From positions 1 through 64,000 of the forward strand of contig NZ_JAEPJQ010000008.1 of NCBI RefSeq assembly GCF_016827605.1: 64,000 bases of DNA. The letters are read 5' to 3'. Numbering within the stretch: the stretch's first letter is position 1; each line of letters opens with the position of its first letter. The stretch comes from Hyunsoonleella ulvae (GTDB taxonomy: Bacteria > Bacteroidota > Bacteroidia > Flavobacteriales > Flavobacteriaceae). Made by a program: the position numbers and the translations under genes. Below the pieces are notes generated by a model. That model was not told where the DNA came from. It ran no database searches and was given only the letters and a program-made list of their open reading frames with translations. Positions 1 through 64,000 of this stretch are shown piece by piece.

Positions 1-202
1 TTATTAGAAACAAATTGATCGCTCGCATCTTTGCTGTGATACAAAGGCAAACACCGTATGTAGACACTTTGAGGTTTGTAGCCTAAATTTTAACAAAAAT
101 TATTTGGAGCAATCATAGAATACGCGGTGCTAGCCAAACGTCATTTCAAACAAATTGAAGCCATGTCCTAAATTCAAGACATTACTTACTCGCATGCTAC
201 TA

Positions 203-530
203 GTCATGTCGACCTTTCGACTCCGCTCAAGATAAACTTTAGGAGACATCACATAAGAGTAAGAATGGTTTGTTGTTAAAATAATGCGATTTCTCAAAGC
301 TTCGCTTGTATCGTCAAACAAAATATATTTTATTCTTGATAATGTTCGAAATGATTAAGCAACATAAATCAAAACACGTTAGTCATGTCGACATGAGGCA
401 CGATTGAGACATCACATAAGAGTAAGCACGAATGGTTGTCAAAATAATGCGATTTCTCACATAAGTTCGAAATGACTAAGCAACATAAATCAAAAAGCCG
501 TTAGTCATGTCGACAATAGGAGACATCACA
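203..530. repeat. Dispersed inverted-repeat element, two full copies and one half copy
   Basis: Copies lie at 203-355, 382-476 and 504-530 (left half only). Each full copy starts with GTCATGTCGAC, continues with GAGACATCACATAAGAGTAAG, and ends with AATGCGATTTCTC followed by TTCGAAATGA. The ends are inverted relative to each other, so a full copy can fold into a long imperfect hairpin. The same element recurs near 16520, 25902 and 31062. It resembles REP-like intergenic elements; no transposase gene is nearby. Confidence 0.8.
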
Positions 531-546
531 CACTAACTTTCGTTTT

Positions 547-570
547 GTCATTCCTGCGCAGGCAGGAATC
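547..570. repeat. Short palindromic repeat
   Basis: The arms ATTCCTGC and GCAGGAAT flank a three-base loop, preceded by GTC. Similar CATTCCTGCG...GCAGGAATC elements are common between genes in Bacteroidota as I recall; only one copy was noticed in this window. Confidence 0.55.
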
Positions 571-812
571 CACTAATACAACAAGTAGTTTTAATTTAAA
601 GTACTATAGTTTGCAATAAATAAGTAATGTTGTTGCTTTTTATCGCAATTGGTACGCTCAATTAAAATGATTAGAAAAGCTAAATCAAGACAAGATAGCA
701 ATGTCAATATAAGGTATAATTGATGCATCATGTTACAATTATTACATTCAGCAAACTTCATGTTTTTAATGGTTAAAAGTCAATCTTTATTAAACACGAG
801 CTTCCTATATTT

Positions 813-845
813 TTTGCGCTTTTTTTTAAAATTATAGTATCTTCG
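813..845 (+). promoter_or_regulatory. Candidate promoter of the mod operon
   Basis: TTTG at 813-816 and TATCTTCG at 838-845, separated by 21 bases, approximate the Bacteroidota -33 TTTG / -7 TAnnTTTG promoter with one mismatch. The mod start codon follows about 37 bases downstream. Confidence 0.4.
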
Positions 846-881
846 AGTTTTAAGTAAAGCCTTAATATTTTATCAAAATAT

Positions 882-2804
882 ATGGACGGATCAAGTCTAA
901 CACCAGAACAGGAAAAACTAAACGCTTTAAAACAAGTGTTGCCAGAAGTATTTGCAGAAGGCAAAGTTGATTGGGAAAAACTAAAAGCTACGCTTGGAGA
1001 AGATATAAACTTCTCTAATGAACGCTACGTGCTGAATTGGGCAGGAAAAAGCGAAGCCTTTAAAGTGTTACAAGCACCAACTACAAAAACACTTGTACCA
1101 GCCAAAGACGAAAGTGTAAACTTTGATGAAACCGAACATATTTTTATTGAGGGAGAAAACTTGGAAGTATTAAAAGTGCTTCAAAAAAGCTACTTCGGTA
1201 AGGTAAAGATGATTTACATAGACCCACCTTACAACACAGGAAACGACTCGTTTATATATCCCGACAAATTCTCTGAGACCAAAGACGAATACGAAAAACG
1301 AGTTGGCGACAAAGACGAAGAAGGCTATATGACCAAAGACGGGATGTTCAAAAAGAACAGCAAAGAAAACGGACAATACCACAGCAATTGGCTCAATATG
1401 ATGTATCCAAGATTGTTTTTAGCAAAAAACCTTTTGAGGCAAGATGGAGCTATTTTTATTTCAATAGGAGATGATGAAATTGGTAATCTTCTGAATTTGA
1501 GCAACGAAGTATTTGGAGAGGAAAACAAACTTGCAACGTTTGTGTGGAGAAGTGATGGAAATATTGATAATCAAGCCAAAGTAAAATATTGTCACGAATA
1601 TATTTTGGCTTATGCAAAAAACATTGAAGTATTTCCACACCCAGAAGTAATAGACCCAAATATTGATGAATCAAGTAAGTTGTTTAAAGAAGAAATTAGA
1701 AATACAATTATTAAAAACGGTCCTAAAAATCCTTTACAACAAATACTATTACCTAAAGGATTTCCAGCAAACTTCAAAAAGGGTACAATTGAAGTTTCTA
1801 ATATTAATTTCCCAAAATACAAAGCCAATCTTGAAATTGAAGATTTTAAATTAAAAAAGCCTGTTTTAGCTGAAAGCGGTTGGAGTAGTAAAAGACAATT
1901 AGAGCTTTTTATTGAAAATGGGTTTGAGGCCGTTCTCGACACCAAGAATCAACAAGTTCTGTTTGAAATTACGGAAAATGGTGCGATTGAAACAGTCAAA
2001 AAAAGAAAGGAAAATCAAAGCCACGTTATTTCATTTATAAATAATGTTGGAACCACTCAAAGTATGAGTGCTTTTCTAAATAGCAAGAACTTATTTTTTG
2101 ACTATCCTAAACCAGTAGGCTTAGTTAAATATTTAATTTCTATGATTAATGATGATGATTTTATTGTCTTAGATTTTTTTGCGGGTTCAGGCACAACTGC
2201 TCATTCTCTGCTTGATTTAAATAAAGATGGTAAAAAAAGAAAGTTCATTTTGGTTCAGTTAGATGAAAAAATAAAAGAAAATTCAAAAGCTAAAAAAATG
2301 GGATATGATACCATTTCATCTATGACAATTGACAGAATAAAATCCAATATTGACGATATAAAGGAAGAAAACAAAATTGCGAGTAACCTATTCAGTAAAT
2401 CGCAAGACTTAGGATTCAAAGTCCTAAAACTTTCAGACAGTAACTTTAAGCAATGGCAGCAAATTACAGGAAAGGATAAAGAGGCTTTAGAAGAGCAAAT
2501 GAAACTCTTTGTTGACCCAGTTGCGAAAAACGCCACCACCGAAAATATGGTGTATGAACTATTACTGAAAAGTGGTAAAGACTTAAACAGCACCATTGAA
2601 GCCAAAGACGGTTTTTATGTAATCAATGAAACTGAACTCATTTTGATTTTGGAAAAAGCCGACCAAGAACTCATTGATGCAGTAATTGCCAGCAAGCCAC
2701 AAAAAGTAATCGCTTTAGACAAGCTATTTAAAGGCAACGACCAATTAAAAACAAATGCGTCTTTACAAATGAAAGATGCAGGTATAGAATTTAAAACGAT
2801 ATGA
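882..2804 (+). CDS. mod: Type III restriction-modification methyltransferase (Mod)
   Basis: This 640-residue protein is the modification and recognition subunit of a Type III system; it transfers methyl from S-adenosylmethionine to the N6 of adenine and also guides the restriction subunit. The catalytic motif DPPYNTG lies at residues 114-120 and the SAM-binding motif DFFAGSGTT at about 431-439. Catalytic motif before SAM motif is the beta-class order expected for Mod. The N-terminus (EKLNALKQVLPEVFAEGK at 11-28) is typical of the family, supporting the chosen ATG. It is first in an operon with a KilA-N gene, a GxxExxY gene and res. No simple-sequence tract suggesting phase variation was seen. 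Confidence 0.95.
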   Translation: MDGSSLTPEQEKLNALKQVLPEVFAEGKVDWEKLKATLGEDINFSNERYVLNWAGKSEAFKVLQAPTTKTLVPAKDESVNFDETEHIFIEGENLEVLKVLQKSYFGKVKMIYIDPPYNTGNDSFIYPDKFSETKDEYEKRVGDKDEEGYMTKDGMFKKNSKENGQYHSNWLNMMYPRLFLAKNLLRQDGAIFISIGDDEIGNLLNLSNEVFGEENKLATFVWRSDGNIDNQAKVKYCHEYILAYAKNIEVFPHPEVIDPNIDESSKLFKEEIRNTIIKNGPKNPLQQILLPKGFPANFKKGTIEVSNINFPKYKANLEIEDFKLKKPVLAESGWSSKRQLELFIENGFEAVLDTKNQQVLFEITENGAIETVKKRKENQSHVISFINNVGTTQSMSAFLNSKNLFFDYPKPVGLVKYLISMINDDDFIVLDFFAGSGTTAHSLLDLNKDGKKRKFILVQLDEKIKENSKAKKMGYDTISSMTIDRIKSNIDDIKEENKIASNLFSKSQDLGFKVLKLSDSNFKQWQQITGKDKEALEEQMKLFVDPVAKNATTENMVYELLLKSGKDLNSTIEAKDGFYVINETELILILEKADQELIDAVIASKPQKVIALDKLFKGNDQLKTNASLQMKDAGIEFKTI

Positions 2805-2853
2805 TAGATAATTTTAGAATTGATGAATTATGGATTTTATGAATGGTTTTAAA

Positions 2854-2871
2854 TATGGCGATTTCGCCATA
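2854..2871. promoter_or_regulatory. Perfect palindrome upstream of the KilA-N gene, candidate operator
   Basis: TATGGCGA, two T bases, then TCGCCATA form a perfect 8-bp inverted repeat. It sits in the 136-base gap between mod and the KilA-N gene, about 70 bases before that gene's start. There is no T-run after it, so an operator or RNA hairpin is more likely than a terminator. Function is inferred from position only. Confidence 0.45.
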
Positions 2872-2940
2872 ATTAGAAAGGTGTCAAATTCGAGAGGTTT
2901 AAACGCTTCGAAATCGATGCTTTTAAAATGAAGCACATAA

Positions 2941-3831
2941 ATGAATAAAAAGAACACAACCATACAGGTACAGAATCTACCAATTACCATTTCACAAATA
3001 GAAAATGAAGACTATATCTCACTTACAGATATGGCAAAGGGTAAAGAAGGTGACGGACGAGCTGCTGATGTTATAAAAAATTGGATACGCAACCGCTCTA
3101 CCCTTGAATTTTTAGGCGTTTGGGAGCAAATGAACAATCCTAATTTTAAAGTGGTCGAATTCGACCACTTTAAAACCCAAGCAGGTTTACCCAGCTTTGT
3201 GTTGAGTCCTGGCAATTGGATAGAAACCACCAATGCCGTTGGTTTAGTGGTAAAAAGGGGGAAATACGGTGGCACTTATGCCCACAAAGACATAGCTTTT
3301 GAATTTGGTTCTGCCATAAGCCCTGTTTTCAAACTATATCTAATTAAAGAATACCAACGCTTAAAAGAGGTTGAAAACAATCAATACAATTTAGAGTGGA
3401 ATGTAAAACGAGTGTTAAGCAAAGTAAATTACACCATTCAAACAGATGCTGTTAAAGACTACATTTTACCACAATCTAATTATACCAAAGAAACCGAATG
3501 GCTTGCCTATGCAGAAGAGGCTGATATTTTGAATGTAGCATTATTTAAGTGTACAGCCAAGCAGTGGCGAGAAGCCAATCCACAACTAACCTTAGAAGGT
3601 AACAACTTACGAGACATTGCCAGCATTAACGAATTGGCAGTTCTATCGAATTTAGAATCTGCCAATGCTGATATGATACGAGAAGGAATAGGCAAACAAG
3701 AACGCTTTAATAAGCTATATAAAATTGCACAGTACCAAAAAGAAATATTAGACAAACAGGACTTTTTAAAATCCATTAAGAAAACGTCTGATGATGTGTA
3801 TTTAGATTCAAATAATTCGTCAGAATTATGA
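2941..3831 (+). CDS. KilA-N domain DNA-binding protein
   Basis: A 296-residue protein with an N-terminal KilA-N domain at roughly residues 10-145. Recognisable blocks are YISLTDMAK (21-29), IKNWIRNRSTLEFLGVWE (43-60), FVLSPGNWIETTNAVGL and YAHKDIAFEFGSAISPVFKLY. KilA-N is a DNA-binding fold common in phage and large DNA virus proteins and also found as bacterial accessory genes. The C-terminal half is helical and unrecognised. It lies between mod and res, so it may regulate the operon or modify restriction; neither is shown by sequence. Its coding sequence contains a perfect 32-bp palindrome (3144-3175), and a second palindrome precedes the gene. Confidence 0.85.
   Translation: MNKKNTTIQVQNLPITISQIENEDYISLTDMAKGKEGDGRAADVIKNWIRNRSTLEFLGVWEQMNNPNFKVVEFDHFKTQAGLPSFVLSPGNWIETTNAVGLVVKRGKYGGTYAHKDIAFEFGSAISPVFKLYLIKEYQRLKEVENNQYNLEWNVKRVLSKVNYTIQTDAVKDYILPQSNYTKETEWLAYAEEADILNVALFKCTAKQWREANPQLTLEGNNLRDIASINELAVLSNLESANADMIREGIGKQERFNKLYKIAQYQKEILDKQDFLKSIKKTSDDVYLDSNNSSEL
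3144..3175. other. Perfect 32-bp palindrome inside the KilA-N coding sequence
   Basis: The left arm TTTTAAAGTGGTCGAA (3144-3159) is followed directly by its exact reverse complement (3160-3175) with no spacer. It encodes the stretch FKVVEFDHFK in the KilA-N domain. Such length and perfection are unexpected in a coding region. A binding site for the gene's own product is one possibility. Confidence 0.9.
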
Positions 3832-3858
3832 TTTTTAAGATGAAAGGATGATAAGATT

Positions 3859-4287
3859 ATGAAATATGAAGAAATAACACATAAAATTATAGGTTGTGCT
3901 ATGAAAGTTCATTCGACATTGGGAAATGGTTTTCAAGAGGTCATTTATCAAAGAGCTTTAGCAATTGAAATGGAAAAACAAGGATTAGGTTATCAACGAG
4001 AAATGGAAATGAGCATACTTTATGAAGGAATTGATATAGGTACAAGGCGAGTAGATTTTTTTGTTGAGGATTTAATTATGGTTGAGCTAAAGGCTTTAAT
4101 CAAATTAGAAGATGTTCACTTGGCTCAAGCAATGAACTATTGCCAAGCGTATGATTTACCTATTGGTTTACTTATCAACTTTGGATCAAAAAGTTTAGAG
4201 TTCAAAAGGGTTTATAATGTAAATCACGCTGAAAACAAGAAGTACATAAAAGATAATCCTTCAATCATAAAATCCAAAAAATCCTAA
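3859..4287 (+). CDS. GxxExxY family protein (PD-(D/E)xK-like)
   Basis: A 142-residue protein of the GxxExxY family. The naming motif is seen as GNGFQEVIY (residues 22-30), preceded by AMKVHSTLG. The later RRVDFFVEDLIMVELKA (63-79) resembles a PD-(D/E)xK nuclease core, with D66, E76 and K78 as the candidate catalytic set, and a Q-x-x-x-Y helix follows (HLAQAMNYC). The family is widespread in Bacteroidota and its biological role is not settled. The gene lies 27 bases after the KilA-N gene and 9 bases before res, so it is probably co-transcribed with the restriction system. Confidence 0.85.
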   Translation: MKYEEITHKIIGCAMKVHSTLGNGFQEVIYQRALAIEMEKQGLGYQREMEMSILYEGIDIGTRRVDFFVEDLIMVELKALIKLEDVHLAQAMNYCQAYDLPIGLLINFGSKSLEFKRVYNVNHAENKKYIKDNPSIIKSKKS

Positions 4288-4296
4288 TTCTGACAG

Positions 4297-6963
4297 ATGA
4301 AGTTAACGTTTGATTCTAACCTACAATATCAGCAAGACGCCATAAAGTCCATAACCAACTTGTTTGAAGGGCAACCCTTGGAAGATTCCATAATGGAATT
4401 TAACCTAAAGGAAGAAGGTACTTTAGACCTAATAAATGGCGTAAGTAACAACCTAATCTTATCAGATGAGCAAATCTTAAAAAACTTGCAATCGGTTCAA
4501 GAACAAAACGAGATTGAGCAAAGCAAAGATTTGGACGGAATGCACTTTTCTGTTGAAATGGAAACAGGAACAGGAAAAACCTATGTGTATTTGCGTAGCA
4601 TTTACGAACTCAATAAAGCCTACGGTTTTAAAAAGTTTGTAATTGTAGTTCCGTCTGTGGCTATACGAGAAGGTGTTTTGAAAAACTTGGAAATCACGCA
4701 CGAGCATTTTCAAAACTTGTACGACAACATTCCACTCAATTTTCAGGTGTACGACAGTTCAAAAGTTTCAACTTTAAGAGGTTTTGCCACTAATAATAAC
4801 ATTGAAGTTTTGGTAATCAACATTGATTCATTTGCCAAAGACCAGAACATTATTAACCAACCACATTACAGAGCCAATGGGCGAAAACCCATTGAATTTA
4901 TTCAGTCTGTAAATCCGTTTGTAATTGTGGACGAGCCACAAAATATGGAAACTGAAAAGCGTATTTCGGCTATTGAAAACCTAAATGGGCTTTGTACACT
5001 TCGCTATTCGGCAACCCACAGAAATCAATACAACCTTACTTACAGTTTAAATCCTGTAAAAGCCTATGATTTAGGCTTGGTAAAACAGATTGAAGTAGAT
5101 TCAATAGTTGAAGAAAACGCATATAATGATGCTTTTGTACAGGTAGATTCTATCAAAGCGACCAAAACGAAAGTTACTGCCAAAGTTTCAATCAACGTAA
5201 ACGATAAAGGAGGCGTAAAAAAGAAATCGGTTTCCGTAAAAGTTGGAGATGATTTATACAAACTTTCTAATGAGCGTGAAATTTACTCAGATGGCTATAT
5301 CATTGAAGAAATAGACGCAACCAATAATTGTATTTCAATTTCAAACGGAAATCTTTTGTACAAAGGCGACAGTCAAGGCGGATTAAATGATGAAGTGATG
5401 AAATTTCAAATCCGAAAAACAGTTGAAGAACATTTAAAGAAAGAAAAACGTCTAAATAAATTAGGGATAAAAGTGCTTTCGCTGTTCTTCATTGATAAGG
5501 TTGCTAATTACAGACATTACGATTCAGCAGGAAATCCGCACAGAGGAAAATTTGCAGAATGGTTTGAAGAAATCTACCAGGAATACATTTCAAAACTTGC
5601 ATTTAAGGAATTAGATAGGTTTCCAGTTAATGAAGTTCACAATGGCTATTTCTCACAAGACAAAAAAGGAAAATTCAAAGACACTTCAGGAATAACAAAA
5701 GCAGATGATGACACTTACAGTCTGATAATGAAAGACAAAGAAAAGTTGTTGGATATTGATAATTCGCTTCGCTTTATATTCTCGCATTCAGCACTTCGTG
5801 AAGGTTGGGATAATCCTAATGTGTTTCAGATTTGTACGCTGAACGAAACGAAATCAGACATAAAAAAACGTCAAGAAATTGGAAGGGGTTTACGATTAGC
5901 GGTAAAGAAAACAGATGATGGAAAATTGGAAAGAACTTATGACCAAAACATAAACCGTTTGACAGTTATCGCCAACGAATCCTATGATGATTTTGCCAAA
6001 ACCTTACAAAAAGAGATTGAGGACGATTGCGGAGTTGAATTTAAAGGCAGAATAAAAAACAAACGAGAACGAACAGCAATTAAATACCGAAAAGGATTTG
6101 AAGCTGACCCAAAATTCTTGGAGATATGGGAAAACCTGAAAAAGAAAACGACTTATCGAGTTGACTATAAAACAGACGAGTTAATCACTTTAGCTTCAAA
6201 AGCAGTTAAAGGTTTACCAGAGATTAAAGCACCTTCCATTCGTTCAACGAAAGTCAATATCAGTATGACAGACGAAGGCGTTGAAACAATGTACGCAGGA
6301 GATAAAGTAGAATCTTATGACAGTTACTCTTGGAAAATTCCTGACGTTTTAGGTTATATTCAAAGTAAAACAGAGCTTACTCGTTCTACCATTCAAGAGA
6401 TTTTGAGCAAGTCAGACAGAATTGGAGATATTTTAATCAACCCACAACTGTTTTTAGACTTAACAACACAAGCCATAAAACGGACTTTGTACGATTTAAT
6501 GATTGAGGGAATTAAATACCACAAAATTGGAGGTGCTGAATATGAAATGACTTTGTTTGAAGCTCAAGAATTAGAGGTCTATTTAAATGACTTTTCATTT
6601 AAAGTGACAGACAGTTCTAAAACAATTTATGAGGAATTTGTGCCTTTAGATTCAGGAGTTGAAAGCAAGTTTGCTCAAGACTGTGAATCGAGCGACCAAA
6701 TTAAGTTCTATTTCAAACTTCCGAATTGGTTTAAAATTCCAACACCAATTGGAAATTACAATCCTGATTGGGCTTTGGTATTTGAAGATGATAAGAAAAT
6801 CTATTTTGTAGCGGAGACTAAAGACACAGGAACGCCAGAAGTTGATTTATCAAAACTGAGTGGAGACGAACAGCTGAAAATTAAATGCGGAAAAGCCCAC
6901 TTTAACGAATTTGAGGAAATGGAATATAAAGTAGTGAATAAAGTAGGGCAGCTAATTACTTAG
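4297..6963 (+). CDS. res: Type III restriction endonuclease subunit (Res)
   Basis: An 888-residue SF2 helicase-nuclease that partners Mod: it translocates on DNA after recognition and cleaves away from the site. Walker A is METGTGKTY (88-96), the motif II equivalent is VDEPQ near residue 212, and motif VI is EIGRGLRL. The C-terminal nuclease is visible as NPDWALVF followed by YFVAETKD near residues 823-845, matching the PD...(D/E)xK pattern of Res proteins. Length and domain order are normal and no frameshift was seen, so the system is probably active. It is the last gene of the operon. Confidence 0.95.
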   Translation: MKLTFDSNLQYQQDAIKSITNLFEGQPLEDSIMEFNLKEEGTLDLINGVSNNLILSDEQILKNLQSVQEQNEIEQSKDLDGMHFSVEMETGTGKTYVYLRSIYELNKAYGFKKFVIVVPSVAIREGVLKNLEITHEHFQNLYDNIPLNFQVYDSSKVSTLRGFATNNNIEVLVINIDSFAKDQNIINQPHYRANGRKPIEFIQSVNPFVIVDEPQNMETEKRISAIENLNGLCTLRYSATHRNQYNLTYSLNPVKAYDLGLVKQIEVDSIVEENAYNDAFVQVDSIKATKTKVTAKVSINVNDKGGVKKKSVSVKVGDDLYKLSNEREIYSDGYIIEEIDATNNCISISNGNLLYKGDSQGGLNDEVMKFQIRKTVEEHLKKEKRLNKLGIKVLSLFFIDKVANYRHYDSAGNPHRGKFAEWFEEIYQEYISKLAFKELDRFPVNEVHNGYFSQDKKGKFKDTSGITKADDDTYSLIMKDKEKLLDIDNSLRFIFSHSALREGWDNPNVFQICTLNETKSDIKKRQEIGRGLRLAVKKTDDGKLERTYDQNINRLTVIANESYDDFAKTLQKEIEDDCGVEFKGRIKNKRERTAIKYRKGFEADPKFLEIWENLKKKTTYRVDYKTDELITLASKAVKGLPEIKAPSIRSTKVNISMTDEGVETMYAGDKVESYDSYSWKIPDVLGYIQSKTELTRSTIQEILSKSDRIGDILINPQLFLDLTTQAIKRTLYDLMIEGIKYHKIGGAEYEMTLFEAQELEVYLNDFSFKVTDSSKTIYEEFVPLDSGVESKFAQDCESSDQIKFYFKLPNWFKIPTPIGNYNPDWALVFEDDKKIYFVAETKDTGTPEVDLSKLSGDEQLKIKCGKAHFNEFEEMEYKVVNKVGQLIT

Positions 6964-6987
6964 ATTGTCTTTTACTTTACGCAACCA

Positions 6988-7062
6988 TCACTTAAACCTT
7001 ACCCCAACCTCAGTAAACGTAAACCCCGCCGCTGTGGCAGAGGCTATATTACTTCGTATCAT
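6988..7062 (-). pseudogene. Remnant of a yaiO-like outer-membrane protein gene (3' end)
   Basis: Read on the minus strand, these bases encode IRSNIASATAAGFTFTEVG plus VRFK and a stop. The intact gene at 9767-11857 has the same residues near its C-terminus (TRSNIASATAAGFTFTEVG, then VRFKW). Most differences between the two copies are silent, so the fragment comes from a diverged paralogue rather than a recent copy. Nothing upstream of it is preserved. It lies between res and the toxin-like pair and suggests that this accessory region replaced a yaiO-type locus. Confidence 0.8.
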
Positions 7063-7120
7063 TTTAAGTTATAGTATATTAACTTAAATAATATTTTTAA
7101 AAATAAAGAATTGGATAAAG

Positions 7121-7153
7121 AAGCAGTTATTGCATTTTTTGCAACAACTGCTT
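7121..7153 (-). terminator. Hairpin downstream of the GH18-like gene
   Basis: AAGCAGTTATTGCA (7121-7134), a five-T loop, then TGCAACAACTGCTT (7140-7153) pair with one mismatch. The hairpin lies about 45 bases beyond the stop codon of the minus-strand gene at 7197. The following minus-strand sequence is moderately T-rich, so termination is plausible. Confidence 0.5.
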
Positions 7154-7196
7154 CTGATGGAAAAACTTATCAAGTAAACTACTATAACCATTATAC

Positions 7197-8024
7197 TCAA
7201 TTACAGATTTGATCTTTTAACCCATCAGAAATAGCTTGCGCATATTGCCTTACTTTATACCCGTTACCAGGAGGATTAATAAAGAAAAAGAATTGCCAAA
7301 TAAATCCACCAGCTAAACGATTTTGAGATTTGTTTTGCCAATCTTCATATTTCATCTTGGCTTCTGATGGTGTGTATTGGCCTAAAGCTCCCGAAGAATT
7401 AATAGATTCTATTCCAGGCACAATAGGAATGGAAGGAAACTTTTCTATCCATACTGAAGGATCATTTCCGTATCCTCCATCATAGCATTGCAGATGAAAA
7501 CGTTCTACAACACCGTTATATTTGGAAACATATTGATACCACTCTTCCCATCCTTCCAAATAATATGGTGCAGCTGTAAGTTTTAAACCCACTTTAATAG
7601 CCGCTAGTGTTACTGTTTTTACCTTTTCACTTGTTGCTATTTCTTGTTCATTATCCATATCAATGCCTGTCAATCCATTTGTTTTTAACCAAAGCATAAC
7701 ACTATTTAGTGTTGTTGAACTCATAGCAGCTAAAACTTCAATTGCTGAGTCGCCAAGGGAAAAATAGACATCCGAAATATTATTCTTTGAGGTAAATTCG
7801 AATAAAACCGATATCCAGCTAGAATCTCCAACGTACGTGCCATTCGAATTAAACATAGGAGAAGTAGGGTCGTTATATACGATTCCTCCTTTATAACCAT
7901 TAGGTCCAGAAATAATAAGTGAATTAATAGAGGTATCTTTATAGTAGCTTGAATATTTTGTAACTTCGTTGGAAGGATATGCATTACGAGAATACATTGC
8001 AATAGTTTGTTTTATAAGACCCAT
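7197..8024 (-). CDS. GH18-like (chitinase-type) TIM-barrel protein, no signal peptide
   Basis: A 275-residue protein with glycoside hydrolase family 18 features: the strand DVYFSLGD (85-92) corresponds to the SxGG strand, and GIDMDNE (120-126) matches the DxDxE catalytic motif with E126 as the likely acid. The first D of the usual DGxDxDxE is T119. LQCYDGG and a late GGFIWQF also fit GH18 barrels. The start is MGLIKQTIAMYS, with no secretion signal, which is odd for a chitinase. It follows the helical toxin-like gene at 8109 on the same strand, with a strong hairpin between them. It could hydrolyse chitin or another GlcNAc polymer, or be a binding-only relative. Fold call is fairly secure; substrate is unknown. 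Confidence 0.65.
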   Translation of the reverse strand: MGLIKQTIAMYSRNAYPSNEVTKYSSYYKDTSINSLIISGPNGYKGGIVYNDPTSPMFNSNGTYVGDSSWISVLFEFTSKNNISDVYFSLGDSAIEVLAAMSSTTLNSVMLWLKTNGLTGIDMDNEQEIATSEKVKTVTLAAIKVGLKLTAAPYYLEGWEEWYQYVSKYNGVVERFHLQCYDGGYGNDPSVWIEKFPSIPIVPGIESINSSGALGQYTPSEAKMKYEDWQNKSQNRLAGGFIWQFFFFINPPGNGYKVRQYAQAISDGLKDQICN

Positions 8025-8054
8025 ATTTTTTGTAGTTAAATAATTTTACATAAA

Positions 8055-8080
8055 AGTCATTCCCCTACCAGGGAATGACT
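8055..8080. terminator. Strong hairpin between the toxin-like and GH18-like genes
   Basis: AGTCATTCCC (8055-8064) and GGGAATGACT (8071-8080) form a perfect 10-bp stem with a six-base loop. T-rich sequence follows on both strands (TTTTATG on minus, AAGTTTTTATTTT on plus). It may partly terminate the toxin-like transcript, lowering expression of the GH18-like gene. Confidence 0.7.
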
Positions 8081-8108
8081 AAGTTTTTATTTTATGAATA
8101 GTGCATGA

Positions 8109-9455
8109 TTATGCTGTAGTGGTCTGTAGAAGAGTAACAGAAGTTTTCTCATACGAATCACATTGAGGAGCACTTCCATACCATGGCGTTCCACTAAAGA
8201 ATACCGCAGTGTTAGCACTAAAATCTTTATCCGCGCTTAAGTACATTGGCTGTCTACAAAAGAAAAAGAACGTAATGTTGGGATTTGCTTCTGCATGTAC
8301 TTTGGCAGCTTCAACAGAAGTTCCAGTAATGGTTTCAATGTGATTATCCCAAGAAGCACCACCATACTGCGCTACATCAGAGACAGTTTTCCAAGTTGTC
8401 TTTGAAGGATTAATGGCTGCTTTGTAGGCTTCTGATGCCGATTTGATACCATTAAAATACTCTTTGTATTTAGGTTTGATATTATTTTCAAGATCGTTAC
8501 ACATTTGCTTACATTGATCAACAACATTTACGATATCAAGAATATTGAATACCACATCCACAACAGACATTACAACAACAACGGCTGCAGCAAATTTTCC
8601 AACCGCGTCCATCGCCTCAAATGCACTAACGCCAACTTCCTCAGCAGGAATACCTGCGTCTCTAGCTGCTGTTTCTATAGTTTTTGTTGCGATATTCAAT
8701 CTATTCTTCAGAATCAAGATAGATATTCCTCTTACTAATTCAGTTCCTACTTTAGCTGCTGCTGGTGGTGTCCAACCTACTAATGAATTCATGAATTTTT
8801 CAACATCGGCATCAGATTTTGCACTAAGGTTTAGCTCATCCAATGCGTCATAGACCTGATTGATTTCACTACTATTGTAGACAATTCTTGCGGACTCAGC
8901 ATAAGTTCTAAAAGTCGCTGCGTCTAATTTACCTGCTTTTCTTTGCACCTCAGCCATGAACTGCATTAAATTAGCTCTACATGTCTTGGTATCAAGACCT
9001 GCAGGTGCTTTAGATGCAATTAAATTATTGTTCTTTTTGTATTGCGCTACGTAATTTGCAACACTGGGACCAATCTTATTCGAAATATCGGTATCAGCAG
9101 TTTGTAATTTGTTGTTCAGTTCTTTTGACTTATCCGAGATTACTTTTTCTTCAATAATTGCGGTAGCTTCAAGAGCAGCAAAAGCAGCCATTCCCAAACC
9201 AAAAGACCAGATTGAAGCTACAGCTGCAGCATCGGCTGCTATCTTGGTAGCATCAGCCGCAATTGTTCTATCTCTTACTTCCATTGCCAAGCTTTCCAAT
9301 TCAGAAAATTCAGAGTTAACTGCACTTTCTGCATCAAAATCGCCGACATTTATGAATAGTGTTTGCTCTTTGATAATATCATCGATGTTACCATCACTCT
9401 CGGTATCCCAAGTTGACATATAGTTTAAATAGGTTATTAAATCAGTACTTGCCAT
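8109..9455 (-). CDS. Helical protein resembling alpha-pore-forming toxins
   Basis: A 448-residue, mostly helical protein that I cannot assign to a named family. It has two hydrophobic stretches, about residues 72-100 (Ala-rich, ASIWSFGLGMAAFAALEA) and 284-312 (FAAAVVVVMSVVDVVFNILD), separated by long amphipathic helices, then a compact, likely beta-rich tail from about 393 (ITFFFFCRQPMYL). Two buried hydrophobic segments within long helices recall ClyA/Xax/Cry6-like alpha-pore-forming toxins, but this is shape resemblance only. There is no signal peptide; it starts MASTDLITYL. It is paired with a leaderless GH18-like gene. Four cysteines (C159, C315, C319, C400) and a fifth at 432 are present. 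Toxin activity is inference. Confidence 0.5.
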   Translation of the reverse strand: MASTDLITYLNYMSTWDTESDGNIDDIIKEQTLFINVGDFDAESAVNSEFSELESLAMEVRDRTIAADATKIAADAAAVASIWSFGLGMAAFAALEATAIIEEKVISDKSKELNNKLQTADTDISNKIGPSVANYVAQYKKNNNLIASKAPAGLDTKTCRANLMQFMAEVQRKAGKLDAATFRTYAESARIVYNSSEINQVYDALDELNLSAKSDADVEKFMNSLVGWTPPAAAKVGTELVRGISILILKNRLNIATKTIETAARDAGIPAEEVGVSAFEAMDAVGKFAAAVVVVMSVVDVVFNILDIVNVVDQCKQMCNDLENNIKPKYKEYFNGIKSASEAYKAAINPSKTTWKTVSDVAQYGGASWDNHIETITGTSVEAAKVHAEANPNITFFFFCRQPMYLSADKDFSANTAVFFSGTPWYGSAPQCDSYEKTSVTLLQTTTA

Positions 9456-9766
9456 GTTTTTAAAATTTTATAATTTCCCTACTCTATTTAAAATAGGCTT
9501 TTCGGTTCCGCCTTTTTAATCACAAAACTGATAGTAGCTACTCAATCGAATAATTTGTTTTGGATATAATGTAAAGTTTAGGAATTATTGACTTGAATTT
9601 TAACAAAATGGCATGACTGCTTGATTTTTATGTATGAGTAGGATAATTCTATGTATAAGAGAAAAAAATTAGCACAATAAATAGTGTAATTGTGGTTTAG
9701 AGTTTAAACCCAAGTTTTGATTCTTTATAAAAAGGGGGGTAATTCGAAAGAATTAAGAGTTCAAAT
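9456..9766. other. Intergenic region upstream of the toxin-like gene
   Basis: This 311-base AT-rich stretch should hold the promoter of the minus-strand gene starting at 9455. I found no clear TAnnTTTG element, hairpin or open frame. A poly-G tract of six bases at about 9735 follows a poly-A run; its meaning is unknown. Confidence 0.5.
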
Positions 9767-11857
9767 TCAGCTATTAGGCTTATGAGATATGTTACTGGTT
9801 ACTTTTAAACCAGTCAACTTACACAAATACCACTTAAATCGCACCCCAACCTCAGTAAACGTAAACCCCGCTGCAGTAGCTGATGCAATATTGCTACGGG
9901 TGCCATAAAGGTTTAATAAAGCACGTTCAGAGAATTTATAACCTAATTTACCTTGTACGCGGTAGGTACTTTGTTTAGCATCGTCTTCAATAAACTGGTA
10001 ACCTGTGGCCGCAGTCAGTTCGTAAAACCATGCTTTGGGTTTGGTAATGGTTTCGTCTTTTATCAAATTAATAAATACCTCGCCTGCATTAAACCGTTCT
10101 GGACTAAAATAAATAGTAGGCACTTGGTTTTTAAATGTAATGTATTGGTAGTTTAAACCAGCTTTTAAACTTGGTTTTGCTAAAATGTTGTAGTACAATG
10201 AGGTAAATAATAAGTTTCTGGCATTATCATCGCTTTGTGTGGTGTAATAGTATTGCGTAAACCAGCCTAAATTAAAGTTGGTATTTAGGCTGTAATTGGC
10301 GTAAAAGTTGTTCATGACAATTTCACGATCTAATAAGTCCGCATTAAAATTTTGTACCTCCCGATTATAACCAATATCCAACACTTGCAGTTTAAATGGT
10401 TTTATTTGAAAAGACGCATCTGCCAATAGCTGTGTAAAATCTCCAGTATCTGCTTTTGCAGCTGTAACACCGGCAGTACCTTTAAACGTAATATTTGGTA
10501 ATAACTGATATGCTAAACCTAAAACAAAATTATTTGATGTGGCTTTGGCATCAGTAACCGCATTACTCGTGTTTCTATAGCCATAACCAGCTAACCATTT
10601 AAATGTTGTAGACGTTGGAAATTCTATATTCGCTTGAAATGCATGGGCTTCATTATCGCCATTATCAAAAGTATAAGATGCTTTGGTTTCAATAAAAGGT
10701 GTAAACATCGTGTTTAGGGTTTTTATAAACTGTGTGGCATCTTTTTGCTTATCGTAAAATGTTAAGGTGTTGTTCGCAGATTTATAAGCATCGTCATATC
10801 TACCTAAAGCTTTAAGGGTGTTAGCTTTTCCTAAATTACCATCAAAAGAGGAACTATCGTTCTCTAAAATACGGTTATAGTCCGCTAAACTTTTCTTAAA
10901 GTCGCTTTTATAAATATTTAAAGTAGCACGTAAGGCCAATACCCAATTTTCATTTGGTTTGCTTTCTATTAAGCTATCAATTAAAGTTTTAGCAGTTTTA
11001 AACTTTTTATTCCAAATGAGTGCTTGTGCGTAGCGTTCAGTAGTTTGTTGTACCAATGTTGCATCTGTAGTATCCGATAAATCCATAAAGGCTTGCTCGC
11101 TTAATTTTAAAGCGTTTTTTTCTTTACCATTTAAGTGTTGTGCTAAAGCTAAACCGTTTAATGCTGTAAGTTTGTTGTCTAGATTTTGTGCGAGTATGTT
11201 ATAAGTTTCAGTAGCTTTATCTAGTTCCCCCATAATTAAATACAGATTAGCCAAATTCAAGAGCGTGTCTTTATCATCTTTAAAAAGATTTAGATTTTCT
11301 TTTAAAAGGCGTTCTGCTTCCTCATAATTTTGTGCCTGTTGGTTTTGGTACGCATATCCTAAATACATATATTTTTTAGAGGTTAATGCATTTTGGTTTC
11401 CTGGAGAAACGTTTAGAGCTTTATCAACATAAACTAAAGCATCAGTATATAATTTTAAGTTAGATAGCGTATTGGCATAACCTAAAAGCGCAGAAAAATC
11501 GTCATCATTTTTCTTTATTAAACCCTCATAGTATGTTTTTGCAGAAGTAAAGTTTTTATCCCAAAGTAAACTTTCGGCATAATTTAATTGTACCTCAAAA
11601 TCGTTAGGGTAGGTGTTTAGTAATTCTGTAAAGATACTCACAGCCTTTTTAGAATTACCTAAGAGTCCAACAGCTCTTCCATAACATAATTGTGCTGTTT
11701 TATTGTTTGGATGTGTTTTTAATACCGTTTTAAAAAACGATTCTGCTTTTGTGTATTGTCCAGTCTCTAAATAATTATAGCCAGTTTGCATATCCTGCGC
11801 ATACGCTAAAGTGGTTATAAAAAATACGAGCAATACATTGTAAAAAGTAATACGCAT
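9767..11857 (-). CDS. TPR protein with C-terminal YaiO-type outer-membrane beta-barrel
   Basis: A 696-residue protein with a signal peptide ending near ...TLAYAQ (residue 21), a long tetratricopeptide region at about 22-375 (for example YNYLETGQYTKAESFFKTVL and repeated A-x-x-Y-x-x-x-L units), and a C-terminal beta-barrel at about 385-680 with alternating aromatic strands ending TFTEVGVRFKWYL. The plan, periplasmic TPRs plus an outer-membrane barrel, matches YaiO-type proteins and parallels exporters such as PgaA or PelB. In this locus of glycosyltransferases, flippase and hydrolase, an outer-membrane polysaccharide export or modification role is plausible. The 18-residue tail after the last strand is unusual. 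A set of 21-bp-spaced repeats lies just upstream. Confidence 0.8.
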   Translation of the reverse strand: MRITFYNVLLVFFITTLAYAQDMQTGYNYLETGQYTKAESFFKTVLKTHPNNKTAQLCYGRAVGLLGNSKKAVSIFTELLNTYPNDFEVQLNYAESLLWDKNFTSAKTYYEGLIKKNDDDFSALLGYANTLSNLKLYTDALVYVDKALNVSPGNQNALTSKKYMYLGYAYQNQQAQNYEEAERLLKENLNLFKDDKDTLLNLANLYLIMGELDKATETYNILAQNLDNKLTALNGLALAQHLNGKEKNALKLSEQAFMDLSDTTDATLVQQTTERYAQALIWNKKFKTAKTLIDSLIESKPNENWVLALRATLNIYKSDFKKSLADYNRILENDSSSFDGNLGKANTLKALGRYDDAYKSANNTLTFYDKQKDATQFIKTLNTMFTPFIETKASYTFDNGDNEAHAFQANIEFPTSTTFKWLAGYGYRNTSNAVTDAKATSNNFVLGLAYQLLPNITFKGTAGVTAAKADTGDFTQLLADASFQIKPFKLQVLDIGYNREVQNFNADLLDREIVMNNFYANYSLNTNFNLGWFTQYYYTTQSDDNARNLLFTSLYYNILAKPSLKAGLNYQYITFKNQVPTIYFSPERFNAGEVFINLIKDETITKPKAWFYELTAATGYQFIEDDAKQSTYRVQGKLGYKFSERALLNLYGTRSNIASATAAGFTFTEVGVRFKWYLCKLTGLKVTSNISHKPNS

Positions 11858-11904
11858 TATTGGATTTTTTGTGATACTGCAAGTTAAGTCTAAAACTTAC
11901 TTAA

Positions 11905-11956
11905 TTCATCTACAGCAATGGGCCATTTACCGATATAAAACTGCTATTCGTTACAG
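11905..11956. promoter_or_regulatory. 21-bp-spaced direct repeats upstream of the TPR/barrel gene
   Basis: TTCATCTACA (11905-11914), TTTACCGATA (11926-11935) and TTCGTTACAG (11947-11956) start exactly 21 bases apart. The first matches the consensus TTCRTCTACA seen also near 14566, 17121 and 24413; the others are degenerate. Two-turn spacing suits a dimeric regulator that binds direct repeats, as LytTR regulators do. Here the repeats point away from the gene start at 11857. Confidence 0.6.
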
Positions 11957-12040
11957 CTAATAATACTTTAACGCTAAACAAAACCTGTTGAGCACTTAAT
12001 TTATTACGTTAGTTAAGTGTCTAGCCCAAAAAAAGTTGTT

Positions 12041-13180
12041 TTATTTATAATGCAATGCTATTTGCCCAAGTTGACCTACGATTTTAATAGAATCTTTCAT
12101 AGATAGTTTAGACCCATCTGCATGAATCCATCGTTTTAGAGGTTGTTCACAGATATAGGAAATGGCTTTTTTCTTTCCATAATGCTTTCGCATGCGTATA
12201 AAGATTTCAACATCAAAAATCCAAGGACTTATAAACTTATCATTAAACATGTGTTTTACAATGTCTTTATCCATAATTTTTGCACCACATTGTGTATCGT
12301 TAAAAGGCATGCCTAAAATGGTTCTTATAATAAGGTTTATGGTTTTGCTAATTATTTTTCTGGCCGATTCTTTAGTAATATCTGCACCCATTCTACTCAT
12401 TCTAGAACCACTTACAATTTTAAAATCAGATGTTTCTATGGTTTTTACTAAATCGTCAAAATCTCTAAAATCTGTAGATAAATCGGCGTCTAGATACCCT
12501 ATATAATCCAATTGCGCATCTTTAGCTAAATGTAAAACGCCTTGTCTAACCGCTTCGGCTTTTCCTCCATTTTTTTCACAATTATATACGCTAATATTGG
12601 TTTCTCTTCCCTTTTGTAGGTTATTTAAAACTTCTAGTGTATTATCGGTACTGCCATCATTTACAAAACATAAATGGTAGCCCAGATTACTGTTTACAAA
12701 ATCAATAAATTCTTTGCTTAATAAACGTTCCTCTTCATTATAACAGGGAATAACCACACCCACACAGCGCTTTTGTAGCATTTGGTCTTTTGTGCCCTTG
12801 TTTTGCAGTTTATCTATTTTAATCCCAAATATTCTAGAGATTCTTACAGTAACTTCGTTTAATGATACAGGCTTTTTCATGTAATCGTCAATACCTAAAT
12901 CAAAGCCATCAATTATTGTGTCTTCACTAGTATTTCCAGAAAGCACTAAAATTTTTACATCAGATTTTTTTTCGAGTCTAATATGTTTTACAACATCTAA
13001 ACCAGACATACCGTCCATATTTATGTCTACAATTACAATGTCGGGTTTGTAGGTATCAAAGATTTCTAGACCTTCTTCTCCTGTACTAGCACATTTAATA
13101 CTGAAACCTAAATCGGTTAAATGCTTTTCTAATGACAGCAATATGAGTTGCTGATCATCTATGGCTAAAATTTTTATCAT
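12041..13180 (-). CDS. Response-regulator receiver fused to GT2 glycosyltransferase
   Basis: A 379-residue fusion. Residues 1-120 are a CheY-like receiver with acidic pair D8-D9, phosphoacceptor D52 (VDINMDG) and the conserved lysine in YMKKP. After a short linker, from about residue 136, comes a DPM/GtrB-like GT2 domain: CVGVVIPCYNEEERL, FVNDGSTDNT, then YLDADLSTD, the DxD-type nucleotide-sugar and metal site, and a C-terminal KRWIHADGSKLS. No DNA-binding or transmembrane segment is seen. The logical reading is a sugar transferase, perhaps acting on a polyprenyl phosphate carrier, whose activity is set by phosphorylation. A close paralogue is at 24531-25721, at the other end of the locus. 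Confidence 0.9.
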   Translation of the reverse strand: MIKILAIDDQQLILLSLEKHLTDLGFSIKCASTGEEGLEIFDTYKPDIVIVDINMDGMSGLDVVKHIRLEKKSDVKILVLSGNTSEDTIIDGFDLGIDDYMKKPVSLNEVTVRISRIFGIKIDKLQNKGTKDQMLQKRCVGVVIPCYNEEERLLSKEFIDFVNSNLGYHLCFVNDGSTDNTLEVLNNLQKGRETNISVYNCEKNGGKAEAVRQGVLHLAKDAQLDYIGYLDADLSTDFRDFDDLVKTIETSDFKIVSGSRMSRMGADITKESARKIISKTINLIIRTILGMPFNDTQCGAKIMDKDIVKHMFNDKFISPWIFDVEIFIRMRKHYGKKKAISYICEQPLKRWIHADGSKLSMKDSIKIVGQLGQIALHYK

Positions 13181-13280
13181 TTTGGTAGGTTTTGGGTTGT
13201 TGTTTTATGCTGTAGTGTTCTTTTTTACAACATAAGATGTCGTAAATATAGTTATTATTTGAAAGAAATATACTATTTTT

Positions 13281-13311
13281 TTTGATTTTTTATCGATAAA
13301 ATGTATATTTG
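13281..13311 (+). promoter_or_regulatory. Promoter of the first GT-B gene
   Basis: TTTG at 13281-13284 and TATATTTG at 13304-13311, with 19 bases between, are a good match to the Bacteroidota -33/-7 promoter. The start codon at 13377 is about 65 bases downstream. Confidence 0.65.
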
Positions 13312-13376
13312 TTCGTTTTCGTGTCAGTTTTTACATAAAGCTAACGAAGAAAATGCCAACCCAAAATCTATATACT

Positions 13377-14549
13377 ATGAAGTTAGCCATTGTGACTGCC
13401 TATCCCCCAAGTAAGGTTACTTTAAACGAATATGCCTACCATCTTATAAAACATTTTAGGCAAAAAGAAGAAGTTTCAGAACTCATTTTATTATGTGACT
13501 TTACTGAAGAATCAAAAGATATTGAATTTGATGCTCAAGGTTGTAAAATTACAGTAAAAGAGTGTTGGACTTTTAATAGTTACAAAAATATAATAAGTGT
13601 TACAAAAGCAATAAATGCTACAAAGCCAGATGCTGTATTGTTTAATCTACAATTTATGAAATTTGGAGATAAAAAAATAGCTGCTGCACTAGGGCTTATG
13701 CTACCATATGTATGTAAGCTTAAAAGAATACCCAATATAGTACTACTACATAATATCTTAGAAGAAGTAGATCTTGGAAGTGCTGGTTTTACATCAAATA
13801 AAATACTAACCAAACTATATGGCTTTATTGGTACTACGTTAACTAAGTTAATTCTTAAGGCTGATGTTGTAGCTGTTACAATGCAAAAGTATGTTTCTAT
13901 TTTAGAGGATAAATACAAGGTAAATAACGTTAAATTAATACCTCACGGCACATTTGAAATCCCTGAAGAACCAAATTACATAACACCATCTAACCCAATG
14001 CAAATAATGGCTTTTGGTAAGTTTGGCACTTATAAAAAGGTAGAAGCTATGATTGAGGCTGTTGAAAAAGTACGAAAATCTACAGATTTAAATCTAGAGG
14101 TAGTTATTGCAGGTACTGATAATCCCAATGTTCCTGGTTATTTAGATCAGGTTAAAGAAGCTTATAAAAATGTACCACAAATACGCTTTACTGGTTATGT
14201 AGAAGAAAGTGAAGTTCCTGTGTTATTTAATGAAAGCACAGTGGTTGTTTTTCCTTATACTTCTACTACCGGAAGTTCTGGTGTATTGCACCAAGCGGGA
14301 AGCTATGGTAAAGCTGTTGTAATGCCAGATTTAGGAGATTTGGCTTCCTTAGTTAAGGACGAAGGCTACCAAGGCGAGTTTTTTGATCCTAAATCAGTAG
14401 ATAGTTTAGCTAAAGCTATTGAGAGTATTGTTACAAACAATGACTATAAAATAAAGTTAGGGCAAATTAATTATAGAGCAGCAACAGCTCATCCTATGTC
14501 TGATATAGCAGAAATGTATCTAAATACATTTAGGGCTGTTAGAGCCTAA
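13377..14549 (+). CDS. GT-B fold glycosyltransferase (GT4-like), copy 1
   Basis: A 390-residue transferase beginning MKLAIVTAYPPSKVTLNEY. An in-frame ATG lies 24 bases earlier, but the internal ATG aligns with the start of the paralogue at 17338 and is preferred. The C-terminal Rossmann half shows a typical donor-site region: MAFGKFGTYKK, VIAGTDNPNVPGY, VVFPYTSTTGSSGVLHQAGSYG and VMPDLGDLASL. The residue equivalent to the usual glutamate of EAMA motifs appears as Q (HQAG). It is probably cytoplasmic and builds the polysaccharide of this locus. Copy 2 shares most residues over its whole length, so the pair arose by duplication and may use different acceptors. Confidence 0.88.
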   Translation: MKLAIVTAYPPSKVTLNEYAYHLIKHFRQKEEVSELILLCDFTEESKDIEFDAQGCKITVKECWTFNSYKNIISVTKAINATKPDAVLFNLQFMKFGDKKIAAALGLMLPYVCKLKRIPNIVLLHNILEEVDLGSAGFTSNKILTKLYGFIGTTLTKLILKADVVAVTMQKYVSILEDKYKVNNVKLIPHGTFEIPEEPNYITPSNPMQIMAFGKFGTYKKVEAMIEAVEKVRKSTDLNLEVVIAGTDNPNVPGYLDQVKEAYKNVPQIRFTGYVEESEVPVLFNESTVVVFPYTSTTGSSGVLHQAGSYGKAVVMPDLGDLASLVKDEGYQGEFFDPKSVDSLAKAIESIVTNNDYKIKLGQINYRAATAHPMSDIAEMYLNTFRAVRA

Positions 14550-14565
14550 CCCCAATTTTTAATCA

Positions 14566-14617
14566 TTCATCTACAGTAAAAAGCGATTGAACGAAATTCA
14601 ATTAGCGTTCATGCCTT
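14566..14617. promoter_or_regulatory. 21-bp-spaced direct repeats upstream of the STAS genes
   Basis: TTCATCTACA (14566-14575), TTGAACGAAA (14587-14596, six of ten matching) and TTCATGCCTT (14608-14617) start 21 bases apart. The near-promoter sequence GATATTTG follows at 14625-14632, and the STAS start codon is at 14687. The array therefore sits at about -20 to -70 relative to a likely transcription start, a position suited to activation. Confidence 0.6.
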
Positions 14618-14686
14618 TTCCTAAGATATTTGGTATATAACAAACTAATTACCCCAATTATTATTAACCACTTAAACTCAAAAATT

Positions 14687-14965
14687 ATGGCACTTAAAAT
14701 TACTCAAAAGAAAGATACTTTTTCAGTATTTGGTATTATCAACAACACTACAGCTTTAAACTTTCAAAACCATATAAGTTTAGCTATTAAAGATGTTAAA
14801 GAGTTAATTATTGATATTGAAAATGTAACAAGCATTGATTCTGCTGGAATGAAAGCTATACGAACCATATACGCAGATTGTATGGCTAATAACAAAAGAA
14901 TCTATATTGTTGGAACAGGATGCAAAGAAGTATATGACGATTTGTATGTAACTAGTGTAGCTTGA
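14687..14965 (+). CDS. STAS domain protein (anti-sigma-antagonist type), copy 1
   Basis: A 92-residue single STAS domain: MALKITQKKDTFSVFG, then ELIIDIENVTSIDSAGMKAI, where the S in the DSAG loop is the position phosphorylated in SpoIIAA-like proteins. An upstream in-frame ATG at 14630 would add 19 residues without STAS similarity, so 14687 is chosen. STAS proteins bind switch kinases, phosphatases or transporters. Followed after 26 bases by a second STAS gene and then a flippase, it may control polysaccharide assembly by protein-protein contact. A serine kinase partner was not seen in the window. Confidence 0.8.
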   Translation: MALKITQKKDTFSVFGIINNTTALNFQNHISLAIKDVKELIIDIENVTSIDSAGMKAIRTIYADCMANNKRIYIVGTGCKEVYDDLYVTSVA

Positions 14966-14991
14966 TAGCATAACCTCAAATCTACATCATT

Positions 14992-15297
14992 ATGGACTTT
15001 CAGATAATAAATAATAAAGGTGTGTATGAATTACATGGCCACTTTATTGAAGAGCATACGTTTAACGTAGCAAGTTACTTCAACACATTATTGGATAAAT
15101 ATTACGAAATAGTGATATGTCTTAATGGTGTAAAGCAAATAGATAAAACAGCTATAAATGTTATGCGATTTATTCAAAACAAAGCAAAGCAAAGAAGCAA
15201 AACGGTATTTGTTTTAGGTAAAGACAACAAGAAGATTAAGGATAAGTTTAAGCAAGCTAACTTAACTAATATTTTTAGGAATGATTACTATAGCTAA
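14992..15297 (+). CDS. STAS-like protein, copy 2, overlapping the flippase gene
   Basis: A 101-residue protein of STAS shape (VYELHGHFIEEHTFNVASYF, then YEIVICLNGVKQIDKTAINVM). The residue in the switch loop is K-T (DKTA) rather than D-S-A-G, so the usual phosphoserine is replaced by threonine at T53. Its 3' end overlaps the flippase start by 17 bases, implying translational coupling. It may pair with copy 1 or act as the unregulated partner; both are inferences. Confidence 0.7.
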   Translation: MDFQIINNKGVYELHGHFIEEHTFNVASYFNTLLDKYYEIVICLNGVKQIDKTAINVMRFIQNKAKQRSKTVFVLGKDNKKIKDKFKQANLTNIFRNDYYS

Positions 15298-16519
15298 AAG
15301 TATAAGAAAACGTATTACACCAGAACAGTTATTTATGTTAAGTGTTCTGGTAGTAAATGGGGGAAATTATCTATACAACCTCATTCTTGGTAGGCTTTTA
15401 GGACCAGCAGAGTTTGCAGATGCAGCTGTGCTAATCACTTTTTTATTGGTATTAAGTTTTGCAGCTATGACGTTTCAATTGGTTACCGCTAAATTTTCAG
15501 TGCTTTTTGAAAACGAATTGTTTAAAAGCTTTGTATCTAAAGTACACCAAAACGCACTTTTAGTAGGCTTTATTTTTGGACTAATCATAGTTGTGTTTTC
15601 AACTAGTTTACAAGATGTATTTAATACATCATCATCCAACATGTTTGTTGTATTTGGTTGTGGTGTGCCTATCTATTTTTTAATGAGTGTAAATCGAGGT
15701 ATTTTCCAAGGGAAAAAAGCTTTTAAGTCATTGTCCATCACTTACCAAACAGAAATGCTAAGCCGTTTGGTAATCACATTGTCTTTGCTCTACATCGTTA
15801 ACATTCCCTCTCCCATAATTATAGCTATAGGTATATTTTTGTCGTTTATATTTGGGCTTATACCTTTTAAGGCTGGGAGTTTTAGTCTTAAGAAACAAAC
15901 CATTCCTCAAGCACATAAAAAAGCCATAAAGCACTTTTTTATTATCACGGCATTTTATGAGTTAACCCAAATTGTTATCAATAATAGCGACATTCTTCTG
16001 GTAAAACATTACTTTGAATCTTACGAAGCAGGATTATACGCATCTTTAGCCTTAATAGGGCGTATTGTGTATTTTATTGCTTGGATGTTCGTAATGTTAC
16101 TCTTACCAACTGTAGTACAATTAAAAAAAGACGGGAAAGAGACTGCGCCAATTTTATTTAGGTACGTAGGTTATATTGCCGCTATTTCTATTGCTATAAT
16201 AATAGTGTGTTTTAGTGCTCCTGAATTTATCATAAGCCTATTATTTGGTAAACAATACATATCTATGGCGCCATTACTGTGGCAGTATGCCATAGCAACT
16301 TCTATGTTTGCCATATCTAACATTTTTGCATATTATTATTTGTCTTTAGATAAATATATACCAGTAGTTATTTCGGGTATTTTTGGTCTTCTACAAGTTG
16401 CTCTTGTTGTCTTTTTTCATGAGAGTTTAGCTCAGGTTGTACACATGCAGATTGTAGCCATGGCGTTGCTTTTGGTAATTCAAATTGCGTTTTTTAAGCT
16501 TGACGGTAAAATTAAGTGA
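15281..16519 (+). CDS. MOP-superfamily polysaccharide flippase (Wzx-like)
   Basis: A 412-residue integral membrane protein with about twelve hydrophobic segments and no soluble domain. The start (LFMLSVLVVNGGNYLYNLILGRLLGPAEFADAAVL in short pieces) is the classic polysaccharide biosynthesis flippase pattern, with GRLLGPAEF after helix 1. Such proteins move lipid-linked sugars across the inner membrane. It is coupled to two STAS genes upstream and followed immediately by a repeat array, so it ends this transcription unit. It probably exports the glycolipid built by the neighbouring GT-B and GT2 enzymes. Confidence 0.88.
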   Translation: MITIAKSIRKRITPEQLFMLSVLVVNGGNYLYNLILGRLLGPAEFADAAVLITFLLVLSFAAMTFQLVTAKFSVLFENELFKSFVSKVHQNALLVGFIFGLIIVVFSTSLQDVFNTSSSNMFVVFGCGVPIYFLMSVNRGIFQGKKAFKSLSITYQTEMLSRLVITLSLLYIVNIPSPIIIAIGIFLSFIFGLIPFKAGSFSLKKQTIPQAHKKAIKHFFIITAFYELTQIVINNSDILLVKHYFESYEAGLYASLALIGRIVYFIAWMFVMLLLPTVVQLKKDGKETAPILFRYVGYIAAISIAIIIVCFSAPEFIISLLFGKQYISMAPLLWQYAIATSMFAISNIFAYYYLSLDKYIPVVISGIFGLLQVALVVFFHESLAQVVHMQIVAMALLLVIQIAFFKLDGKIK

Positions 16520-17093
16520 TGTGATTTCTCCTGACGTCGACATGAGGTACGATTGAGGTATCACATAAGAGTTAGCACAAAGACTTTAAGGATTAAATAA
16601 TGTGATTTCTCCTATCGTCGAAATGACTAGGAATGCTACATTAAGATATGTTAGTCATGTCGACGATAGGAGACATCACATAAGAGTAGGCAAGAACTGC
16701 TTAGAATATATAACAATGCGATTTCTCAAAGCTTCGCTTGTATCTTCAAACAAAATATATTCTGTTCTCGATAATGTTCGAAATGACTCAGACGTATCAA
16801 ATCAAAAGAGTCGTTGTCATGTCGACAAAAGGAGACATCACATAAAGGCAAGCAAGCAAGCAATTAATTAAATAAATAATGCGATTTCTCCTGACGTTGA
16901 AATAACTAGGAATGCTAATTTAAGATACGTTTGTCATGTCGACATGAGGAACGATTGAGACATCACATAAGAGTAAGCACGAAGACTTTTAAGGATGAAA
17001 TAATGCGATTTCTCCTGACGTCGAAATGACCGGGAATACTTAATTATAAAACGCTTGTCATGTCAAAATGAGTTACGATTGATACATCATTTC
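16520..17093. repeat. Tandem array of the dispersed inverted-repeat element
   Basis: About five partial or complete copies of the GTCATGTCGA...TCGAAATGAC element follow directly after the flippase stop. Conserved pieces recur: GTCATGTCGAC, GAGACATCACATAAGAGTA, AATGCGATTTCTCCTGACG, TCGAAATGAC. Spacers such as GGAATGCTA repeat too. Copy limits are blurred because left and right halves alternate. A stretch of GCAAGCAAGCAAGCAA lies at about 16846-16861. No gene is present. Confidence 0.85.
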
Positions 17094-17120
17094 ACTATAA
17101 ATATCAAAATTCAAAAAGGC

Positions 17121-17172
17121 TTTATCTAAAGTAAATTACCATTCGTCTACAGTAATTTTCCAACGGTCTAAG
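17121..17172. promoter_or_regulatory. Triple 21-bp-spaced direct repeats upstream of the second GT-B gene
   Basis: TTTATCTAAA (17121-17130), TTCGTCTACA (17142-17151) and ACGGTCTAAG (17163-17172) begin exactly 21 bases apart and each keeps the core TCTA. The spacers are similar too (GTAAATTACCA, GTAATTTTCCA). This is the clearest example of the motif in the window. The start codon at 17338 is about 165 bases further on. Confidence 0.7.
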
Positions 17173-17248
17173 AACACCTTAATTGTTCTTATAAATACCC
17201 CAAATTTGTAGTATAAATCACAAATAATTAAAAACTCAAATCATGAAC

Positions 17249-17299
17249 CATCCAGTTAAATTAATCTTATTATAAAGAATTAATATTCATTACTGGATG
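17249..17299 (+). promoter_or_regulatory. Long 5' UTR hairpin upstream of the second GT-B gene
   Basis: CATCCAGT (17249-17256) and ACTGGATG (17292-17299) form perfect outer arms; inner ATTAATCTT and AAGAATTAAT add an imperfect inner stem. A ten-codon open frame, ATG at 17243 to TAA at 17275, overlaps the hairpin. The structure ends about 38 bases before the start codon, so it may control translation or protect the mRNA. Confidence 0.45.
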
Positions 17300-17337
17300 C
17301 ACCATAAGACCATTCACAAACAATAAAACTTAAACTC

Positions 17338-18555
17338 ATGAAATTAGCCATAGTAACAGCATACCCACCAAGTAAAGTAACGTTAAATGAATATGCTTAT
17401 CATTTAGTTAAGCACTTCAGACAAAACCAAAATATCACAGAATTAGTATTACTTACCGATACAACAGAAGGCGAAAAAGATATTAATTTTACTGAGGCTG
17501 GATGTAAAATCACTGTAAAAGAGTGTTGGACTTTTAATAGCTATTTAAATATTGTAAATGTAACTAAAGCTATCAATCAAGTAGGGCCAGACGCAGTGCT
17601 ATTCAATTTACAATTCATGAAGTTTGGCGATAAAAAAATTGCCGCTGCATTAGGTTTAATGTTACCTCTAATATGTAAGTTAAAAAAGATTCCAAACATT
17701 GTATTACTTCACAATATTATGGAACAGGTAGATTTAGGTAGTGCAGGGTTCACGAGTAACAGAATCATGAAAAAAATATATGGGTTTATTGGCAGTACTT
17801 TAACCCGATTGATTTTACAAGCTGATACTGTGGCTGTAACAATGCAGAAATATGTGGATATTTTAAATAAAAAATATAATGCTAAAAATGTGAAGTTAAT
17901 TCCTCATGGCACTTTTGAGATTCTTGAAGAGCCTAGTTATGATACACCTTTAGAACCTTTTAAAATAATGGCTTTTGGAAAGTTTGGAACTTATAAGAAA
18001 GTTGAAGGTATGATTAAGGCTGTAGAAATGTTAAGAGAAGTTTCTGATTTAAATATGGAAATTGTTATAGCAGGAACAGACAACCCCAATACTCCAGGTT
18101 ATTTAGAAAGTGTTAAACAAAAATATGACTACGTACAAGGTTTAACATTTACAGGATATGTAGCTGAAGAAGATGTGCCAAAGTTATTTAAAGAAAGTAC
18201 GGTTGTAGTATTTCCATATACATCAACAACTGGTAGTTCAGGTGTATTACACCAAGCGGGAAGTTATGGTAAAGCTGTAGTAATGCCAGATTTAGGAGAT
18301 CTAGCTTTATTGGTACAAGATGAGGGGTACAAAGGGGAGTTTTTTGATGCGGAAAGCCCTACTAGTTTAGCTATAGCATTACAGAAAATTTTGGAAGATA
18401 ATGCGTATCGTATAGAGCTTGAAAAGGCAAATTATAAAGCCGCTACGGCGTACCCAATGTCTAGAGTTGCAGATATGTATATCAATACTTTTGAAGTGAT
18501 AGTAGATAAAAAATCTGAAGTAACTACAGTACAATCTCAAGAAATTATTCTTTAG
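17338..18555 (+). CDS. GT-B fold glycosyltransferase (GT4-like), copy 2
   Basis: A 405-residue paralogue of the transferase at 13377, with identical opening MKLAIVTAYPPSKVTLNEYA and the same donor-side features (MAFGKFGTYKK, FPYTSTTGSSGVLHQAGSYG, VMPDLGDLALL). It has a divergent 15-residue tail (KKSEVTTVQSQEIIL). Its 3' end overlaps the convergent GH5-like gene by 11 bases. It has its own repeat-bearing promoter and structured leader, which suggests regulation distinct from copy 1. It probably adds a sugar to the same lipid-linked intermediate. Confidence 0.88.
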   Translation: MKLAIVTAYPPSKVTLNEYAYHLVKHFRQNQNITELVLLTDTTEGEKDINFTEAGCKITVKECWTFNSYLNIVNVTKAINQVGPDAVLFNLQFMKFGDKKIAAALGLMLPLICKLKKIPNIVLLHNIMEQVDLGSAGFTSNRIMKKIYGFIGSTLTRLILQADTVAVTMQKYVDILNKKYNAKNVKLIPHGTFEILEEPSYDTPLEPFKIMAFGKFGTYKKVEGMIKAVEMLREVSDLNMEIVIAGTDNPNTPGYLESVKQKYDYVQGLTFTGYVAEEDVPKLFKESTVVVFPYTSTTGSSGVLHQAGSYGKAVVMPDLGDLALLVQDEGYKGEFFDAESPTSLAIALQKILEDNAYRIELEKANYKAATAYPMSRVADMYINTFEVIVDKKSEVTTVQSQEIIL

Positions 18556-20062
18556 AAATAAATTTAAATGCGGGCTTAGTCTCTCCGTTTTGGTTGATAA
18601 AACCAAAATATCCTTGAGTCCGTTTACGCCAGGGAAGTCGTCCAACGACTTCCTTTGGTATTTCTGTAAAGTCGTAAAGTGTCCAACTCATAAACTGGAT
18701 ATCGTTTTTGGCAAATAGTGTTTGTGCCTCTTTATGATATTCTGCTTGATCTTCGGCAGAACTACCAAACGGACGCCAAAGCCCACGATAGGAGGACAAT
18801 CCAAATTCGGTAATGATTACAGGTTTGTTGGGTATAGCTGTTTTTAAATTGAGGTAAGATGCTTCAAGTGCATCCAAATCTTCATAATAATGAAAGGATA
18901 CAAAATCTAATTTGTCTTTTAATATAGTTGTGCTTTCAGTATTAGACCATCCTATAGTTACTGGGTGTATTGTATCTGTAGATTTTACAGTTTCAATCAT
19001 CTGTTCTGCCCAAGCCATTACTTTAACTTTTCCTCTAGATTCAAAATCTAAATTAGGTTCGTTTTTAATATCCCAGGCTAAAAGTGCGTTATGATCTTTT
19101 AAGGCAGATACAACTGAAATGGCATGATGTTGATTTAAACTCCAATTCAGTACTTCATAATCGCCATAAAAGTCAAAGAGGGTAACCATAACTTTTAGCT
19201 CATACTGTTCGGCAATATCTAAAACTGTTTTTAGTTTTTCTAGTTTATCGGGACTTACATTTGCACTACCAAAATCTTCATAAGGCACAAAAATGCGAAT
19301 ACTGTTAAGGCCTGCATCCGCAATGATTTTAAAATCTTTGGAAATAATATCAGCATCAAAACTATCGCCGTACATATTCCAAGGTGTAGCTTGGGGGTAG
19401 TAATTAATGCCTTTAATTTGGGTAATGGTATTAGATGCTGGGGTAAATTCCTTTTTGTATGGAGCAGTGTGTTCCCTAATTAAGTGCCTTATGCGCCAAA
19501 AACCATCTTCTAATAGCATAACGATTTTATAAGTAGAACGTTCTCTGGCTTCCAATAGCATTTCATTATTTTGATAGATGCGTTTGTATTCTAAAACATC
19601 TTTATCTTTTAGGACAACCAACTGCCCATCTTCACTAAAAAAATCCAAAGTTAAATGATGTTCTAGGGTAGTGCCATCAATACTAATAGCCTCGTTAGTA
19701 TTTCTATCTACAAGGGAGTAAATAGATGTTCTGGCATTTTCAGTATAATAATCATCAATGCCCATAGTTGTATTTGTTTTGTAAGCAACATGTTTTACAT
19801 ACCAGGCATCTAGATAATCGGTTTCAATAGATTTTAAAGTCTGTAAATCCATTGGTCTGCCTTCATTCTGTATGGGCGCCCATTCTAACTTTGGTAAATA
19901 TTGCTCTATTTTTTGTATTTCAGTGTGGAGCATCTTACTCCTGTCTGCTCCTGTGTTTAAATACGAAAACACATTACTTATACCTAAAACTATAATGCTA
20001 ATGATAGCGATATAGGATAACACCAAAATGCCTCGTAATAAGTTTTTGTTTAGTGCTGTCAT
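18545..20062 (-). CDS. Membrane-anchored GH5-like glycoside hydrolase
   Basis: A 505-residue protein with one N-terminal transmembrane helix (about 10-33), an SnoaL/NTF2-like segment (about 85-200) and a TIM-barrel glycosidase from about 210. The acid/base is E335 in IKNEPN and the nucleophile E419 in ITEFGLSS, the clan-A pattern of family 5 and its relatives. LDFVSFHYY and QFMSWTLYDF are further barrel strands. Anchored facing the periplasm, it could trim or release the polysaccharide made by this locus, as hydrolases such as PgaB or PelA do in other systems; that analogy is functional only. Its start overlaps the stop of the upstream gene by four bases (ATGA), so translation is coupled. Confidence 0.8.
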   Translation of the reverse strand: MTALNKNLLRGILVLSYIAIISIIVLGISNVFSYLNTGADRSKMLHTEIQKIEQYLPKLEWAPIQNEGRPMDLQTLKSIETDYLDAWYVKHVAYKTNTTMGIDDYYTENARTSIYSLVDRNTNEAISIDGTTLEHHLTLDFFSEDGQLVVLKDKDVLEYKRIYQNNEMLLEARERSTYKIVMLLEDGFWRIRHLIREHTAPYKKEFTPASNTITQIKGINYYPQATPWNMYGDSFDADIISKDFKIIADAGLNSIRIFVPYEDFGSANVSPDKLEKLKTVLDIAEQYELKVMVTLFDFYGDYEVLNWSLNQHHAISVVSALKDHNALLAWDIKNEPNLDFESRGKVKVMAWAEQMIETVKSTDTIHPVTIGWSNTESTTILKDKLDFVSFHYYEDLDALEASYLNLKTAIPNKPVIITEFGLSSYRGLWRPFGSSAEDQAEYHKEAQTLFAKNDIQFMSWTLYDFTEIPKEVVGRLPWRKRTQGYFGFINQNGETKPAFKFISKE

Positions 20063-21264
20063 AGCTTAACGGCGTTTACAGATTTACTGATACCAGCGAC
20101 TTTTACGGTAAAGTTATAATTGCCTTTAGGGAATTGGTTGGCACTCAATTTAAAATTCACATAGCCATCCGCACTGCTTTTACGTTTGGTAAACACCAGA
20201 GTGTCTTTTGCGTACACATAAAGTGTTACCTCCATGCCATCGGGAATCATCTGATCCATAAAGCTTTCTAAAGGACCAACCGTAATATCTCTATTATGGT
20301 TAGAAAAAACAATGTTAACATCAGAAATAACAGCTTTATAATCAATATTTATGGTGTTGCTTTCTGCCATACCTTCAATAAATGCTTGTACAGACCAATT
20401 GTCTGCATGGTCTGGATGGATCATTTTTGCAGTAGCAATGCCATTAATTGTAGTCCCAGATGTTTTTAAAATGGTTTGGTTGGTGGTTTTGATAAAAAAC
20501 TCTGTGTAGGTGCCATCGCTCACTACATTGCCATATTCATCTTTTATAATGGATGTGGTAAATGTTGTGATTTGGTTACCATCTGCGTAATTATGATGTC
20601 TGCTAAAATCAATATTGAAGTTAGTAGGAGGTGCTGGCATCACATTAATATCATATTCTTTTGAATTAAACCCTAAGCAGGATGAATTCAAAAGGATGCG
20701 CCCTGTTTGTTTGGTGGAATAGATGTTTTTGTAACTAATATTGTTTTTTATGGCAATGGTATCTATGGTACGATTATTTTGAAACTGATACTTCACGGCT
20801 ACTTTAGTGCCTTGTGTAAGAGGATTGTCGTAATTGTCTGTGGGTATGGCAACCAGCATACTGTAATTGTCTCCTCCAGCAGTAATACTGGGTGGGCCTA
20901 AATAGGTTTGAATGGTGTTTACTGTGTTTTGGGGTATAATTTTAAGATTGCCTTTTAATGGCTGGGGTTTGGCTAAAAGCGTCCAATTAATAATGCCTAC
21001 TCTCGACGATAGGTGTATTGGAATATTATAACTTAAGGTGTTACCTGTTTTATTAGCTTTTATAAGTGTTGAGCCAAAACTATTGCTTACATACATAGAT
21101 GGCGAAGTATCGTGATCTATTTTAAATTTTAAGGTAACATCCTTTCCAGCCACAAATGTTGTGGTTGTAGTGATTAATTGAATAGTATCCGTTGCATAAA
21201 CAGTAGAACTGTTTATAATTAAAAGCACTAGCGCAATAAAACGATGTAAGCTAAATTTAATCAT
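20059..21264 (-). CDS. Secreted protein with Ig-like domains
   Basis: A 401-residue exported protein. Signal peptide at 1-24 (FIALVLLIINSSTVYA). The rest is beta-rich with features of bacterial Ig-like/invasin domains: PTDNYDNPLTQGTKVAVKY and IIKDEYGNVVSDGTYTEFF are the D-x-Y-G-N-x-x-x-x-G-T pattern of these folds, which occurs twice. No C-terminal sorting domain is evident. Three bases separate it from the large membrane protein upstream and it overlaps the hydrolase gene downstream, so the three proteins probably work together in the envelope. It may bind the glycan or scaffold the complex. Confidence 0.7.
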   Translation of the reverse strand: MIKFSLHRFIALVLLIINSSTVYATDTIQLITTTTTFVAGKDVTLKFKIDHDTSPSMYVSNSFGSTLIKANKTGNTLSYNIPIHLSSRVGIINWTLLAKPQPLKGNLKIIPQNTVNTIQTYLGPPSITAGGDNYSMLVAIPTDNYDNPLTQGTKVAVKYQFQNNRTIDTIAIKNNISYKNIYSTKQTGRILLNSSCLGFNSKEYDINVMPAPPTNFNIDFSRHHNYADGNQITTFTTSIIKDEYGNVVSDGTYTEFFIKTTNQTILKTSGTTINGIATAKMIHPDHADNWSVQAFIEGMAESNTINIDYKAVISDVNIVFSNHNRDITVGPLESFMDQMIPDGMEVTLYVYAKDTLVFTKRKSSADGYVNFKLSANQFPKGNYNFTVKVAGISKSVNAVKL

Positions 21265-21267
21265 TCA

Positions 21268-24200
21268 TCAAGGATTTCCTAAATAGGCGTTGGTTTCAAT
21301 TTTAATAAAACTATAAATAGGATGGTTTATGGCTTGTAATTGCTGATATGTATGGTTTTCAATTCTATTTGGGATTACCTTATTGGAGATATCGGCATTA
21401 GTTAAACCGTTTACAAAACAATTTTCCATAGAGTCGTTGATAATTGTTGTAGTATCTTCTTCCATGGCATATTCAAAATATTGCTTACGTTGTTGCCTGA
21501 TGCCTTCTTTTATAAATTTATGATCAACCCATAGCAAGGTTTTGTCGGCATCGTAATAACTTATAATTAATTGCGGAATGGTAATTTCTTTAATTCCTGA
21601 GTTAAATAAACTTCCAGAAATGGTTACTTCATTAAATTCTAAATCACTTAAAACAGTTTGTTTGTATAAGTCCGATCCAGATACGTTACCAGCAATTTGT
21701 AAATTAAATTTGGTAGGTTGTTCTTCAAACTCTACGGGCGTAAATTCATCTGGATTAAACGTTTTGGGGATGGAATCTTGGGTTTTAGACCACGCAATAC
21801 CTTCAAAATTAATTCTAAAAGCACTCACTTCTTTTGGCATGAGTTTATGTTTTACTTGGTGTTTGGCGTTATAAGTAGCGAGTTCTTTATTATCGGCGTT
21901 ATACAAGGTGCCTTTTAAAACCACATCGGCAGGTACATTGTCTATATTTTGAATTTCTCCAATAAGCGCGTAGCTTTTATTGTGCTTTACCAATTTAGCA
22001 GATAGTATTTCTAAAACGGGTTGTTTTAATACATCTTCATGATGGGTTTGTTCTGTGGTAATGCGTCTTCTACCTTGATTAAAATAGGTGGTTTCATTGT
22101 CTGAATAAAATTGATCTGGTGGTAAGTCTAAATCGATATCATCAGGCTCTATATACCATTTGCCTTTTAGCTTTATGAGCGATTTATAAAATACTTTATC
22201 AATTTTCTCCAGAGGTGTAATCCATTTGGTGCTAACTATAGCTGAGGCTAGTGAGTCGTTTTTTGTTGTGATTTTGGTGTCTATGGCATCTAATTTTGCG
22301 TAGGAGCTTAATAAACCATCGGTAACCGATATTTCCAGCATGTATTGTGCAATAGTTATATCGCTTTTAGGATTAATCATACTGTGCGCTTTTTCAAACC
22401 GTTTAAAATCCAAAGCATCATAATAGGCTAGTAGTGCATTTTCTGGTGTATGATGGCTATCATTTTTTATATAAAATAGATATACGCCATACCCAACAAT
22501 TATCGCTAAACACAAAGACCAAAGATGTGTAATCCCTAAAATAGGTCGAGAAAATTTGGTGTAATTGGTTTTATAGCTTAAATAATCGGGTACTTGCTTA
22601 AGTTTTAGTTTAAGTGCTCTGGTAAAGAGCACATGAACATTCAAAAAGAAAGCAATAAGCACTGTTGAAAAAGGCATAATACCCCACAATATTTTTTGCC
22701 ATTTAGCTACATCATCTTTAGGTAAAATAGACGAAATAGGAGGCACATTTAGTTTTTCCCAAACTTGAATACCATTTTCTAATTGCCGTAAACGTTGCCA
22801 GCCACAGAAATATAAAATGGGGTCATAAAACTTATCATTAGAGAAAATGTATTTTAAATTATACTTTTCTGGAGTGGTTAAAAATTGTTGGAGAGAACCA
22901 ATCCCCTCAACACCTTTAAATTTAGAATTCTCTAAACGTTCAATAGGTCTTGTGGTTAGTTCTGGTAATCGTCTTGCAGAATGGTAATTACCATCAACAC
23001 TCATAGCTTTAGTTTGTGCAGATAACCATGCCATTTGATCGCCAAATCCTAAAGTCATATATCGCCATTGGTCATGCTGATCTTGATTAAGGAAATTAAC
23101 AATAGGCAGCATTTTTATTTTTTGAGGTTGAGATGGCCTAAAATATCCCAAACTCATAGTAAATATGGTCATGAATACAAAAAGACCAGCCAATAAACCG
23201 CCTGCAATTCTATGATACACCGCCCCAAACTTACTTTGTATTAGTGCTTTTAAATCGCCTTCTACTAGTCTATATGCAAATTCTCCAAAAAGCGGTATAG
23301 ACATTATTGATGCCCAAAGTGTAAATCTATCTAAGGTTAAAATATTAAAAGCTGTTTCTCCTAAAAATTTTCTAGGAATGGGTGTGGTACCTCCAGTTCC
23401 CAAAACTGTTAAAATGGTTATGGATAAACCAAAAAACAAATAACGTTTGCTGTAATATCTATAAAAAATGTATGGTAGTACGATTAATAATACTCCCCAA
23501 GGAATTAAAAAGAATACCAAGCCTGATGAGGTAATCTCTAAAAAATTATCACGAGAACCATGAGGAATGGGGACTTGTGTTATGGGGTTGTTTTTAGAGT
23601 TTATCCAATAAGGAAGAATGCATCCTACAATAATGATTAAGGATAAAAAACCAAAGCTAATAATACGTTTAAACAGTTTAAAAAAACTATTTAAAAACAC
23701 TTTAAAAGTTACGGCTTTCATGCTACCTGCCTTATCCTTTGATACATCCATAAGCACCATGCCTATTAGAGGAAAAATAAAGAATACCATTCCAAAAATG
23801 GGAGTAACATGATGGGAAGTTACCGTTACAGCAATAAGTGATAAACAAGTACATAAATAGCGAAGTTTACCAGTTTTAAGCCAAAGATATATTTCTGGTA
23901 AAGCATGCATTAAAACAGAAATACCTATGATGCTTGGAAGTTGCCCAAATACATGTAGAGTTTCTACAAAAGAGGAGGAAAGCGTAGCTAAAACCGAAGC
24001 ATAACCTGCTACAGTTCTGTTTCCAGTAATTAATAGCGAAAACCTGTAGGCACCAGTAATAAATAATACAATACTAATAAGTGCAACTACAAAAAGCCCA
24101 AATTTTAAGCCACCAATAAAGGACAGTGCACCTATGGACTGGTGTACCAAAGGCGGATAACTCATTACAGTAAAACCAGTATACCATTTATAATTCCAAG

Positions 24201-24354
24201 GTTCAAACCAACTATTTGCATAATGTTCTGCAAAGAATAAATGAATAAGCGCATCGTAGGTGCTTTCTAATGTAAAAAAGATAGAAGTCCCATGAAATGC
24301 AACACCAATAAGCAGTGCAACTATTAAAAATTTATTTGATTTGGTTGGATTCAA
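21268..24354 (-). CDS. Large GT-C-like membrane protein with periplasmic domains
   Basis: A 1028-residue protein. Residues 1-430 contain about eleven transmembrane helices with a first loop STYDALIHLFFAEHY and W-x-x-P-W-N-x-x-W-Y-T-G, then SYPPL, resembling GT-C glycosyltransferases and the membrane 'PTPS-related' family. A soluble portion follows, then two more helices (about 560-580 and 620-645), an SnoaL-like domain (about 655-760) and beta-rich domains to the end. It may transfer sugar or a substituent from a lipid carrier in the periplasm. It leads an operon with the Ig-like and GH5-like genes and is divergent from the receiver-GT2 gene at 24531, with shared repeats between them. Confidence 0.7.
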   Translation of the reverse strand: MNPTKSNKFLIVALLIGVAFHGTSIFFTLESTYDALIHLFFAEHYANSWFEPWNYKWYTGFTVMSYPPLVHQSIGALSFIGGLKFGLFVVALISIVLFITGAYRFSLLITGNRTVAGYASVLATLSSSFVETLHVFGQLPSIIGISVLMHALPEIYLWLKTGKLRYLCTCLSLIAVTVTSHHVTPIFGMVFFIFPLIGMVLMDVSKDKAGSMKAVTFKVFLNSFFKLFKRIISFGFLSLIIIVGCILPYWINSKNNPITQVPIPHGSRDNFLEITSSGLVFFLIPWGVLLIVLPYIFYRYYSKRYLFFGLSITILTVLGTGGTTPIPRKFLGETAFNILTLDRFTLWASIMSIPLFGEFAYRLVEGDLKALIQSKFGAVYHRIAGGLLAGLFVFMTIFTMSLGYFRPSQPQKIKMLPIVNFLNQDQHDQWRYMTLGFGDQMAWLSAQTKAMSVDGNYHSARRLPELTTRPIERLENSKFKGVEGIGSLQQFLTTPEKYNLKYIFSNDKFYDPILYFCGWQRLRQLENGIQVWEKLNVPPISSILPKDDVAKWQKILWGIMPFSTVLIAFFLNVHVLFTRALKLKLKQVPDYLSYKTNYTKFSRPILGITHLWSLCLAIIVGYGVYLFYIKNDSHHTPENALLAYYDALDFKRFEKAHSMINPKSDITIAQYMLEISVTDGLLSSYAKLDAIDTKITTKNDSLASAIVSTKWITPLEKIDKVFYKSLIKLKGKWYIEPDDIDLDLPPDQFYSDNETTYFNQGRRRITTEQTHHEDVLKQPVLEILSAKLVKHNKSYALIGEIQNIDNVPADVVLKGTLYNADNKELATYNAKHQVKHKLMPKEVSAFRINFEGIAWSKTQDSIPKTFNPDEFTPVEFEEQPTKFNLQIAGNVSGSDLYKQTVLSDLEFNEVTISGSLFNSGIKEITIPQLIISYYDADKTLLWVDHKFIKEGIRQQRKQYFEYAMEEDTTTIINDSMENCFVNGLTNADISNKVIPNRIENHTYQQLQAINHPIYSFIKIETNAYLGNP

Positions 24355-24412
24355 TATGCATCAATTTAATACAATGTAAAGATATACATTGCATAGTTTG
24401 GTTAAGGTTTAG

Positions 24413-24464
24413 CTCGTCTACAGTAAACTACCATTCATCTATACCAATGATCTTCTTAAGCTAA
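24413..24464. promoter_or_regulatory. 21-bp-spaced direct repeats in the divergent 24354/24531 promoter region
   Basis: CTCGTCTACA (24413-24422) and TTCATCTATA (24434-24443) are clear and start 21 bases apart; CTTAAGCTAA (24455-24464) is a weak third unit. The spacer GTAAACTACCA is nearly the same as the GTAAATTACCA spacer at 17131. The array ends about 29 bases before the -7 element TACTTTTG (24493-24500). Confidence 0.65.
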
Positions 24465-24492
24465 AATAGACTTTTTCTTACGCTAATCATAA

Positions 24493-24500
24493 TACTTTTG
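24493..24500 (+). promoter_or_regulatory. -7 promoter element of the second receiver-GT2 gene
   Basis: TACTTTTG matches TAnnTTTG exactly and lies 30 bases before the ATG at 24531. No TTG is found at the -33 position, consistent with a promoter that depends on an activator bound to the repeats just upstream. Confidence 0.55.
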
Positions 24501-24530
24501 TCTTGTAAATAATCACAAAAACTATTTATC

Positions 24531-25721
24531 ATGAAAATTTTAGCTATAGATGACCAACAATTAGTTTTGTTGCCATTACAAAAAAGGTTAGCAGAATTAG
24601 GTTACGAAGTTGTTGCGGAAACTGATGCTAATGAAGGTGTTTCACTTTACAACTCATTTAATCCAGATTTAGTTATTGTTGATATTAATATGCCAACAGT
24701 ATCAGGTTTAGAAATTGTTAAATATATAAGACAGTCTAAACGTGCAGATACCCCAATCATGGTATTATCTGGTAATACGCAAGATGATGTTATTACTGCT
24801 GGTTTCGAATTAGGAATTAATGATTACATGAAAAAACCTCTAAGTTTAAATGAGATTTGCGCGCGTGTAAAACGATTGATAGGTACTCCAGAGCACAAAA
24901 GTGTTACGTCAAAAACAAATGTAATGATTCAACAACGTTGTGTTGGTGTTGTAATCCCTTGTTATAATGAAGAAGATAGATTATTAAGTGATGAATTCCT
25001 TCAATTTATTGATAAAAATTCAGGATACCATTTATGTTTTGTAAATGACGGTAGTAAAGATAGTACACTAGATGTTTTGCACAATTTACAAAAAGGACGT
25101 GAAGATTATATTTCTGTGTATAACTGTGAAAAAAATGGAGGTAAGGCAGAAGCAGTAAGATTAGGGATGCTTCACATGGCAAAAAAGAAAGGTTTAGATT
25201 TTATTGGATTTTTAGATGCAGATTTATCCACCGATTTAAAAGATTTTGATGATTTAGTTTCTACTATAGAACATTCAAGTTTTAAGATAGTAAGTGGTTC
25301 TAGAATAAGTAGAATGGGAGCTAACATCACTAAAGAATCAGCCAGAAAATTAATAAGTATGACTATTAATTTTATCATTAGAAAGATTCTAGGGATGAAC
25401 TTTAAAGACACGCAATGTGGTGCTAAAATCTTTAGAAAAGATGTAATTCATTTGGCATTTGATAAAAAGTTTGTAACACAATGGATTTTTGATGTTGAAA
25501 TATTTAAAAGAATGTCAGGCCATTTTGGAGTAGAAAAAGCTAAAAAATATATCTGTGAACAACCCTTAAAGCGATGGATTCATGCTGATGGTTCTAAATT
25601 ATCCATGAAAGATTCTGTTAAAATCGTAATGCAATTGGCACAAATTGCTTGGGTGTACAGAAGAAAAAAAAGTTTGATTGATAGTACTCAGATTGAGCTT
25701 AAATTAGTTCACAAGAGTTAA
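24531..25721 (+). CDS. Response-regulator receiver fused to GT2 glycosyltransferase, copy 2
   Basis: A 396-residue paralogue of the fusion at 12041. Receiver residues are D7-D8, phosphoacceptor D51 (VDINMP), S80 and K101-K102 in YMKKP. The GT2 domain starts near residue 137 (CVGVVIPCYNEEDRL) and keeps FVNDGSKDST, FLDADLSTD, FKIVSGSR and KRWIHADGSKLSMKDS. A basic tail follows (YRRKKSLIDSTQIELKLVHKS in two pieces). All receiver residues needed for phosphorylation are intact in both copies. No histidine kinase lies in this locus, so the phosphodonor is elsewhere. A strong terminator follows. Confidence 0.9.
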   Translation: MKILAIDDQQLVLLPLQKRLAELGYEVVAETDANEGVSLYNSFNPDLVIVDINMPTVSGLEIVKYIRQSKRADTPIMVLSGNTQDDVITAGFELGINDYMKKPLSLNEICARVKRLIGTPEHKSVTSKTNVMIQQRCVGVVIPCYNEEDRLLSDEFLQFIDKNSGYHLCFVNDGSKDSTLDVLHNLQKGREDYISVYNCEKNGGKAEAVRLGMLHMAKKKGLDFIGFLDADLSTDLKDFDDLVSTIEHSSFKIVSGSRISRMGANITKESARKLISMTINFIIRKILGMNFKDTQCGAKIFRKDVIHLAFDKKFVTQWIFDVEIFKRMSGHFGVEKAKKYICEQPLKRWIHADGSKLSMKDSVKIVMQLAQIAWVYRRKKSLIDSTQIELKLVHKS

Positions 25722-25753
25722 TGTAGTTTGATTTGTTTATGTTTTTTGTGATT

Positions 25754-25785
25754 AAAAGGCGGTACTGTAAAGTATCGCCTTTTTT
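25754..25785 (+). terminator. Rho-independent terminator after the receiver-GT2 gene
   Basis: AAAAGGCGGTACT and AGTATCGCCTTTT pair with one G-T pair around the loop GTAA, followed by further T bases. It lies about 33 bases after the stop codon. Confidence 0.88.
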
Positions 25786-25901
25786 AGTAGTTAAATTTTG
25801 AAACCTTTATAAAGTCTTTTAGAATACTTCAAATGTGTTTACTACTTATAAAAAGTAGGGTGTTCCATTATCTGAAGAGACAATTTGTTTTAACTAATTT
25901 T

Positions 25902-26030
25902 ATGTGATTTCTCCTTACGTCGAAATGACTCTGGCATTTTTATTTGGAAAGTTGTCATGTCGAAATGAGGTACGATTGAGACATCACATCATAATTAATT
26001 GAGTTGATCAACTAGATTATGTGATTTCTT
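25902..26030. repeat. Dispersed inverted-repeat element
   Basis: ATGTGATTTCTCCTTACGTCGAAATGAC (in pieces, 25902-25929) is followed by GTCATGTCGAAATGAGG and GATTGAGACATCACAT, then another ATGTGATTTCT near 26020-26030. This is the same family as at 203 and 16520, with the halves in right-left order. Confidence 0.8.
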
Positions 26031-26118
26031 TTCTAAAAGATATTTGAATTGAAAATGATCGATTTACTTTTAGTAAACTGAGGATATGCAATTTATTGTA
26101 ATTCTATGCTGAAGAAGA

Positions 26119-26577
26119 TTAAGAGCGCGGTTTTTCAATACCTCTGTCGTACATTACTATACTACCAGCAACCGAAACATTTAAACTCAACTGAGATTTA
26201 AACTTCACTAAAAAATGACTTTTCTCAATAGCTTTTTTAGATAGCCCATGGTCTTCTGCTCCTAGTAGGTAAACACAACGCCTAGGGTGGTTAAACGTTT
26301 CTAAATCTTCAGCTTCATCAGTAAGTTCAACACCTACGAGTCTAGCGCCTTTAGGTAGATTTTTATAAAACTCATCAAAGGTTTCATAATGAAAATAGGG
26401 CATAGCCTTTACAGCATTATGCGTATCGCAGGCTTGTTTTGCATAGCGATTTCCAATAGTGAAAATAAAACTAGCACCTAAGTTTTGAGCAGATCTCCAA
26501 AGCACACCCAAGTTTTCAGGTGTTTTGCCATTTTGAATTCCTATGCCGAAGAACTCGTTTTCAAAGTTGTCATTCAT
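26119..26577 (-). CDS. SpoU/TrmH-family RNA 2'-O-methyltransferase
   Basis: A 152-residue SPOUT methyltransferase core. The three family motifs are seen: NLGVLWRSAQNLGA (about 22-35), CVYLLGAEDHGLS (about 101-113) and QLSLNVSVAGSIVMYDR (about 129-145). It binds SAM in a trefoil knot and methylates a ribose in tRNA or rRNA; the target cannot be told from sequence. It lacks an N-terminal RNA-binding extension. It lies 25 bases after moaA on the same strand and may be read through from the cofactor operon. Confidence 0.88.
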   Translation of the reverse strand: MNDNFENEFFGIGIQNGKTPENLGVLWRSAQNLGASFIFTIGNRYAKQACDTHNAVKAMPYFHYETFDEFYKNLPKGARLVGVELTDEAEDLETFNHPRRCVYLLGAEDHGLSKKAIEKSHFLVKFKSQLSLNVSVAGSIVMYDRGIEKPRS

Positions 26578-26602
26578 CTTTCAAAAGTAAATATTCTGTA
26601 GA

Positions 26603-27610
26603 TTATCCTCCAATAGTAATCATACTTCTGTTTTTTGAATGTAAATCGGGTTTCTGAAACTTCTCCAAAGTATTCATGCCTCCACGTACTTTAAATTTGG
26701 CTTGTACCGCTTTTTGAATGATAGGTTCAATAGATTTTCCAGTTCTTAACGTGGTTAATAAATCGGATTCTGTAGCAGAAAACAAACAATTTTTTAATTG
26801 CCCGTTGGCGGTTAAACGCAATCTGTTACAGGAATCGCAAAATGGGTTGGTTACCGAACTTATAATAGCAAACGACCCTTTGTAACCTTTGATTTTATAA
26901 TTTTTTGAAGTATCGTTGGGTGCGTCTTGTAAGCGTATCACATCTTCTTCAGCAAATATTGTATTTACAGATTCCATTATTTCAGCGTAGGATACCATTT
27001 TACTCATGTCCCACTTATTGCCGTCAAAAGGCATAAATTCAATGAAGCGAATAGAAACGGGTAAATCTTTAGTGAAATTGATGAAATCGATGATTTCATT
27101 GTCATTGAACCCTTTTATTAAAACCGCGTTCACTTTTACTTTAAAACCTTCTTTGACCAATAGATGAATATTATCATACACCTTTTGAAACTCGTGTCTT
27201 CGTGTAATATATTTAAATTTTGAAGTATCCAAAGAGTCCAAACTTACGTTGATGTTGTGAACACCGCTCATTTTGAGGACATCAATAAATTTATCTATAA
27301 TGACGGCGTTTGAAGTGATAGACAATTCAACTGGAAGTGAAGCCAGTTTTTCCAAAATCACTGGAATATCTTTTCTTACCAAAGGTTCGCCTCCAGTTAA
27401 GCGAATTTTAGTAACACCATGATCTACAAAGGTTTTAGCGATATCATATATTTCTTCATAAGTCATTAAGTGACTTTTGGGCGATAAAGGTACACCGTTA
27501 GCTGGCATGCAATAGGTACAGCGTAAATTACATCGTTCTGTTAACGAAATACGCAAATAGGTATGATCTCTACCGTGGGTGTCTTGTAATATGTTTTTAT
27601 TTTCGCTCAT
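26603..27610 (-). CDS. moaA: GTP 3',8-cyclase MoaA
   Basis: A 335-residue radical SAM enzyme that, with MoaC, converts GTP to cyclic pyranopterin monophosphate, the first stage of molybdenum cofactor synthesis. The radical SAM cluster ligands are C27, C31 and C34 (ERCNLRCTYC); GGEPL follows. The second cluster uses C258, C261 and C275 (CDSCNRLRLTANGQLKNC). The C-terminal ITIGG provides the essential double glycine. Everything needed is present. It lies in a minus-strand cofactor cluster, downstream of moaCB with an inverted repeat between. Confidence 0.96.
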   Translation of the reverse strand: MSENKNILQDTHGRDHTYLRISLTERCNLRCTYCMPANGVPLSPKSHLMTYEEIYDIAKTFVDHGVTKIRLTGGEPLVRKDIPVILEKLASLPVELSITSNAVIIDKFIDVLKMSGVHNINVSLDSLDTSKFKYITRRHEFQKVYDNIHLLVKEGFKVKVNAVLIKGFNDNEIIDFINFTKDLPVSIRFIEFMPFDGNKWDMSKMVSYAEIMESVNTIFAEEDVIRLQDAPNDTSKNYKIKGYKGSFAIISSVTNPFCDSCNRLRLTANGQLKNCLFSATESDLLTTLRTGKSIEPIIQKAVQAKFKVRGGMNTLEKFQKPDLHSKNRSMITIGG

Positions 27611-27641
27611 ATCTTAGTTATGTGTAACCGTTTAATTGTTT

Positions 27642-27688
27642 AACTGTTTAATCGACTACTAAATAAACGATTCCACGATTAAACAGTT
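27642..27688. repeat. Perfect inverted repeat between moaCB and moaA
   Basis: AACTGTTTAATCG (27642-27654) and CGATTAAACAGTT (27676-27688) are exact reverse complements, and the second arm overlaps the moaCB stop codon. Related GTTTAA/GATTAAAC sequences occur at 37842-37907. In the transcript it forms a 13-bp stem that could stabilise or punctuate the operon mRNA. Confidence 0.8.
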
Positions 27689-28599
27689 TAATCATGTCTC
27701 GCACCTTTTAAAATTCTAAAACTGTGTAACACCGCTGGGAAAATGGCATCCATAGATTCTTTTGCGCCATTAGTAGAACCTGGAAGCGCTAAAACTAAAG
27801 TGTTTCCGATAGTTCCAGCTACACTTCTAGAAAGCATTGCAAAGGGCATACGACCTTGTCCGTAGCTCCTAATAGCCTCTTCAATTCCTGGGATGCGCCT
27901 ATCCAAAATTGGAAGCAAAGCTTCAGGGGTAACATCCCGCCCAGAAAGCCCTGTGCCACCAGTGTAAATTACCATATCTATCCCTTGTTCTTGATATGAT
28001 GTTACCTTTTGTTGAATGCTATCTTTTTCGTCTGGAATAATTACATATTCGTTTACTTTTACATTGCATTTCTCCAATTTTTTAATAATCGCTTTTCCAG
28101 CCCTGTCTTCTTTTTGCCCAGCAGAAATGCTATCGCTGCATACTACCACAGCTACTGTTAAATCCTTTCTAAAGGTGTCCTTAAAGTCTGATTTACCACC
28201 TTTCTTTTTCAGGAGTTTGATAGCGTGAATTTCAATCCCTTTGTCTATTGGTTTCAGCATATCATACATATTTAAGGCCACGACACTCGCACCATGCATT
28301 GCTTCAACTTCAACACCAGTTTTGTAAATAGTTTTTACAGTAAACAGTACCGTAATTTCTAAACCATCAATTTTATATTCTACACCTGTGAATTCAATAG
28401 GTAAGGGGTGGCAGTCGGGCAAAATGTCTGGTGTGCGTTTTACGCCCAAAAGTCCAGCCGCTTTGCTCATAGCAAATACGTTTCCCTTTGGAACAGTATC
28501 GTTTTTAATAGCCTCGATTGTTTCAGGTTTACTGACTTTTACAATTGCTTGTGCTAATGCGATTCTTAGTGTTGTATTTTTATGTGTGATATCTACCAT
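27688..28599 (-). CDS. moaCB: Bifunctional MoaC-MoaB protein
   Basis: A 303-residue fusion. Residues 1-140 are MoaC, which makes cyclic pyranopterin monophosphate from the MoaA product; KGNVFAMSKAAGLLGVKRT, DCHPLPIEF and GVEVEAMHGASVVALNMYDM are family blocks. Residues about 147-303 are MoaB/MogA-like, which adenylylates molybdopterin; VCSDSISAGQKEDRAG, TGGTGLSGRDVTPEA and LPGSTNGAKE are seen. This fusion is known from Bacteroidota. Expression as one chain ties an early and a late step of the pathway. It is followed by moaA and preceded by an S23-type gene that interrupts the moa cluster. Confidence 0.94.
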   Translation of the reverse strand: MVDITHKNTTLRIALAQAIVKVSKPETIEAIKNDTVPKGNVFAMSKAAGLLGVKRTPDILPDCHPLPIEFTGVEYKIDGLEITVLFTVKTIYKTGVEVEAMHGASVVALNMYDMLKPIDKGIEIHAIKLLKKKGGKSDFKDTFRKDLTVAVVVCSDSISAGQKEDRAGKAIIKKLEKCNVKVNEYVIIPDEKDSIQQKVTSYQEQGIDMVIYTGGTGLSGRDVTPEALLPILDRRIPGIEEAIRSYGQGRMPFAMLSRSVAGTIGNTLVLALPGSTNGAKESMDAIFPAVLHSFRILKGARHD

Positions 28600-28606
28600 T
28601 TCTTGT

Positions 28607-29041
28607 GATTGATTATTGATTATTGAAAATTGATTATTTCTTACTTGCTGTCTTTCTGGAGGCCATAAATATCGCTGTCAGTTCGCTGGATTCTTTTAGT
28701 AATAATTTTATTTCATGTTTTTGAACTAAGTTTTCATCTAGAGCGAATTCCAACCAAAAGTTTGCCTCATCTACTTCTTCAATTACAATACTAATTTTAG
28801 CAATAAAACTGGCTTTTGATTGAGCGATACAAGTTGCACGATAATTTGCAGCAACTGATGTTGAACATCTAATTAATTGTCCTTTAATATGATTGGCTAA
28901 ATATTCGTTTGGTAGTAGTTTTGTTAGCTTAATGCAGTTATGAGCAAATACTTTAGTTCTATGTTTTAATGCTTCTTTCATTAATAATCAATTATAGAGT
29001 ATGAGTGATAATAGTCAATAATAATTAGTCAATAATCAATT
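28607..29041. repeat. ATTGATTATT-type inverted repeats flanking the four-helix-bundle gene
   Basis: On the left, 28607-28638 holds several ATTGATTATT units. On the right, 28983-29041 holds several AATAATCAAT units, the reverse complement. The only gene between them is the S23/IVP gene. The arrangement suggests that the gene arrived as a unit within the moa operon, although the repeats are AT-rich and simple. Confidence 0.55.
28634..28981 (-). CDS. Four-helix-bundle S23/IVP-family protein
   Basis: A 115-residue helical protein of the family first known from intervening sequences in 23S rRNA genes, related in fold to Avd of diversity-generating retroelements. Typical features: NCIKLTKLLPNEYLANHIKGQLIRCSTSVAANYRATCIAQSK (read in pieces), FIAKISIVIEEVDEANFWLEF and the late KESSELTAIF. 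It has a basic character suited to nucleic-acid contact. It has no evident role in cofactor synthesis, yet it lies between moaE and moaCB. No reverse transcriptase or rRNA is nearby. Confidence 0.88.
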   Translation of the reverse strand: MKEALKHRTKVFAHNCIKLTKLLPNEYLANHIKGQLIRCSTSVAANYRATCIAQSKASFIAKISIVIEEVDEANFWLEFALDENLVQKHEIKLLLKESSELTAIFMASRKTASKK

Positions 29042-29479
29042 GTTGACTTTCCATTGATGCGTCTCATCCTCAAAAATCTCTTTCCCAAAAACTGGAACAT
29101 CAGCTTTAATGGCTTCTACTATATATTCTAAAGCTTCAAAAACTACTTTTCTCCTCGGCGAGGATACAAAAACAAATAGACATATTTCTCCTGCTCTTAC
29201 AGTTCCTAAACTGTGATAAATGTGCATGCATGTCAATTCAAATTTTTCAAAAGCTGCTTCTCGTATCTCATGAAATTTTTGATTTGCCATATCTTCATAA
29301 GCTGTGTATTCGATTGCTGCAACTGTTTTTCCGTCAATCTCATCGGCACGTACTTGACCTAAGAAAATATTATGGGCGCCAATGCTGGTTTTTGTTTGGT
29401 GTTTATAAATAGAGTTTCCTATAAAATCAGATGATATAGCACCTTCTCTAAATACGTTTTTTGATTTTTTATTTGTCAT
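29036..29479 (-). CDS. moaE: Molybdopterin synthase catalytic subunit MoaE
   Basis: A 147-residue MoaE that inserts two sulfurs, supplied by the MoaD thiocarboxylate, into cyclic pyranopterin monophosphate. Family blocks are GAHNIFLGQVRAD, AIEYTAYEDMA, HSLGTVRAGEICLFVFVSSPRRKVVFEAL and VPVFGKEIFEDETHQW, including the catalytic lysine of FGKE. It lies 15 bases after moaD. Its stop codon overlaps the right-hand AT-rich repeats around the S23 gene. Confidence 0.93.
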   Translation of the reverse strand: MTNKKSKNVFREGAISSDFIGNSIYKHQTKTSIGAHNIFLGQVRADEIDGKTVAAIEYTAYEDMANQKFHEIREAAFEKFELTCMHIYHSLGTVRAGEICLFVFVSSPRRKVVFEALEYIVEAIKADVPVFGKEIFEDETHQWKVNN

Positions 29480-29494
29480 TGTTTTAATGTTTTT

Positions 29495-29734
29495 TTATCC
29501 ACCAGAAAAAGGAGGTAATAAGGCAATTTCTGCTCCAGTTAATTTTGCATCTAAAGACACCAATTCCTGATTTTGTGCAATTTGAAAATCTTTGTTTTTT
29601 AAGTTAGAATATTTAGTGTTTAGAACATCTAAAAGTTCTGAAACTAGACCTTCAGAGACTTCTAATTGTTCTATCTCTTTCTTGGTAATCTCGGAAATTT
29701 GTCCGAAATATTTAATGGTTATAAACATCCTCAA
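29495..29734 (-). CDS. moaD: Molybdopterin synthase sulfur carrier MoaD
   Basis: A 79-residue ubiquitin-like protein ending LLPPFSGG; the C-terminal glycine is the residue adenylylated and thiocarboxylated. IKYFGQISEITKKE at the start is typical. It overlaps mobA by 23 bases, so the two are translationally coupled. The MoeB/ThiF-type activating enzyme is not in the window. Confidence 0.9.
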   Translation of the reverse strand: MRMFITIKYFGQISEITKKEIEQLEVSEGLVSELLDVLNTKYSNLKNKDFQIAQNQELVSLDAKLTGAEIALLPPFSGG

Positions 29735-30296
29735 TATGTTTTAATTCTTCTTTTGTATTTACATTTAATGTTGCATTGTGATAGGCTTCATCCAGCACAA
29801 CATTTTTATAGTTACACGCTTTTATGGCTATTCGTAATCGGCGTTCATCTTGTTCTAAAAAACTTTTAAATGTGTCTTTTATACTACTCTTGTATAATGC
29901 AATTAAAGGCATGGTTTTGCCATTGCTTTCTGCTTGAATAATTTCTGATTCTTCATCAAATGCATCAATTAATTTTTGTAGTACAACTGTTGTTATTAAG
30001 GGAATGTCGCAACTCAAAACCAAATTATATGTTGTTTTTGAAGCCTTTAAACCAGAATAAATCCCAGAAATTGGTCCCGCGTTCTTTAGTGTATCATGGA
30101 TACGTTTTAATCCAAATACATCATAAGCTGCAGCATCTGAAACAATCAAAATATCAGATACTAACGGCTGTAAAGCATCAATGCTATATTGTATAAAAGG
30201 CTTATTATTCAATTTTAGAAAACCTTTATCAGTACCCATTCTTGAGCTTTTACCTCCTGCTAAAATAATGCCCGTTATGTTTGCTTTATCTATCAT
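29712..30296 (-). CDS. mobA: Molybdenum cofactor guanylyltransferase MobA
   Basis: A 194-residue nucleotidyltransferase that attaches GMP to Mo-molybdopterin to give the MGD form required by NapA. The signature ILAGGKSSRMGTDKG lies at about 11-25; SCDIPLI gives the metal-binding aspartate; GPISGIYSGL is also typical. It lies two bases from the TauE-like gene upstream and overlaps moaD downstream. Its presence next to a nitrate reductase fits the need for bis-MGD. Confidence 0.92.
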   Translation of the reverse strand: MIDKANITGIILAGGKSSRMGTDKGFLKLNNKPFIQYSIDALQPLVSDILIVSDAAAYDVFGLKRIHDTLKNAGPISGIYSGLKASKTTYNLVLSCDIPLITTVVLQKLIDAFDEESEIIQAESNGKTMPLIALYKSSIKDTFKSFLEQDERRLRIAIKACNYKNVVLDEAYHNATLNVNTKEELKHIEDVYNH

Positions 30297-30297
30297 T

Positions 30298-31038
30298 TTA
30301 AGTAAACATTAATTTTACGCAAGCGATGATGAGTACAACAGCTAAAATATATCTTAACCTCTGATTGTTTATCTTTTTACTACCATAATAACCACCTAAA
30401 ACGCCTCCTATTAAAGCAATAGCTACAAGTAAAAACGAACCACTTTGTAACGATACACCACTTTGTAGTTGCCCTATTAAACCAGCAGCAGAGTTTACCC
30501 AAATAAATAGGGCAGAAACGGCTGCAGCTTCTTTCATATTACCCCAATGCAATAACAATATGATAGGTGTTAAAATAATACCACCACCAATACCTATTAG
30601 CCCTGAAAAGAAACCTATTATGCTACCAACAATTATCCCTTGCCACAGTTTTACAGATGTAATACTATCGCTTTCTTTCCCAAATACATTAAGCATTTTT
30701 AGAATAGCGAAGATGAGTAATACTGCTAAAATCTTTTTATAAATTGAAGCATCAACTTCTAAAGTACCACCAAAATACGCAAATGGAATTGAGGCTATAG
30801 CAAAAGACATAAATAGTTTTTCATTAAAATGTCCCGCCTTAAAGTAATAGTAAAACGAAATGCCTGCTACAAAAATATTAAGCAATAGGGCAGTAGGTTT
30901 CATAGTTTCTGGTGCAAAAGAAAATAACGCCATTAATGCCAAATACCCACTTGCACCACCATGCCCCACACTGGCATACAGAAATGATACTATAGGTAGT
31001 ATGATGAGGAATAGGTATATGTTTTCTATTTGTAGCAC
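30298..31038 (-). CDS. TauE/SafE-family membrane transporter
   Basis: A 246-residue protein with about eight hydrophobic segments. SFLYASVGHGGASGYLALMAL at the start and GFFSGLIGIGGGIILTPIIL in the middle are the paired glycine-rich repeats of the TSUP family, which exports organosulfur compounds or sulfite. Its place between a ModE-like gene and mobA suggests a link with molybdenum or sulfur supply for the cofactor, but TSUP specificity cannot be read from sequence. No ABC-type molybdate importer is in the window. Confidence 0.85.
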   Translation of the reverse strand: MLQIENIYLFLIILPIVSFLYASVGHGGASGYLALMALFSFAPETMKPTALLLNIFVAGISFYYYFKAGHFNEKLFMSFAIASIPFAYFGGTLEVDASIYKKILAVLLIFAILKMLNVFGKESDSITSVKLWQGIIVGSIIGFFSGLIGIGGGIILTPIILLLHWGNMKEAAAVSALFIWVNSAAGLIGQLQSGVSLQSGSFLLVAIALIGGVLGGYYGSKKINNQRLRYILAVVLIIACVKLMFT

Positions 31039-31061
31039 TTATGTTAATTTATTCAGTCTTT

Positions 31062-31133
31062 GTCATGTCGAAATGAGGTACGATTGAGACATCTCATTAT
31101 TCTAGTGAGATTTCTCAATGTGTTCGAAATGAC
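31062..31133. repeat. Dispersed inverted-repeat element, compact copy
   Basis: GTCATGTCGAAATGAGG with GATTGAGACATCTCA on the left pairs with TGAGATTTCTCA and GTTCGAAATGAC on the right. This is the shortest complete copy in the window and shows the hairpin form best. It separates the ModE-like gene from the TauE-like gene. Confidence 0.8.
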
Positions 31134-31151
31134 AAGCGTTTAATATTTTAA

Positions 31152-31490
31152 TTATAGTTTTTCAATTCTAGCCAGTTCCTTATCCAAAAACTCCCAACAA
31201 TTCCTATTAATTTCATCAAAAGCTGTTACTAAAGACTTTCCATAGTCAGTTAATTCTGCACCACCGCCACCTTTACCACCTATACTATTTATGGTTACAG
31301 GTTTTTTTGCAGATTTATTGACCGAGTCTAAAAGTTGCCATGCCTTTTTATAGGAGATATTTAATGATTTTGCAGCTTTAGATAAAGATCCTGTTTTTTG
31401 AATCGCTTTTAGTAAATGCACTCTGCCTTCGCCTAGAAGTACATTGTCTTCAGATTCAATCCAGATGCGGCTTTTTATTTTGTATCCCAT
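31152..31490 (-). CDS. ModE-like winged helix DNA-binding regulator
   Basis: A 112-residue single winged-helix domain of the ModE N-terminal type: GEGRVHLLKAIQKTGSLSKAAKSLNISYKKAWQLLDSVN is read as recognition region (about 21-59), followed by the glycine-rich wing GGKGGGGAELTDYG. The C-terminal molybdate-binding MOP domains are absent, so sensing must use another route or the protein acts constitutively. The gene follows moeA by four bases. The palindrome at 32723-32746 between moeA and napD is a candidate target. Confidence 0.88.
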   Translation of the reverse strand: MGYKIKSRIWIESEDNVLLGEGRVHLLKAIQKTGSLSKAAKSLNISYKKAWQLLDSVNKSAKKPVTINSIGGKGGGGAELTDYGKSLVTAFDEINRNCWEFLDKELARIEKL

Positions 31491-31494
31491 AGCT

Positions 31495-32673
31495 TTAATT
31501 TGGTAATAAAATCACTTGAATTTCATCTCCTGTTTTAATATTAGTTACATCTTCAGCTGCAAACACTAAGGCATTCGCTAAAGCAAAAGTTTGTAGCATT
31601 GATGAATTCTGACCATCTAAAATTTCAACCTCTCCATCAGTATAAATCCCTTTTAAAAATTGCGGTCTATCGCCTTTTTTTACAAAGCTATTTATGGTTT
31701 TAGCTGTAATTCTGGGTAATTCTAAATTTTTTCTATTCATCATACCCTGCAACGCGATATACACATATACATAAAAACAGGACAATGCCGCAGCAGGATT
31801 TCCAGGTAACGCAAAAATTTGAGTGTCCTGCTTTTTACCATAAAATAAAGGCTTCCCAGGTTTTTGTTTTACTTTATAGAACTGTTGTTGTACACCTAAC
31901 GCTGTTAAAGCCTTACCCACAAAATCGTAATCGCCAACCGATATGCCACCTGTGATGATTACCAAATCATTAGTACCTATTGCTTTAGAAAGTGTATCGC
32001 GTGTCTTGTCGTAGTTATCTTCAACCTTATAAAGTGTGATGTCGTAAAACTTCAAATTATAAAGCGCACTCAGCAACATTTTAGAGTTGCTCTCGTATAT
32101 TTTTCCATAGGGTAACTCTTGTCCAGCTTCTATTAACTCGTTGCCAGTAGTAACAATCGCGATATTTGGTTTTTTAAATACTGAAACCTCAGTAATACCA
32201 AGAGATAATAAATACCCAATTGCTGCAGGCGTTAATTTTGTACCTTTTTTTAAGGCAATATCTCCAGTTTTTACCTGTTCGCCCAAAGGACGGATATTTA
32301 GTTGTGGTTCAATGTGATTTGTTATAGTAATCACATCGCCATTAACGGCAACTTTTTCTTGCATCATTACAGCATTAGCGGTATCAGGCACAGGAGCACC
32401 TGTAAAAATTCTAACAGCTTCGCCTGGTTTTAGTTCAGGTTGGTGACCATCGCCTGCTTTTATCTCATCAATTAAGGTGTATGTTAGGCTTTTATTAAGG
32501 TGTAGCGCATAGCCATCCATAGCAGATTGCCTAAAAGGCGGCATATTGATAGGGGATAAAATATCTTCAAACAACTGATAGCCTCCAGCTTTTTCAACCT
32601 TTTTTAAGGTAGCTTGTTGTAAGGTTTTACCATTATTTTTTACAATTGAAATGGCTTCTGAAATTGTAATCAT
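31495..32673 (-). CDS. moeA: Molybdopterin molybdenumtransferase MoeA
   Basis: A 392-residue enzyme that inserts molybdate into adenylylated molybdopterin. Family blocks are MPPFRQSAMDGYAL (about 44-57), IFTGAPVPDTANAVMMQE, IVTTGNELIEAGQEL, IITGGISVGDYDFV and FALPGNPAAAL. Length is normal. It is the first gene of the minus-strand cofactor cluster and is divergent from the nap genes, with a shared 125-base regulatory region. Confidence 0.95.
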   Translation of the reverse strand: MITISEAISIVKNNGKTLQQATLKKVEKAGGYQLFEDILSPINMPPFRQSAMDGYALHLNKSLTYTLIDEIKAGDGHQPELKPGEAVRIFTGAPVPDTANAVMMQEKVAVNGDVITITNHIEPQLNIRPLGEQVKTGDIALKKGTKLTPAAIGYLLSLGITEVSVFKKPNIAIVTTGNELIEAGQELPYGKIYESNSKMLLSALYNLKFYDITLYKVEDNYDKTRDTLSKAIGTNDLVIITGGISVGDYDFVGKALTALGVQQQFYKVKQKPGKPLFYGKKQDTQIFALPGNPAAALSCFYVYVYIALQGMMNRKNLELPRITAKTINSFVKKGDRPQFLKGIYTDGEVEILDGQNSSMLQTFALANALVFAAEDVTNIKTGDEIQVILLPN

Positions 32674-32696
32674 TTACGTTTTTCGTTATGTATCAG

Positions 32697-32704
32697 CAAA
32701 TATA
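32697..32704 (-). promoter_or_regulatory. -7 promoter element of moeA
   Basis: On the minus strand TATATTTG matches TAnnTTTG exactly, 24 bases upstream of the moeA start. The palindrome at 32723-32746 covers the matching -33 position. Confidence 0.6.
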
Positions 32705-32722
32705 ACGAATTGAAATTTCATC

Positions 32723-32746
32723 ATAATATGATATTTGTCATATTAT
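32723..32746. promoter_or_regulatory. Palindromic operator candidate between moeA and napD
   Basis: ATAATATGA, six bases, then TCATATTAT form perfect 9-bp arms. It covers the -33 region of moeA and lies 53 bases before napD. The 6-base spacer and alternating TA-rich arms resemble the ModE operator of enterobacteria (TATATA-N6-TATATA), and a ModE-like gene is two genes away. A Crp/Fnr-type regulator is the main alternative. Confidence 0.65.
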
Positions 32747-32798
32747 TTCCTGCTAAAATACAGGACTTTTATGTCCGAAATAAAAAACCAACAACTAA

Positions 32799-33035
32799 AT
32801 GCCGATAAAAAGTTATTTGGCACATCCAAAAACTGGGGAGAAGCAAGCACTAATTGACGCCTTATCTCTTTTTAATGAATGTGAAATAGTACCCGCTACA
32901 AATCAAGACGTTGTGGTTGTGGTAACGGAAACATCAGACGACGCTTCTGATGCAGCTCTCAAAGAAAAGATAGAACAAATAGAAAGCCTAAAACTTTTAG
33001 CACTGGTTTCTGGTTTTAATACTCCAAAAAATTAA
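32799..33035 (+). CDS. napD: NapD-like nitrate reductase chaperone
   Basis: A 78-residue protein ([23 protein letters not shown]...) with the ferredoxin-like pattern of NapD: the opening strand with SYL, and the VVVVVTET and LLALVSGF strands. NapD binds the twin-arginine signal of NapA until the cofactor is inserted. It lies seven bases before napA and is the first gene of the operon, which supports the call despite low overall conservation. Confidence 0.75.
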
Positions 33036-33042
33036 CATAGGT

Positions 33043-35370
33043 ATGTACAATTCAATATCCACTAGAAGAAATTTTATTAAAAAGATGGCGCAACTCTCTG
33101 CGATGACGGCTGCGGCTGCTATGTTTCCAGGTATATTATTTGCCGAAGAGCAAGAAGCGGGTATTCCAGATGGTGCCAATTTAGATTGGAAAAAAGGGCC
33201 CTGTCGTTTTTGTGGTGTAGGTTGTGGTATTCTTGTAGGAACACAAAATGGAAAAGCGGTAGCCGTAAAAGGCGACCCTAACAGTTCAGTTAATAAAGGC
33301 TTACTTTGTGTAAAAGGCTATCATCAAACTATGTGTATTCAATCCAAAGATAGATTGACACACGCATTGGTTAAAAAGAATGGTCGTTACGTAAAAACAC
33401 CATTAAATGAAGCTTTAGATCTTGTAGCCAGTAAAATGAAATCTACCATTGAAGCACATGGTAAAGATGCTGTGGCAATGTATACTTCTGGGCAGTCTAC
33501 AATTCCCGAAGGATATGTGGCTTCAAAATTAATGAAAGGTGCTATTGGTACTAATAATTTAGATTGTAATGCCCGTTTGTGTATGGCAAGTGCCGTAGCA
33601 GGGTTTTTAACCACGTTTGGTGCGGATGAGCCTATGGGTTGTTATGAGGATATAGACCATGCCGACTACTTCATAACATGGGGCAATAATATGGCAGAAA
33701 TGCACCCCGTATTATTCTCCAGAATGTTAGAGCAAAAGACAAGGCGTGGTGCTAAAATTATTGATTTTGCTACCCGTACAACTCGCTCAAGTACTGCATC
33801 AGATAAATCTATTCTTTTTGAACCCCAAACCGATTTAGCGGTTGCTAATGCCATTTGTTATGAAATTATAAATAACGGATGGGTTAACAAATCTTTTGTT
33901 GAAAAGCACTGTAATTTCAGTAAAGGCTTAACTAATATGGGTTATGGGACTGAAGACAAGTTCAGTTTTAAAGATAAACCAACAAAAATAGATTTTGAAG
34001 CCTATAAAACATTTTTAAACGATTACACTCCTGAGAAAGTTGCCAAGTATTCTAAAGTATCAGCTAAGGATATCAAGTATTTGGCTTCTATTTATGGCGA
34101 CCCTAATAAAAAGGTAGTATCGTATTGGTGTATGGGTATGAATCAGCATACACGCGGTACCTGGATGAATAATTTGGTGTACAATATTCATTTATTGACG
34201 GGTAAAATTTCACAACCAGGTAATGGTCCATTTTCGTTGACAGGGCAACCTTCGGCATGTGGAACAGCAAGAGAAGTGGGAACATTTACACACAAATTGC
34301 CGAAAGGTGTAGTAATGAATGAAAAGCACCGACGTTTGGCTGCTAAAATTTGGAAAGTGCCTTACGAGCGCATTCCATCGAAACCAACATACCATACTAC
34401 AGAAATGTTTAGGGCGGTTGATCGTGGTGATATTAAATTTATATGGACTCAAGTTACAAACCCATTGGTGTCTTTACCAAAAACAAGTCGTTACCGTCCA
34501 GCAATGGAAAAAGAGTCTTGTTTTGTGGTAGTTTCTGATGTGTTTCCAACGCCAACATCTGATGTAGCTGATGTGATTTTACCTGCATCATGGCATATTG
34601 AAAAAAGTGGTTTATACGGAAACTCAGAACGACGGACTCAGCACTGGAATAAAATGGTAGAAGGCCCTGGAGAAACCACTCCAGATGCGTGGATGACTAT
34701 TGAGGTGGCTAAACGTATGGGCTACGGCGATTTGTTTCCTTATAGCAAGGAAAATCACGTTGAAGAAATTTATAACGAGTACCGTCAGTTTCATGAAGGC
34801 GCAAAACACGGTATGGCACCGTTAGAGGTTTTAAAGAAAGAATCGGGTGTAATCTGGCCTTATGTAAATGGTAAATCTACCCAATGGCGTTTTAATGCGA
34901 AATACGACCCCGCTTGTAAAGAAGGTTCAGATTTTGATTTCTATGGCAAACCAGATGGAAAGGCTGTGATTTGGCAGCGTCCTTATGAGCCTGCAGCAGA
35001 ATCGCCAGATAACGAATACCCGTTTTGGTTAAATACTGGGCGTGTTATAGAGCATTGGCATACAGGCTCTATGACCAGAAGAATACCTGTATTGCATAAA
35101 GCCATGCCAGAGGCTTATGTAGAATTTCATCCAGAGGATGCCAAAGCTCTGGGTATACGTGATGGAGAACGTATAAAAGTGAGTTCTAGACGTGGTAGTT
35201 GTGTACTGCCAGCGTCCATTAATAAGCGTGGATTACCAACACGCGGACAGGTGTTTGTGCCGTTTTTTGATGAAAACATGATGATTAATGATGTGACATT
35301 GGATGCCTTTTGTCCTATTTCCAAAGAACCAGATTTTAAGAAGTGTGCGGTTAAAGTTGAAAAAGCATAA
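33043..35370 (+). CDS. napA: Periplasmic nitrate reductase catalytic subunit NapA
   Basis: A 775-residue molybdenum enzyme reducing nitrate to nitrite in the periplasm. Twin-arginine signal: STRRNFIKK (6-14) followed by a hydrophobic stretch. The [4Fe-4S] ligands are C54, C57, C61 and C89. The Mo ligand is C180 in ARLCMASAV, the pattern of NapA; a serine or aspartate would point to other family members. [15 protein letters not shown] and the C-terminal Mo-bisMGD-binding domain are present. Slightly shorter than proteobacterial NapA (about 830). It should receive electrons from the NapB-like protein encoded next. Confidence 0.95.
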
Positions 35371-35373
35371 TAT

Positions 35374-36069
35374 ATGAAAAAGCGACTCGGAATTATTTCA
35401 CTTTTTGTACTGCTCTTTATAGCTTTTATTACCATTTGGAATTTTAGTTATCAACAAGGTTTGGAAGAAGCCTATATTCCAGTAGAAGAGCGTAGTTCTG
35501 ATTATTATTTACCGTCAGAAGCTGGAGTTTTTGAGCGTTCTGAATATGCTACAGAATATGCTAATATGCCTGTTGATGAAAACCATCAACGATTACTGAA
35601 AGATTATTATAAAAACAGAGCCTACCATGGTGCACCACCAAGTATTCCGCATCCTGTTGAAGAAATGAATTTAGGCGATAATACATGTTTAAAATGCCAT
35701 CAAAACGGTGGATTTGTAAATAAATATAAGGCGTATGCACCTGTGACGCCACATCCAGAAATGATTAATTGTAGGCAATGTCATGTAGCACAAAATAGTA
35801 ATACGCTATTTAAAGCTAATAATTTGGCGCAGGTATATGCACCAAAAGTGGGTATAAATAATGCTTTAATTGGTACACCGCCCATGATACCACACCAAAT
35901 ACAAATGCGGGAGAATTGTTTATCGTGTCATGCAGGACCAGCGGCTCCTAAAGAGATAAGAGTAACACATCCAGAGCGTGTTAATTGCAGACAATGCCAT
36001 GTGCCAACGGATAAAGTTGTTTCAGAAATAACACCTTTTTCAAGAACTAAAATAGATAGCAATGAATAG
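35374..36069 (+). CDS. napB: NapB-like cytochrome c with duplicated dihaem module (four haems)
   Basis: A 231-residue protein with an N-terminal membrane anchor or uncleaved signal (6-24) and four CxxCH motifs at residues 105, 133, 182 and 205. Classical NapB has two. The NapB-type module PPxIPH ... CxxCH ... HPE ... NCRQCHV occurs twice, at about 88-140 and 169-211, so the gene looks like an internal duplication. IPH and HPE supply likely distal histidines for each pair. It begins three bases after napA and overlaps the next gene by eight bases. It should pass electrons to NapA. Confidence 0.85.
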   Translation: MKKRLGIISLFVLLFIAFITIWNFSYQQGLEEAYIPVEERSSDYYLPSEAGVFERSEYATEYANMPVDENHQRLLKDYYKNRAYHGAPPSIPHPVEEMNLGDNTCLKCHQNGGFVNKYKAYAPVTPHPEMINCRQCHVAQNSNTLFKANNLAQVYAPKVGINNALIGTPPMIPHQIQMRENCLSCHAGPAAPKEIRVTHPERVNCRQCHVPTDKVVSEITPFSRTKIDSNE

Positions 36070-36694
36070 AAAACTCTACAAATATAGTTTAGCATGTGTG
36101 TTTTTGGTTGTGCTTTTTTCTTGTAAGCATAACGAAGGTGAATATCATAATTTGAATGATAAAATTAAAGCCGAAAGTAAAAGCTATCATGGGACTTTAT
36201 CTTCTGAAGCATTGATTGATGGTATTAAAACTGTTGAAATTACTGAAGGCGGCCATACCTTTTTGATTCCTGAACGTAAGAGTCAAATAAAATCATTCGC
36301 TTGTATTGAATGTCATAATGTTGGATTGGACAAATTACAAAGTAAAGCTATTAAGAAAGCACATTGGGATATTGCTTTGGCGCATGCTGATGAAAACACC
36401 ATGAATTGTGCTACCTGCCATAACGGAGAGGATATGAATGCTTTAAATACGTTAACAGGAAATAAGGTTGATTTTAATAAAAGTTATAAGCTGTGTGCAC
36501 AGTGTCATTCTTCGCAATTTGAAGATTGGAAAGGTGGTGCGCATGGTAAAAAAGTAGCAGGTTGGGCACCACCTAGAGCATCATATACATGTGTGAATTG
36601 TCATAATCCGCACGATCCAAGTTTTAAATCGAGGTGGCCATCACGCTATAATACAGAGCAGGTTGAAGCGCCTACAGCAGAATCTGGTCATTAA
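36062..36694 (+). CDS. Tetrahaem cytochrome c lipoprotein
   Basis: A 210-residue protein with a lipoprotein signal (VVLFSC, cysteine at 21) and four CxxCH motifs at residues 81 (CIECH), 116 (CATCH), 145 (CAQCH) and 177 (CVNCH). It resembles cytochrome c3 / NrfH-linked multihaem proteins and is tethered at the membrane surface facing the periplasm. It lies between napB and the Fe-S/NrfD genes and probably carries electrons from the quinol-oxidising module to NapB, filling the role of NapC, which is absent. Confidence 0.82.
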   Translation: MNRKLYKYSLACVFLVVLFSCKHNEGEYHNLNDKIKAESKSYHGTLSSEALIDGIKTVEITEGGHTFLIPERKSQIKSFACIECHNVGLDKLQSKAIKKAHWDIALAHADENTMNCATCHNGEDMNALNTLTGNKVDFNKSYKLCAQCHSSQFEDWKGGAHGKKVAGWAPPRASYTCVNCHNPHDPSFKSRWPSRYNTEQVEAPTAESGH

Positions 36695-36704
36695 ATATTA
36701 AGGT

Positions 36705-37826
36705 ATGAGTGAGAATAAAAAATGGTATTCTTTAGATTTAGGGTTGAACAGAAAAAAATCTGGCTCTAATTCTTGTAGCTGCGGTAAAACCGAAGGCGGA
36801 TGTGGTAGTCATGAACCAAAGATGACCGATGACGCTTTTTTTGAAGCAGCGGTAAATGCATCGATAGGTGATGAAGTAAAGAAAGATGGTTTTGAGCAGG
36901 TGTTTGATGTTAAAATGGATAGACGTACCGCGTTTAAAAAATTAACAGCAAGTTTATTGATTGGTGCTGGTGCTGTAAGTACATCATGCAGTGTGATAAG
37001 CGGTGATGAAACCAAAGAAAAAGCACAAATAGATTGGGAAGAGCAATTTAAGGGCAATTACAAATTGATGACAGATGAAGAAAAGGAAGCCACGGTAAAT
37101 AGATTGATGCGCTCTTATGAACTGCGAACGGGTAAAAATATTAGCATGACGCATGAAAATGCACAGGACGATGTGTTGTTTGGATATGCTTTTAACATTT
37201 CGAAGTGCCAAGGGTATATGGATTGTGTAAACGCTTGTATTGAAGAAAATAATCAGGATAGAAATTCGCAAATGCAATACATCCGCATACATGAAATGAA
37301 AGATGGCAAAGGCTTTAATTTTAACGAAGCTGATGATAATTATTACCACGAAGTGCCTGCGGAGGGGCATTTTTACATGGGAACTCAGTGTTTTCATTGT
37401 GATAATCCGCCATGTGTGGAGGTGTGCCCTGTACAGGCTACTTGGAGAGAAGATGATGGTTTAGTGGTTATTGATTACGATTGGTGTGTGGGTTGCCGTT
37501 ATTGTATGGCTGCTTGTCCTTATGATGGCCGACGTTTTAATTGGAGTAAGCCTGAAGTTCCTGAGAATGAAATTAATAAGAATCAGCATTATTTAGGAAA
37601 TAGAATGCGCAAGAAAGGCGTGATGGAAAAATGTACGTTTTGTGTGCAACGCTCTAGAAAAGGACAAAATCCTGCTTGTGTTGAAGCTTGCCCTACTGGT
37701 GCACGTATTTTTGGGAATTTATTAGACCCTAAGAGTACGATTAGATGGGTGTTGGAAAATAAGAAGGTGTTTAGATTGAAAGAGGATTTGGGTACAGAAC
37801 CTAAGTTCTGGTATTTTATGGACTAG
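36705..37826 (+). CDS. NrfC/PsrB-type four-cluster Fe-S protein with internal Tat-like signal
   Basis: A 373-residue ferredoxin-like protein. The N-terminus (WYSLDLGLNR, then CSCGKTEGGCG) precedes a twin-arginine-like motif DRRTAFKK at 72-79, a hydrophobic stretch and a lipobox-like STSCS; such displaced Tat signals are known in Bacteroidota respiratory complexes. Four cysteine groups bind Fe-S clusters: C168...; CFHCDNPPCVEVCP (229-241); CVGCRYCMAACPYD (261-274); CTFCVQ...CVEACP. In the first group the second cysteine is Y171 (CQGYMDCVNAC), so that cluster may be [3Fe-4S] or altered. It should link NrfD to the cytochromes. Confidence 0.85.
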   Translation: MSENKKWYSLDLGLNRKKSGSNSCSCGKTEGGCGSHEPKMTDDAFFEAAVNASIGDEVKKDGFEQVFDVKMDRRTAFKKLTASLLIGAGAVSTSCSVISGDETKEKAQIDWEEQFKGNYKLMTDEEKEATVNRLMRSYELRTGKNISMTHENAQDDVLFGYAFNISKCQGYMDCVNACIEENNQDRNSQMQYIRIHEMKDGKGFNFNEADDNYYHEVPAEGHFYMGTQCFHCDNPPCVEVCPVQATWREDDGLVVIDYDWCVGCRYCMAACPYDGRRFNWSKPEVPENEINKNQHYLGNRMRKKGVMEKCTFCVQRSRKGQNPACVEACPTGARIFGNLLDPKSTIRWVLENKKVFRLKEDLGTEPKFWYFMD

Positions 37827-37841
37827 ATGTTGAGTGTTTAT

Positions 37842-37907
37842 TTGTTGAATTGTTTAACCTGTTGCATTGAAACGAACGATTAAACATATAAACGCATAAA
37901 CGATTAC
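37842..37907. repeat. GTTTAA/GATTAAAC-type repeat
   Basis: TTGAATTGTTTAACCTGTTG and AACGATTAAACATATAAACG form an imperfect, AT-rich inverted arrangement directly after the Fe-S gene. It is related to the perfect repeat at 27642-27688. Confidence 0.5.
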
Positions 37908-37978
37908 ACAAAGAAGAAATGGCGATTGCAAGTATAAGTTATGCTTAGGGCAGGTAGTAGAATTTGCAAACACGCCCC

Positions 37979-38067
37979 GCGTTAGGGATTGCAGAGGAAA
38001 GCCCACAGCCCGACGCAGGAGGTGCGAGGACTTGTAACGGAAAGCCCGACCCTTTAGGGTAACGCCC
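37979..38067. repeat. GCGTTAGGGATTGCA...GGGTAACGCCC repeat element, copy 1
   Basis: The element begins GCGTTAGGGATTGCA (37979-37993), contains GGAAAGCCCGACCC (38039-38052) and ends GGGTAACGCCC (38057-38067). It is far more GC-rich than its surroundings. Copy 2 is at 60672-60831 with a different middle. It separates the Fe-S gene from the NrfD gene, which normally form one operon. Confidence 0.8.
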
Positions 38068-38105
38068 AAATAGAATAAAGTTGAAGTGTTTTAATTGACA
38101 TACAG

Positions 38106-39329
38106 ATGAGACGATTAAAAGTTTTTAAGAATTTAGTGATTGATAGTTTGGATACCATTACAAAGGGCTCTAAAAAGTATCATGTTTGGATGGGGTTTTT
38201 AACCTTTGTGATGTTGGTTGGCATGTATTGTTATTCTATTCAGTTAAAGGAAGGGCTGAGTGTTACGGGAATGACCGACCGTGTGAGTTGGGGGCTGTAT
38301 ATTTCTAACTTTACGTTTTTGGTGGGTGTTGCTGCGGCGGCTGTAATGCTGGTAATGCCTACGTATGTGCTTAAGGATATAGATTTTAAACGTTCTGTTT
38401 TAATGGGCGAGGGGCTTGCTGTGGCTGCCCTAATTATGTGTTTGGCTTTTGTGATTGCCGATATGGGTGGACCATCTGTATTGTGGCACATGATACCGGG
38501 GATTGGGGTGTTTAATTTCCCGAATTCTATGCTCACTTGGGATGTTATTGTGCTAAACGGGTATTTGTTTTTAAATTTAAGTATTCCGTTTTATATATTG
38601 TTTAGACGCTACCAAGGGAAGGTACCCAACCCAAAGGTGTATATTCCTGGGGCTATTTTATCGGTGTTATGGGCGGTGGCTATACATTTGGTTACGGCAT
38701 TTTTGTATCAAGGGTTGCAGGCGCGTCCGTTTTGGAATAATGCGCTTTTAGGGCCTCGGTTTTTAGCATCGGCTTTTGCTGCGGGTCCTGCACTTATTAT
38801 TTTGGTACTGGCAGTTATTAGAAGCTTTACGGCTTTTAAAATAGAGGATAAGACTATTAGGAAAATAGCCATGATTGTTACGGTGGCGGCACAAATTAAT
38901 ATTATTATGCTGGTCTCTGAGTTGTTTAAAGAGTTTTATGCGCCCACACACCATAGCGAAAGTGCCTACTACTTGTTTTTTGGATTGGATGGCAAAACAG
39001 CATTATTGCCTTGGATTTGGACAGCTATAAGTATGAATGTTGTGGCTACAGCTATTTTGACCATTGGTAAGCTGCGTAAAAATCTAAAAATACTGTATTT
39101 CTGTTGTGCTTTACTTTTTGTTGCTATTTGGATAGAAAAAGGGTTTGGGCTTATTGTGCCTGGGTTTATTCCAGGACCTTATGGTAAAATTATAGAGTAC
39201 CTACCCACAGGTATTGAGGTTGGTGTTACTCTAGGTATTTGGGCTATGGGAGCCTTAATATTTACCATTTTAGCGAAGACTGCCATTGGTATTGAGTTGG
39301 GGGAGTTGAGGTTTAAGGAGGCTAAGTAA
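38106..39329 (+). CDS. NrfD/PsrC-type quinol-interacting membrane subunit
   Basis: A 407-residue protein with about ten transmembrane helices. Segments such as VSWGLYISNFTFLVGVAAAAVML, the helix after DIDFKRSVLMGEGLAVAALI and LTWDVIVLNGYLFLNL are typical of the NrfD/PsrC/ActC family, which oxidises menaquinol and hands electrons to an Fe-S partner. With the Fe-S protein and the two multihaem cytochromes it probably forms the electron input to NapA in place of NapC or NapGH. A 280-base gap with repeats separates it from the Fe-S gene. Confidence 0.87.
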   Translation: MRRLKVFKNLVIDSLDTITKGSKKYHVWMGFLTFVMLVGMYCYSIQLKEGLSVTGMTDRVSWGLYISNFTFLVGVAAAAVMLVMPTYVLKDIDFKRSVLMGEGLAVAALIMCLAFVIADMGGPSVLWHMIPGIGVFNFPNSMLTWDVIVLNGYLFLNLSIPFYILFRRYQGKVPNPKVYIPGAILSVLWAVAIHLVTAFLYQGLQARPFWNNALLGPRFLASAFAAGPALIILVLAVIRSFTAFKIEDKTIRKIAMIVTVAAQINIIMLVSELFKEFYAPTHHSESAYYLFFGLDGKTALLPWIWTAISMNVVATAILTIGKLRKNLKILYFCCALLFVAIWIEKGFGLIVPGFIPGPYGKIIEYLPTGIEVGVTLGIWAMGALIFTILAKTAIGIELGELRFKEAK

Positions 39330-39472
39330 GTTTTTATTGTTTTTTTTGATAATTAAATCTTGGTATACTAAGGGAATCTACTACTTTACTCATCCGTCTA
39401 TTGTGTTCCATCAATCTAAATAGTTTACAATATTTCTTATTTTTAGATTCGAGATAACAAAAATTTAATATT

Positions 39473-40117
39473 ATGGATAAAAATTTTAGTATCTCGATTA
39501 GTACGCCGTGCTCAGAACAATTTAGTCAGTTTAAAAAAACAGCTACTGGAGGTTTCTGTAATTCTTGTAAAAAGGAAGTTATTGACTTTAGACAAATGTC
39601 TGATGCTCAAATTATCGATTATCTTAATAATAGACAGAATGGCATCTGTGGATATTTTAAATCATCTCAAATAAACAGACCTATGGTACACTCAACATTA
39701 AAAACAAGGACATTCAAATTCTGGAATGTTGCTGCAATAGCTATACTATCTTTATTTTCTTTACAGACTATTCAGGCTCAAGAGAAAATTGGGAAGATTA
39801 AAACAGAAACTAAAGTGATTGTAGATAATGCTTTGTTAACAGGTATTGTAGAAGATGAATCTGGACCTTTAGCAGGAGCGAATATTTTACTTAAGGGTTC
39901 TAAAATAGGTGGTACTGCAGATTTTGATGGTAAATTTAAATTTCCAAAACCATTACAGCAGGGTGATATACTCATTGTAAGTTATATTGGCTACGAACCA
40001 CAGGAAGTTGTTATAAAACAAGATCAAAAGTTTTTAAAAATAAAGTTAACTGCCGCTGATATTGATCTATTAGGCGAAGTACAAACTTCTAAAGTGTATA
40101 GTTCTAAAGGTAGATAA
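39473..40117 (+). CDS. Membrane protein with carboxypeptidase-regulatory-like domain
   Basis: A 214-residue protein of a type common in Flavobacteriia. Residues 1-75 are cytoplasmic with a possible metal site (C13, C29, C32, C59; GGFCNSCKKEV). A single transmembrane helix follows at about 85-103, ending IQAQE. Residues about 117-190 are a CarboxypepD_reg-like beta-sandwich: LTGIVEDESGPLAGANILLKG, then TADFDGKF and LIVSYIGYEPQE. Function is unknown; the domain often precedes TonB-dependent receptors but here stands alone. It is 12 bases upstream of a transglutaminase-like gene, probably the same operon. Confidence 0.85.
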   Translation: MDKNFSISISTPCSEQFSQFKKTATGGFCNSCKKEVIDFRQMSDAQIIDYLNNRQNGICGYFKSSQINRPMVHSTLKTRTFKFWNVAAIAILSLFSLQTIQAQEKIGKIKTETKVIVDNALLTGIVEDESGPLAGANILLKGSKIGGTADFDGKFKFPKPLQQGDILIVSYIGYEPQEVVIKQDQKFLKIKLTAADIDLLGEVQTSKVYSSKGR

Positions 40118-40128
40118 TATTCCTCTTT

Positions 40129-41148
40129 ATGCGATGTTATTTGTTTTTTGTGCTTGTACTGTGCTGCTATGAAAATTATGCCCAGAAATCTGATTTTGAA
40201 CATATTGATTTTAACAGGGCCGACAGTATAGCAAGACTCCATACTAATACATCCTTACAAAATCTGCCTCTGTTAGTACACCAATTAACTCATAATTTAA
40301 ACACCCAAGTAGAACAGTTTAGGGCTATTCATACTTGGGTGTGTTTAAACATTGAAAGCGATCATTATTTTAGTGTAGCTACACTAAAAAAAAGAAGGAA
40401 ACTGATACATGACCAAGAAGGGTTTTCTAAATGGAATCGGAAGGTACAGTCTAAAGTATTTAAACGTCTCTTACGTAATAAAAAAACCATTTGTTCTGGT
40501 TATGCCTACATACTTAAAGCTCTTGCAAATTTAGTTGGTATTGAATGTGAAACAATAGATGGCTATGGGCGTAACACAGAAAACAATGTGGGTAGTGTAG
40601 ATTTCCCAAATCATTCATGGAATGTGGTAAAGCTTAACGGTAAATGGTATTTTGCTGATACTACCCAAGCTAGTGGCTACTACAACCTAGATGAATATAC
40701 CTTTGTTAAAGATTATAATGATGGTTTCTTTTTGGCAGATCCTAGGCTTTTTGTTAAAAATCATTATCCCATTAATAATAATTGGTTGTTGTTAGATGGT
40801 AGCCAGCCATCTTTGAATGATTTTGTGAATGCACCAATAATTTATGGAAGTACCTATAAATATGAGGTTATTCCCAAAACCCCTAAAGCGTTAGTAACAC
40901 GAATTAATACAGGAGAAGTAATTATTTTTCAATTTGATGTGTTAAACTCATCCTACTTAGAGGATATTAAATTGGTAACAGATAGTAATGTTAGAGCATT
41001 AAAAATTAACAAAAGGTCTCATAGTAATGGTATATTGGAGTTACAATGTATTTTTGATAAAACTGGAGTATACGACGTACATGCCAAGGTTGGTAATACT
41101 ATTATTACATCTTACACTGTAAAGGTTTTTAATTCAAAAACTAAGTAA
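40129..41148 (+). CDS. Secreted transglutaminase-like (papain-fold) protein
   Basis: A 339-residue exported protein with a signal peptide (about 1-19, ending NYAQ). The transglutaminase-like triad is visible: C124 region TICSGYAYILKALANLVGI, histidine in FPNHSWNVVKL and aspartate in WYFADTTQ. The pattern is close to the kyphoscoliosis-peptidase type. It may cleave or cross-link peptide bonds in the periplasm. The last 130 residues are beta-rich and unrecognised. It probably acts with the regulatory-domain protein upstream. It converges on the LuxR-type regulator gene. Confidence 0.82.
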   Translation: MRCYLFFVLVLCCYENYAQKSDFEHIDFNRADSIARLHTNTSLQNLPLLVHQLTHNLNTQVEQFRAIHTWVCLNIESDHYFSVATLKKRRKLIHDQEGFSKWNRKVQSKVFKRLLRNKKTICSGYAYILKALANLVGIECETIDGYGRNTENNVGSVDFPNHSWNVVKLNGKWYFADTTQASGYYNLDEYTFVKDYNDGFFLADPRLFVKNHYPINNNWLLLDGSQPSLNDFVNAPIIYGSTYKYEVIPKTPKALVTRINTGEVIIFQFDVLNSSYLEDIKLVTDSNVRALKINKRSHSNGILELQCIFDKTGVYDVHAKVGNTIITSYTVKVFNSKTK

Positions 41149-41163
41149 TTTGAGGAGGCTTTT

Positions 41164-41805
41164 TTATATTTTATAGATACCATTTTTAATGGCATATAAT
41201 ACTAAGCCTATTCTGTTTTTTGCATTTAATTTTTGAAATAGGTTGTCTCGATAGCCGTCTATTGTTTTAGGACTCAAAAACATTTTATCAGCTATTTCTC
41301 TATAGGTTAATTCAGAACATACAAGTTTTATAAATTCTAGTTCCCTTTCCTTCAACTGTATTTTGTCTGAACCATCATCTGTTAATGATTTTACTAAGAC
41401 ATCTGATACGTCTTTGGTATGATAATACCCTTTTTCAATAGTTTCTATTAATGCTATTTCTAAAATATCCTTTTCTACATCTTTTAGTAAATAACCTTTT
41501 GCTCCTGCTTTTAGCATTTTAATAATGGTATCGTCATTCTCTTCAACTGAGAGTGCGAGTACTTTAATTTGGGGATATTCATTCTTAACGACCTCTGTAG
41601 TCTCAATACCATTTAAAATTGGCATATTAACATCCATAAGAATGATATCGGGAATATTAGTTGGTGTTTTTAGTTTGGTTAATAATTCCTTGCCATTTTT
41701 ACATGTATATAATACCTGAAACCCTTCAAAAGAATTTACCAAACTAGCTATGGCCTGAGATAATAAAGTATGGTCTTCAACCACTACCAATTTATGTGTT
41801 TTCAT
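41164..41805 (-). CDS. NarL/LuxR-family response regulator
   Basis: A 213-residue two-domain regulator. Receiver at 1-120 with E10-D11, phosphoacceptor D58 (LMDVNMP) and K in LLKDV. A LuxR-type helix-turn-helix follows at about 147-210 (LKERELEFIKLVCSELTYREIADKMFLSPKTIDGYR in pieces). It overlaps the histidine kinase gene by 14 bases, so they form a pair. Candidate targets include the shared motif AAAGGGGAAAAAC found at 43901 and 57561; this is a guess from proximity. Confidence 0.93.
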   Translation of the reverse strand: MKTHKLVVVEDHTLLSQAIASLVNSFEGFQVLYTCKNGKELLTKLKTPTNIPDIILMDVNMPILNGIETTEVVKNEYPQIKVLALSVEENDDTIIKMLKAGAKGYLLKDVEKDILEIALIETIEKGYYHTKDVSDVLVKSLTDDGSDKIQLKERELEFIKLVCSELTYREIADKMFLSPKTIDGYRDNLFQKLNAKNRIGLVLYAIKNGIYKI

Positions 41806-42553
41806 CGCTATATGGGTATGAAATAGTTAGTTTTGTACCCTGTTCGGGTTGAGTTTCTATAGTAGCACTAGCATTTACCAATTTAGCTCTATTTTTTATG
41901 TTGCTTATACCAATGCCAGAACTTTCCTGATCTTGTAAACGGAAACCTATACCGTTGTCTTTAGCGGTTATTATCAGCTCCTTTGGCGTATAATTTAAGG
42001 TTATGTTTAAATGGGTAGCCCGGGCATGTTTTATAGTGTTTGAAAAGAACTCTTGCAAAATTCTAAAAAACACAATTTCAGCTTTATGATTTAAGTTTTT
42101 TTTATTTCCAACAACGCTAATACTTGATTTTATAAACTTAAGTCTGTTAAAACGATCTATTTCATCATTTATGGCTTGCTCAAGAGTCATTTTTTTTAAA
42201 GCGTCTGGGTTTATCAATTTAGATAATACCCTAACTTCTTTGATGCTTTTATTTATAGTTGCTTTTATCTCATTAATATCAGTATTAGTTTGTAATTGTA
42301 TTTTTGCCAAGGTAAGTAATTGCCCAATATTATCGTGTAATTCCCAGCTTATGTTCCTAAAGGTTTCTTCTCTAATTTCTATCTGGGCCTTTGATATTTC
42401 CTGTTCAAAACGTTGTTTGGCGTGTTGTTTTTCTAACAATAGTTCGTTTTTCCTTCTTCTAAAAAGTAGGAAAAGTGAAATCATGGTTGATACTACGGAA
42501 AACAGTACAACCGAAGATATAATTAGTACTGATTGTATTTCGTTTTCGTCCAT
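41792..42553 (-). CDS. NarX/DegS-type sensor histidine kinase
   Basis: About 253 residues: an N-terminal helix (SVLIISSVVLFSVVSTMISLFLLF), a short coiled coil, a HisKA_3 dimerisation region with the phospho-histidine in NISWELHDNIGQLL, and an HATPase domain (FFSNTIKHARA, DNGIGF, SGIGISNI, GTKLTISYP). A start seven codons earlier (42574) is possible, but MDENEIQSV resembles the usual start of these kinases. There is no extracellular sensor domain, so the signal may come through the adjacent membrane protein, whose gene overlaps this one. Confidence 0.9.
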   Translation of the reverse strand: MDENEIQSVLIISSVVLFSVVSTMISLFLLFRRRKNELLLEKQHAKQRFEQEISKAQIEIREETFRNISWELHDNIGQLLTLAKIQLQTNTDINEIKATINKSIKEVRVLSKLINPDALKKMTLEQAINDEIDRFNRLKFIKSSISVVGNKKNLNHKAEIVFFRILQEFFSNTIKHARATHLNITLNYTPKELIITAKDNGIGFRLQDQESSGIGISNIKNRAKLVNASATIETQPEQGTKLTISYPYSDENT

Positions 42554-43176
42554 GTAAATCCAATAATAAAACAACCATAATAAACCAAATTAAGAAAGAA
42601 TAAAATGATAGTAAACGCTGAATTAAAAATCCAAACATTAAAATATTTTGATAATAAAATAAAAGGTATCATACCAACATTAAAGAGTACCAAAGCTATA
42701 GTTATCCAAAAACTGAGTTTATACTTAATTTTTAAGGCGTAATCATCAGCATTAATTAAATCATGTAAATGGAAACCCGTTAGCACAAGTAAAAAAACAG
42801 CACCAAAAACAAACACATACTTATGGTAATCAACCTGGGCACCACAAATAAAATACATAAGAACAAAAAGAATACTAAGTATAATGATTACTTTTTTTTG
42901 AAGCTTATTTTTTAATATGGTATGATACCACCAAAAATAGAATAAAAAGCTTAAACCAGTATAAGCATAATAAAGCCAGATATTATTGATGATTGTATAC
43001 TTGCCTACTAATTTTCCTAAAATAGTATCAATTATAAATGTTAGTATTAAAAAATGTAAAAAATAGCCTTCGGAGGAATACCTGTATTTCTTGTAATTTA
43101 TGGCAGCACTGCAAACAGCTAAAAACTCGAATAAATTAATAGAATAACTTAAAATCGTTGTATAGTCAATATTCAT
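42523..43176 (-). CDS. Polytopic membrane protein next to the histidine kinase
   Basis: A 217-residue protein with about seven hydrophobic helices (for example LYYAYTGLSFLFYFWWYHTIL, VIIILSILFVLMYFICG, IFNSAFTIILFFLNLVYYGCFI). I do not recognise a named family. It overlaps the kinase gene and is on the same strand, and comparable seven-helix proteins commonly precede such kinases in Flavobacteriia as I recall. It could act as the sensor partner. Confidence 0.75.
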   Translation of the reverse strand: MNIDYTTILSYSINLFEFLAVCSAAINYKKYRYSSEGYFLHFLILTFIIDTILGKLVGKYTIINNIWLYYAYTGLSFLFYFWWYHTILKNKLQKKVIIILSILFVLMYFICGAQVDYHKYVFVFGAVFLLVLTGFHLHDLINADDYALKIKYKLSFWITIALVLFNVGMIPFILLSKYFNVWIFNSAFTIILFFLNLVYYGCFIIGFTWTKTKYNQY

Positions 43177-43196
43177 TTATTCGAGTTTAAAATTTA

Positions 43197-43739
43197 TTAC
43201 ATTTTTTTAGGTGGGCGCCCCGCTTGCCCATAATTATAGGATTGAATATCAGTAATGTTATTACTTTCAGGACTTAAAGGCATGCTAAAAGTTAAAATAC
43301 TCCCTTTACTTTTTGGCTTTATATCACCTGTAGGGACTAAAAAAACTGTAGAGAATCCAGGATCTGGAAATTTTTTGTCATTAGGATAGGCACCGTTATA
43401 AATTCTAATACCTAAATTTTCATACCCTAACCTGTCTGCCTCGTATTCTACATAAGCAATATATTTTTTAAGTTCTTCTAAATCAAACCAGAATTCTCGT
43501 GTATCATCAATATTTAATACTTTATTGATTGCTTTATACCTTGTATTTACAAACTCCTCTTCCAAGGTTTTGGCATATTTATAATCAATGGTTTGTTTTG
43601 GGGGTTTTGTAGGTTTCGGTTTTTCTTCTTCAGGGGTATCTCTATCATTTGGAGTGTTGTTATTATCCTTACAAGATGTAAGGCTTAATAATAACACTAG
43701 AATCATTAGTGCGGGTTTGACTAAAATGCTTGGTTTCAT
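43197..43739 (-). CDS. Small lipoprotein with Pro/Glu-rich linker
   Basis: About 180 residues beginning MKPSILVKPALMILVLLLSLTSC with the lipobox LTSC, then an acidic/proline linker (DTPEEEKPKPTKPPKQ) and a globular part (WFDLEELKKYIAYVEYEADRLGYENLGIRIYNGAYPND in pieces). The end is QAGRPPKKM. A start ten codons earlier (43769) is unlikely because the -7 element overlaps it. Unknown function. It precedes the membrane protein, kinase and regulator genes, so it may belong to their unit. Confidence 0.78.
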   Translation of the reverse strand: MKPSILVKPALMILVLLLSLTSCKDNNNTPNDRDTPEEEKPKPTKPPKQTIDYKYAKTLEEEFVNTRYKAINKVLNIDDTREFWFDLEELKKYIAYVEYEADRLGYENLGIRIYNGAYPNDKKFPDPGFSTVFLVPTGDIKPKSKGSILTFSMPLSPESNNITDIQSYNYGQAGRPPKKM

Positions 43740-43766
43740 GATTTTGTTGTTTTTTATGTTTACAAT

Positions 43767-43774
43767 CAAAAATA
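43767..43774 (-). promoter_or_regulatory. -7 promoter element of the lipoprotein/two-component unit
   Basis: On the minus strand TATTTTTG matches TAnnTTTG, 28 bases before the start at 43739. It excludes the earlier ATG at 43769 as the start. Confidence 0.5.
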
Positions 43775-43900
43775 CGGATTAATATTTTGAATTTATAATG
43801 CTGTTGATTTTGATTAGAACTTTTTGTTAGTGTTAACTTGTTGATTTTTAGATTTTTGAATATATGTATATTGTGTTTAAGTAATAGATTTTAGACCAAA

Positions 43901-43913
43901 AAAGGGGAAAAAC
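43901..43913. promoter_or_regulatory. 13-bp motif shared with the paralogue operon promoter
   Basis: AAAGGGGAAAAAC occurs here and, identically and in the same orientation, at 57561-57573. Here it lies about 130 bases upstream of the -7 element at 43767; there it lies about 70 bases upstream of the operon's -7 element. Only these two copies were noticed in the window. Confidence 0.5.
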
Positions 43914-43952
43914 ACCCTTAATATTTTTGTCTAAAGATAATGGATTAAGCGG

Positions 43953-45368
43953 TTATGGTGTCTCGTAGTTTATAAATAAATAATTATCCAACAGTACTTT
44001 TTTTTCTGAAATAAGCTTTTCGTCGTTTTTTGTTTTTCTTTTTATAGTGTAGAATATTTCTGATTCTTTGTCTAGTTTGTAATGAATAGATTTTATGGGC
44101 ATTTCATCCTCACTTTGAAACACTAAAGTTTGTGTTGTTATTTGATTGTTATACTGATAAATTAATTGAAATTCTATTGTACCTATAGCTTCATCTTCGA
44201 AATAGGCTTTGTCTATTTCTACGTCTAATACATTAGTTACAATTTTTTGCTCTGTATGTGTTGAGGTCACATCAATAATTGAAGAACATTCGGGTTTTTC
44301 TACCCAATCCATTATTTTTCGTTCTCCGTTAGTATCAATTTCAGTGACTCTGTATCGCATGGGTAGGTTCATATTTACAGCATAAGGAAAATTGATATGT
44401 TGTGTATAAAGACTAGGGTGTTTTTTTAAAAATTTTACCTCATATGTAATTGGTTTGCTATTGTTAACACTTACAGCTTCAACTTCAATAATCTTCATGT
44501 AAAGCTCTGGTCTTAAGTTTTCAGTAAAATCATAACATTTTACTTCCACAGCGGCATAGGTTGGGGGAATCTCTTCGTTTAAATCTATTTGCTTAATTGC
44601 TTCTGTATATTTATCTGTATCAATTTCTATGCTTAACGTATTGCTTTTTACGATTTTGTTCTTGATGTTGTCTGTTTTATCCAGAACGCTGTCTTTTTCA
44701 AAATGTGCTTTTACATCTCTTGAGCCAGATATTGATTCCTCGTTTGGAAACCAGACGTTAGAATGGTATGAGTAGTTTAAACTTAGGCCAATTAACTTGT
44801 TTTTTAATTGCTTGTTTAACAATTGGGATTCATGTTTGGTTAAGGATACGGTGTAAGTACGTTTGGTCCAAAATGATTTTGAGCTTGAAAATCCTGATTT
44901 ATCAGCAGCTTCTAGTGCTCCATCATGATCAATAGTTTCATATTTGTTATTTTCTACTGGCAGTATGAGCCTTGTATTAATATGTGATATAGGCAGGGGT
45001 TTTATTTTTATACTACCATATTTTTTCAAATGTTTTTTTATGAGCTTAAGGGTTTCTGGTTCTATCTTTCTCATTATAACACCAAATTGCAATAGGCTCT
45101 TAAATCTTTTTTCTCCAATGTCTTCATAGCATTTTGTACCTGTGTAACGCATATCTAGAAATCTAAAATCTGGCGCACCGTTAGCTGTTTTATCTAAAGT
45201 AAGGTCTCCTGGCTCATAATAGAATAAAAGAGGGTTAGCCTTGTCATGAAAAATAACTATTCCTTCTATTTCTTCTCTAGAACCAAATTCTGGTTGTGCA
45301 GATAATAGATTGAACATACATAATATGAAAACAAAAATTATGCGTATTGAACTTTGACTAACCCTCAT
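43953..45368 (-). CDS. YYYLP-family exported protein G (divergent member)
   Basis: A 471-residue exported protein; signal peptide ends near LLSAQ (residue 25). It shares the frame of the array: FYYEP at 49-53 where others have YYYLP, then PDFRFLDMRYTG (66-77), the site matching PxFxFLxY. The GG-x-x-H motif is missing (KCYEDIGEKRFKSLL instead). The middle and C-terminal thirds contain repeated beta-type blocks (KPITYEVKFLKKHP, RVTEIDTNGERKIMDW). It is the last gene of the eight-gene operon and the most diverged member. Unknown function. Confidence 0.75.
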   Translation of the reverse strand: MRVSQSSIRIIFVFILCMFNLLSAQPEFGSREEIEGIVIFHDKANPLLFYYEPGDLTLDKTANGAPDFRFLDMRYTGTKCYEDIGEKRFKSLLQFGVIMRKIEPETLKLIKKHLKKYGSIKIKPLPISHINTRLILPVENNKYETIDHDGALEAADKSGFSSSKSFWTKRTYTVSLTKHESQLLNKQLKNKLIGLSLNYSYHSNVWFPNEESISGSRDVKAHFEKDSVLDKTDNIKNKIVKSNTLSIEIDTDKYTEAIKQIDLNEEIPPTYAAVEVKCYDFTENLRPELYMKIIEVEAVSVNNSKPITYEVKFLKKHPSLYTQHINFPYAVNMNLPMRYRVTEIDTNGERKIMDWVEKPECSSIIDVTSTHTEQKIVTNVLDVEIDKAYFEDEAIGTIEFQLIYQYNNQITTQTLVFQSEDEMPIKSIHYKLDKESEIFYTIKRKTKNDEKLISEKKVLLDNYLFINYETP

Positions 45369-45395
45369 AGCTTTTAATGTGTTTGGTATTTTTTA

Positions 45396-47750
45396 TTAAT
45401 TATTACCGTTTTCTGAATTTTCCTTGTCATCATCATCTTTCTTGCCTAATAAACCTTCAAGGATTTCCTTTCCCTTTTCAACTAATTTGTCTTTGCCGTT
45501 TTCAATTATGGAATCCTTAGCTTTTTCAATGTCAGATTTTTCTTCGTATGCTTCCATGGCTTTAATTTGACTTTCCCCTAGTACTAATAGGCTGGAACTG
45601 CTATTTTGCCACGCACTTGTTTGTACTTCTCCATCTTTTTTTATGGTAATTAATTGGTATTTGTAAAACAGTTCTTTACCCTCAGGAACAAATAACTGAA
45701 TCCCTTCATGGGTTTGTCCATCTTCGGAAATGGTTATAGCTGGGAATGTAATTTCATTCACACCATTAGGGTCTGCCTGAATGGATTTAATGATTAATTT
45801 CATGGAATGTGCATCAGTATATTCAAGTACATTTAATACCTGAATTTCTAAATTAGTAATTTGGCTCCCTGAGGTACCACCTATAATTTTTTTCTTAACT
45901 TCTTGATTACAAGTGTTACAGTCTTTATTTAGTGCATAGTCTAACCATAAAGCTGTAATGTTATTACTGGTTTGAAGTTTACTTATAGATGTATCATCTA
46001 AATGTAGTGTTTCACTGGTTGGAATTTCATCACTCTGCAATACAACAGTTTCAAAATAGGTTTTGCTACCTTGTTTTTTTTGCAAAACTAATTGTTTGGG
46101 TATGATGGGATAATCCAGAATGTTAGTCCATCCATTTATGATTTCTGTAGTTTGATTAAATTGTATCTTTCCAAATGTCATAGGAGAGTTAACTTCCAAA
46201 TTTACAGGAACATTAATTACTGTAGTATCGTCTCCATAAGGTCTAAATTCTAGATTGATGTTAACTCCTATGTTATTTAGCATAGCTCCCACAAAATCAT
46301 CTATATTGCTATCCATTCTCCAATCTAGAATGATGGGTTTGTGATAGTCTGAAGGTACACTGGAATTTATACTTTCTGGTTTTACATTAAAGTTGGTAAG
46401 TGTGGCTCCAAAGTCTACTTTTGGAACGTCCCTAAGATCCATTGGCATTAACTTTACAGGTTTTTTGAGTTTTGCTGCCAATAGTTTCTCTGCAAGTTTT
46501 ACATCCTCACTACTAACTTGTGGTGTTAACTCTGCATTTACCAATACACTGCCTTTGCCTCCTTCAGACGACATATAGTAAATATTAAATGCATATTCAT
46601 TGGTGTCTTTATTCCATTTTAAGGTATATTCTGCAGGAAAATAGTAGTATACATTAGAGTTTGTATTTTGGTCTTTATAGATTTTTCTAAATACATTAAG
46701 TTTTTCTAGAAACGACACATAATTATCTCCCTCTAAAGTAGATTCTATATCTTCATATTTTGTAATATCTGGACCCTTTCGTTCTTTATCAGTAGGCGTA
46801 CCACTGTTCGTTCTAATAGGTTTATATTTTACCAAACCTATATTTCTTAAGCCTTCGGAGTCTACTTTGGTTGGTGTCTTTTCGGTTTTTATAACTACAG
46901 GTGGCTTTTTAATAACAGGTGTATATACAATAGGGATACTGGATGATATTGATGAAAATACATTGTACGCTTCATTCCCTGCCAAGAGTTTTCGGTTTTC
47001 ATTATAAATGGTCCATTTGTTGGCACTATACCACACACCTAACGGGTTGTTAAAACTCTTTATAGATGTTTGCGAATTAAACGTAGTAAACACTAAAGCA
47101 TTCGGCTTATTATTGGTCGTACTGTTGTTAATGTATGTAATGTGTCGCTTTCTGTTTGCATTGGTAACTTTGTGTTTAAAAATTTTGGAATTTATAAATA
47201 CATTAAACTTTGCTCCAGCTGGCATGGGTTTACCATCCGTATTAAAAATATGCCACTTTCCTGCAGCGTAATAAACACCAACTGGGCTTTTGTTATATGG
47301 CCCACTTGCTCCCCAATTTGGAGTAATTAAAAAGGCTGCGTTGGGATTGTTGTTTAATTTCGCATGGTTTAGTTTTACCGATTTACTATTGGTCCCAGCT
47401 TTCACGGTAAAGGCATTAGCACTTTTATTGACTACTAAAACATTAAATTGTGTTTTAGCTGCCATGGGGGACTTGTCTTGATTAAAAATCGTCCATTTCT
47501 TACCATCATACCAAACTCCATAGGCTTTGGTTTGGTAAGGACCAGATTTTCCATAGTTGTGGGTAACAATTAGAATCTTATCTTTTTTTCCATTTGTACT
47601 CGTATGGTTAATGGAAGAAATATGACGATTTGTATTTGCTGTGGACGCAGTATGCTTAAATACTGTTTGTGCTTGTATACTTGCGAAGGTTGATAACAGG
47701 AATGTTATCACGCCTATGGCAAGTAAATATGTTTTCTGAATTTTTTTCAT
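45396..47750 (-). CDS. YYYLP-family exported protein F with N-terminal triple repeat
   Basis: A 784-residue exported protein; signal peptide ends near IQAQ (28). Residues about 29-265 are three copies of a roughly 80-residue repeat, each with VW/VYY-x-x-x-KW-x-IFN-x-D-x-x-x-MPA-x-x-x-FNV; key strands are GVWYDGKKWTIFNQDKSPM, GVYYAAGKWHIFNTDGKPM and GVWYSANKWTIYNENRKLL. From about 340 the family core begins, with VYYYFP (367-372) then YAFNIYYMSSEGGKG. The C-terminus is charged (KKDDDDKENSENGNN). The repeats may bind a ligand or surface. It is the only member with added repeats. Confidence 0.78.
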   Translation of the reverse strand: MKKIQKTYLLAIGVITFLLSTFASIQAQTVFKHTASTANTNRHISSINHTSTNGKKDKILIVTHNYGKSGPYQTKAYGVWYDGKKWTIFNQDKSPMAAKTQFNVLVVNKSANAFTVKAGTNSKSVKLNHAKLNNNPNAAFLITPNWGASGPYNKSPVGVYYAAGKWHIFNTDGKPMPAGAKFNVFINSKIFKHKVTNANRKRHITYINNSTTNNKPNALVFTTFNSQTSIKSFNNPLGVWYSANKWTIYNENRKLLAGNEAYNVFSSISSSIPIVYTPVIKKPPVVIKTEKTPTKVDSEGLRNIGLVKYKPIRTNSGTPTDKERKGPDITKYEDIESTLEGDNYVSFLEKLNVFRKIYKDQNTNSNVYYYFPAEYTLKWNKDTNEYAFNIYYMSSEGGKGSVLVNAELTPQVSSEDVKLAEKLLAAKLKKPVKLMPMDLRDVPKVDFGATLTNFNVKPESINSSVPSDYHKPIILDWRMDSNIDDFVGAMLNNIGVNINLEFRPYGDDTTVINVPVNLEVNSPMTFGKIQFNQTTEIINGWTNILDYPIIPKQLVLQKKQGSKTYFETVVLQSDEIPTSETLHLDDTSISKLQTSNNITALWLDYALNKDCNTCNQEVKKKIIGGTSGSQITNLEIQVLNVLEYTDAHSMKLIIKSIQADPNGVNEITFPAITISEDGQTHEGIQLFVPEGKELFYKYQLITIKKDGEVQTSAWQNSSSSLLVLGESQIKAMEAYEEKSDIEKAKDSIIENGKDKLVEKGKEILEGLLGKKDDDDKENSENGNN

Positions 47751-47771
47751 GACGTTTTAATTTAAATTAAT

Positions 47772-49226
47772 TTAATAAGCCACATAAAATGCTGATGGCT
47801 CACTTAATTCCCTAACCGCTAGTGTTTCTTGCCTATTTACAAACTCTTGATAAGTTTGCTCGTAGACTGATCCTGTGTTTGATGCTCTAAAGCTAGTCAT
47901 ACCTTGCTCCCAAGGGTCGTATATGGTAAGTATAGTACCGTCTGGGGTTCCATCGCCTTGTATACCTGCGACTACAACTACGTGGGCACCATTATTCAAA
48001 TCAGTAGCAACCCATAGAGGGCCTATGGCCAGTAAATCAGCAAATCCTTGGATGGTATAGCTTTGCGGGTAATCATATTGCAATCCCCAAACACTAAACA
48101 TCTCAGTATTATCAGGAGGGAGTCCATTGTTATAGAAATAATTTCTCCATCCACTAACACCTCTTGCTATATCTTGTGGTGTTATGTTTCTAATATTGTC
48201 TCTCCATGCTACAATCATTGCTGCTGCTGAAGCCCAGCAAGACATACCGGTTGTTTGGGGGATTAATCGTATGGGGTATGCAATGTCTAAGCTTGAATTG
48301 GAAGAGGTACTAGAGCTACTGCTTGTATCATCAGCTATTGCTGTGCTATCAGAGCTTGACGATCCAGAACTACAAGCTGTTGGGTAAATGGCATTAATAC
48401 TTGCAATGTCTGTAGCACTCATTCGGTCTCTTTGGCCAATTGTTACACCACTACGCTTTGGTACAATAGTAGTCATTCGTCCACCTCCTGAAGCTGGTTT
48501 TCCAAAAGCTTTAGGTCCGTAATGCATTATAGACCCATAGTCGTAATTCCCCATATTACGACCTTCTGGCCAAAAGTAATGGTGCCAACTTTGGTTATAC
48601 TTTCTAAAATTATGTGCTTTTCCAGAGATAATATTTGCACCATTTATAGTAACAAACCGGTCTCTATCATCTCTGCTTTGCTCGTGATAAAAACCTAATG
48701 CGTGCATAATCTCATGTGTAGCACTCCCTTTTGTTTTAGTACCACATCTATCACCAATCTCAATTACCTGTCTACCTCCAACTTTTCCTATGTAAGACAA
48801 ACCACAAATACCAGGTGTAAAAATAAACTCTACATAATCACTCTCTATAGTTCTTGGGACAATACACACGTTGGTATTTGTGTTTATATGGTTTATTGCC
48901 CATAGTATGTCGGCTCTTTTTGGGTGACCACTAGCGATTACATAGGGCATTTTTGAGCCAGACCATCTGGCACTGGAAGATGTGGTAACTGCACCACCTC
49001 GACCTCCAGATTCTTGTACTAGGATGTCGCCTTCAAAAATGAGTTTGTCATCAATTTCGGTAACCGTTATGGTACCTTGTTGATTTGGAGCAAATGGGAG
49101 ATTAGCTCTTACTTCCCTGGTTCTTCCAGAGGATGGGTCTCCATATCCTTCTTGGGAAATGGCTACGTTTGTTAGTAAGCAACACCATATTAATATTGCA
49201 AGACTTATATATTTATTTAATTTCAT
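47772..49226 (-). CDS. Secreted astacin-type metalloprotease fused to papain-like cysteine protease
   Basis: A 484-residue dual protease. Signal peptide to about 24. An astacin (M12A) domain at about 85-285 has the zinc motif HEIMHALGFYHE (171-182) and Met-turn SIMHYGP (232-238). A Ser/Thr linker (286-313) leads to a papain-like domain at about 318-484 with C330 (GMSCWASAAAMI), H415 (GAHVVVVAG) and D437 (IYDPWEQG), the arrangement of C39/C70-like peptidases. Both active sites appear complete. It lies inside an operon of seven related exported proteins, so these are its likely substrates, activators or inhibitors. No immunity or zymogen propeptide was recognised; residues 25-85 could serve as one. 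Confidence 0.9.
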   Translation of the reverse strand: MKLNKYISLAILIWCCLLTNVAISQEGYGDPSSGRTREVRANLPFAPNQQGTITVTEIDDKLIFEGDILVQESGGRGGAVTTSSSARWSGSKMPYVIASGHPKRADILWAINHINTNTNVCIVPRTIESDYVEFIFTPGICGLSYIGKVGGRQVIEIGDRCGTKTKGSATHEIMHALGFYHEQSRDDRDRFVTINGANIISGKAHNFRKYNQSWHHYFWPEGRNMGNYDYGSIMHYGPKAFGKPASGGGRMTTIVPKRSGVTIGQRDRMSATDIASINAIYPTACSSGSSSSDSTAIADDTSSSSSTSSNSSLDIAYPIRLIPQTTGMSCWASAAAMIVAWRDNIRNITPQDIARGVSGWRNYFYNNGLPPDNTEMFSVWGLQYDYPQSYTIQGFADLLAIGPLWVATDLNNGAHVVVVAGIQGDGTPDGTILTIYDPWEQGMTSFRASNTGSVYEQTYQEFVNRQETLAVRELSEPSAFYVAY

Positions 49227-49244
49227 GACTTTAAATTTTAAATG

Positions 49245-51167
49245 TTACAGAAATCTATCCACGTCTATTCTTCCGTAATCTGATTTTTTCAAGCCAGATT
49301 TTTTTGGACTTTCGCCTTTTATGAAATATGTAATCTCATATTCATAATCTTCAACATCTCTTGGTAATAGAATCTCAATGGTTTTAGATAATTCAGATTT
49401 GTTAGTGCGTAAGTTTGATCTGCTCACTTCATTTTTGTTGCCCAATTTGCTGTAGATTTTTACTTCCACTGCTTTTATATTGTTTGTAAGCGTGAAATCC
49501 TCGTCTACTTCTATGTAAATAGGTTTTTTAACTAACGGTGGTTCTAAGGCAATACTACCAAACTTTGTAGTCTCCCAATCTGATTCTACCTTGTGGTTGC
49601 CCCTAAAGCTCCACATGGTTTTATAGTCATAGGCTAACCATTTGTCTCTGTTGTTATCGCCTTTCCAACCATATAACATTTTAAAGAAATTGCCACTGTT
49701 GTTAAAAGCAGATTTATCAATTTTAATCTCATCTACTGTTTCTTGGTTGTTCTCATGCTTCTTACGCATGATAACATTTACAAAGTTTACATGATTAAAA
49801 TCTTCTGCATTTACACCTCCAAGTGTGGCGTTTATTTGTCTTTGTTTCATTAAAGGATCGTCTGCATTAATCTCTCTAAAACATGACGGACATTTACTTT
49901 TAACATCTCCAAGGTTATAGTCAAAAGGCATTGTTTTGGTGGTTTGGGTGTATTTGTTTAAATCTATGCGATATACACCTCTTCTTCTTACTTGTTTCAT
50001 TTGGTAGGATACAGCTACAGACAAACTTGGCATAGGCTCTCTTTTAGGAGTATTGTCTTCAGAATCTTCATCGCTATCAGATTCTGGTGTACGTTCTATA
50101 GGATCGTGTCCTGCTGATGTACGTATACTATCTGCTCTAGTTTGAGCTTGTTGTCTTGCTGCCCTGTTACGTTGTTCCCTAGATTGTTCAAGCGCTTCAA
50201 TTCTTCTGTTTTCCTCACGTGTTTCTTGTCTGGCTTTTTGTAATTGTTCTGTAGCTCTATCCAACATACTTTTTTGGTTGTTGGGTAACAATTGGTTTAA
50301 TTGTGGTACACCTGTACCTCCAACCTTATCGAACATTAAATTCATGAGTTGGGTGTAAGCGGCTTCTTTTAGCTTATTTAACTCTTCATCGTCTCCAACT
50401 TGTGTTAATTTGATAGCACCTGTGTCCATAAGATCATCAAATGTTGCTTTTATTTCTGCTGAAAGCACTGGTGCCGCTAGGGCAGCCTCGAATGATTGGT
50501 GTTTATATATCCTATCAAAATTTGCCTCAATAACCACACGCTTTGGGGATTGGTAGCCTTCTACTTCCATTTCAAAATGGGCACTAAAATCTGGTGTTGG
50601 GGTATTAAATGTTTCCCATAGGATTTTTGAGCCTAATTTATTGACATGAACTGATACTGCCGAACGTTGATTTTCTAAAATTGGTGCATTTCCCAAACCA
50701 CAAACTTTTGCTTCAAATTCGCCATCTGGCTTTGCAACTGAGGATATTAAGGATACTGTACCGGATTTAAATACAACAGGTCCTATAATTTTGCCATTAC
50801 TATCCACTCTGCTTAATGCTCTTTCTGCATCTTTTATCATTTTGTCTGATACTTTTAGCTCTACAAGTGCGTGAACTATACCGCCACCCACTGCGCTTTC
50901 AGAAATACCATCATTAGATCCTGCATCAGTTTCTTCGTTTTTCACATAGCGTAAAAATGAGAAGATGGGGTCTCCTGTTGGATGGGATGCCAACTGTGGT
51001 TTATCTGGTAAATAATAGTAGTTGCTTCTATTATTAAGGTCTGGGAAGAGAATAAGTTCTCCAGCCCTTACTGGTTTATCCAGTAATATTTGTTGCTGTG
51101 CTCTTGTAGCAATGGGAGCTATACATAAGGCTACCAGCATATATAAGGTTTTATATGAAATTTTCAT
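49245..51167 (-). CDS. YYYLP-family exported protein E
   Basis: A 640-residue exported protein; signal peptide ends near ATRAQ (24). Family marks: YYYLP (50-54), PIFSFLRY (67-74), GGGIVHALVEL (94-104), GPVVFKSGTVSLIS and the block TPDFSAHFEMEVEGY. A charged coiled coil at about 300-345 (LQKARQETREENRRIEALEQSREQ in pieces) leads to an acidic linker. The late part has DKWLAYDYKTMWSFRGN, the EPPLVKKPIYIEVDEDF strand and an ending SPKKSGLKKSDYGRIDVDRFL. A CPSC pair with no clear partner lies near 420. Unknown function; probably periplasmic or surface located. Confidence 0.82.
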   Translation of the reverse strand: MKISYKTLYMLVALCIAPIATRAQQQILLDKPVRAGELILFPDLNNRSNYYYLPDKPQLASHPTGDPIFSFLRYVKNEETDAGSNDGISESAVGGGIVHALVELKVSDKMIKDAERALSRVDSNGKIIGPVVFKSGTVSLISSVAKPDGEFEAKVCGLGNAPILENQRSAVSVHVNKLGSKILWETFNTPTPDFSAHFEMEVEGYQSPKRVVIEANFDRIYKHQSFEAALAAPVLSAEIKATFDDLMDTGAIKLTQVGDDEELNKLKEAAYTQLMNLMFDKVGGTGVPQLNQLLPNNQKSMLDRATEQLQKARQETREENRRIEALEQSREQRNRAARQQAQTRADSIRTSAGHDPIERTPESDSDEDSEDNTPKREPMPSLSVAVSYQMKQVRRRGVYRIDLNKYTQTTKTMPFDYNLGDVKSKCPSCFREINADDPLMKQRQINATLGGVNAEDFNHVNFVNVIMRKKHENNQETVDEIKIDKSAFNNSGNFFKMLYGWKGDNNRDKWLAYDYKTMWSFRGNHKVESDWETTKFGSIALEPPLVKKPIYIEVDEDFTLTNNIKAVEVKIYSKLGNKNEVSRSNLRTNKSELSKTIEILLPRDVEDYEYEITYFIKGESPKKSGLKKSDYGRIDVDRFL

Positions 51168-51194
51168 GATTATTTTTATTTGATTTTCAAATCT

Positions 51195-53174
51195 TTACTC
51201 GTCTTTTATCACACCGATAACATCTTTAAATTTTTCTAAAATTTCTCCAGCTTTACTTACCTTGCCGTCCGCACCTGGTTTTAGGATCACTTTCCCGGCT
51301 TCAATTATTTTTTCTAGGTATTCTGGGTCTTCATCTTTTAACTCCTCTGGAATGGAGGCATACACATAATCGTCGTTAATTTTATCATCCCACCCTAAGG
51401 CCATTTTACCTTTATCTTTATGGGTTAGTACTAGTTGATATGCGTATCCTCTGGTATTGCGATCGGTAAAAATCATTTTCTCAACTAATGGTTCTCCTTT
51501 AGAGATTGTGAGTGGAATGTTACTTTCAATTTCTTGCCCAAATTTGTAGTAGCGGAGTAGGAGTGTGGCTCTTACGATACCTAAACTGCTTAGCTCGTCT
51601 AAATCTGCTTCAAACTCTATAGTTCGAGGTATTACAGGAGGAAATAATGTTAAACCTTGCCAATCGCCTTTAACCCATTGTGGATCCTCTGGATATAAGT
51701 TACCGCCTTTTAAGCTCCATTGACTTTTGTACTCATATACATCAGGATTACTATCTTCCCCTCGGGCATAAGTAATGGTTGCTTTTAATCCATTTTTCTT
51801 TAAATGCTCTGCATCTATGGTCCTGGAATCATTAAAATCGTTTCCTGAATTACGTTTTTTTCTAACGTTTACGGTTACGTAGTTTACTTCTTGATCGAAC
51901 ATTTCCTTGGCTTCAAGATCCAGTATCATATTGATGTCTCTGTGTGTGAAAAACGGATCGTTTAAAAACACTGAACCCACACATTTTTTATTGTTTTTTA
52001 CACCATCATACCAACTTGCCAAGTTTGCAGTAAGTGTAAAAGGTTTTTCTACAGCTAACCTGTAGTTGAGATAATATGTTTCGGTTTTCTTTTTAAAACT
52101 ACTTTCAAAAAAGGTTCTGTTATAGGTATACTTTTTACCGTATTTTATATTTGGCATGGCTGCCTTTTCCTTTTCTGTAGGAGGGGTTAAAACATCCGAA
52201 TCTGATGATTCTGTCATTTTTTGTAAAAAGAAATCGAAAAAGGCTTCCCTAATTTTAGTAACTCGGTCATCAGCTATGTTTTCATCAAAGTCCACTTTAA
52301 TGTATTCCTTTTCTACCATGTAATCTATCACGGTACGAACTTCATCGTACGATCTACTTTTTACTTCAGATTTTTTTCCAAAAACCGCATCAATAACACC
52401 TCCAAAAATGCCACCTCTCTTCTTTTTACCGTGTACTTCTACATATTTAGCTTTATCTCTTTCCATGTGCCTTTGTACCTCGCTCCAATTAACAATTACG
52501 CGTCCTTTGGCTGCTGGAATTCGGGTAGTGTATTTAAAGCCCATTTCTATGGATAAATCTGTAATAGATCTTGTTTTTTCAAAAGTGGCAGCCAACAATT
52601 GAGCACCATTTGGACTAAGGTTTGATGCCACCGCTACTTTTGCCCCTGGTAAGACAGGTGCGTTTAGTGATTGTACTACTGATGGTGCTAAACTATCATC
52701 TGTTAAGGTTGCTGATATTATGCGTAAGGATTTATCTCCGTCGGGTTTTACATCTAAAGCACCTTTTAAAACGCTCTTTTTTCTTGCACCTTGTTCTCCT
52801 TTGTGTAAAATTTGTTCTACTTCTTTTTGTTGTGCAGGCGTTAAACCCCATTCCATTAACATGTGTAATAGGGCACCGCCTATGCCACCATCGGCCTCTT
52901 TTTCTTCTGTGATGTATTGTAGAAATAGAAATTCTGGAGTTGTGTCTGGCTTTTGTCCTAAACGTAGTGATACTGGTAAATAGTAGTAGTTTTTACTTTT
53001 TCTATCAGATAGACTAGAGGCTTGCCCGTATAGCACTACCTGTGTGCCGTCGCTAAGTGTTAAGCTTAGTTTATTTGTATCATCCACTATTTGTGCATGG
53101 GATGGTACAAAACTTGTTACTAGTAGGCAACATAATATTGCCCATTTTACTGTTTGTTTAATTTTTGTTTTCAT
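51195..53174 (-). CDS. YYYLP-family exported protein D
   Basis: A 659-residue exported protein; signal peptide ends near PSHAQ (28). YYYLP at 63-67, PEFLFLQY (80-87), GGALLHMLMEWGLTPAQQKE (99-118). The first 230 residues align with the short protein C upstream, including LTLSDGTQV before the motif. A basic loop with KKKRGGIFGG and FGKKSEVK follows near 255-275, and the late part has EYKSQWSLKGGN, a PPVIPRTIEFEADLD strand and RGYAYQLVLTHKDKG. It starts four bases inside the end of protein C's gene, so translation is coupled. Unknown function. Confidence 0.82.
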   Translation of the reverse strand: MKTKIKQTVKWAILCCLLVTSFVPSHAQIVDDTNKLSLTLSDGTQVVLYGQASSLSDRKSKNYYYLPVSLRLGQKPDTTPEFLFLQYITEEKEADGGIGGALLHMLMEWGLTPAQQKEVEQILHKGEQGARKKSVLKGALDVKPDGDKSLRIISATLTDDSLAPSVVQSLNAPVLPGAKVAVASNLSPNGAQLLAATFEKTRSITDLSIEMGFKYTTRIPAAKGRVIVNWSEVQRHMERDKAKYVEVHGKKKRGGIFGGVIDAVFGKKSEVKSRSYDEVRTVIDYMVEKEYIKVDFDENIADDRVTKIREAFFDFFLQKMTESSDSDVLTPPTEKEKAAMPNIKYGKKYTYNRTFFESSFKKKTETYYLNYRLAVEKPFTLTANLASWYDGVKNNKKCVGSVFLNDPFFTHRDINMILDLEAKEMFDQEVNYVTVNVRKKRNSGNDFNDSRTIDAEHLKKNGLKATITYARGEDSNPDVYEYKSQWSLKGGNLYPEDPQWVKGDWQGLTLFPPVIPRTIEFEADLDELSSLGIVRATLLLRYYKFGQEIESNIPLTISKGEPLVEKMIFTDRNTRGYAYQLVLTHKDKGKMALGWDDKINDDYVYASIPEELKDEDPEYLEKIIEAGKVILKPGADGKVSKAGEILEKFKDVIGVIKDE

Positions 53175-53869
53175 AATTGTGTATTTAATAATTTGTATAA
53201 ATTCTGTTCTAATTTGTAAACTGTTTTATGAGGGGTGCTTTGCCCTTTTTTTCTAAATGTGATTACAAAGTGCATAGAGAGATATATGTCTTTTAGGTCT
53301 TGGGAATTATTATCTATTGCTGTTTTTAGGGATTGGGCATCAGCACTATTAAGTTTAAATGAACATGCTGTTTTAGAGTTAGAAAATGTGGGTGTTTTAC
53401 CTATGGTGGTGGCCGATGTATTTAACACATCGACTAATGGGGAACTGCCCGTTATATATAATTTTGAATGCTCTGTATCTAACTCTGGTGTTACTGCTCC
53501 CATGAGTCTGGCATCATTGCCTTTTATGCTTCTTAAAATTGATTCAGCTTCATTTCGTTGTTGTAATGTTAATCCCCAAGTAGTTAAAAAATGAAGTATT
53601 CCGCCTTGGTTACCGTTTTTTTCGGCATACATAAGCAAAGAGAATTCTGGCTCTTTACTCTTGGTTACAGAGAATTTTAAATGAGATGGTAAATAATAAT
53701 ATTCATCTGATGTCTCATCAAATCCATTTACACTTTTATAGATATATACTTCAGAGCTGTCTGATAGTTTTATAGTCAATTTTTCTGAGGCATCAAGGGT
53801 CTGTGTGTAACACGCAAAAGCGCAAACAAGAAAGCCTAGTAATATAAAGTTCTTTAATAGTGGTATCAT
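53171..53869 (-). CDS. YYYLP-family exported protein C (short member)
   Basis: A 232-residue exported protein that covers only the N-terminal third of the family. Signal peptide near 1-22. YYYLP at 57-61, PEFSLLMY (74-81), QGGILHFLTTWGLTLQQRNEA (88-108), PTFSNSKTACSFKL and HFVITFRKKG. It is closest to the start of protein D, which follows with a four-base overlap, and it ends in a clean stop without frameshift traces. It is therefore probably a genuine short form or a domain module rather than debris, though an old truncation is possible. Confidence 0.78.
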   Translation of the reverse strand: MIPLLKNFILLGFLVCAFACYTQTLDASEKLTIKLSDSSEVYIYKSVNGFDETSDEYYYLPSHLKFSVTKSKEPEFSLLMYAEKNGNQGGILHFLTTWGLTLQQRNEAESILRSIKGNDARLMGAVTPELDTEHSKLYITGSSPLVDVLNTSATTIGKTPTFSNSKTACSFKLNSADAQSLKTAIDNNSQDLKDIYLSMHFVITFRKKGQSTPHKTVYKLEQNLYKLLNTQL

Positions 53870-53881
53870 AGTCTATGGGTT

Positions 53882-55618
53882 TTAGTTTGGGATTTCATCG
53901 ATAAATAATAACCCGTATTTATCTATGCCTGTTTTTTGTTTTGGGCTGCTGTTTTTTATATACCAGGTTATAGTGTATGCTACGTCTTCCACTCCTTTAG
54001 GAATGGTTATTTCGAAAAATTTCTCGCTTAGTTCATCCTTCGGGTATAGCGTGATATATTTTGATTTTGTTTCTCCAAAAAAGTCGTAATTAATCTTTAC
54101 CGCAACAGCCCTAACATTAAGTTCTTTAAGGGCTTGCATGTCTCCAGAGAGTTCAATTCTTCTTCTCTCAAAAGGAGTGTAGAGATTTATCATTGAGGCA
54201 GATTCCTCTTTTAATTCTTCTGTAAATGTCCCTCCGCCAATAAACTTCCAAATGGTTTTATACTGGTAATTAAGCCACTCACTTTGGTTACTATCGCCAT
54301 GGTTTAAATAGGTCATGGCAAATTTGCCATTGGCATCTTTATAGCTGTCTTTAGTGAGTAGGACTTCTTTTAGGGTAATGGAGTCATTTTGATGCTTCTT
54401 GTAAAGTTTCACAGTAACGCTGTTCAACATTTTATCGAATTCTTTTTCGATATTACCATCCACACCTACATACACGTCACGTTGCTGGAATGTAGGGTCC
54501 CATAGCGGTACATTTTTAAATATATCCTTGTTATTTCCGTGTTTTTTATAGAGATCTCCAGCATTAAACGTGATGTAGTGGTTTCTGTGTACCAAACTTC
54601 TGCCGTTAAATACCATATTACTTTTTCCTGTGGTACGATGCTCTTTATATTGGTAACTCACGTTTAATCCAAATCCGGTTGTATTACGACTTCCCATGGC
54701 TCCATTTGAACCTAATAAAGATCCTAACGCATCTTCTAAACCGCCTCGGTGCTCTTCTGGTACTTGTTCTAGTGGTGTGGGCTTAAACATGAGTTCCAAT
54801 AGCTTTTCGTACACAGTTTGTACTAGGCTTTCCATAGACTCGTCTTTTCCTGTACTTGTAAACTTTATGGCGTTATCTTTTCTAAGCTTATCAAAACCAA
54901 AACCTACATCGGCACCTATGTAGTAAACACTGCCACCTGCATCAAATGCATGGCTCTTTTTTACTTCAGACCAATCTATTTCTAGTTCTGCTTCATAACT
55001 TTCGGTTAATCCAGAAAAGCCCAATTCAAAAATTAAAGAGACGTCTGGTGTCGTCATTTTTAAGCTTTCCAGAAGAAGTTTAGATTTAACAGGGTCAACA
55101 CTAAAAGACAGGGGTATTTTACTATTCTCTATTATTGGTGCTTCTCCTGTACCTAGTATTGCTTTTTTAGAATTGCCTGTGGCAGGATTAAGGATTGAGG
55201 AAACAAGTGTGTATTTACCCGTTTCAAATACAATAGGACCTTCGATACTTATGGCATCGTTCTCAAACTTTTTTTTCAGAAAACGTTCTGCGTTTGATAT
55301 CAACTCTCCGGGTGTGTCATAAAGCACTAAAAAGTTAAGTATGCCACCGCCTCCGGCTTCTGTAATTGTTTTTGTTGTGTTATTTGAAGGCTTCTCTAAA
55401 ATGTATCTTAAAAACGAAAATTCTGGAATGCTATCGTTTTTAAGTGATAATCTTGCTCTTTGTGGTAAATAGCGGTAGCTGTTCTCTTTTTTATGAACAG
55501 GAAAACACCATAGCCCATCAGCATTTATACCTTGATCTATTAGGATGGATTGTGCGTTGGCTGTAATACACCATACCGATAGCACAATCATCACGATATT
55601 GTTTTTTAAATGATTCAT
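53882..55618 (-). CDS. YYYLP-family exported protein B
   Basis: A 578-residue exported protein; signal peptide ends near TANAQ (23). The motif reads YRYLP (48-52), followed by PEFSFLRYIL (65-74) and GGGGILNFLVLYDTPGE (89-105), where the usual H is N. GPIVFETGKYTLVSSILNP, EAPIIENSKIPLSF and TPDVSLIFELGF match protein E. Later: GDSNQSEWLNYQYKTIWKFIGG, PFERRRIELSGDMQAL and ITWYIKNSSPKQKTGIDKYGLLFIDEIPN (ending motif). Unknown function. It lies 12 bases before protein C. Confidence 0.82.
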   Translation of the reverse strand: MNHLKNNIVMIVLSVWCITANAQSILIDQGINADGLWCFPVHKKENSYRYLPQRARLSLKNDSIPEFSFLRYILEKPSNNTTKTITEAGGGGILNFLVLYDTPGELISNAERFLKKKFENDAISIEGPIVFETGKYTLVSSILNPATGNSKKAILGTGEAPIIENSKIPLSFSVDPVKSKLLLESLKMTTPDVSLIFELGFSGLTESYEAELEIDWSEVKKSHAFDAGGSVYYIGADVGFGFDKLRKDNAIKFTSTGKDESMESLVQTVYEKLLELMFKPTPLEQVPEEHRGGLEDALGSLLGSNGAMGSRNTTGFGLNVSYQYKEHRTTGKSNMVFNGRSLVHRNHYITFNAGDLYKKHGNNKDIFKNVPLWDPTFQQRDVYVGVDGNIEKEFDKMLNSVTVKLYKKHQNDSITLKEVLLTKDSYKDANGKFAMTYLNHGDSNQSEWLNYQYKTIWKFIGGGTFTEELKEESASMINLYTPFERRRIELSGDMQALKELNVRAVAVKINYDFFGETKSKYITLYPKDELSEKFFEITIPKGVEDVAYTITWYIKNSSPKQKTGIDKYGLLFIDEIPN

Positions 55619-55646
55619 GATAGAATGTTTTTTGTGATGTTATTTT

Positions 55647-57470
55647 CTATTCTTGAACAGGTGGTAATAAAAACAGATAGTTGCCATCTAAAGGTTTTGG
55701 TGTTAGTTCTGTTGGCCCAGTTTTGCTATACCAACTTACTTGATACACCACAGGCTCATCAGTGTCGTGATACAGGTTAATGGTGGAAGTGCTTTCGGTA
55801 TCTCCTTGTCGCAACACTACGGTGCCTTGAGGATTTGGTTGCCCATTAAGTATGGTAAAAAACCTAACGGCACAAGCCTGAATATTTGCGTCTTTAAAAA
55901 AGGTTCTATCAGCATCTATTTGTACAACACGCTTGGTAAATGGAGGGGTTAGTGCTATGGAGGCTTCATTAGTTTTTAACCAGCTATCTTTGGCTTTGGG
56001 TAGTTTTATGGTCTTGTTGTCCCCTTTTAGGCTCCAACTAAGTTTGTATTCATAATCCAACCAATCGGCTCCAGATATTCCTAACCTGGGATAAAAAATA
56101 TTTTTATAGTCTTTTCCAGCTTCTAAATCAGAGCGCTGAATAACGATATCTCTAGTTACATCATTATGTCCCTCTCCATAATGTTTCTTAAAGCTAACAG
56201 ATACAGAGTTTAGTATTTCACTAAAACTGTCTATATACTCTCCATCTAATTGGAAGATAATTTCACGTTTTAAAAAATCGTTGTCTTCTAGGTTTACTAC
56301 CCTAAAATATTTGTCCTTACTGGATGGGTCTTCTTTAAATACTTCATAAAGTCCACTAATATTACCCGATGAGTATACAGGTACCTTAATGGTTGTAGAT
56401 TTACTAAGGTTTAAGTAAAACTTATTGATGTTGATATCTGTTCTTTTTTTCAGAACAAATTGGTTATCGGTAACATATTTTTCATCCCTCGCACCTCCAA
56501 AAATCTTGCTAAAAAAACCTCTTTTTCGTCTTCCTAAAAGCTGTCCTTGTTCTACTGCGGTTTCTTTTTCCGGTTTTTTTGCCCAACCCATTTCGGCATC
56601 AAACATTAACTCAATAAGTTTGTCTGTTACTAATGATAGGATGCTGCTCATATCATCGGTTTTTATACCTAAGCCTGATGACCTATCAAATACATCAATA
56701 TTTAGTTTTTGGTCTTGGACCATCTCATCGGTTATCTTACGCATTTGTCTTTTGGTATACCCTTGTTGATTGCTGTATACTTTACTGTAGTGGTCATAAA
56801 TGGTAGACATATCAGCCGTTACTACAGCATTATACCCTTTAACTTTAGCTTCATAATAACCACTTACTACTACAGACACATCTGAGGTTTTGCCTTGTAG
56901 GGATTCCCATAAAAGTGTGGCACCTTCTTGACTTAGTTTTGCGGCTATTGCAGCTTTGGAATTTTTGTATAATGGCGCATGACCAGAGGTTATCACGTTT
57001 TGGGTAAATGGGTTGTCACCATCTACATTATTTAAAATAGAGGATACTATTTTAAAACTCGCAATGCCATCTTCTCCATCTTTTAACACTTGTTTTAATG
57101 GCACTGGCCCCGCTATTTTTGCCCCTCCTTTTTTTTCTTTAAGTTCTTTTTCAAGATCTTTTAATACCTCATCTGGGAGATCAAACTGTATAAGTGTATG
57201 AAATAGTCCGCCGCTTGCATTGCCACCTTGCCCAATGTATTTCATACACATCAGCTCAAAGTCGCCATCATCTTTTGTAGCTAATCTGGGATAGTCTGGT
57301 AAATAGTAATAGGTACTAGGTTCATTACTGTCCTGGAGTAGTTGTACTCCATTAATAATCATTCTCCCTTCGTCGTAGTTTACTTGTGCGTTTGTAACTA
57401 CTGCTAAGTGCATAAATAGAACCAATAGTATGGTTCTAATTAAGTTTTGTTTTCTGTTGTTATTTTTCAT
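55647..57470 (-). CDS. YYYLP-family exported protein A (first gene of the operon)
   Basis: About 607 residues starting MKNNNRKQNLIRTILLVLFM; signal ends near VTNAQ. An earlier ATG at 57500 is rejected because the -7 element at 57486-57493 lies inside it. YYYLP at 54-58, FELMCMKYIG (71-80), GGLFHTLIQFDLPD (87-100), GPVPLKQVLKDGEDG, HAPLYKNSKAA. A basic stretch GRRKRGFFSKIFGGARDEK resembles the KKKRGGIFGG loop of protein D. Late blocks are DWLDYEYKLSWSLKGDN, PPFTKRVVQIDADRTFF, VYQVSWYSKTGPTELTPKP and a hydrophobic LFLLPP end. Unknown function. Confidence 0.82.
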   Translation of the reverse strand: MKNNNRKQNLIRTILLVLFMHLAVVTNAQVNYDEGRMIINGVQLLQDSNEPSTYYYLPDYPRLATKDDGDFELMCMKYIGQGGNASGGLFHTLIQFDLPDEVLKDLEKELKEKKGGAKIAGPVPLKQVLKDGEDGIASFKIVSSILNNVDGDNPFTQNVITSGHAPLYKNSKAAIAAKLSQEGATLLWESLQGKTSDVSVVVSGYYEAKVKGYNAVVTADMSTIYDHYSKVYSNQQGYTKRQMRKITDEMVQDQKLNIDVFDRSSGLGIKTDDMSSILSLVTDKLIELMFDAEMGWAKKPEKETAVEQGQLLGRRKRGFFSKIFGGARDEKYVTDNQFVLKKRTDININKFYLNLSKSTTIKVPVYSSGNISGLYEVFKEDPSSKDKYFRVVNLEDNDFLKREIIFQLDGEYIDSFSEILNSVSVSFKKHYGEGHNDVTRDIVIQRSDLEAGKDYKNIFYPRLGISGADWLDYEYKLSWSLKGDNKTIKLPKAKDSWLKTNEASIALTPPFTKRVVQIDADRTFFKDANIQACAVRFFTILNGQPNPQGTVVLRQGDTESTSTINLYHDTDEPVVYQVSWYSKTGPTELTPKPLDGNYLFLLPPVQE

Positions 57471-57485
57471 GATCTTAAATTTTGT

Positions 57486-57493
57486 CAAATGTA
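57486..57493 (-). promoter_or_regulatory. -7 promoter element of the paralogue operon
   Basis: On the minus strand TACATTTG matches TAnnTTTG, 16 bases before the start at 57470. No TTG is seen at -33, which is consistent with a promoter that needs an activator. Confidence 0.5.
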
Positions 57494-57560
57494 AAACCAT
57501 GATTTGTAGTATGTTGAAGTGAAATACTCGTTTTTAAATACGTGCTTCACTGTTTTTTTG

Positions 57561-57597
57561 AAAGGGGAAAAACCTCCTGTTTTTCAAAAAAATCCCC
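57561..57597. promoter_or_regulatory. Shared motif with nested inverted repeats upstream of the paralogue operon
   Basis: AAAGGGGAAAAAC (57561-57573) is the motif also present at 43901. Here GAAAAAC pairs with GTTTTTC (57579-57585) around CTCCT, and the outer AGGGGA pairs with TCCCCT further on. It lies about 70 bases upstream of the -7 element, suited to a regulator site. Confidence 0.5.
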
Positions 57598-57939
57598 TAA
57601 TTTTTTTAGGCTTTTAGCTCTTGAATTTTTTATGGTTTGCATCTATTTTTGACCTGTACATTCAAGTTAAGAAGTAAGCTTTAGAAGTTATGCTGGTTTA
57701 CTTCACAAGTACATTATTGGTTTGTCGTATTTTGCTATTTGGCGATACATCGTATTAACAATTGAATTACAGGTATAATCTGATATGCCAATTACCTCAT
57801 TATTAAAGTATATGGGTATTCTTAAGAGATATTCATTAAACTTTCATGGCACCTACACCTACTTTGATACCCTTTGAATTATTTTTCAAGGGGTATTTTT
57901 ACAAATACATTTCTTACATTTAGCAAGTAAATAACTACT
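57598..57939. other. Intergenic region between the paralogue operon and comM
   Basis: An AT-rich divergent region of about 340 bases. TACATTTAG near 57913 is a near-match to a -7 element for comM. I see no open frame or strong hairpin. Confidence 0.5.
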
Positions 57940-59475
57940 ATGCTAAAAAAAGTTTTTGGTAGCGCTGTATTTGGTGTAGAAGCTACCACAGTTACTGTTG
58001 AGGTAAATACAGATAAAGGTATTGGTTATCATTTAGTTGGTCTGCCAGATAATGCCATTAAAGAGAGTAATTTTAGAATTGCTGCTGCACTGCAAAATAA
58101 TGGTTACAGAATCCCCGGAAAGAAAATTATCATCAATATGTCTCCCGCAGATTTGCGCAAGGAGGGCAGTGCTTACGATTTAACTTTGGCCATTGGGATT
58201 TTAGCCTCTTCTAGTCAGATTAAAGCTGAGGATTTAGACCATTATTTAATCATGGGCGAACTTTCGCTTGATGGAAGTTTGCAACCTATTAAAGGCGCAT
58301 TGCCCATTGCTGTAAAAGCAAGGGAAGAAGGCTTTAAGGGCTTTATATTACCTGCACAAAATGCGAAAGAGGCTGCTATTGTAAATGATCTTGAGGTGTA
58401 TGGCGTAGATAATATCAAGCAAGTTATTAATTACTTTGATAAAGGAGAAGCTTTAGAGCAAACTATTATTGATACTCGAAAAGAATTTGAGAAAAATTTA
58501 AATTACCCAGAGTTTGATTTTGCTGATGTAAAGGGACAAGAAGGTATAAAACGATGTATGGAAATTGCAGCAGCAGGTGGGCATAATATCATTTTAATAG
58601 GACCACCAGGTGCAGGAAAAACCATGTTGGCTAAACGACTACCCAGTATTTTACCACCTATGACATTGCATGAAGCTTTGGAAACCACAAAAATCCATTC
58701 GGTAGTGGGGCGCGTAAAAGATACAGGGTTGATGGCGCAACGTCCGTTTCGGAGTCCACATCATACCATATCTAACGTAGCTTTAGTGGGCGGCGGGAGT
58801 TATCCGCAACCTGGAGAAATTTCGTTATCGCATAACGGTGTCTTGTTTTTAGATGAATTACCAGAATTTAAACGCGAAGTTTTAGAAGTGATGCGTCAGC
58901 CTTTGGAAGATAGAGAAGTTACCATTTCTAGGGCTAAGTTTACAGTAACCTATCCAAGTTCTTTTATGTTGGTAGCGAGTATGAACCCGAGTCCAGGAGG
59001 TTATTTTAACGACCCAGATGCGCCAGTAACTTCTAGCCCTGCTGAGATGCAACGGTATTTGGGTAAAATTTCTGGCCCACTGTTAGATAGGATTGACATT
59101 CATATTGAAGTCACACCTGTACCTTTTGAAAAATTGAGTGATGACAGAAAAGGCGAATCTTCGGTAGACATTAGAAAGCGTGTTACGCAAGCTAGGGAAA
59201 TACAAACCCAACGTTTTACTGAGTCTGATAGTGTTCATTATAATGCGCAAATGAATGTAAAGCAAATTAGAAAGCACTGTGTGCTAGATGATGCTTCAAA
59301 AGCATTATTAAAAACGGCTATGGAACGTTTGAATTTATCTGCCAGAGCTTATGATAGGATTTTAAAAGTATCTAGAACGATTGCGGATTTAGAAGGTTCA
59401 GCACAGGTAAATGGGGCTCATATTAGTGAGGCTATTCAATATAGAAGTTTGGATCGTGAAGGGTGGTTGGGGTAA
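57940..59475 (+). CDS. comM: ComM/YifB-family AAA+ ATPase (Mg chelatase-like)
   Basis: A 511-residue protein with an N-terminal Lon-protease-like domain (1-170, inactive as a protease in the family), an AAA+ core with Walker A GPPGAGKT (221-228) and Walker B GVLFLDELPEF, and the C-terminal Mg_chelatase_C helices. ComM is a hexameric helicase that promotes branch migration during natural transformation. The cysteine pair seen in some relatives after MNP is absent (NPSPGGYF). It stands alone with its own promoter region. Confidence 0.93.
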   Translation: MLKKVFGSAVFGVEATTVTVEVNTDKGIGYHLVGLPDNAIKESNFRIAAALQNNGYRIPGKKIIINMSPADLRKEGSAYDLTLAIGILASSSQIKAEDLDHYLIMGELSLDGSLQPIKGALPIAVKAREEGFKGFILPAQNAKEAAIVNDLEVYGVDNIKQVINYFDKGEALEQTIIDTRKEFEKNLNYPEFDFADVKGQEGIKRCMEIAAAGGHNIILIGPPGAGKTMLAKRLPSILPPMTLHEALETTKIHSVVGRVKDTGLMAQRPFRSPHHTISNVALVGGGSYPQPGEISLSHNGVLFLDELPEFKREVLEVMRQPLEDREVTISRAKFTVTYPSSFMLVASMNPSPGGYFNDPDAPVTSSPAEMQRYLGKISGPLLDRIDIHIEVTPVPFEKLSDDRKGESSVDIRKRVTQAREIQTQRFTESDSVHYNAQMNVKQIRKHCVLDDASKALLKTAMERLNLSARAYDRILKVSRTIADLEGSAQVNGAHISEAIQYRSLDREGWLG

Positions 59476-59568
59476 GAAGAGACAGTTTAAATGAAATTTC
59501 ACATGAAAGGATTCTTAAGGTAGCGGAGGTAACTTAATTGCTGAGCCTTTTTTTATTATGTTTATTAA

Positions 59569-60495
59569 ATGGAAGAAAGTAAAACTGATATTGAAGATAA
59601 AAAAGAAGTTAAACGTTTTGACTTTGCAAAGATAGAGAGGAATATTGATAGTATAAAAAAAGTTATTCCAATTCTAATTCTAATTCCAACTATAATTGGT
59701 GGTTTATGGCAATTTTTGAGTTTACTAAAATTAGGCGCTAATTACATAAGATTCTTTTCATTAAGTCAACTCATTTCAGATGGTATAACTTTATTGCTAC
59801 CATTAGCAATGATTTTTGGAATTCTGTATTTTTTATATAGAGGTTCTTTTAAGTTCTTTAAAGATTATAACCCAGAAAGAAGTGATAAAATTTTTAATCG
59901 AATTTTTTTATCAATTATTTTCATTCTAAGTCTTTGTTTTTTGATTTGGTTTAGTAGTTTATCTATCTTATATAAAATAGGTAAAATAGATAAATTCCCT
60001 AGTGTTAATAGTGCATTTTTATTTTATGTGTTTATTATTCCAGCAATTATTTTTAATTATAATTCAGAATACTTTATTTTAAAATTTTTAAATCTTAAAC
60101 ACAAACTAATAGAATATATTTTGTTAATTACAATGTTTGTTCGGTTTTGGGCTGGAATTTGTTACTTCTTTTTATTACTGTATTTGATTTCATTTCTTTC
60201 AGATTATTCTATTCCAAAGAATCTTATAAATATTAATAATATTGAGAAATCAATTAAAATTGATTATGGTTATGAACCCGAAAATTATGAAGTTTCATAT
60301 ATGAATGATAATTATGTATTCATAGAATATTTTAAAATAAGTAAAGAAGAAAGAAAGAAATTAGTAGATGAAGATAAAAGTATTCCTAGTGAAATAATAA
60401 TATATAAAATAGATGAACTATTTAATATTAAAAGAAAGAATGAAGTTATAGAAGAAACGATTAGTGATAATCTAATTCTTAATGATTCTATTTAA
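59569..60495 (+). CDS. AT-rich orphan membrane protein
   Basis: A 308-residue protein I do not recognise. A charged N-terminus (MEESKTDIEDKKEVKRFDF) precedes about five or six hydrophobic segments (VIPILILIPTIIGGLWQFL, ITLLLPLAMIFGILYFLY, IFLSIIFILSLCFLIWF, AFLFYVFIIPAIIF, YFFLLLYLISFLS), then a soluble C-terminus of about 95 residues. The gene is more AT-rich than its neighbours and lies between repeat-like sequences (GTAGCGGAGGTAAC upstream, CTACCGCTAGTTTG downstream). It may have been acquired recently. Confidence 0.7.
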   Translation: MEESKTDIEDKKEVKRFDFAKIERNIDSIKKVIPILILIPTIIGGLWQFLSLLKLGANYIRFFSLSQLISDGITLLLPLAMIFGILYFLYRGSFKFFKDYNPERSDKIFNRIFLSIIFILSLCFLIWFSSLSILYKIGKIDKFPSVNSAFLFYVFIIPAIIFNYNSEYFILKFLNLKHKLIEYILLITMFVRFWAGICYFFLLLYLISFLSDYSIPKNLININNIEKSIKIDYGYEPENYEVSYMNDNYVFIEYFKISKEERKKLVDEDKSIPSEIIIYKIDELFNIKRKNEVIEETISDNLILNDSI

Positions 60496-60555
60496 ACCTA
60501 CCATTTGACACATTGCCGAGGTAATAAAAATACTTCAAAACTAAATCCCCTGCTA

Positions 60556-60576
60556 CCGCTAGTTTGTAACTAGTGG
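60556..60576. repeat. REP-like hairpin
   Basis: CCGCTAGTT and AACTAGTGG pair with one G-T pair around TGT, flanked by GCTA and AGGTAAG. A related GTAGCGGAGGTAAC lies at about 59521. Such CTAGTTTGTAACTAG hairpins resemble elements associated with REP-type tyrosine transposases, but no transposase is in the window. Confidence 0.55.
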
Positions 60577-60671
60577 AGGTAAGAGTGGTTTTTCAATTTT
60601 TAAGTGTCTATAGCCTAAATCTAATAGACTAAAAAGGTATTAAGGTTAAGTGTTTATGCTTGCAGACACGC

Positions 60672-60831
60672 GCGTTAGGGATTGCAACGGCATCCTTTTT
60701 GCGAAGCTTTTGGTAGAATAGTTTAAAAAAAATATAGACGCTGGTTTTTAAATGGTAAGATACCGAAACGAGTTCTGGATTGCTACGCAAAAAGATATAG
60801 TGAAAAGCCCGACCCCTTGTGGGTAACGCCC
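60672..60831. repeat. GCGTTAGGGATTGCA...GGGTAACGCCC repeat element, copy 2
   Basis: It begins GCGTTAGGGATTGCA (60672-60686), contains GAAAAGCCCGACCCC and ends GGGTAACGCCC (60821-60831). Inner ATCCTTTTTGCG and CGCAAAAAGAT pair with one bulge, so the element folds into a long hairpin. The middle differs from copy 1 at 37979-38067 while the ends agree. Confidence 0.8.
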
Positions 60832-60850
60832 AATTACTAAATGATAAACG

Positions 60851-62131
60851 TTACTTCTTAAAAACAGGCAATAACTTAGTAGATACTTCCCCAAAACCAA
60901 TACGGGTGCCATCTTTTTCGCAGTAGCCACGCATAATTACCGTATCGTTGTCGTTAATAAATTTACGCTCGGTACCATCGGCCATTTTTAGTGGTTTTTC
61001 GCCTTTCCATGTTAGTTCCAGCATAGAGCCATAACTATCTTCAGTAGGGCCAGAAATAGTACCGCTACCCATCATATCTCCAGAATTTACAGGGCAACCA
61101 TTAACCGTATGGTGTGCCAATTGTTGTGCCATATTCCAGTACATGTACTTGAAATTAGACTTGCTCACTACAGTTTCTTTAGCACCTTTTGGCTGGATAG
61201 ATACCTCTAGATTAATATCAAAACTTTTAGCACCTTTACTTTGTAAATAGGGGAGCTGCTTTTTCTTTGGTTTAGGCCCATCTACACGATAAGGTTCTAG
61301 AGCATCTAAAGTAATAATCCAAGGAGAAATGGACGATGCGAAATTTTTTGCAAGAAATGGGCCTAAGGGTACGTATTCCCATTTTTGGATGTCTCTAGCG
61401 CTCCAGTCGTTAAGGAGTACCAGTCCAAAAATATATTCTTCGGCTTCCTCTACAGGAATGGGTTCTCCTAAATCGTTAGCATCAGTAGTTATAAACGCCA
61501 TTTCTAGTTCGAAATCTACCAATTTACTTGGACCAAAAACTGGAGTTTTAGCATCGTTAGGAAGGGTTTGCCCCTGCGGACGGTGTACTGGGATACCAGA
61601 TGGAATAATAGACGAACTACGCCCATGATAGCCTACAGGAATATGTAGCCAGTTAGGTAGCAGGGCATTGTCTGGATCTCTAAACATGGTACCTACATTG
61701 GTAGCGTGTTCTATACTAGAGTAAAAATCGGTGTAATCTCCAATTTGTACTGGGAGTTGCATTTCAATTTCATCCAATCTGAACAAAACCGTTTCCTTAT
61801 CTTTTTTATTGTTTTTTAGTGCATCGTTATCAGCATCAAAAATTTCAGCGATACGGTTTCTTACGGCACGCCATGTTTTACGCCCGTCTGCTATAAAATC
61901 ATTTAAAGTATCCTGAAGAAAAATATCATCAGTTAAAGGAATGCCGTCAAAATATCCCAATTGGTGGAGTGCCCCTAAATCTATGGCGGTATCGCCAATG
62001 CGCGTACCAATGGTTATAATATCATCACGAGTTAAAAACACGCCAAAGGGAATGTTTTGGATGGGAAAATCAGAGTTTTTATCTACGTGTAACCACGATG
62101 TTCTATCTGGATTATTAGCTGACAAGGGCAT
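60851..62131 (-). CDS. fahA: Fumarylacetoacetase
   Basis: A 426-residue hydrolase of the last step of tyrosine and phenylalanine breakdown: fumarylacetoacetate to fumarate and acetoacetate. YTDFYSSIEHATNVG (133-147) holds the metal ligand D135 and catalytic H142. WLHIPVGYHGRSSSI, LVDFELEMAF, LLNDWSARDIQKWEYVPLGPF and NSGDMMGSGTISGP are family blocks with the remaining metal ligands. Full length, no defect seen. No other tyrosine-degradation gene lies in the window. Confidence 0.95.
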   Translation of the reverse strand: MPLSANNPDRTSWLHVDKNSDFPIQNIPFGVFLTRDDIITIGTRIGDTAIDLGALHQLGYFDGIPLTDDIFLQDTLNDFIADGRKTWRAVRNRIAEIFDADNDALKNNKKDKETVLFRLDEIEMQLPVQIGDYTDFYSSIEHATNVGTMFRDPDNALLPNWLHIPVGYHGRSSSIIPSGIPVHRPQGQTLPNDAKTPVFGPSKLVDFELEMAFITTDANDLGEPIPVEEAEEYIFGLVLLNDWSARDIQKWEYVPLGPFLAKNFASSISPWIITLDALEPYRVDGPKPKKKQLPYLQSKGAKSFDINLEVSIQPKGAKETVVSKSNFKYMYWNMAQQLAHHTVNGCPVNSGDMMGSGTISGPTEDSYGSMLELTWKGEKPLKMADGTERKFINDNDTVIMRGYCEKDGTRIGFGEVSTKLLPVFKK

Positions 62132-62262
62132 AGCGTTTTCTTAAAATTTGTTTCTCAAACCTACATAATTTTTTCATTTTAATGGAAAAAAAATCAATAA
62201 AATATAGGTTTGGTTGTAAGGTTAATAAATCGGTGTATAACTTGGTTAGTAAATCTATAAAA

Positions 62263-62297
62263 TTTGATGTTTTTAAGGCTTGTATTTGTTATTTTTG
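62263..62297 (+). promoter_or_regulatory. Promoter of glyA
   Basis: TTTG at 62263-62266 and TATTTTTG at 62290-62297, spaced by 23 bases, fit the Bacteroidota promoter. The glyA start is 29 bases downstream. Confidence 0.7.
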
Positions 62298-62325
62298 CGC
62301 AATTATTTAAAGACAATTAAATTTT

Positions 62326-63597
62326 ATGCAACGCGACGAACAAATTTTTGAATTGATTCAGGCTGAAAAAGAACGCCAATTACATGGTATAGAGCTTATA
62401 GCCTCAGAGAATTTTGTAAGCGAACAAGTTATGGAAGCTGCAGGTTCTGTTTTAACCAACAAATATGCTGAGGGTTACCCAGGCAAGCGTTACTATGGCG
62501 GTTGTGAAGTAGTTGATGAAGTAGAGCAAATTGCTATAGATAGAGCTAAAACCTTGTTTAATGCGGAATATGTAAATGTACAGCCTCACTCAGGAAGTCA
62601 AGCCAATACAGCGGTGTACCATGCGTGTATAAAACCAGGCGATACCATTTTAGGGTTTGATTTATCGCACGGCGGACATTTAACACACGGATCTCCAGTG
62701 AATTTTTCAGGGAGACTATATAAACCTGTATTTTATGGTGTTGAAAAAGAAACAGGCGTTTTAAACTACGATAAAATACAAGAGATTGCTACCAAAGAGC
62801 AACCAAAATTAATTATAGCAGGGGCATCTGCATACTCAAGGGATATAGATTTTAAACGTTTTAGAGAAATAGCAGATAGTGTTGGTGCTATTTTATTGGC
62901 TGATATTTCTCATCCTGCAGGGTTAATAGCTAAAGGAATTTTAAACGATCCGTTACCACACTGCCACGTTGTAACTACTACAACGCACAAAACCTTAAGA
63001 GGACCAAGAGGTGGAATGATTATGATGGGGAAAGATTTTGATAATCCATTTGGTATTACTCTAAAGAGTGGCAAGCTTAGAAAAATGTCGTCGTTACTAG
63101 ATTCTGCCGTATTCCCAGGTAACCAAGGCGGACCTTTAGAACATGTTATAGCAGCAAAAGCAATTGCGTTTGGAGAGGCTTTAACTGATGATTTTTTACA
63201 ATACCAATTGCAAGTAAAAAAGAATGCAGCAGCAATGGCAGAGGCTTTAGTAGCTAAAGATTATCATATTATTTCTGGTGGTACAGATAACCACATGATG
63301 CTTATCGATCTAAGAAACAAAAATGTATCAGGTAAAGATGCAGAACAAGCTTTGGTAAAAGCTGATATTACTGCAAATAAAAACATGGTACCTTTTGATG
63401 ACAAGTCGCCATTTGTAACCTCTGGAATTCGTTTAGGAACCGCAGCAATTACTACCCGTGGATGTAAAGAAGACGATATGAAAGCCATTGTAGAACTTAT
63501 TGACGAGGTGGTTACGAATTATGATGACGAAGCAACTTTAGAATCTGTAAAAGCACGTGTAAATGCAATGATGAAGGATAAGCCTTTATTTGTGTAG
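62326..63597 (+). CDS. glyA: Serine hydroxymethyltransferase
   Basis: A 423-residue PLP enzyme interconverting serine and glycine with tetrahydrofolate as one-carbon acceptor. [35 protein letters not shown] and QPHSGSQAN are family blocks; the PLP lysine is K222 in [14 protein letters not shown]. Normal length. It has a clear promoter and terminator and so is probably transcribed alone. Confidence 0.97.
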
Positions 63598-63635
63598 TGG
63601 CTTTATGCTAAACACGGCTATCTTAAATATAGTAT

Positions 63636-63663
63636 AAAAATCCCGCCTTTTGGTGGGATTTTT
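63636..63663 (+). terminator. Rho-independent terminator after glyA
   Basis: AAAAATCCCGCC and GGTGGGATTTTT pair, with one G-T pair, around a TTTT loop, and a T-rich tail follows. It lies about 40 bases after the stop codon. Confidence 0.92.
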
Positions 63664-63832
63664 TGTTTTTGGGCGTTTTAACACGCTTTCACTAGTCGCT
63701 CTCTTTGAGGAGCTCCAACATGCCGTTCAATCGTTAACGCAAATCCAGTGTTTCAAGAAAATTTAAGATTTCCTTTAGTACTTCAAATATTATAAATCCT
63801 ATATTTAGACTTTAAAACTAACCATAAGCATT

Positions 63833-64000
63833 ATGTGGGAAGCACAGCTAAAACGTTATGATAACATAGTAGACAAATGCCCTAGGTTTGAACGTAAGGG
63901 AAAATCCATGATTTATACATCTGCTAATGGCTATATGTTTACATTATTAAATAAGGCAGGAGAAATAGGCGTGCGCTTTTCAAAAGAAGTACAAGAAAAG
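63833..64000 (+). CDS. N-terminal part of a small conserved protein (cut by the window end)
   Basis: Fifty-six codons are visible: MWEAQLKRYDNIVDKCPRF, then KGKSMIYTSANGYMFTLL and KAGEIGVRFSKEVQEK. The pattern (KGKSM, YTSANGYMF, IGVRFSKE) resembles TfoX/Sxy N-terminal-like or YjbR-like small proteins. The frame runs to the last base. The start is the first ATG after a 170-base gap that shows nothing else. Confidence 0.7.
   Translation, partial: MWEAQLKRYDNIVDKCPRFERKGKSMIYTSANGYMFTLLNKAGEIGVRFSKEVQEK

Follow-up and report, generated by a model that had tools for sequence, protein, structure and literature searches.

The window (the whole 64,000-nt stretch of Hyunsoonleella ulvae DNA analysed here) carries at 43953-57470 a compact operon of eight genes, A to H, all on the minus strand and separated by -4 to 28 nt (28, 12, -4, 27, 18, 21 and 27 nt in the order A to H; Table 1). 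These coordinates and gaps agree with an earlier note on this DNA, as does the export leader which it assigned to every gene product: all eight proteins start, as judged by eye, with a hydrophobic stretch. The accessory unit, however, extends beyond the region described in that note, to ~41.0 kb, and includes a regulator cassette. The island is absent from four relatives (L145-L148), in which comM directly adjoins the genes found here at ~39.4-40.98 kb. Homologues of the response regulator adjoin related systems in G006, G412, G461 and G243; the cassette was not seen beside G559, G635 and G756 in the stretches covered. Protein I of the cassette matches no Pfam family above the cut-off.

Table 1. 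Coordinates in the window of the accessory island, its genes and selected protein segments
Feature	Position	Strand	Evidence or remark
Accessory island, whole unit, ~17 kb	40980-57900	.	blastn of window against L145-L148; edges approximate
Response regulator	41164-41805	-	BLAST group c10, L162; domains taken from G461 homologue (Response_reg + GerE)
Sensor histidine kinase	41792-42553	-	BLAST group c11; G461 homologue HATPase_c + HisKA_3
Membrane protein, 217 aa, regulator cassette	42523-43176	-	BLAST group c12; no Pfam family
Protein I, lipoprotein-like, 180 aa, regulator cassette	43197-43739	-	BLAST group c13; LTSC leader by inspection
H, family member, divergent FYYEP motif, 471 aa	43953-45368	-	second-round profile 7.7e-13; hhalign >=98% to A, B, E
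G, 784 aa, three DUF7452 stretches then diverged family part	45396-47750	-	Pfam DUF7452 4.4e-76; hhalign to H 95%
F, payload: leader + astacin zincin + Peptidase_C70 (papain-like)	47772-49226	-	Pfam
F C70 domain, residues 312-450, proposed docking domain matched to E	47877-48293	-	
F astacin domain, residues 87-281, variable enzyme part	48384-48968	-	
E, family member, proposed payload carrier, swapped along with payload	49245-51167	-	
E segment, residues ~299-345, near-invariant LDRA...L...R	50133-50273	-	alignment of 36 E proteins
D, family member, 659 aa	51195-53174	-	BLAST to A 8e-31
C, short family member, 232 aa	53171-53869	-	BLAST to D 8e-21
B, family member, 578 aa	53882-55618	-	BLAST to E 6.6e-41; used as wide-scan query; aligned in 41 rows, window and related-locus sequences only
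A, family member, 607 aa	55647-57470	-	BLAST to B 1.7e-33; ORF open to 57500

The YYYLP-type motif on which the earlier note based the kinship of seven of these proteins is present in all of them, as YYYLP in A, C, D and E and in the variant forms YRYLP (B), YYYFP (G) and FYYEP (H). All pairs within A-E are similar by BLASTP at E <=1.7e-6, H matches A at 5.8e-7 in one direction and 1.3e-4 in the other, and the best single partner of G is D, with an E value of 0.005-0.007. A profile of A-E and their orthologues picks up the H of locus G003 (2.6e-13) and misses that of the window, which is recovered at 7.7e-13 once four distant members are added to the same profile. In profile-profile comparison (hhalign), H reaches 98.1-98.7% against A, B and E; G reaches 95.0% against H, 58.8% against A, 27.7% against D, 14.3% against E and 2.4% against B. 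Together, these scores make the relationship firm for six proteins, A-E and H, while G belongs to the family at the profile level through its link to H.

The claim of no known family holds for A-E and H, which have no Pfam or NCBIfam match above cut-off; F matches Astacin and Peptidase_C70, and G matches DUF7452. A, B, D, E and H have no family in PHROGs or PADLOC either. Searches of PDB sequences with profiles of B and E returned nothing significant, the best values being 0.052 and 0.012, respectively; the sub-threshold matches of E lie mainly on its charged insert. We found no description of the family in the titles and abstract openings of the open-licence literature. The subunit family is thus not described in the libraries and literature covered.

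The earlier note had named as a refutation that homologues occur mostly singly and without the protease; they do not occur mostly singly. Among 65 loci, a set in which five entries are contigs counted twice, at least two family proteins are present in 57, at least four in 53 and a single one in 8, which supports the view that these proteins belong together. Of 46 loci, 36 are named as Bacteroidota, C is labelled in 24 of the 46, and two plasmid records of Alphaproteobacteria carry family proteins annotated merely as hypothetical. Sequence comparison shows that A-E and H have a YYYLP domain in common, to which the profiles add G, and that their genes form co-directional operons both in Bacteroidota and in records attributed to other phyla.

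F is a fusion of an astacin domain (Pfam 4.7e-44) and a C70 domain (8.4e-29), with the motifs HEIMHALG at residue 171, SIMHY at 232, SCWA at 329, HVVV at 415 and DPW at 437. Its astacin part has the HExxHxxGxxH zinc motif and the Met-turn expected of M12A peptidases, and the H, E, H and H of the motif are kept in all eight astacin-type rows aligned. The C70 part has the Cys, His and Asp that we take to be catalytic, a triad kept in 10 of the 11 C70 rows aligned; in L106 the alignment indicates loss of the Cys and His, and the M43 partner there retains HExxH. F thus resembles M12A and C70 peptidases in having both domains with the expected residues, and differs from them in that the fusion lies within this operon and that one relative's C70 is without Cys and His. 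The second half of the payload of L094 was considered as another dead C70 domain; it showed no similarity by BLAST or profile and was not counted.

The earlier note proposed to check whether the protease gene always accompanies the family. It does not. In relatives, the position behind E holds astacin-C70, C70 alone, M43-C70 (L106, with M43 in place of astacin) or other HExxH proteins. A further class, F2, was aligned from 17 proteins, which have a common N-terminus of ~170 residues and unlike C-termini, one of them Amidase_2 (1e-14). A recognised enzyme or payload domain lies behind E in 26 of the 34 loci where that stretch is visible; in the other eight (L100, L119, L120, L121, L122, L123, L127 and L129) no enzyme was recognised behind the last E, and in L122 an HExxH protein follows the first E. 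The sequences show the gene behind E to be a payload slot with exchangeable enzymes. The payloads themselves combine a variable enzyme with a recurring domain, which is C70 in the class of the window and a zincin-like N-terminal domain in the other main class; in the C70 class the enzyme is N-terminal to the recurring part. As L106 shows, the recurring domain can lose its catalytic residues and yet persist. Small genes with lipoprotein-like leaders were noticed by inspection beside F in L096 and L124; no immunity gene was recognised in the window.

Comparison with the sister species H. pacifica indicates what is exchanged together with the enzyme. Identity between the two species is 93% for A, 91% for B, 80% for C, 94% for D, 94% for G and 87% for H; for E it is 35%, and the H. 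pacifica payload is unrelated to F. The DNA similarity ends 18 nt into E and returns after 78 nt of G. A second swap separates L096 from L118, where B and D are 99%, C 92% and E 47% identical and the payloads differ. For the window together with those 26 of the 46 loci whose payload could be seen and recognised (the other 20 were excluded; 324 of 351 pairs), the identity of E minus the mean of A, B and D was +1.7 for pairs of the same payload class and -6.5 for pairs of different classes, a difference equalled in none of 5000 label permutations. The same payload-class measure gave 1.3, -1.4 and 0.2 for A, B and D.

In a tree of E from 27 loci, the ten with a C70 payload form one clade (SH-aLRT 99), which includes L106 despite its degenerate C70; such a clade is rejected on the B tree (p-AU 2e-39), where the C70 rows L106 and L124 sit on long branches. 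C70 is the sole payload class that forms one clade on E: F2 requires four changes on the E tree and six on the B tree, and the other HExxH class three on both. The sequences thus show that E and its payload are exchanged as one cassette and that, for the C70 class, E groups by payload and not by species. Because E and F are adjacent, their correlation could stem from joint transfer alone. D lies equally close to E on its opposite side and is not correlated with the payload, an observation that is no proof of contact between E and F.

These exchanges bear on the two roles that the earlier note offered for the protease, namely processing of a structure formed by the other proteins, or a protease with dedicated substrates and inhibitors. 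That F matures A-E, G and H, or is inhibited by them, would fit its location within the operon and its active dual-protease residues. Exchangeability of the enzyme speaks against this reading, which we consider very improbable: the slot may hold a peptidoglycan amidase, distant operons have muramidase, GH46 or a phospholipase D-like protein, and E alone varies with the enzyme, unlike A, B and D. A peptidoglycan hydrolase is not a protease that could process the other proteins; a processing role for the slot enzyme is unsupported.

The N-terminal module of G also differs among relatives and, on the sequences compared, is likewise exchangeable; the counterpart of G in G635 has RicinB_lectin_2 (2.3e-30). 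Ricin-lectin or DUF7452 modules on G, together with payloads that are hydrolases (muramidase, GH46, amidase, proteases), would also suit a surface-bound digestive scaffold, on which the family proteins hold hydrolases and lectin-like modules and degrade polymers or dead cells as food, with no toxin delivered. Bacteroidota, to which most of the loci are attributed, is a phylum rich in polymer degraders. We regard such a scaffold as possible and rather unlikely: in the loci seen, each operon has one to three payloads and one matched E, which is not what a many-enzyme scaffold would show, the subunits of distant forms are leaderless, and one papain gene is followed by an inhibitor gene.

These distant operons, with subunits that lack a leader, encode as payloads muramidase (2.5e-61 and 2.7e-62), GH46 (2.9e-14), CHAP (4.4e-9), caspases (G146 and, by BLAST group, G727), a phospholipase D-like protein, and a papain with inhibitor; in L161 the papain gene is followed by one for a chagasin-type inhibitor, I42 (5.8e-18). 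Exported and leaderless operons are linked by profile similarity and by a regulator cassette that was not seen beside all of them. Among the accessory proteins of leaderless operons, c26 reaches 85% against B in hhalign; c16, c27 and c28 remain at <=14% against A, B, E, G and H. CHAP and peptidoglycan-binding proteins and a small membrane protein are also encoded in leaderless operons.

The caspases, a TPR-CHAT protein and an ECF sigma factor close to several operons, and an EAD1/trypsin/ATP-binding set adjoining the Paracoccus operon are reminiscent of a programmed-death or defence device, in which signal-driven assembly would free a protease or wall hydrolase that attacks the host's own cell. 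This seems improbable in view of the leaders on the subunits and payload of the window and the exchangeable lectin-like modules on G; moreover, PADLOC-DB returned no family at E 0.01 for nine proteins of the window and a leaderless subunit. Sets of CHAP, peptidoglycan-binding and small membrane proteins are lysis-cassette-like, and their presence in leaderless operons could point to the remains of a phage tail or contractile injection system. That origin is disfavoured and highly improbable: A, B, D, E, G, H and one leaderless family protein have no PHROGs match, one leaderless subunit has none in phage records, and the bacterium's own genome has no Phage_sheath_1, in a search whose control matched in 3 of 14 genomes. 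Among the accessory proteins, PHROGs identified one with an endolysin-type peptidoglycan-binding stretch; the small membrane protein matched at chance level (0.084).

Seven exported relatives around an exchangeable enzyme suggest a new type of machinery by which lytic enzymes are carried or delivered, and a hetero-oligomeric exported structure is plausible. Our main reading, with a probability of about 0.55, is that the operon encodes an undescribed multi-protein complex of homologous subunits carrying an interchangeable lytic enzyme. A, B, C, D and H would form its common body, E would read the recurring payload domain as a docking tag, and the front module of G would bind the target. The complex would deliver its enzyme to target cells in competition or predation, and the payloads are probably weapons. 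In the form found in the window, all eight proteins have leaders and the payload is a dual protease; the distant forms, with leaderless subunits, would be assembled in the cytoplasm. Assembly, export and delivery of the complex are steps that we infer from the genes; the operon genes that were scanned contain no recognised ATPase or translocating element. A more tentative extension, to which we give less than even odds, is that the paralogues form a non-contractile hetero-oligomer, a delivery particle of a new class, in which carrier E reads the docking domain of the enzyme and G provides an exchangeable binding part. It would exist in two forms, assembled after export or in the cytoplasm, in Bacteroidota, Alphaproteobacteria and probably other phyla.

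Extracellular contractile injection systems (eCIS), such as the Photorhabdus virulence cassettes, combine a conserved body with an exchangeable payload and an exchangeable binding part. The operon would resemble them in outline through its proposed constant body, its swappable payload and its putative binding part. In those systems, too, a zincin domain can mark payloads, according to the part of Zhang et al. 2012 (PMC3482391) covered here. Unlike them, the operon has no recognised sheath, tube, baseplate or AAA+ ATPase. When the bacterium's genome was searched for eCIS_core, the control matched nowhere, and the outcome has no bearing either way.

Carriers of type VI secretion systems (T6SS), evolved VgrG and PAAR, are matched to an effector and exchanged along with it. 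E is comparable in being paired and exchanged with its payload, whereas no T6SS component was recognised in the operon and the window form has export leaders. Components of known secretion routes were not found above cut-off among the operon genes with Pfam, NCBIfam and PHROGs. Por_Secre_tail, the type IX sorting domain, was located 60 times in the bacterium's genome, never at 41-58 kb of the window, and the NCBIfam sorting models matched none of ten window proteins.

Polymorphic toxin systems are similar in that a recurring domain is fused to unlike enzyme domains, and they include papain-like, caspase-like or metallopeptidase processing domains as well as peptidase toxins (Zhang et al. 2012, PMC3482391, in the sections covered). 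The operon differs from them in its lack of a recognised immunity gene in the window and in its carrier and body, which form a multi-paralogue family unnamed in those sections, where we also found no mention of AvrRpt2 or astacin.

If the main reading is correct, these operons would represent a hitherto undescribed carrier machinery for peptidoglycan hydrolases, proteases or caspases, and the natural joint exchanges of carrier and payload would offer an experimental handle on cargo recognition. Proteins that are at present annotated as hypothetical, for example those on the two plasmid records of Alphaproteobacteria, would thereby also gain a role.

The operon proposed in the earlier note, eight genes encoding exported proteins of which seven are related, was found in full. 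The genes are separated by 28, 12, -4, 27, 18, 21 and 27 nt, and by inspection a hydrophobic leader is present at the start of all eight products. BLASTP and profiles bear out the kinship of the seven proteins A-E, G and H. A-E match one another in every pair at 1.7e-6 or better, and the value for H against A is 5.8e-7 or 1.3e-4, depending on the direction. A profile of A-E and their orthologues recovered the H protein of genus member G003 (2.6e-13), the H of the window not being among the matches; with four distant members added, the latter was recovered at 7.7e-13. In profile-profile comparisons, G scored 95.0% with H, 58.8% with A, 27.7% with D, 14.3% with E and 2.4% with B; being tied to the family solely via H, it is the least certain of the seven. 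The view that no known family is represented stands for A-E and H, which have no Pfam or NCBIfam match above cut-off; G has a DUF7452 front. F comprises a leader and two Pfam domains, astacin (4.7e-44) and then Peptidase_C70 (8.4e-29). The astacin motif and its Met-turn are both present in F, and so are the three catalytic residues expected of a C70 peptidase (Cys, His and Asp). No matches were obtained in PHROGs for A, B, D, E, G and H, or in PADLOC for these six proteins, F, protein I and the membrane protein of the regulator cassette.

In four of the nine genus members where protein A was not found (G001, G002, G007 and G009), comM directly adjoins genes matching the left flank of the island; the unit of ~16.9 kb, regulator cassette included, is thus accessory. 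The island of the window also adjoins comM. Two genus members, G003 and G007, have a second, truncated comM (residues ~272-511) at a distance of 1.9-3.5 kb downstream from the intact gene, as expected if a mobile element inserted at comM. A comM gene also adjoins the leaderless system of a distant family member, G762, so that landing at comM may have happened repeatedly.

Coordinates of the features of the window and of related loci
Feature	DNA	Coordinates	Strand
Island	window	~40980-57900	
Eight-gene operon	window	43953-57470	minus
Regulator cassette (response regulator, histidine kinase, membrane protein, protein I)	window	41164-43739	
Flanking genes adjoining comM in relatives	window	39.4-40.98 kb	
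Truncated comM	G003:C9	67145-67864	
Truncated comM	G007:C1	58822-59532	
comM beside leaderless system	L079 (G762)	6552-8090	
Enlarged E	L073 (G756/L120)	9247-12729	
Papain-family protease gene, then chagasin-type inhibitor gene	L161 (G326)	5561-6829	
Trypsin-like, EAD1 and ATP-binding trio	L150 (Paracoccus plasmid)	6730-11617	
Tyrosinase gene	L150 (Paracoccus plasmid)	30116-31159	

Protein A was matched in three of 40 near genomes, all within the 12 of the genus, own genome counted. Profile searches, scoring only the best few candidates of each genome, gave matches in 3/395 Bacteroidota genomes (7/395 with a broader profile) and in 11/397 genomes of the own family, these sets being draws from larger groups and the counts including the own genome; in the order of the remote relative G146, a set of 128 genomes that is not a draw, the one match was G146 itself. 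When GTDB contigs were scanned with the profile of B, 46 loci were obtained, 36 of them named Bacteroidota (Tenacibaculum, Aquimarina, Flavivirga, Muriicola, Hyunsoonleella, Lewinella relatives, Chitinophagaceae and others) and ten Eisenbacteria, Planctomycetota, Armatimonadota or Proteobacteria. Most of these ten are bins, in which binning errors are possible; the GC content of seven (0.64-0.71) speaks against flavobacterial contamination, an argument that does not extend to the other three (0.48-0.50). Remoter relatives, annotated as 'hypothetical protein', are encoded in complete plasmid records from Pararhizobium and Paracoccus.

Homologues are not mostly single, in keeping with the joint system suggested at the outset: at least two family proteins are present in 57 and at least four in 53 of 65 loci, a tally counting five contigs twice, and one stands alone in eight (L128, L129, L130, G412, G263, G671, L161 and L162). 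With a simple ORF caller, applied to contigs many of which end inside the operon, 39 of the 46 loci have a labelled A, 41 B, 24 C, 40 D, 41 E, 30 G and 29 H. An order seen in many is G H A B (C) D E payload; G and H come after the payload in the window and in its nearest relatives. Judged by a crude hydropathy criterion, most core proteins of the 46 loci have leader-like starts: 35/39 A, 38/42 B, 23/24 C, 44/48 D, 48/51 E, 27/30 G and 25/29 H proteins.

The protease gene does not always adjoin the family, a point that the earlier note had proposed to check. Of the 41 E-bearing loci, 34 show the DNA that follows the last E, and in 26 of these a recognised payload is the next or next-but-one gene: astacin-C70 in seven, C70 alone in one, M43-C70 in one, the F2 class in 13 (two of them truncated at the edge of the stretch) and a different HExxH protein in four. 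Classes were assigned by profiles F and F2, with Pfam run on the payloads of L096, L124, L105, L106, L095, L101, L111, L113 and L118 alone; those of L095, L101, L111 and L118 gave no families. No payload was recognised in eight visible slots (L100, L119, L120, L121, L122, L123, L127 and L129). L122 has an HExxH protein behind the first of its two E genes, and L094, outside the 34, an M43 protein (7e-19) behind its first E. The 17 F2-class proteins have ~170 N-terminal residues in common, with HExxH present in part of them. Those of Aquimarina AU474 and 2-328, Muriicola and Flavivirga jejuensis have lost the motif and have unlike C-termini, one of which is Amidase_2 (1e-14); the others, without Pfam matches where tested, look caspase-like or glycosidase-like by eye. 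C70 is partnered by astacin, by M43 (1.6e-7) or by nothing. In L106 it is a clear homologue (profile 1.3e-26) that by alignment has lost Cys and His, while its M43 partner retains HExxH. This one case of retention despite lost catalytic residues, together with the loss of the F2 motif, would be best explained by a binding role of the recurring domain.

E is exchanged together with the payload. Between the window and the sister species, H. pacifica, A, B, D, G and H are 87-94% and C is 80% identical; E is 35% identical (279 aligned residues) and the payloads are unrelated, DNA similarity stopping 18 nt into E and restarting after 78 nt of G. Similarly, B and D of L096 and L118 are 99%, C 92% and E 47% identical, and of their two payloads one is astacin-C70 and the second a different HExxH protein. 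A pairwise comparison (324 of 351 pairs) covered the window plus 26 loci; of the 46, the 20 without visible or recognised payload were excluded, and the seven class labels were fixed beforehand. E identity minus the mean of A, B and D was +1.7 points within the same payload class and -6.5 between classes, a gap matched by none of 5000 label permutations; the corresponding values for A, B and D were 1.3, -1.4 and 0.2. In quick trees, the ten C70 loci, from Flavobacteriaceae, Saprospiraceae, Leadbetterellaceae and one unplaced bin, form one clade for E (27 rows, SH-aLRT 99), and such a clade is rejected for B (26 rows, p-AU 2e-39, two long branches noted). The F2 class requires four changes on the E tree and six on the B tree and the other HExxH class three on each, counts that speak against a simple rule of E following payload. 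Joint transfer of neighbouring genes accounts for part of the pattern, but D, equally near E on the other side, does not track the payload. A segment of E (~residues 299-345) has a near-invariant LDRA core, and our guess is that it is linked to docking. E of G756/L120 has 1160 residues, ~500 of them extra in the middle and without Pfam families, possibly a payload fused into its carrier.

The front of G varies as well. It carries three DUF7452 stretches in the window (Pfam) and resembles DUF7452 in Tenacibaculum, H. pacifica, Aquimarina spongiae and Lacihabitans; in Muriicola it is a ricin B lectin (2.3e-30, Pfam), to which other Aquimarina and Flavivirga jejuensis show likeness. The module is missing in G559/L090 and G756/L120, and the remaining loci carry other sequence there. 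An exchangeable lectin-like front would fit a target-binding part.

Family proteins are leaderless in nine remote relatives (G461, G600, G628, G762, G146, G727, G412, G326 and G243), as measured in five and seen by inspection in the rest. Enzymes beside them include CHAP with a PG-binding domain (G628), two caspases (G146), GH46 (G412), a muramidase (G326 and G243) and a phospholipase D-like protein (Paracoccus); the minimal system of G326 adjoins a protease-inhibitor gene pair. Here the enzyme link is operon membership, not a fixed slot behind E. On the Paracoccus plasmid, a trypsin-like, EAD1 and ATP-binding trio lies directly upstream of the leaderless family genes; a gene for a tyrosinase is found at the far end. 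Exported and leaderless forms are tied together by the window's regulator cassette, which also lies beside G006, G412, G461 and G243; it was not seen in the stretches covered around the G003, G559, G635 and G756 loci. ECF sigma factor, TPR protein, subtilase and TPR-CHAT genes are repeatedly near operons (L075, L080, L069 and L072; BLAST groups c4-c7, Pfam on one example each), possibly a second regulator type.

Most likely, the family proteins would form a common body, E would load the enzyme through its docking domain and G would supply the target. Genetic coupling and modularity are shown at the sequence level; how the complex assembles, that it passes beyond the periplasm, and its target and effect are inferences. 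The strongest rival is a digestive scaffold. The earlier suggestion of a protease processing the structure loses ground, as the peptidoglycan-attacking enzymes and the protease-inhibitor pair favour conflict or predation over self-processing.

Type IX sorting tails occur at 60 places in the own genome, which probably uses this route; none of them is in the operon, and no phage sheath was found in this genome (control positive in 3/14 genomes). By the tests made, the system is neither contractile nor a catalogued defence system, and it has no type IX sorting tail. In its logic it comes closest to polymorphic toxin delivery, for which passages of PMC3482391 list the routes and papain-like, caspase-like and metallopeptidase processing domains; neither astacin nor AvrRpt2 occurs in the part of that text covered. 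A system of the window type is not described in passages of PMC7159879, devoted to NTP-dependent conflict systems, and the open-licence literature searched contained nothing recognisable describing the family. Set apart from known particles by sequence alone, the system would represent a new kind.
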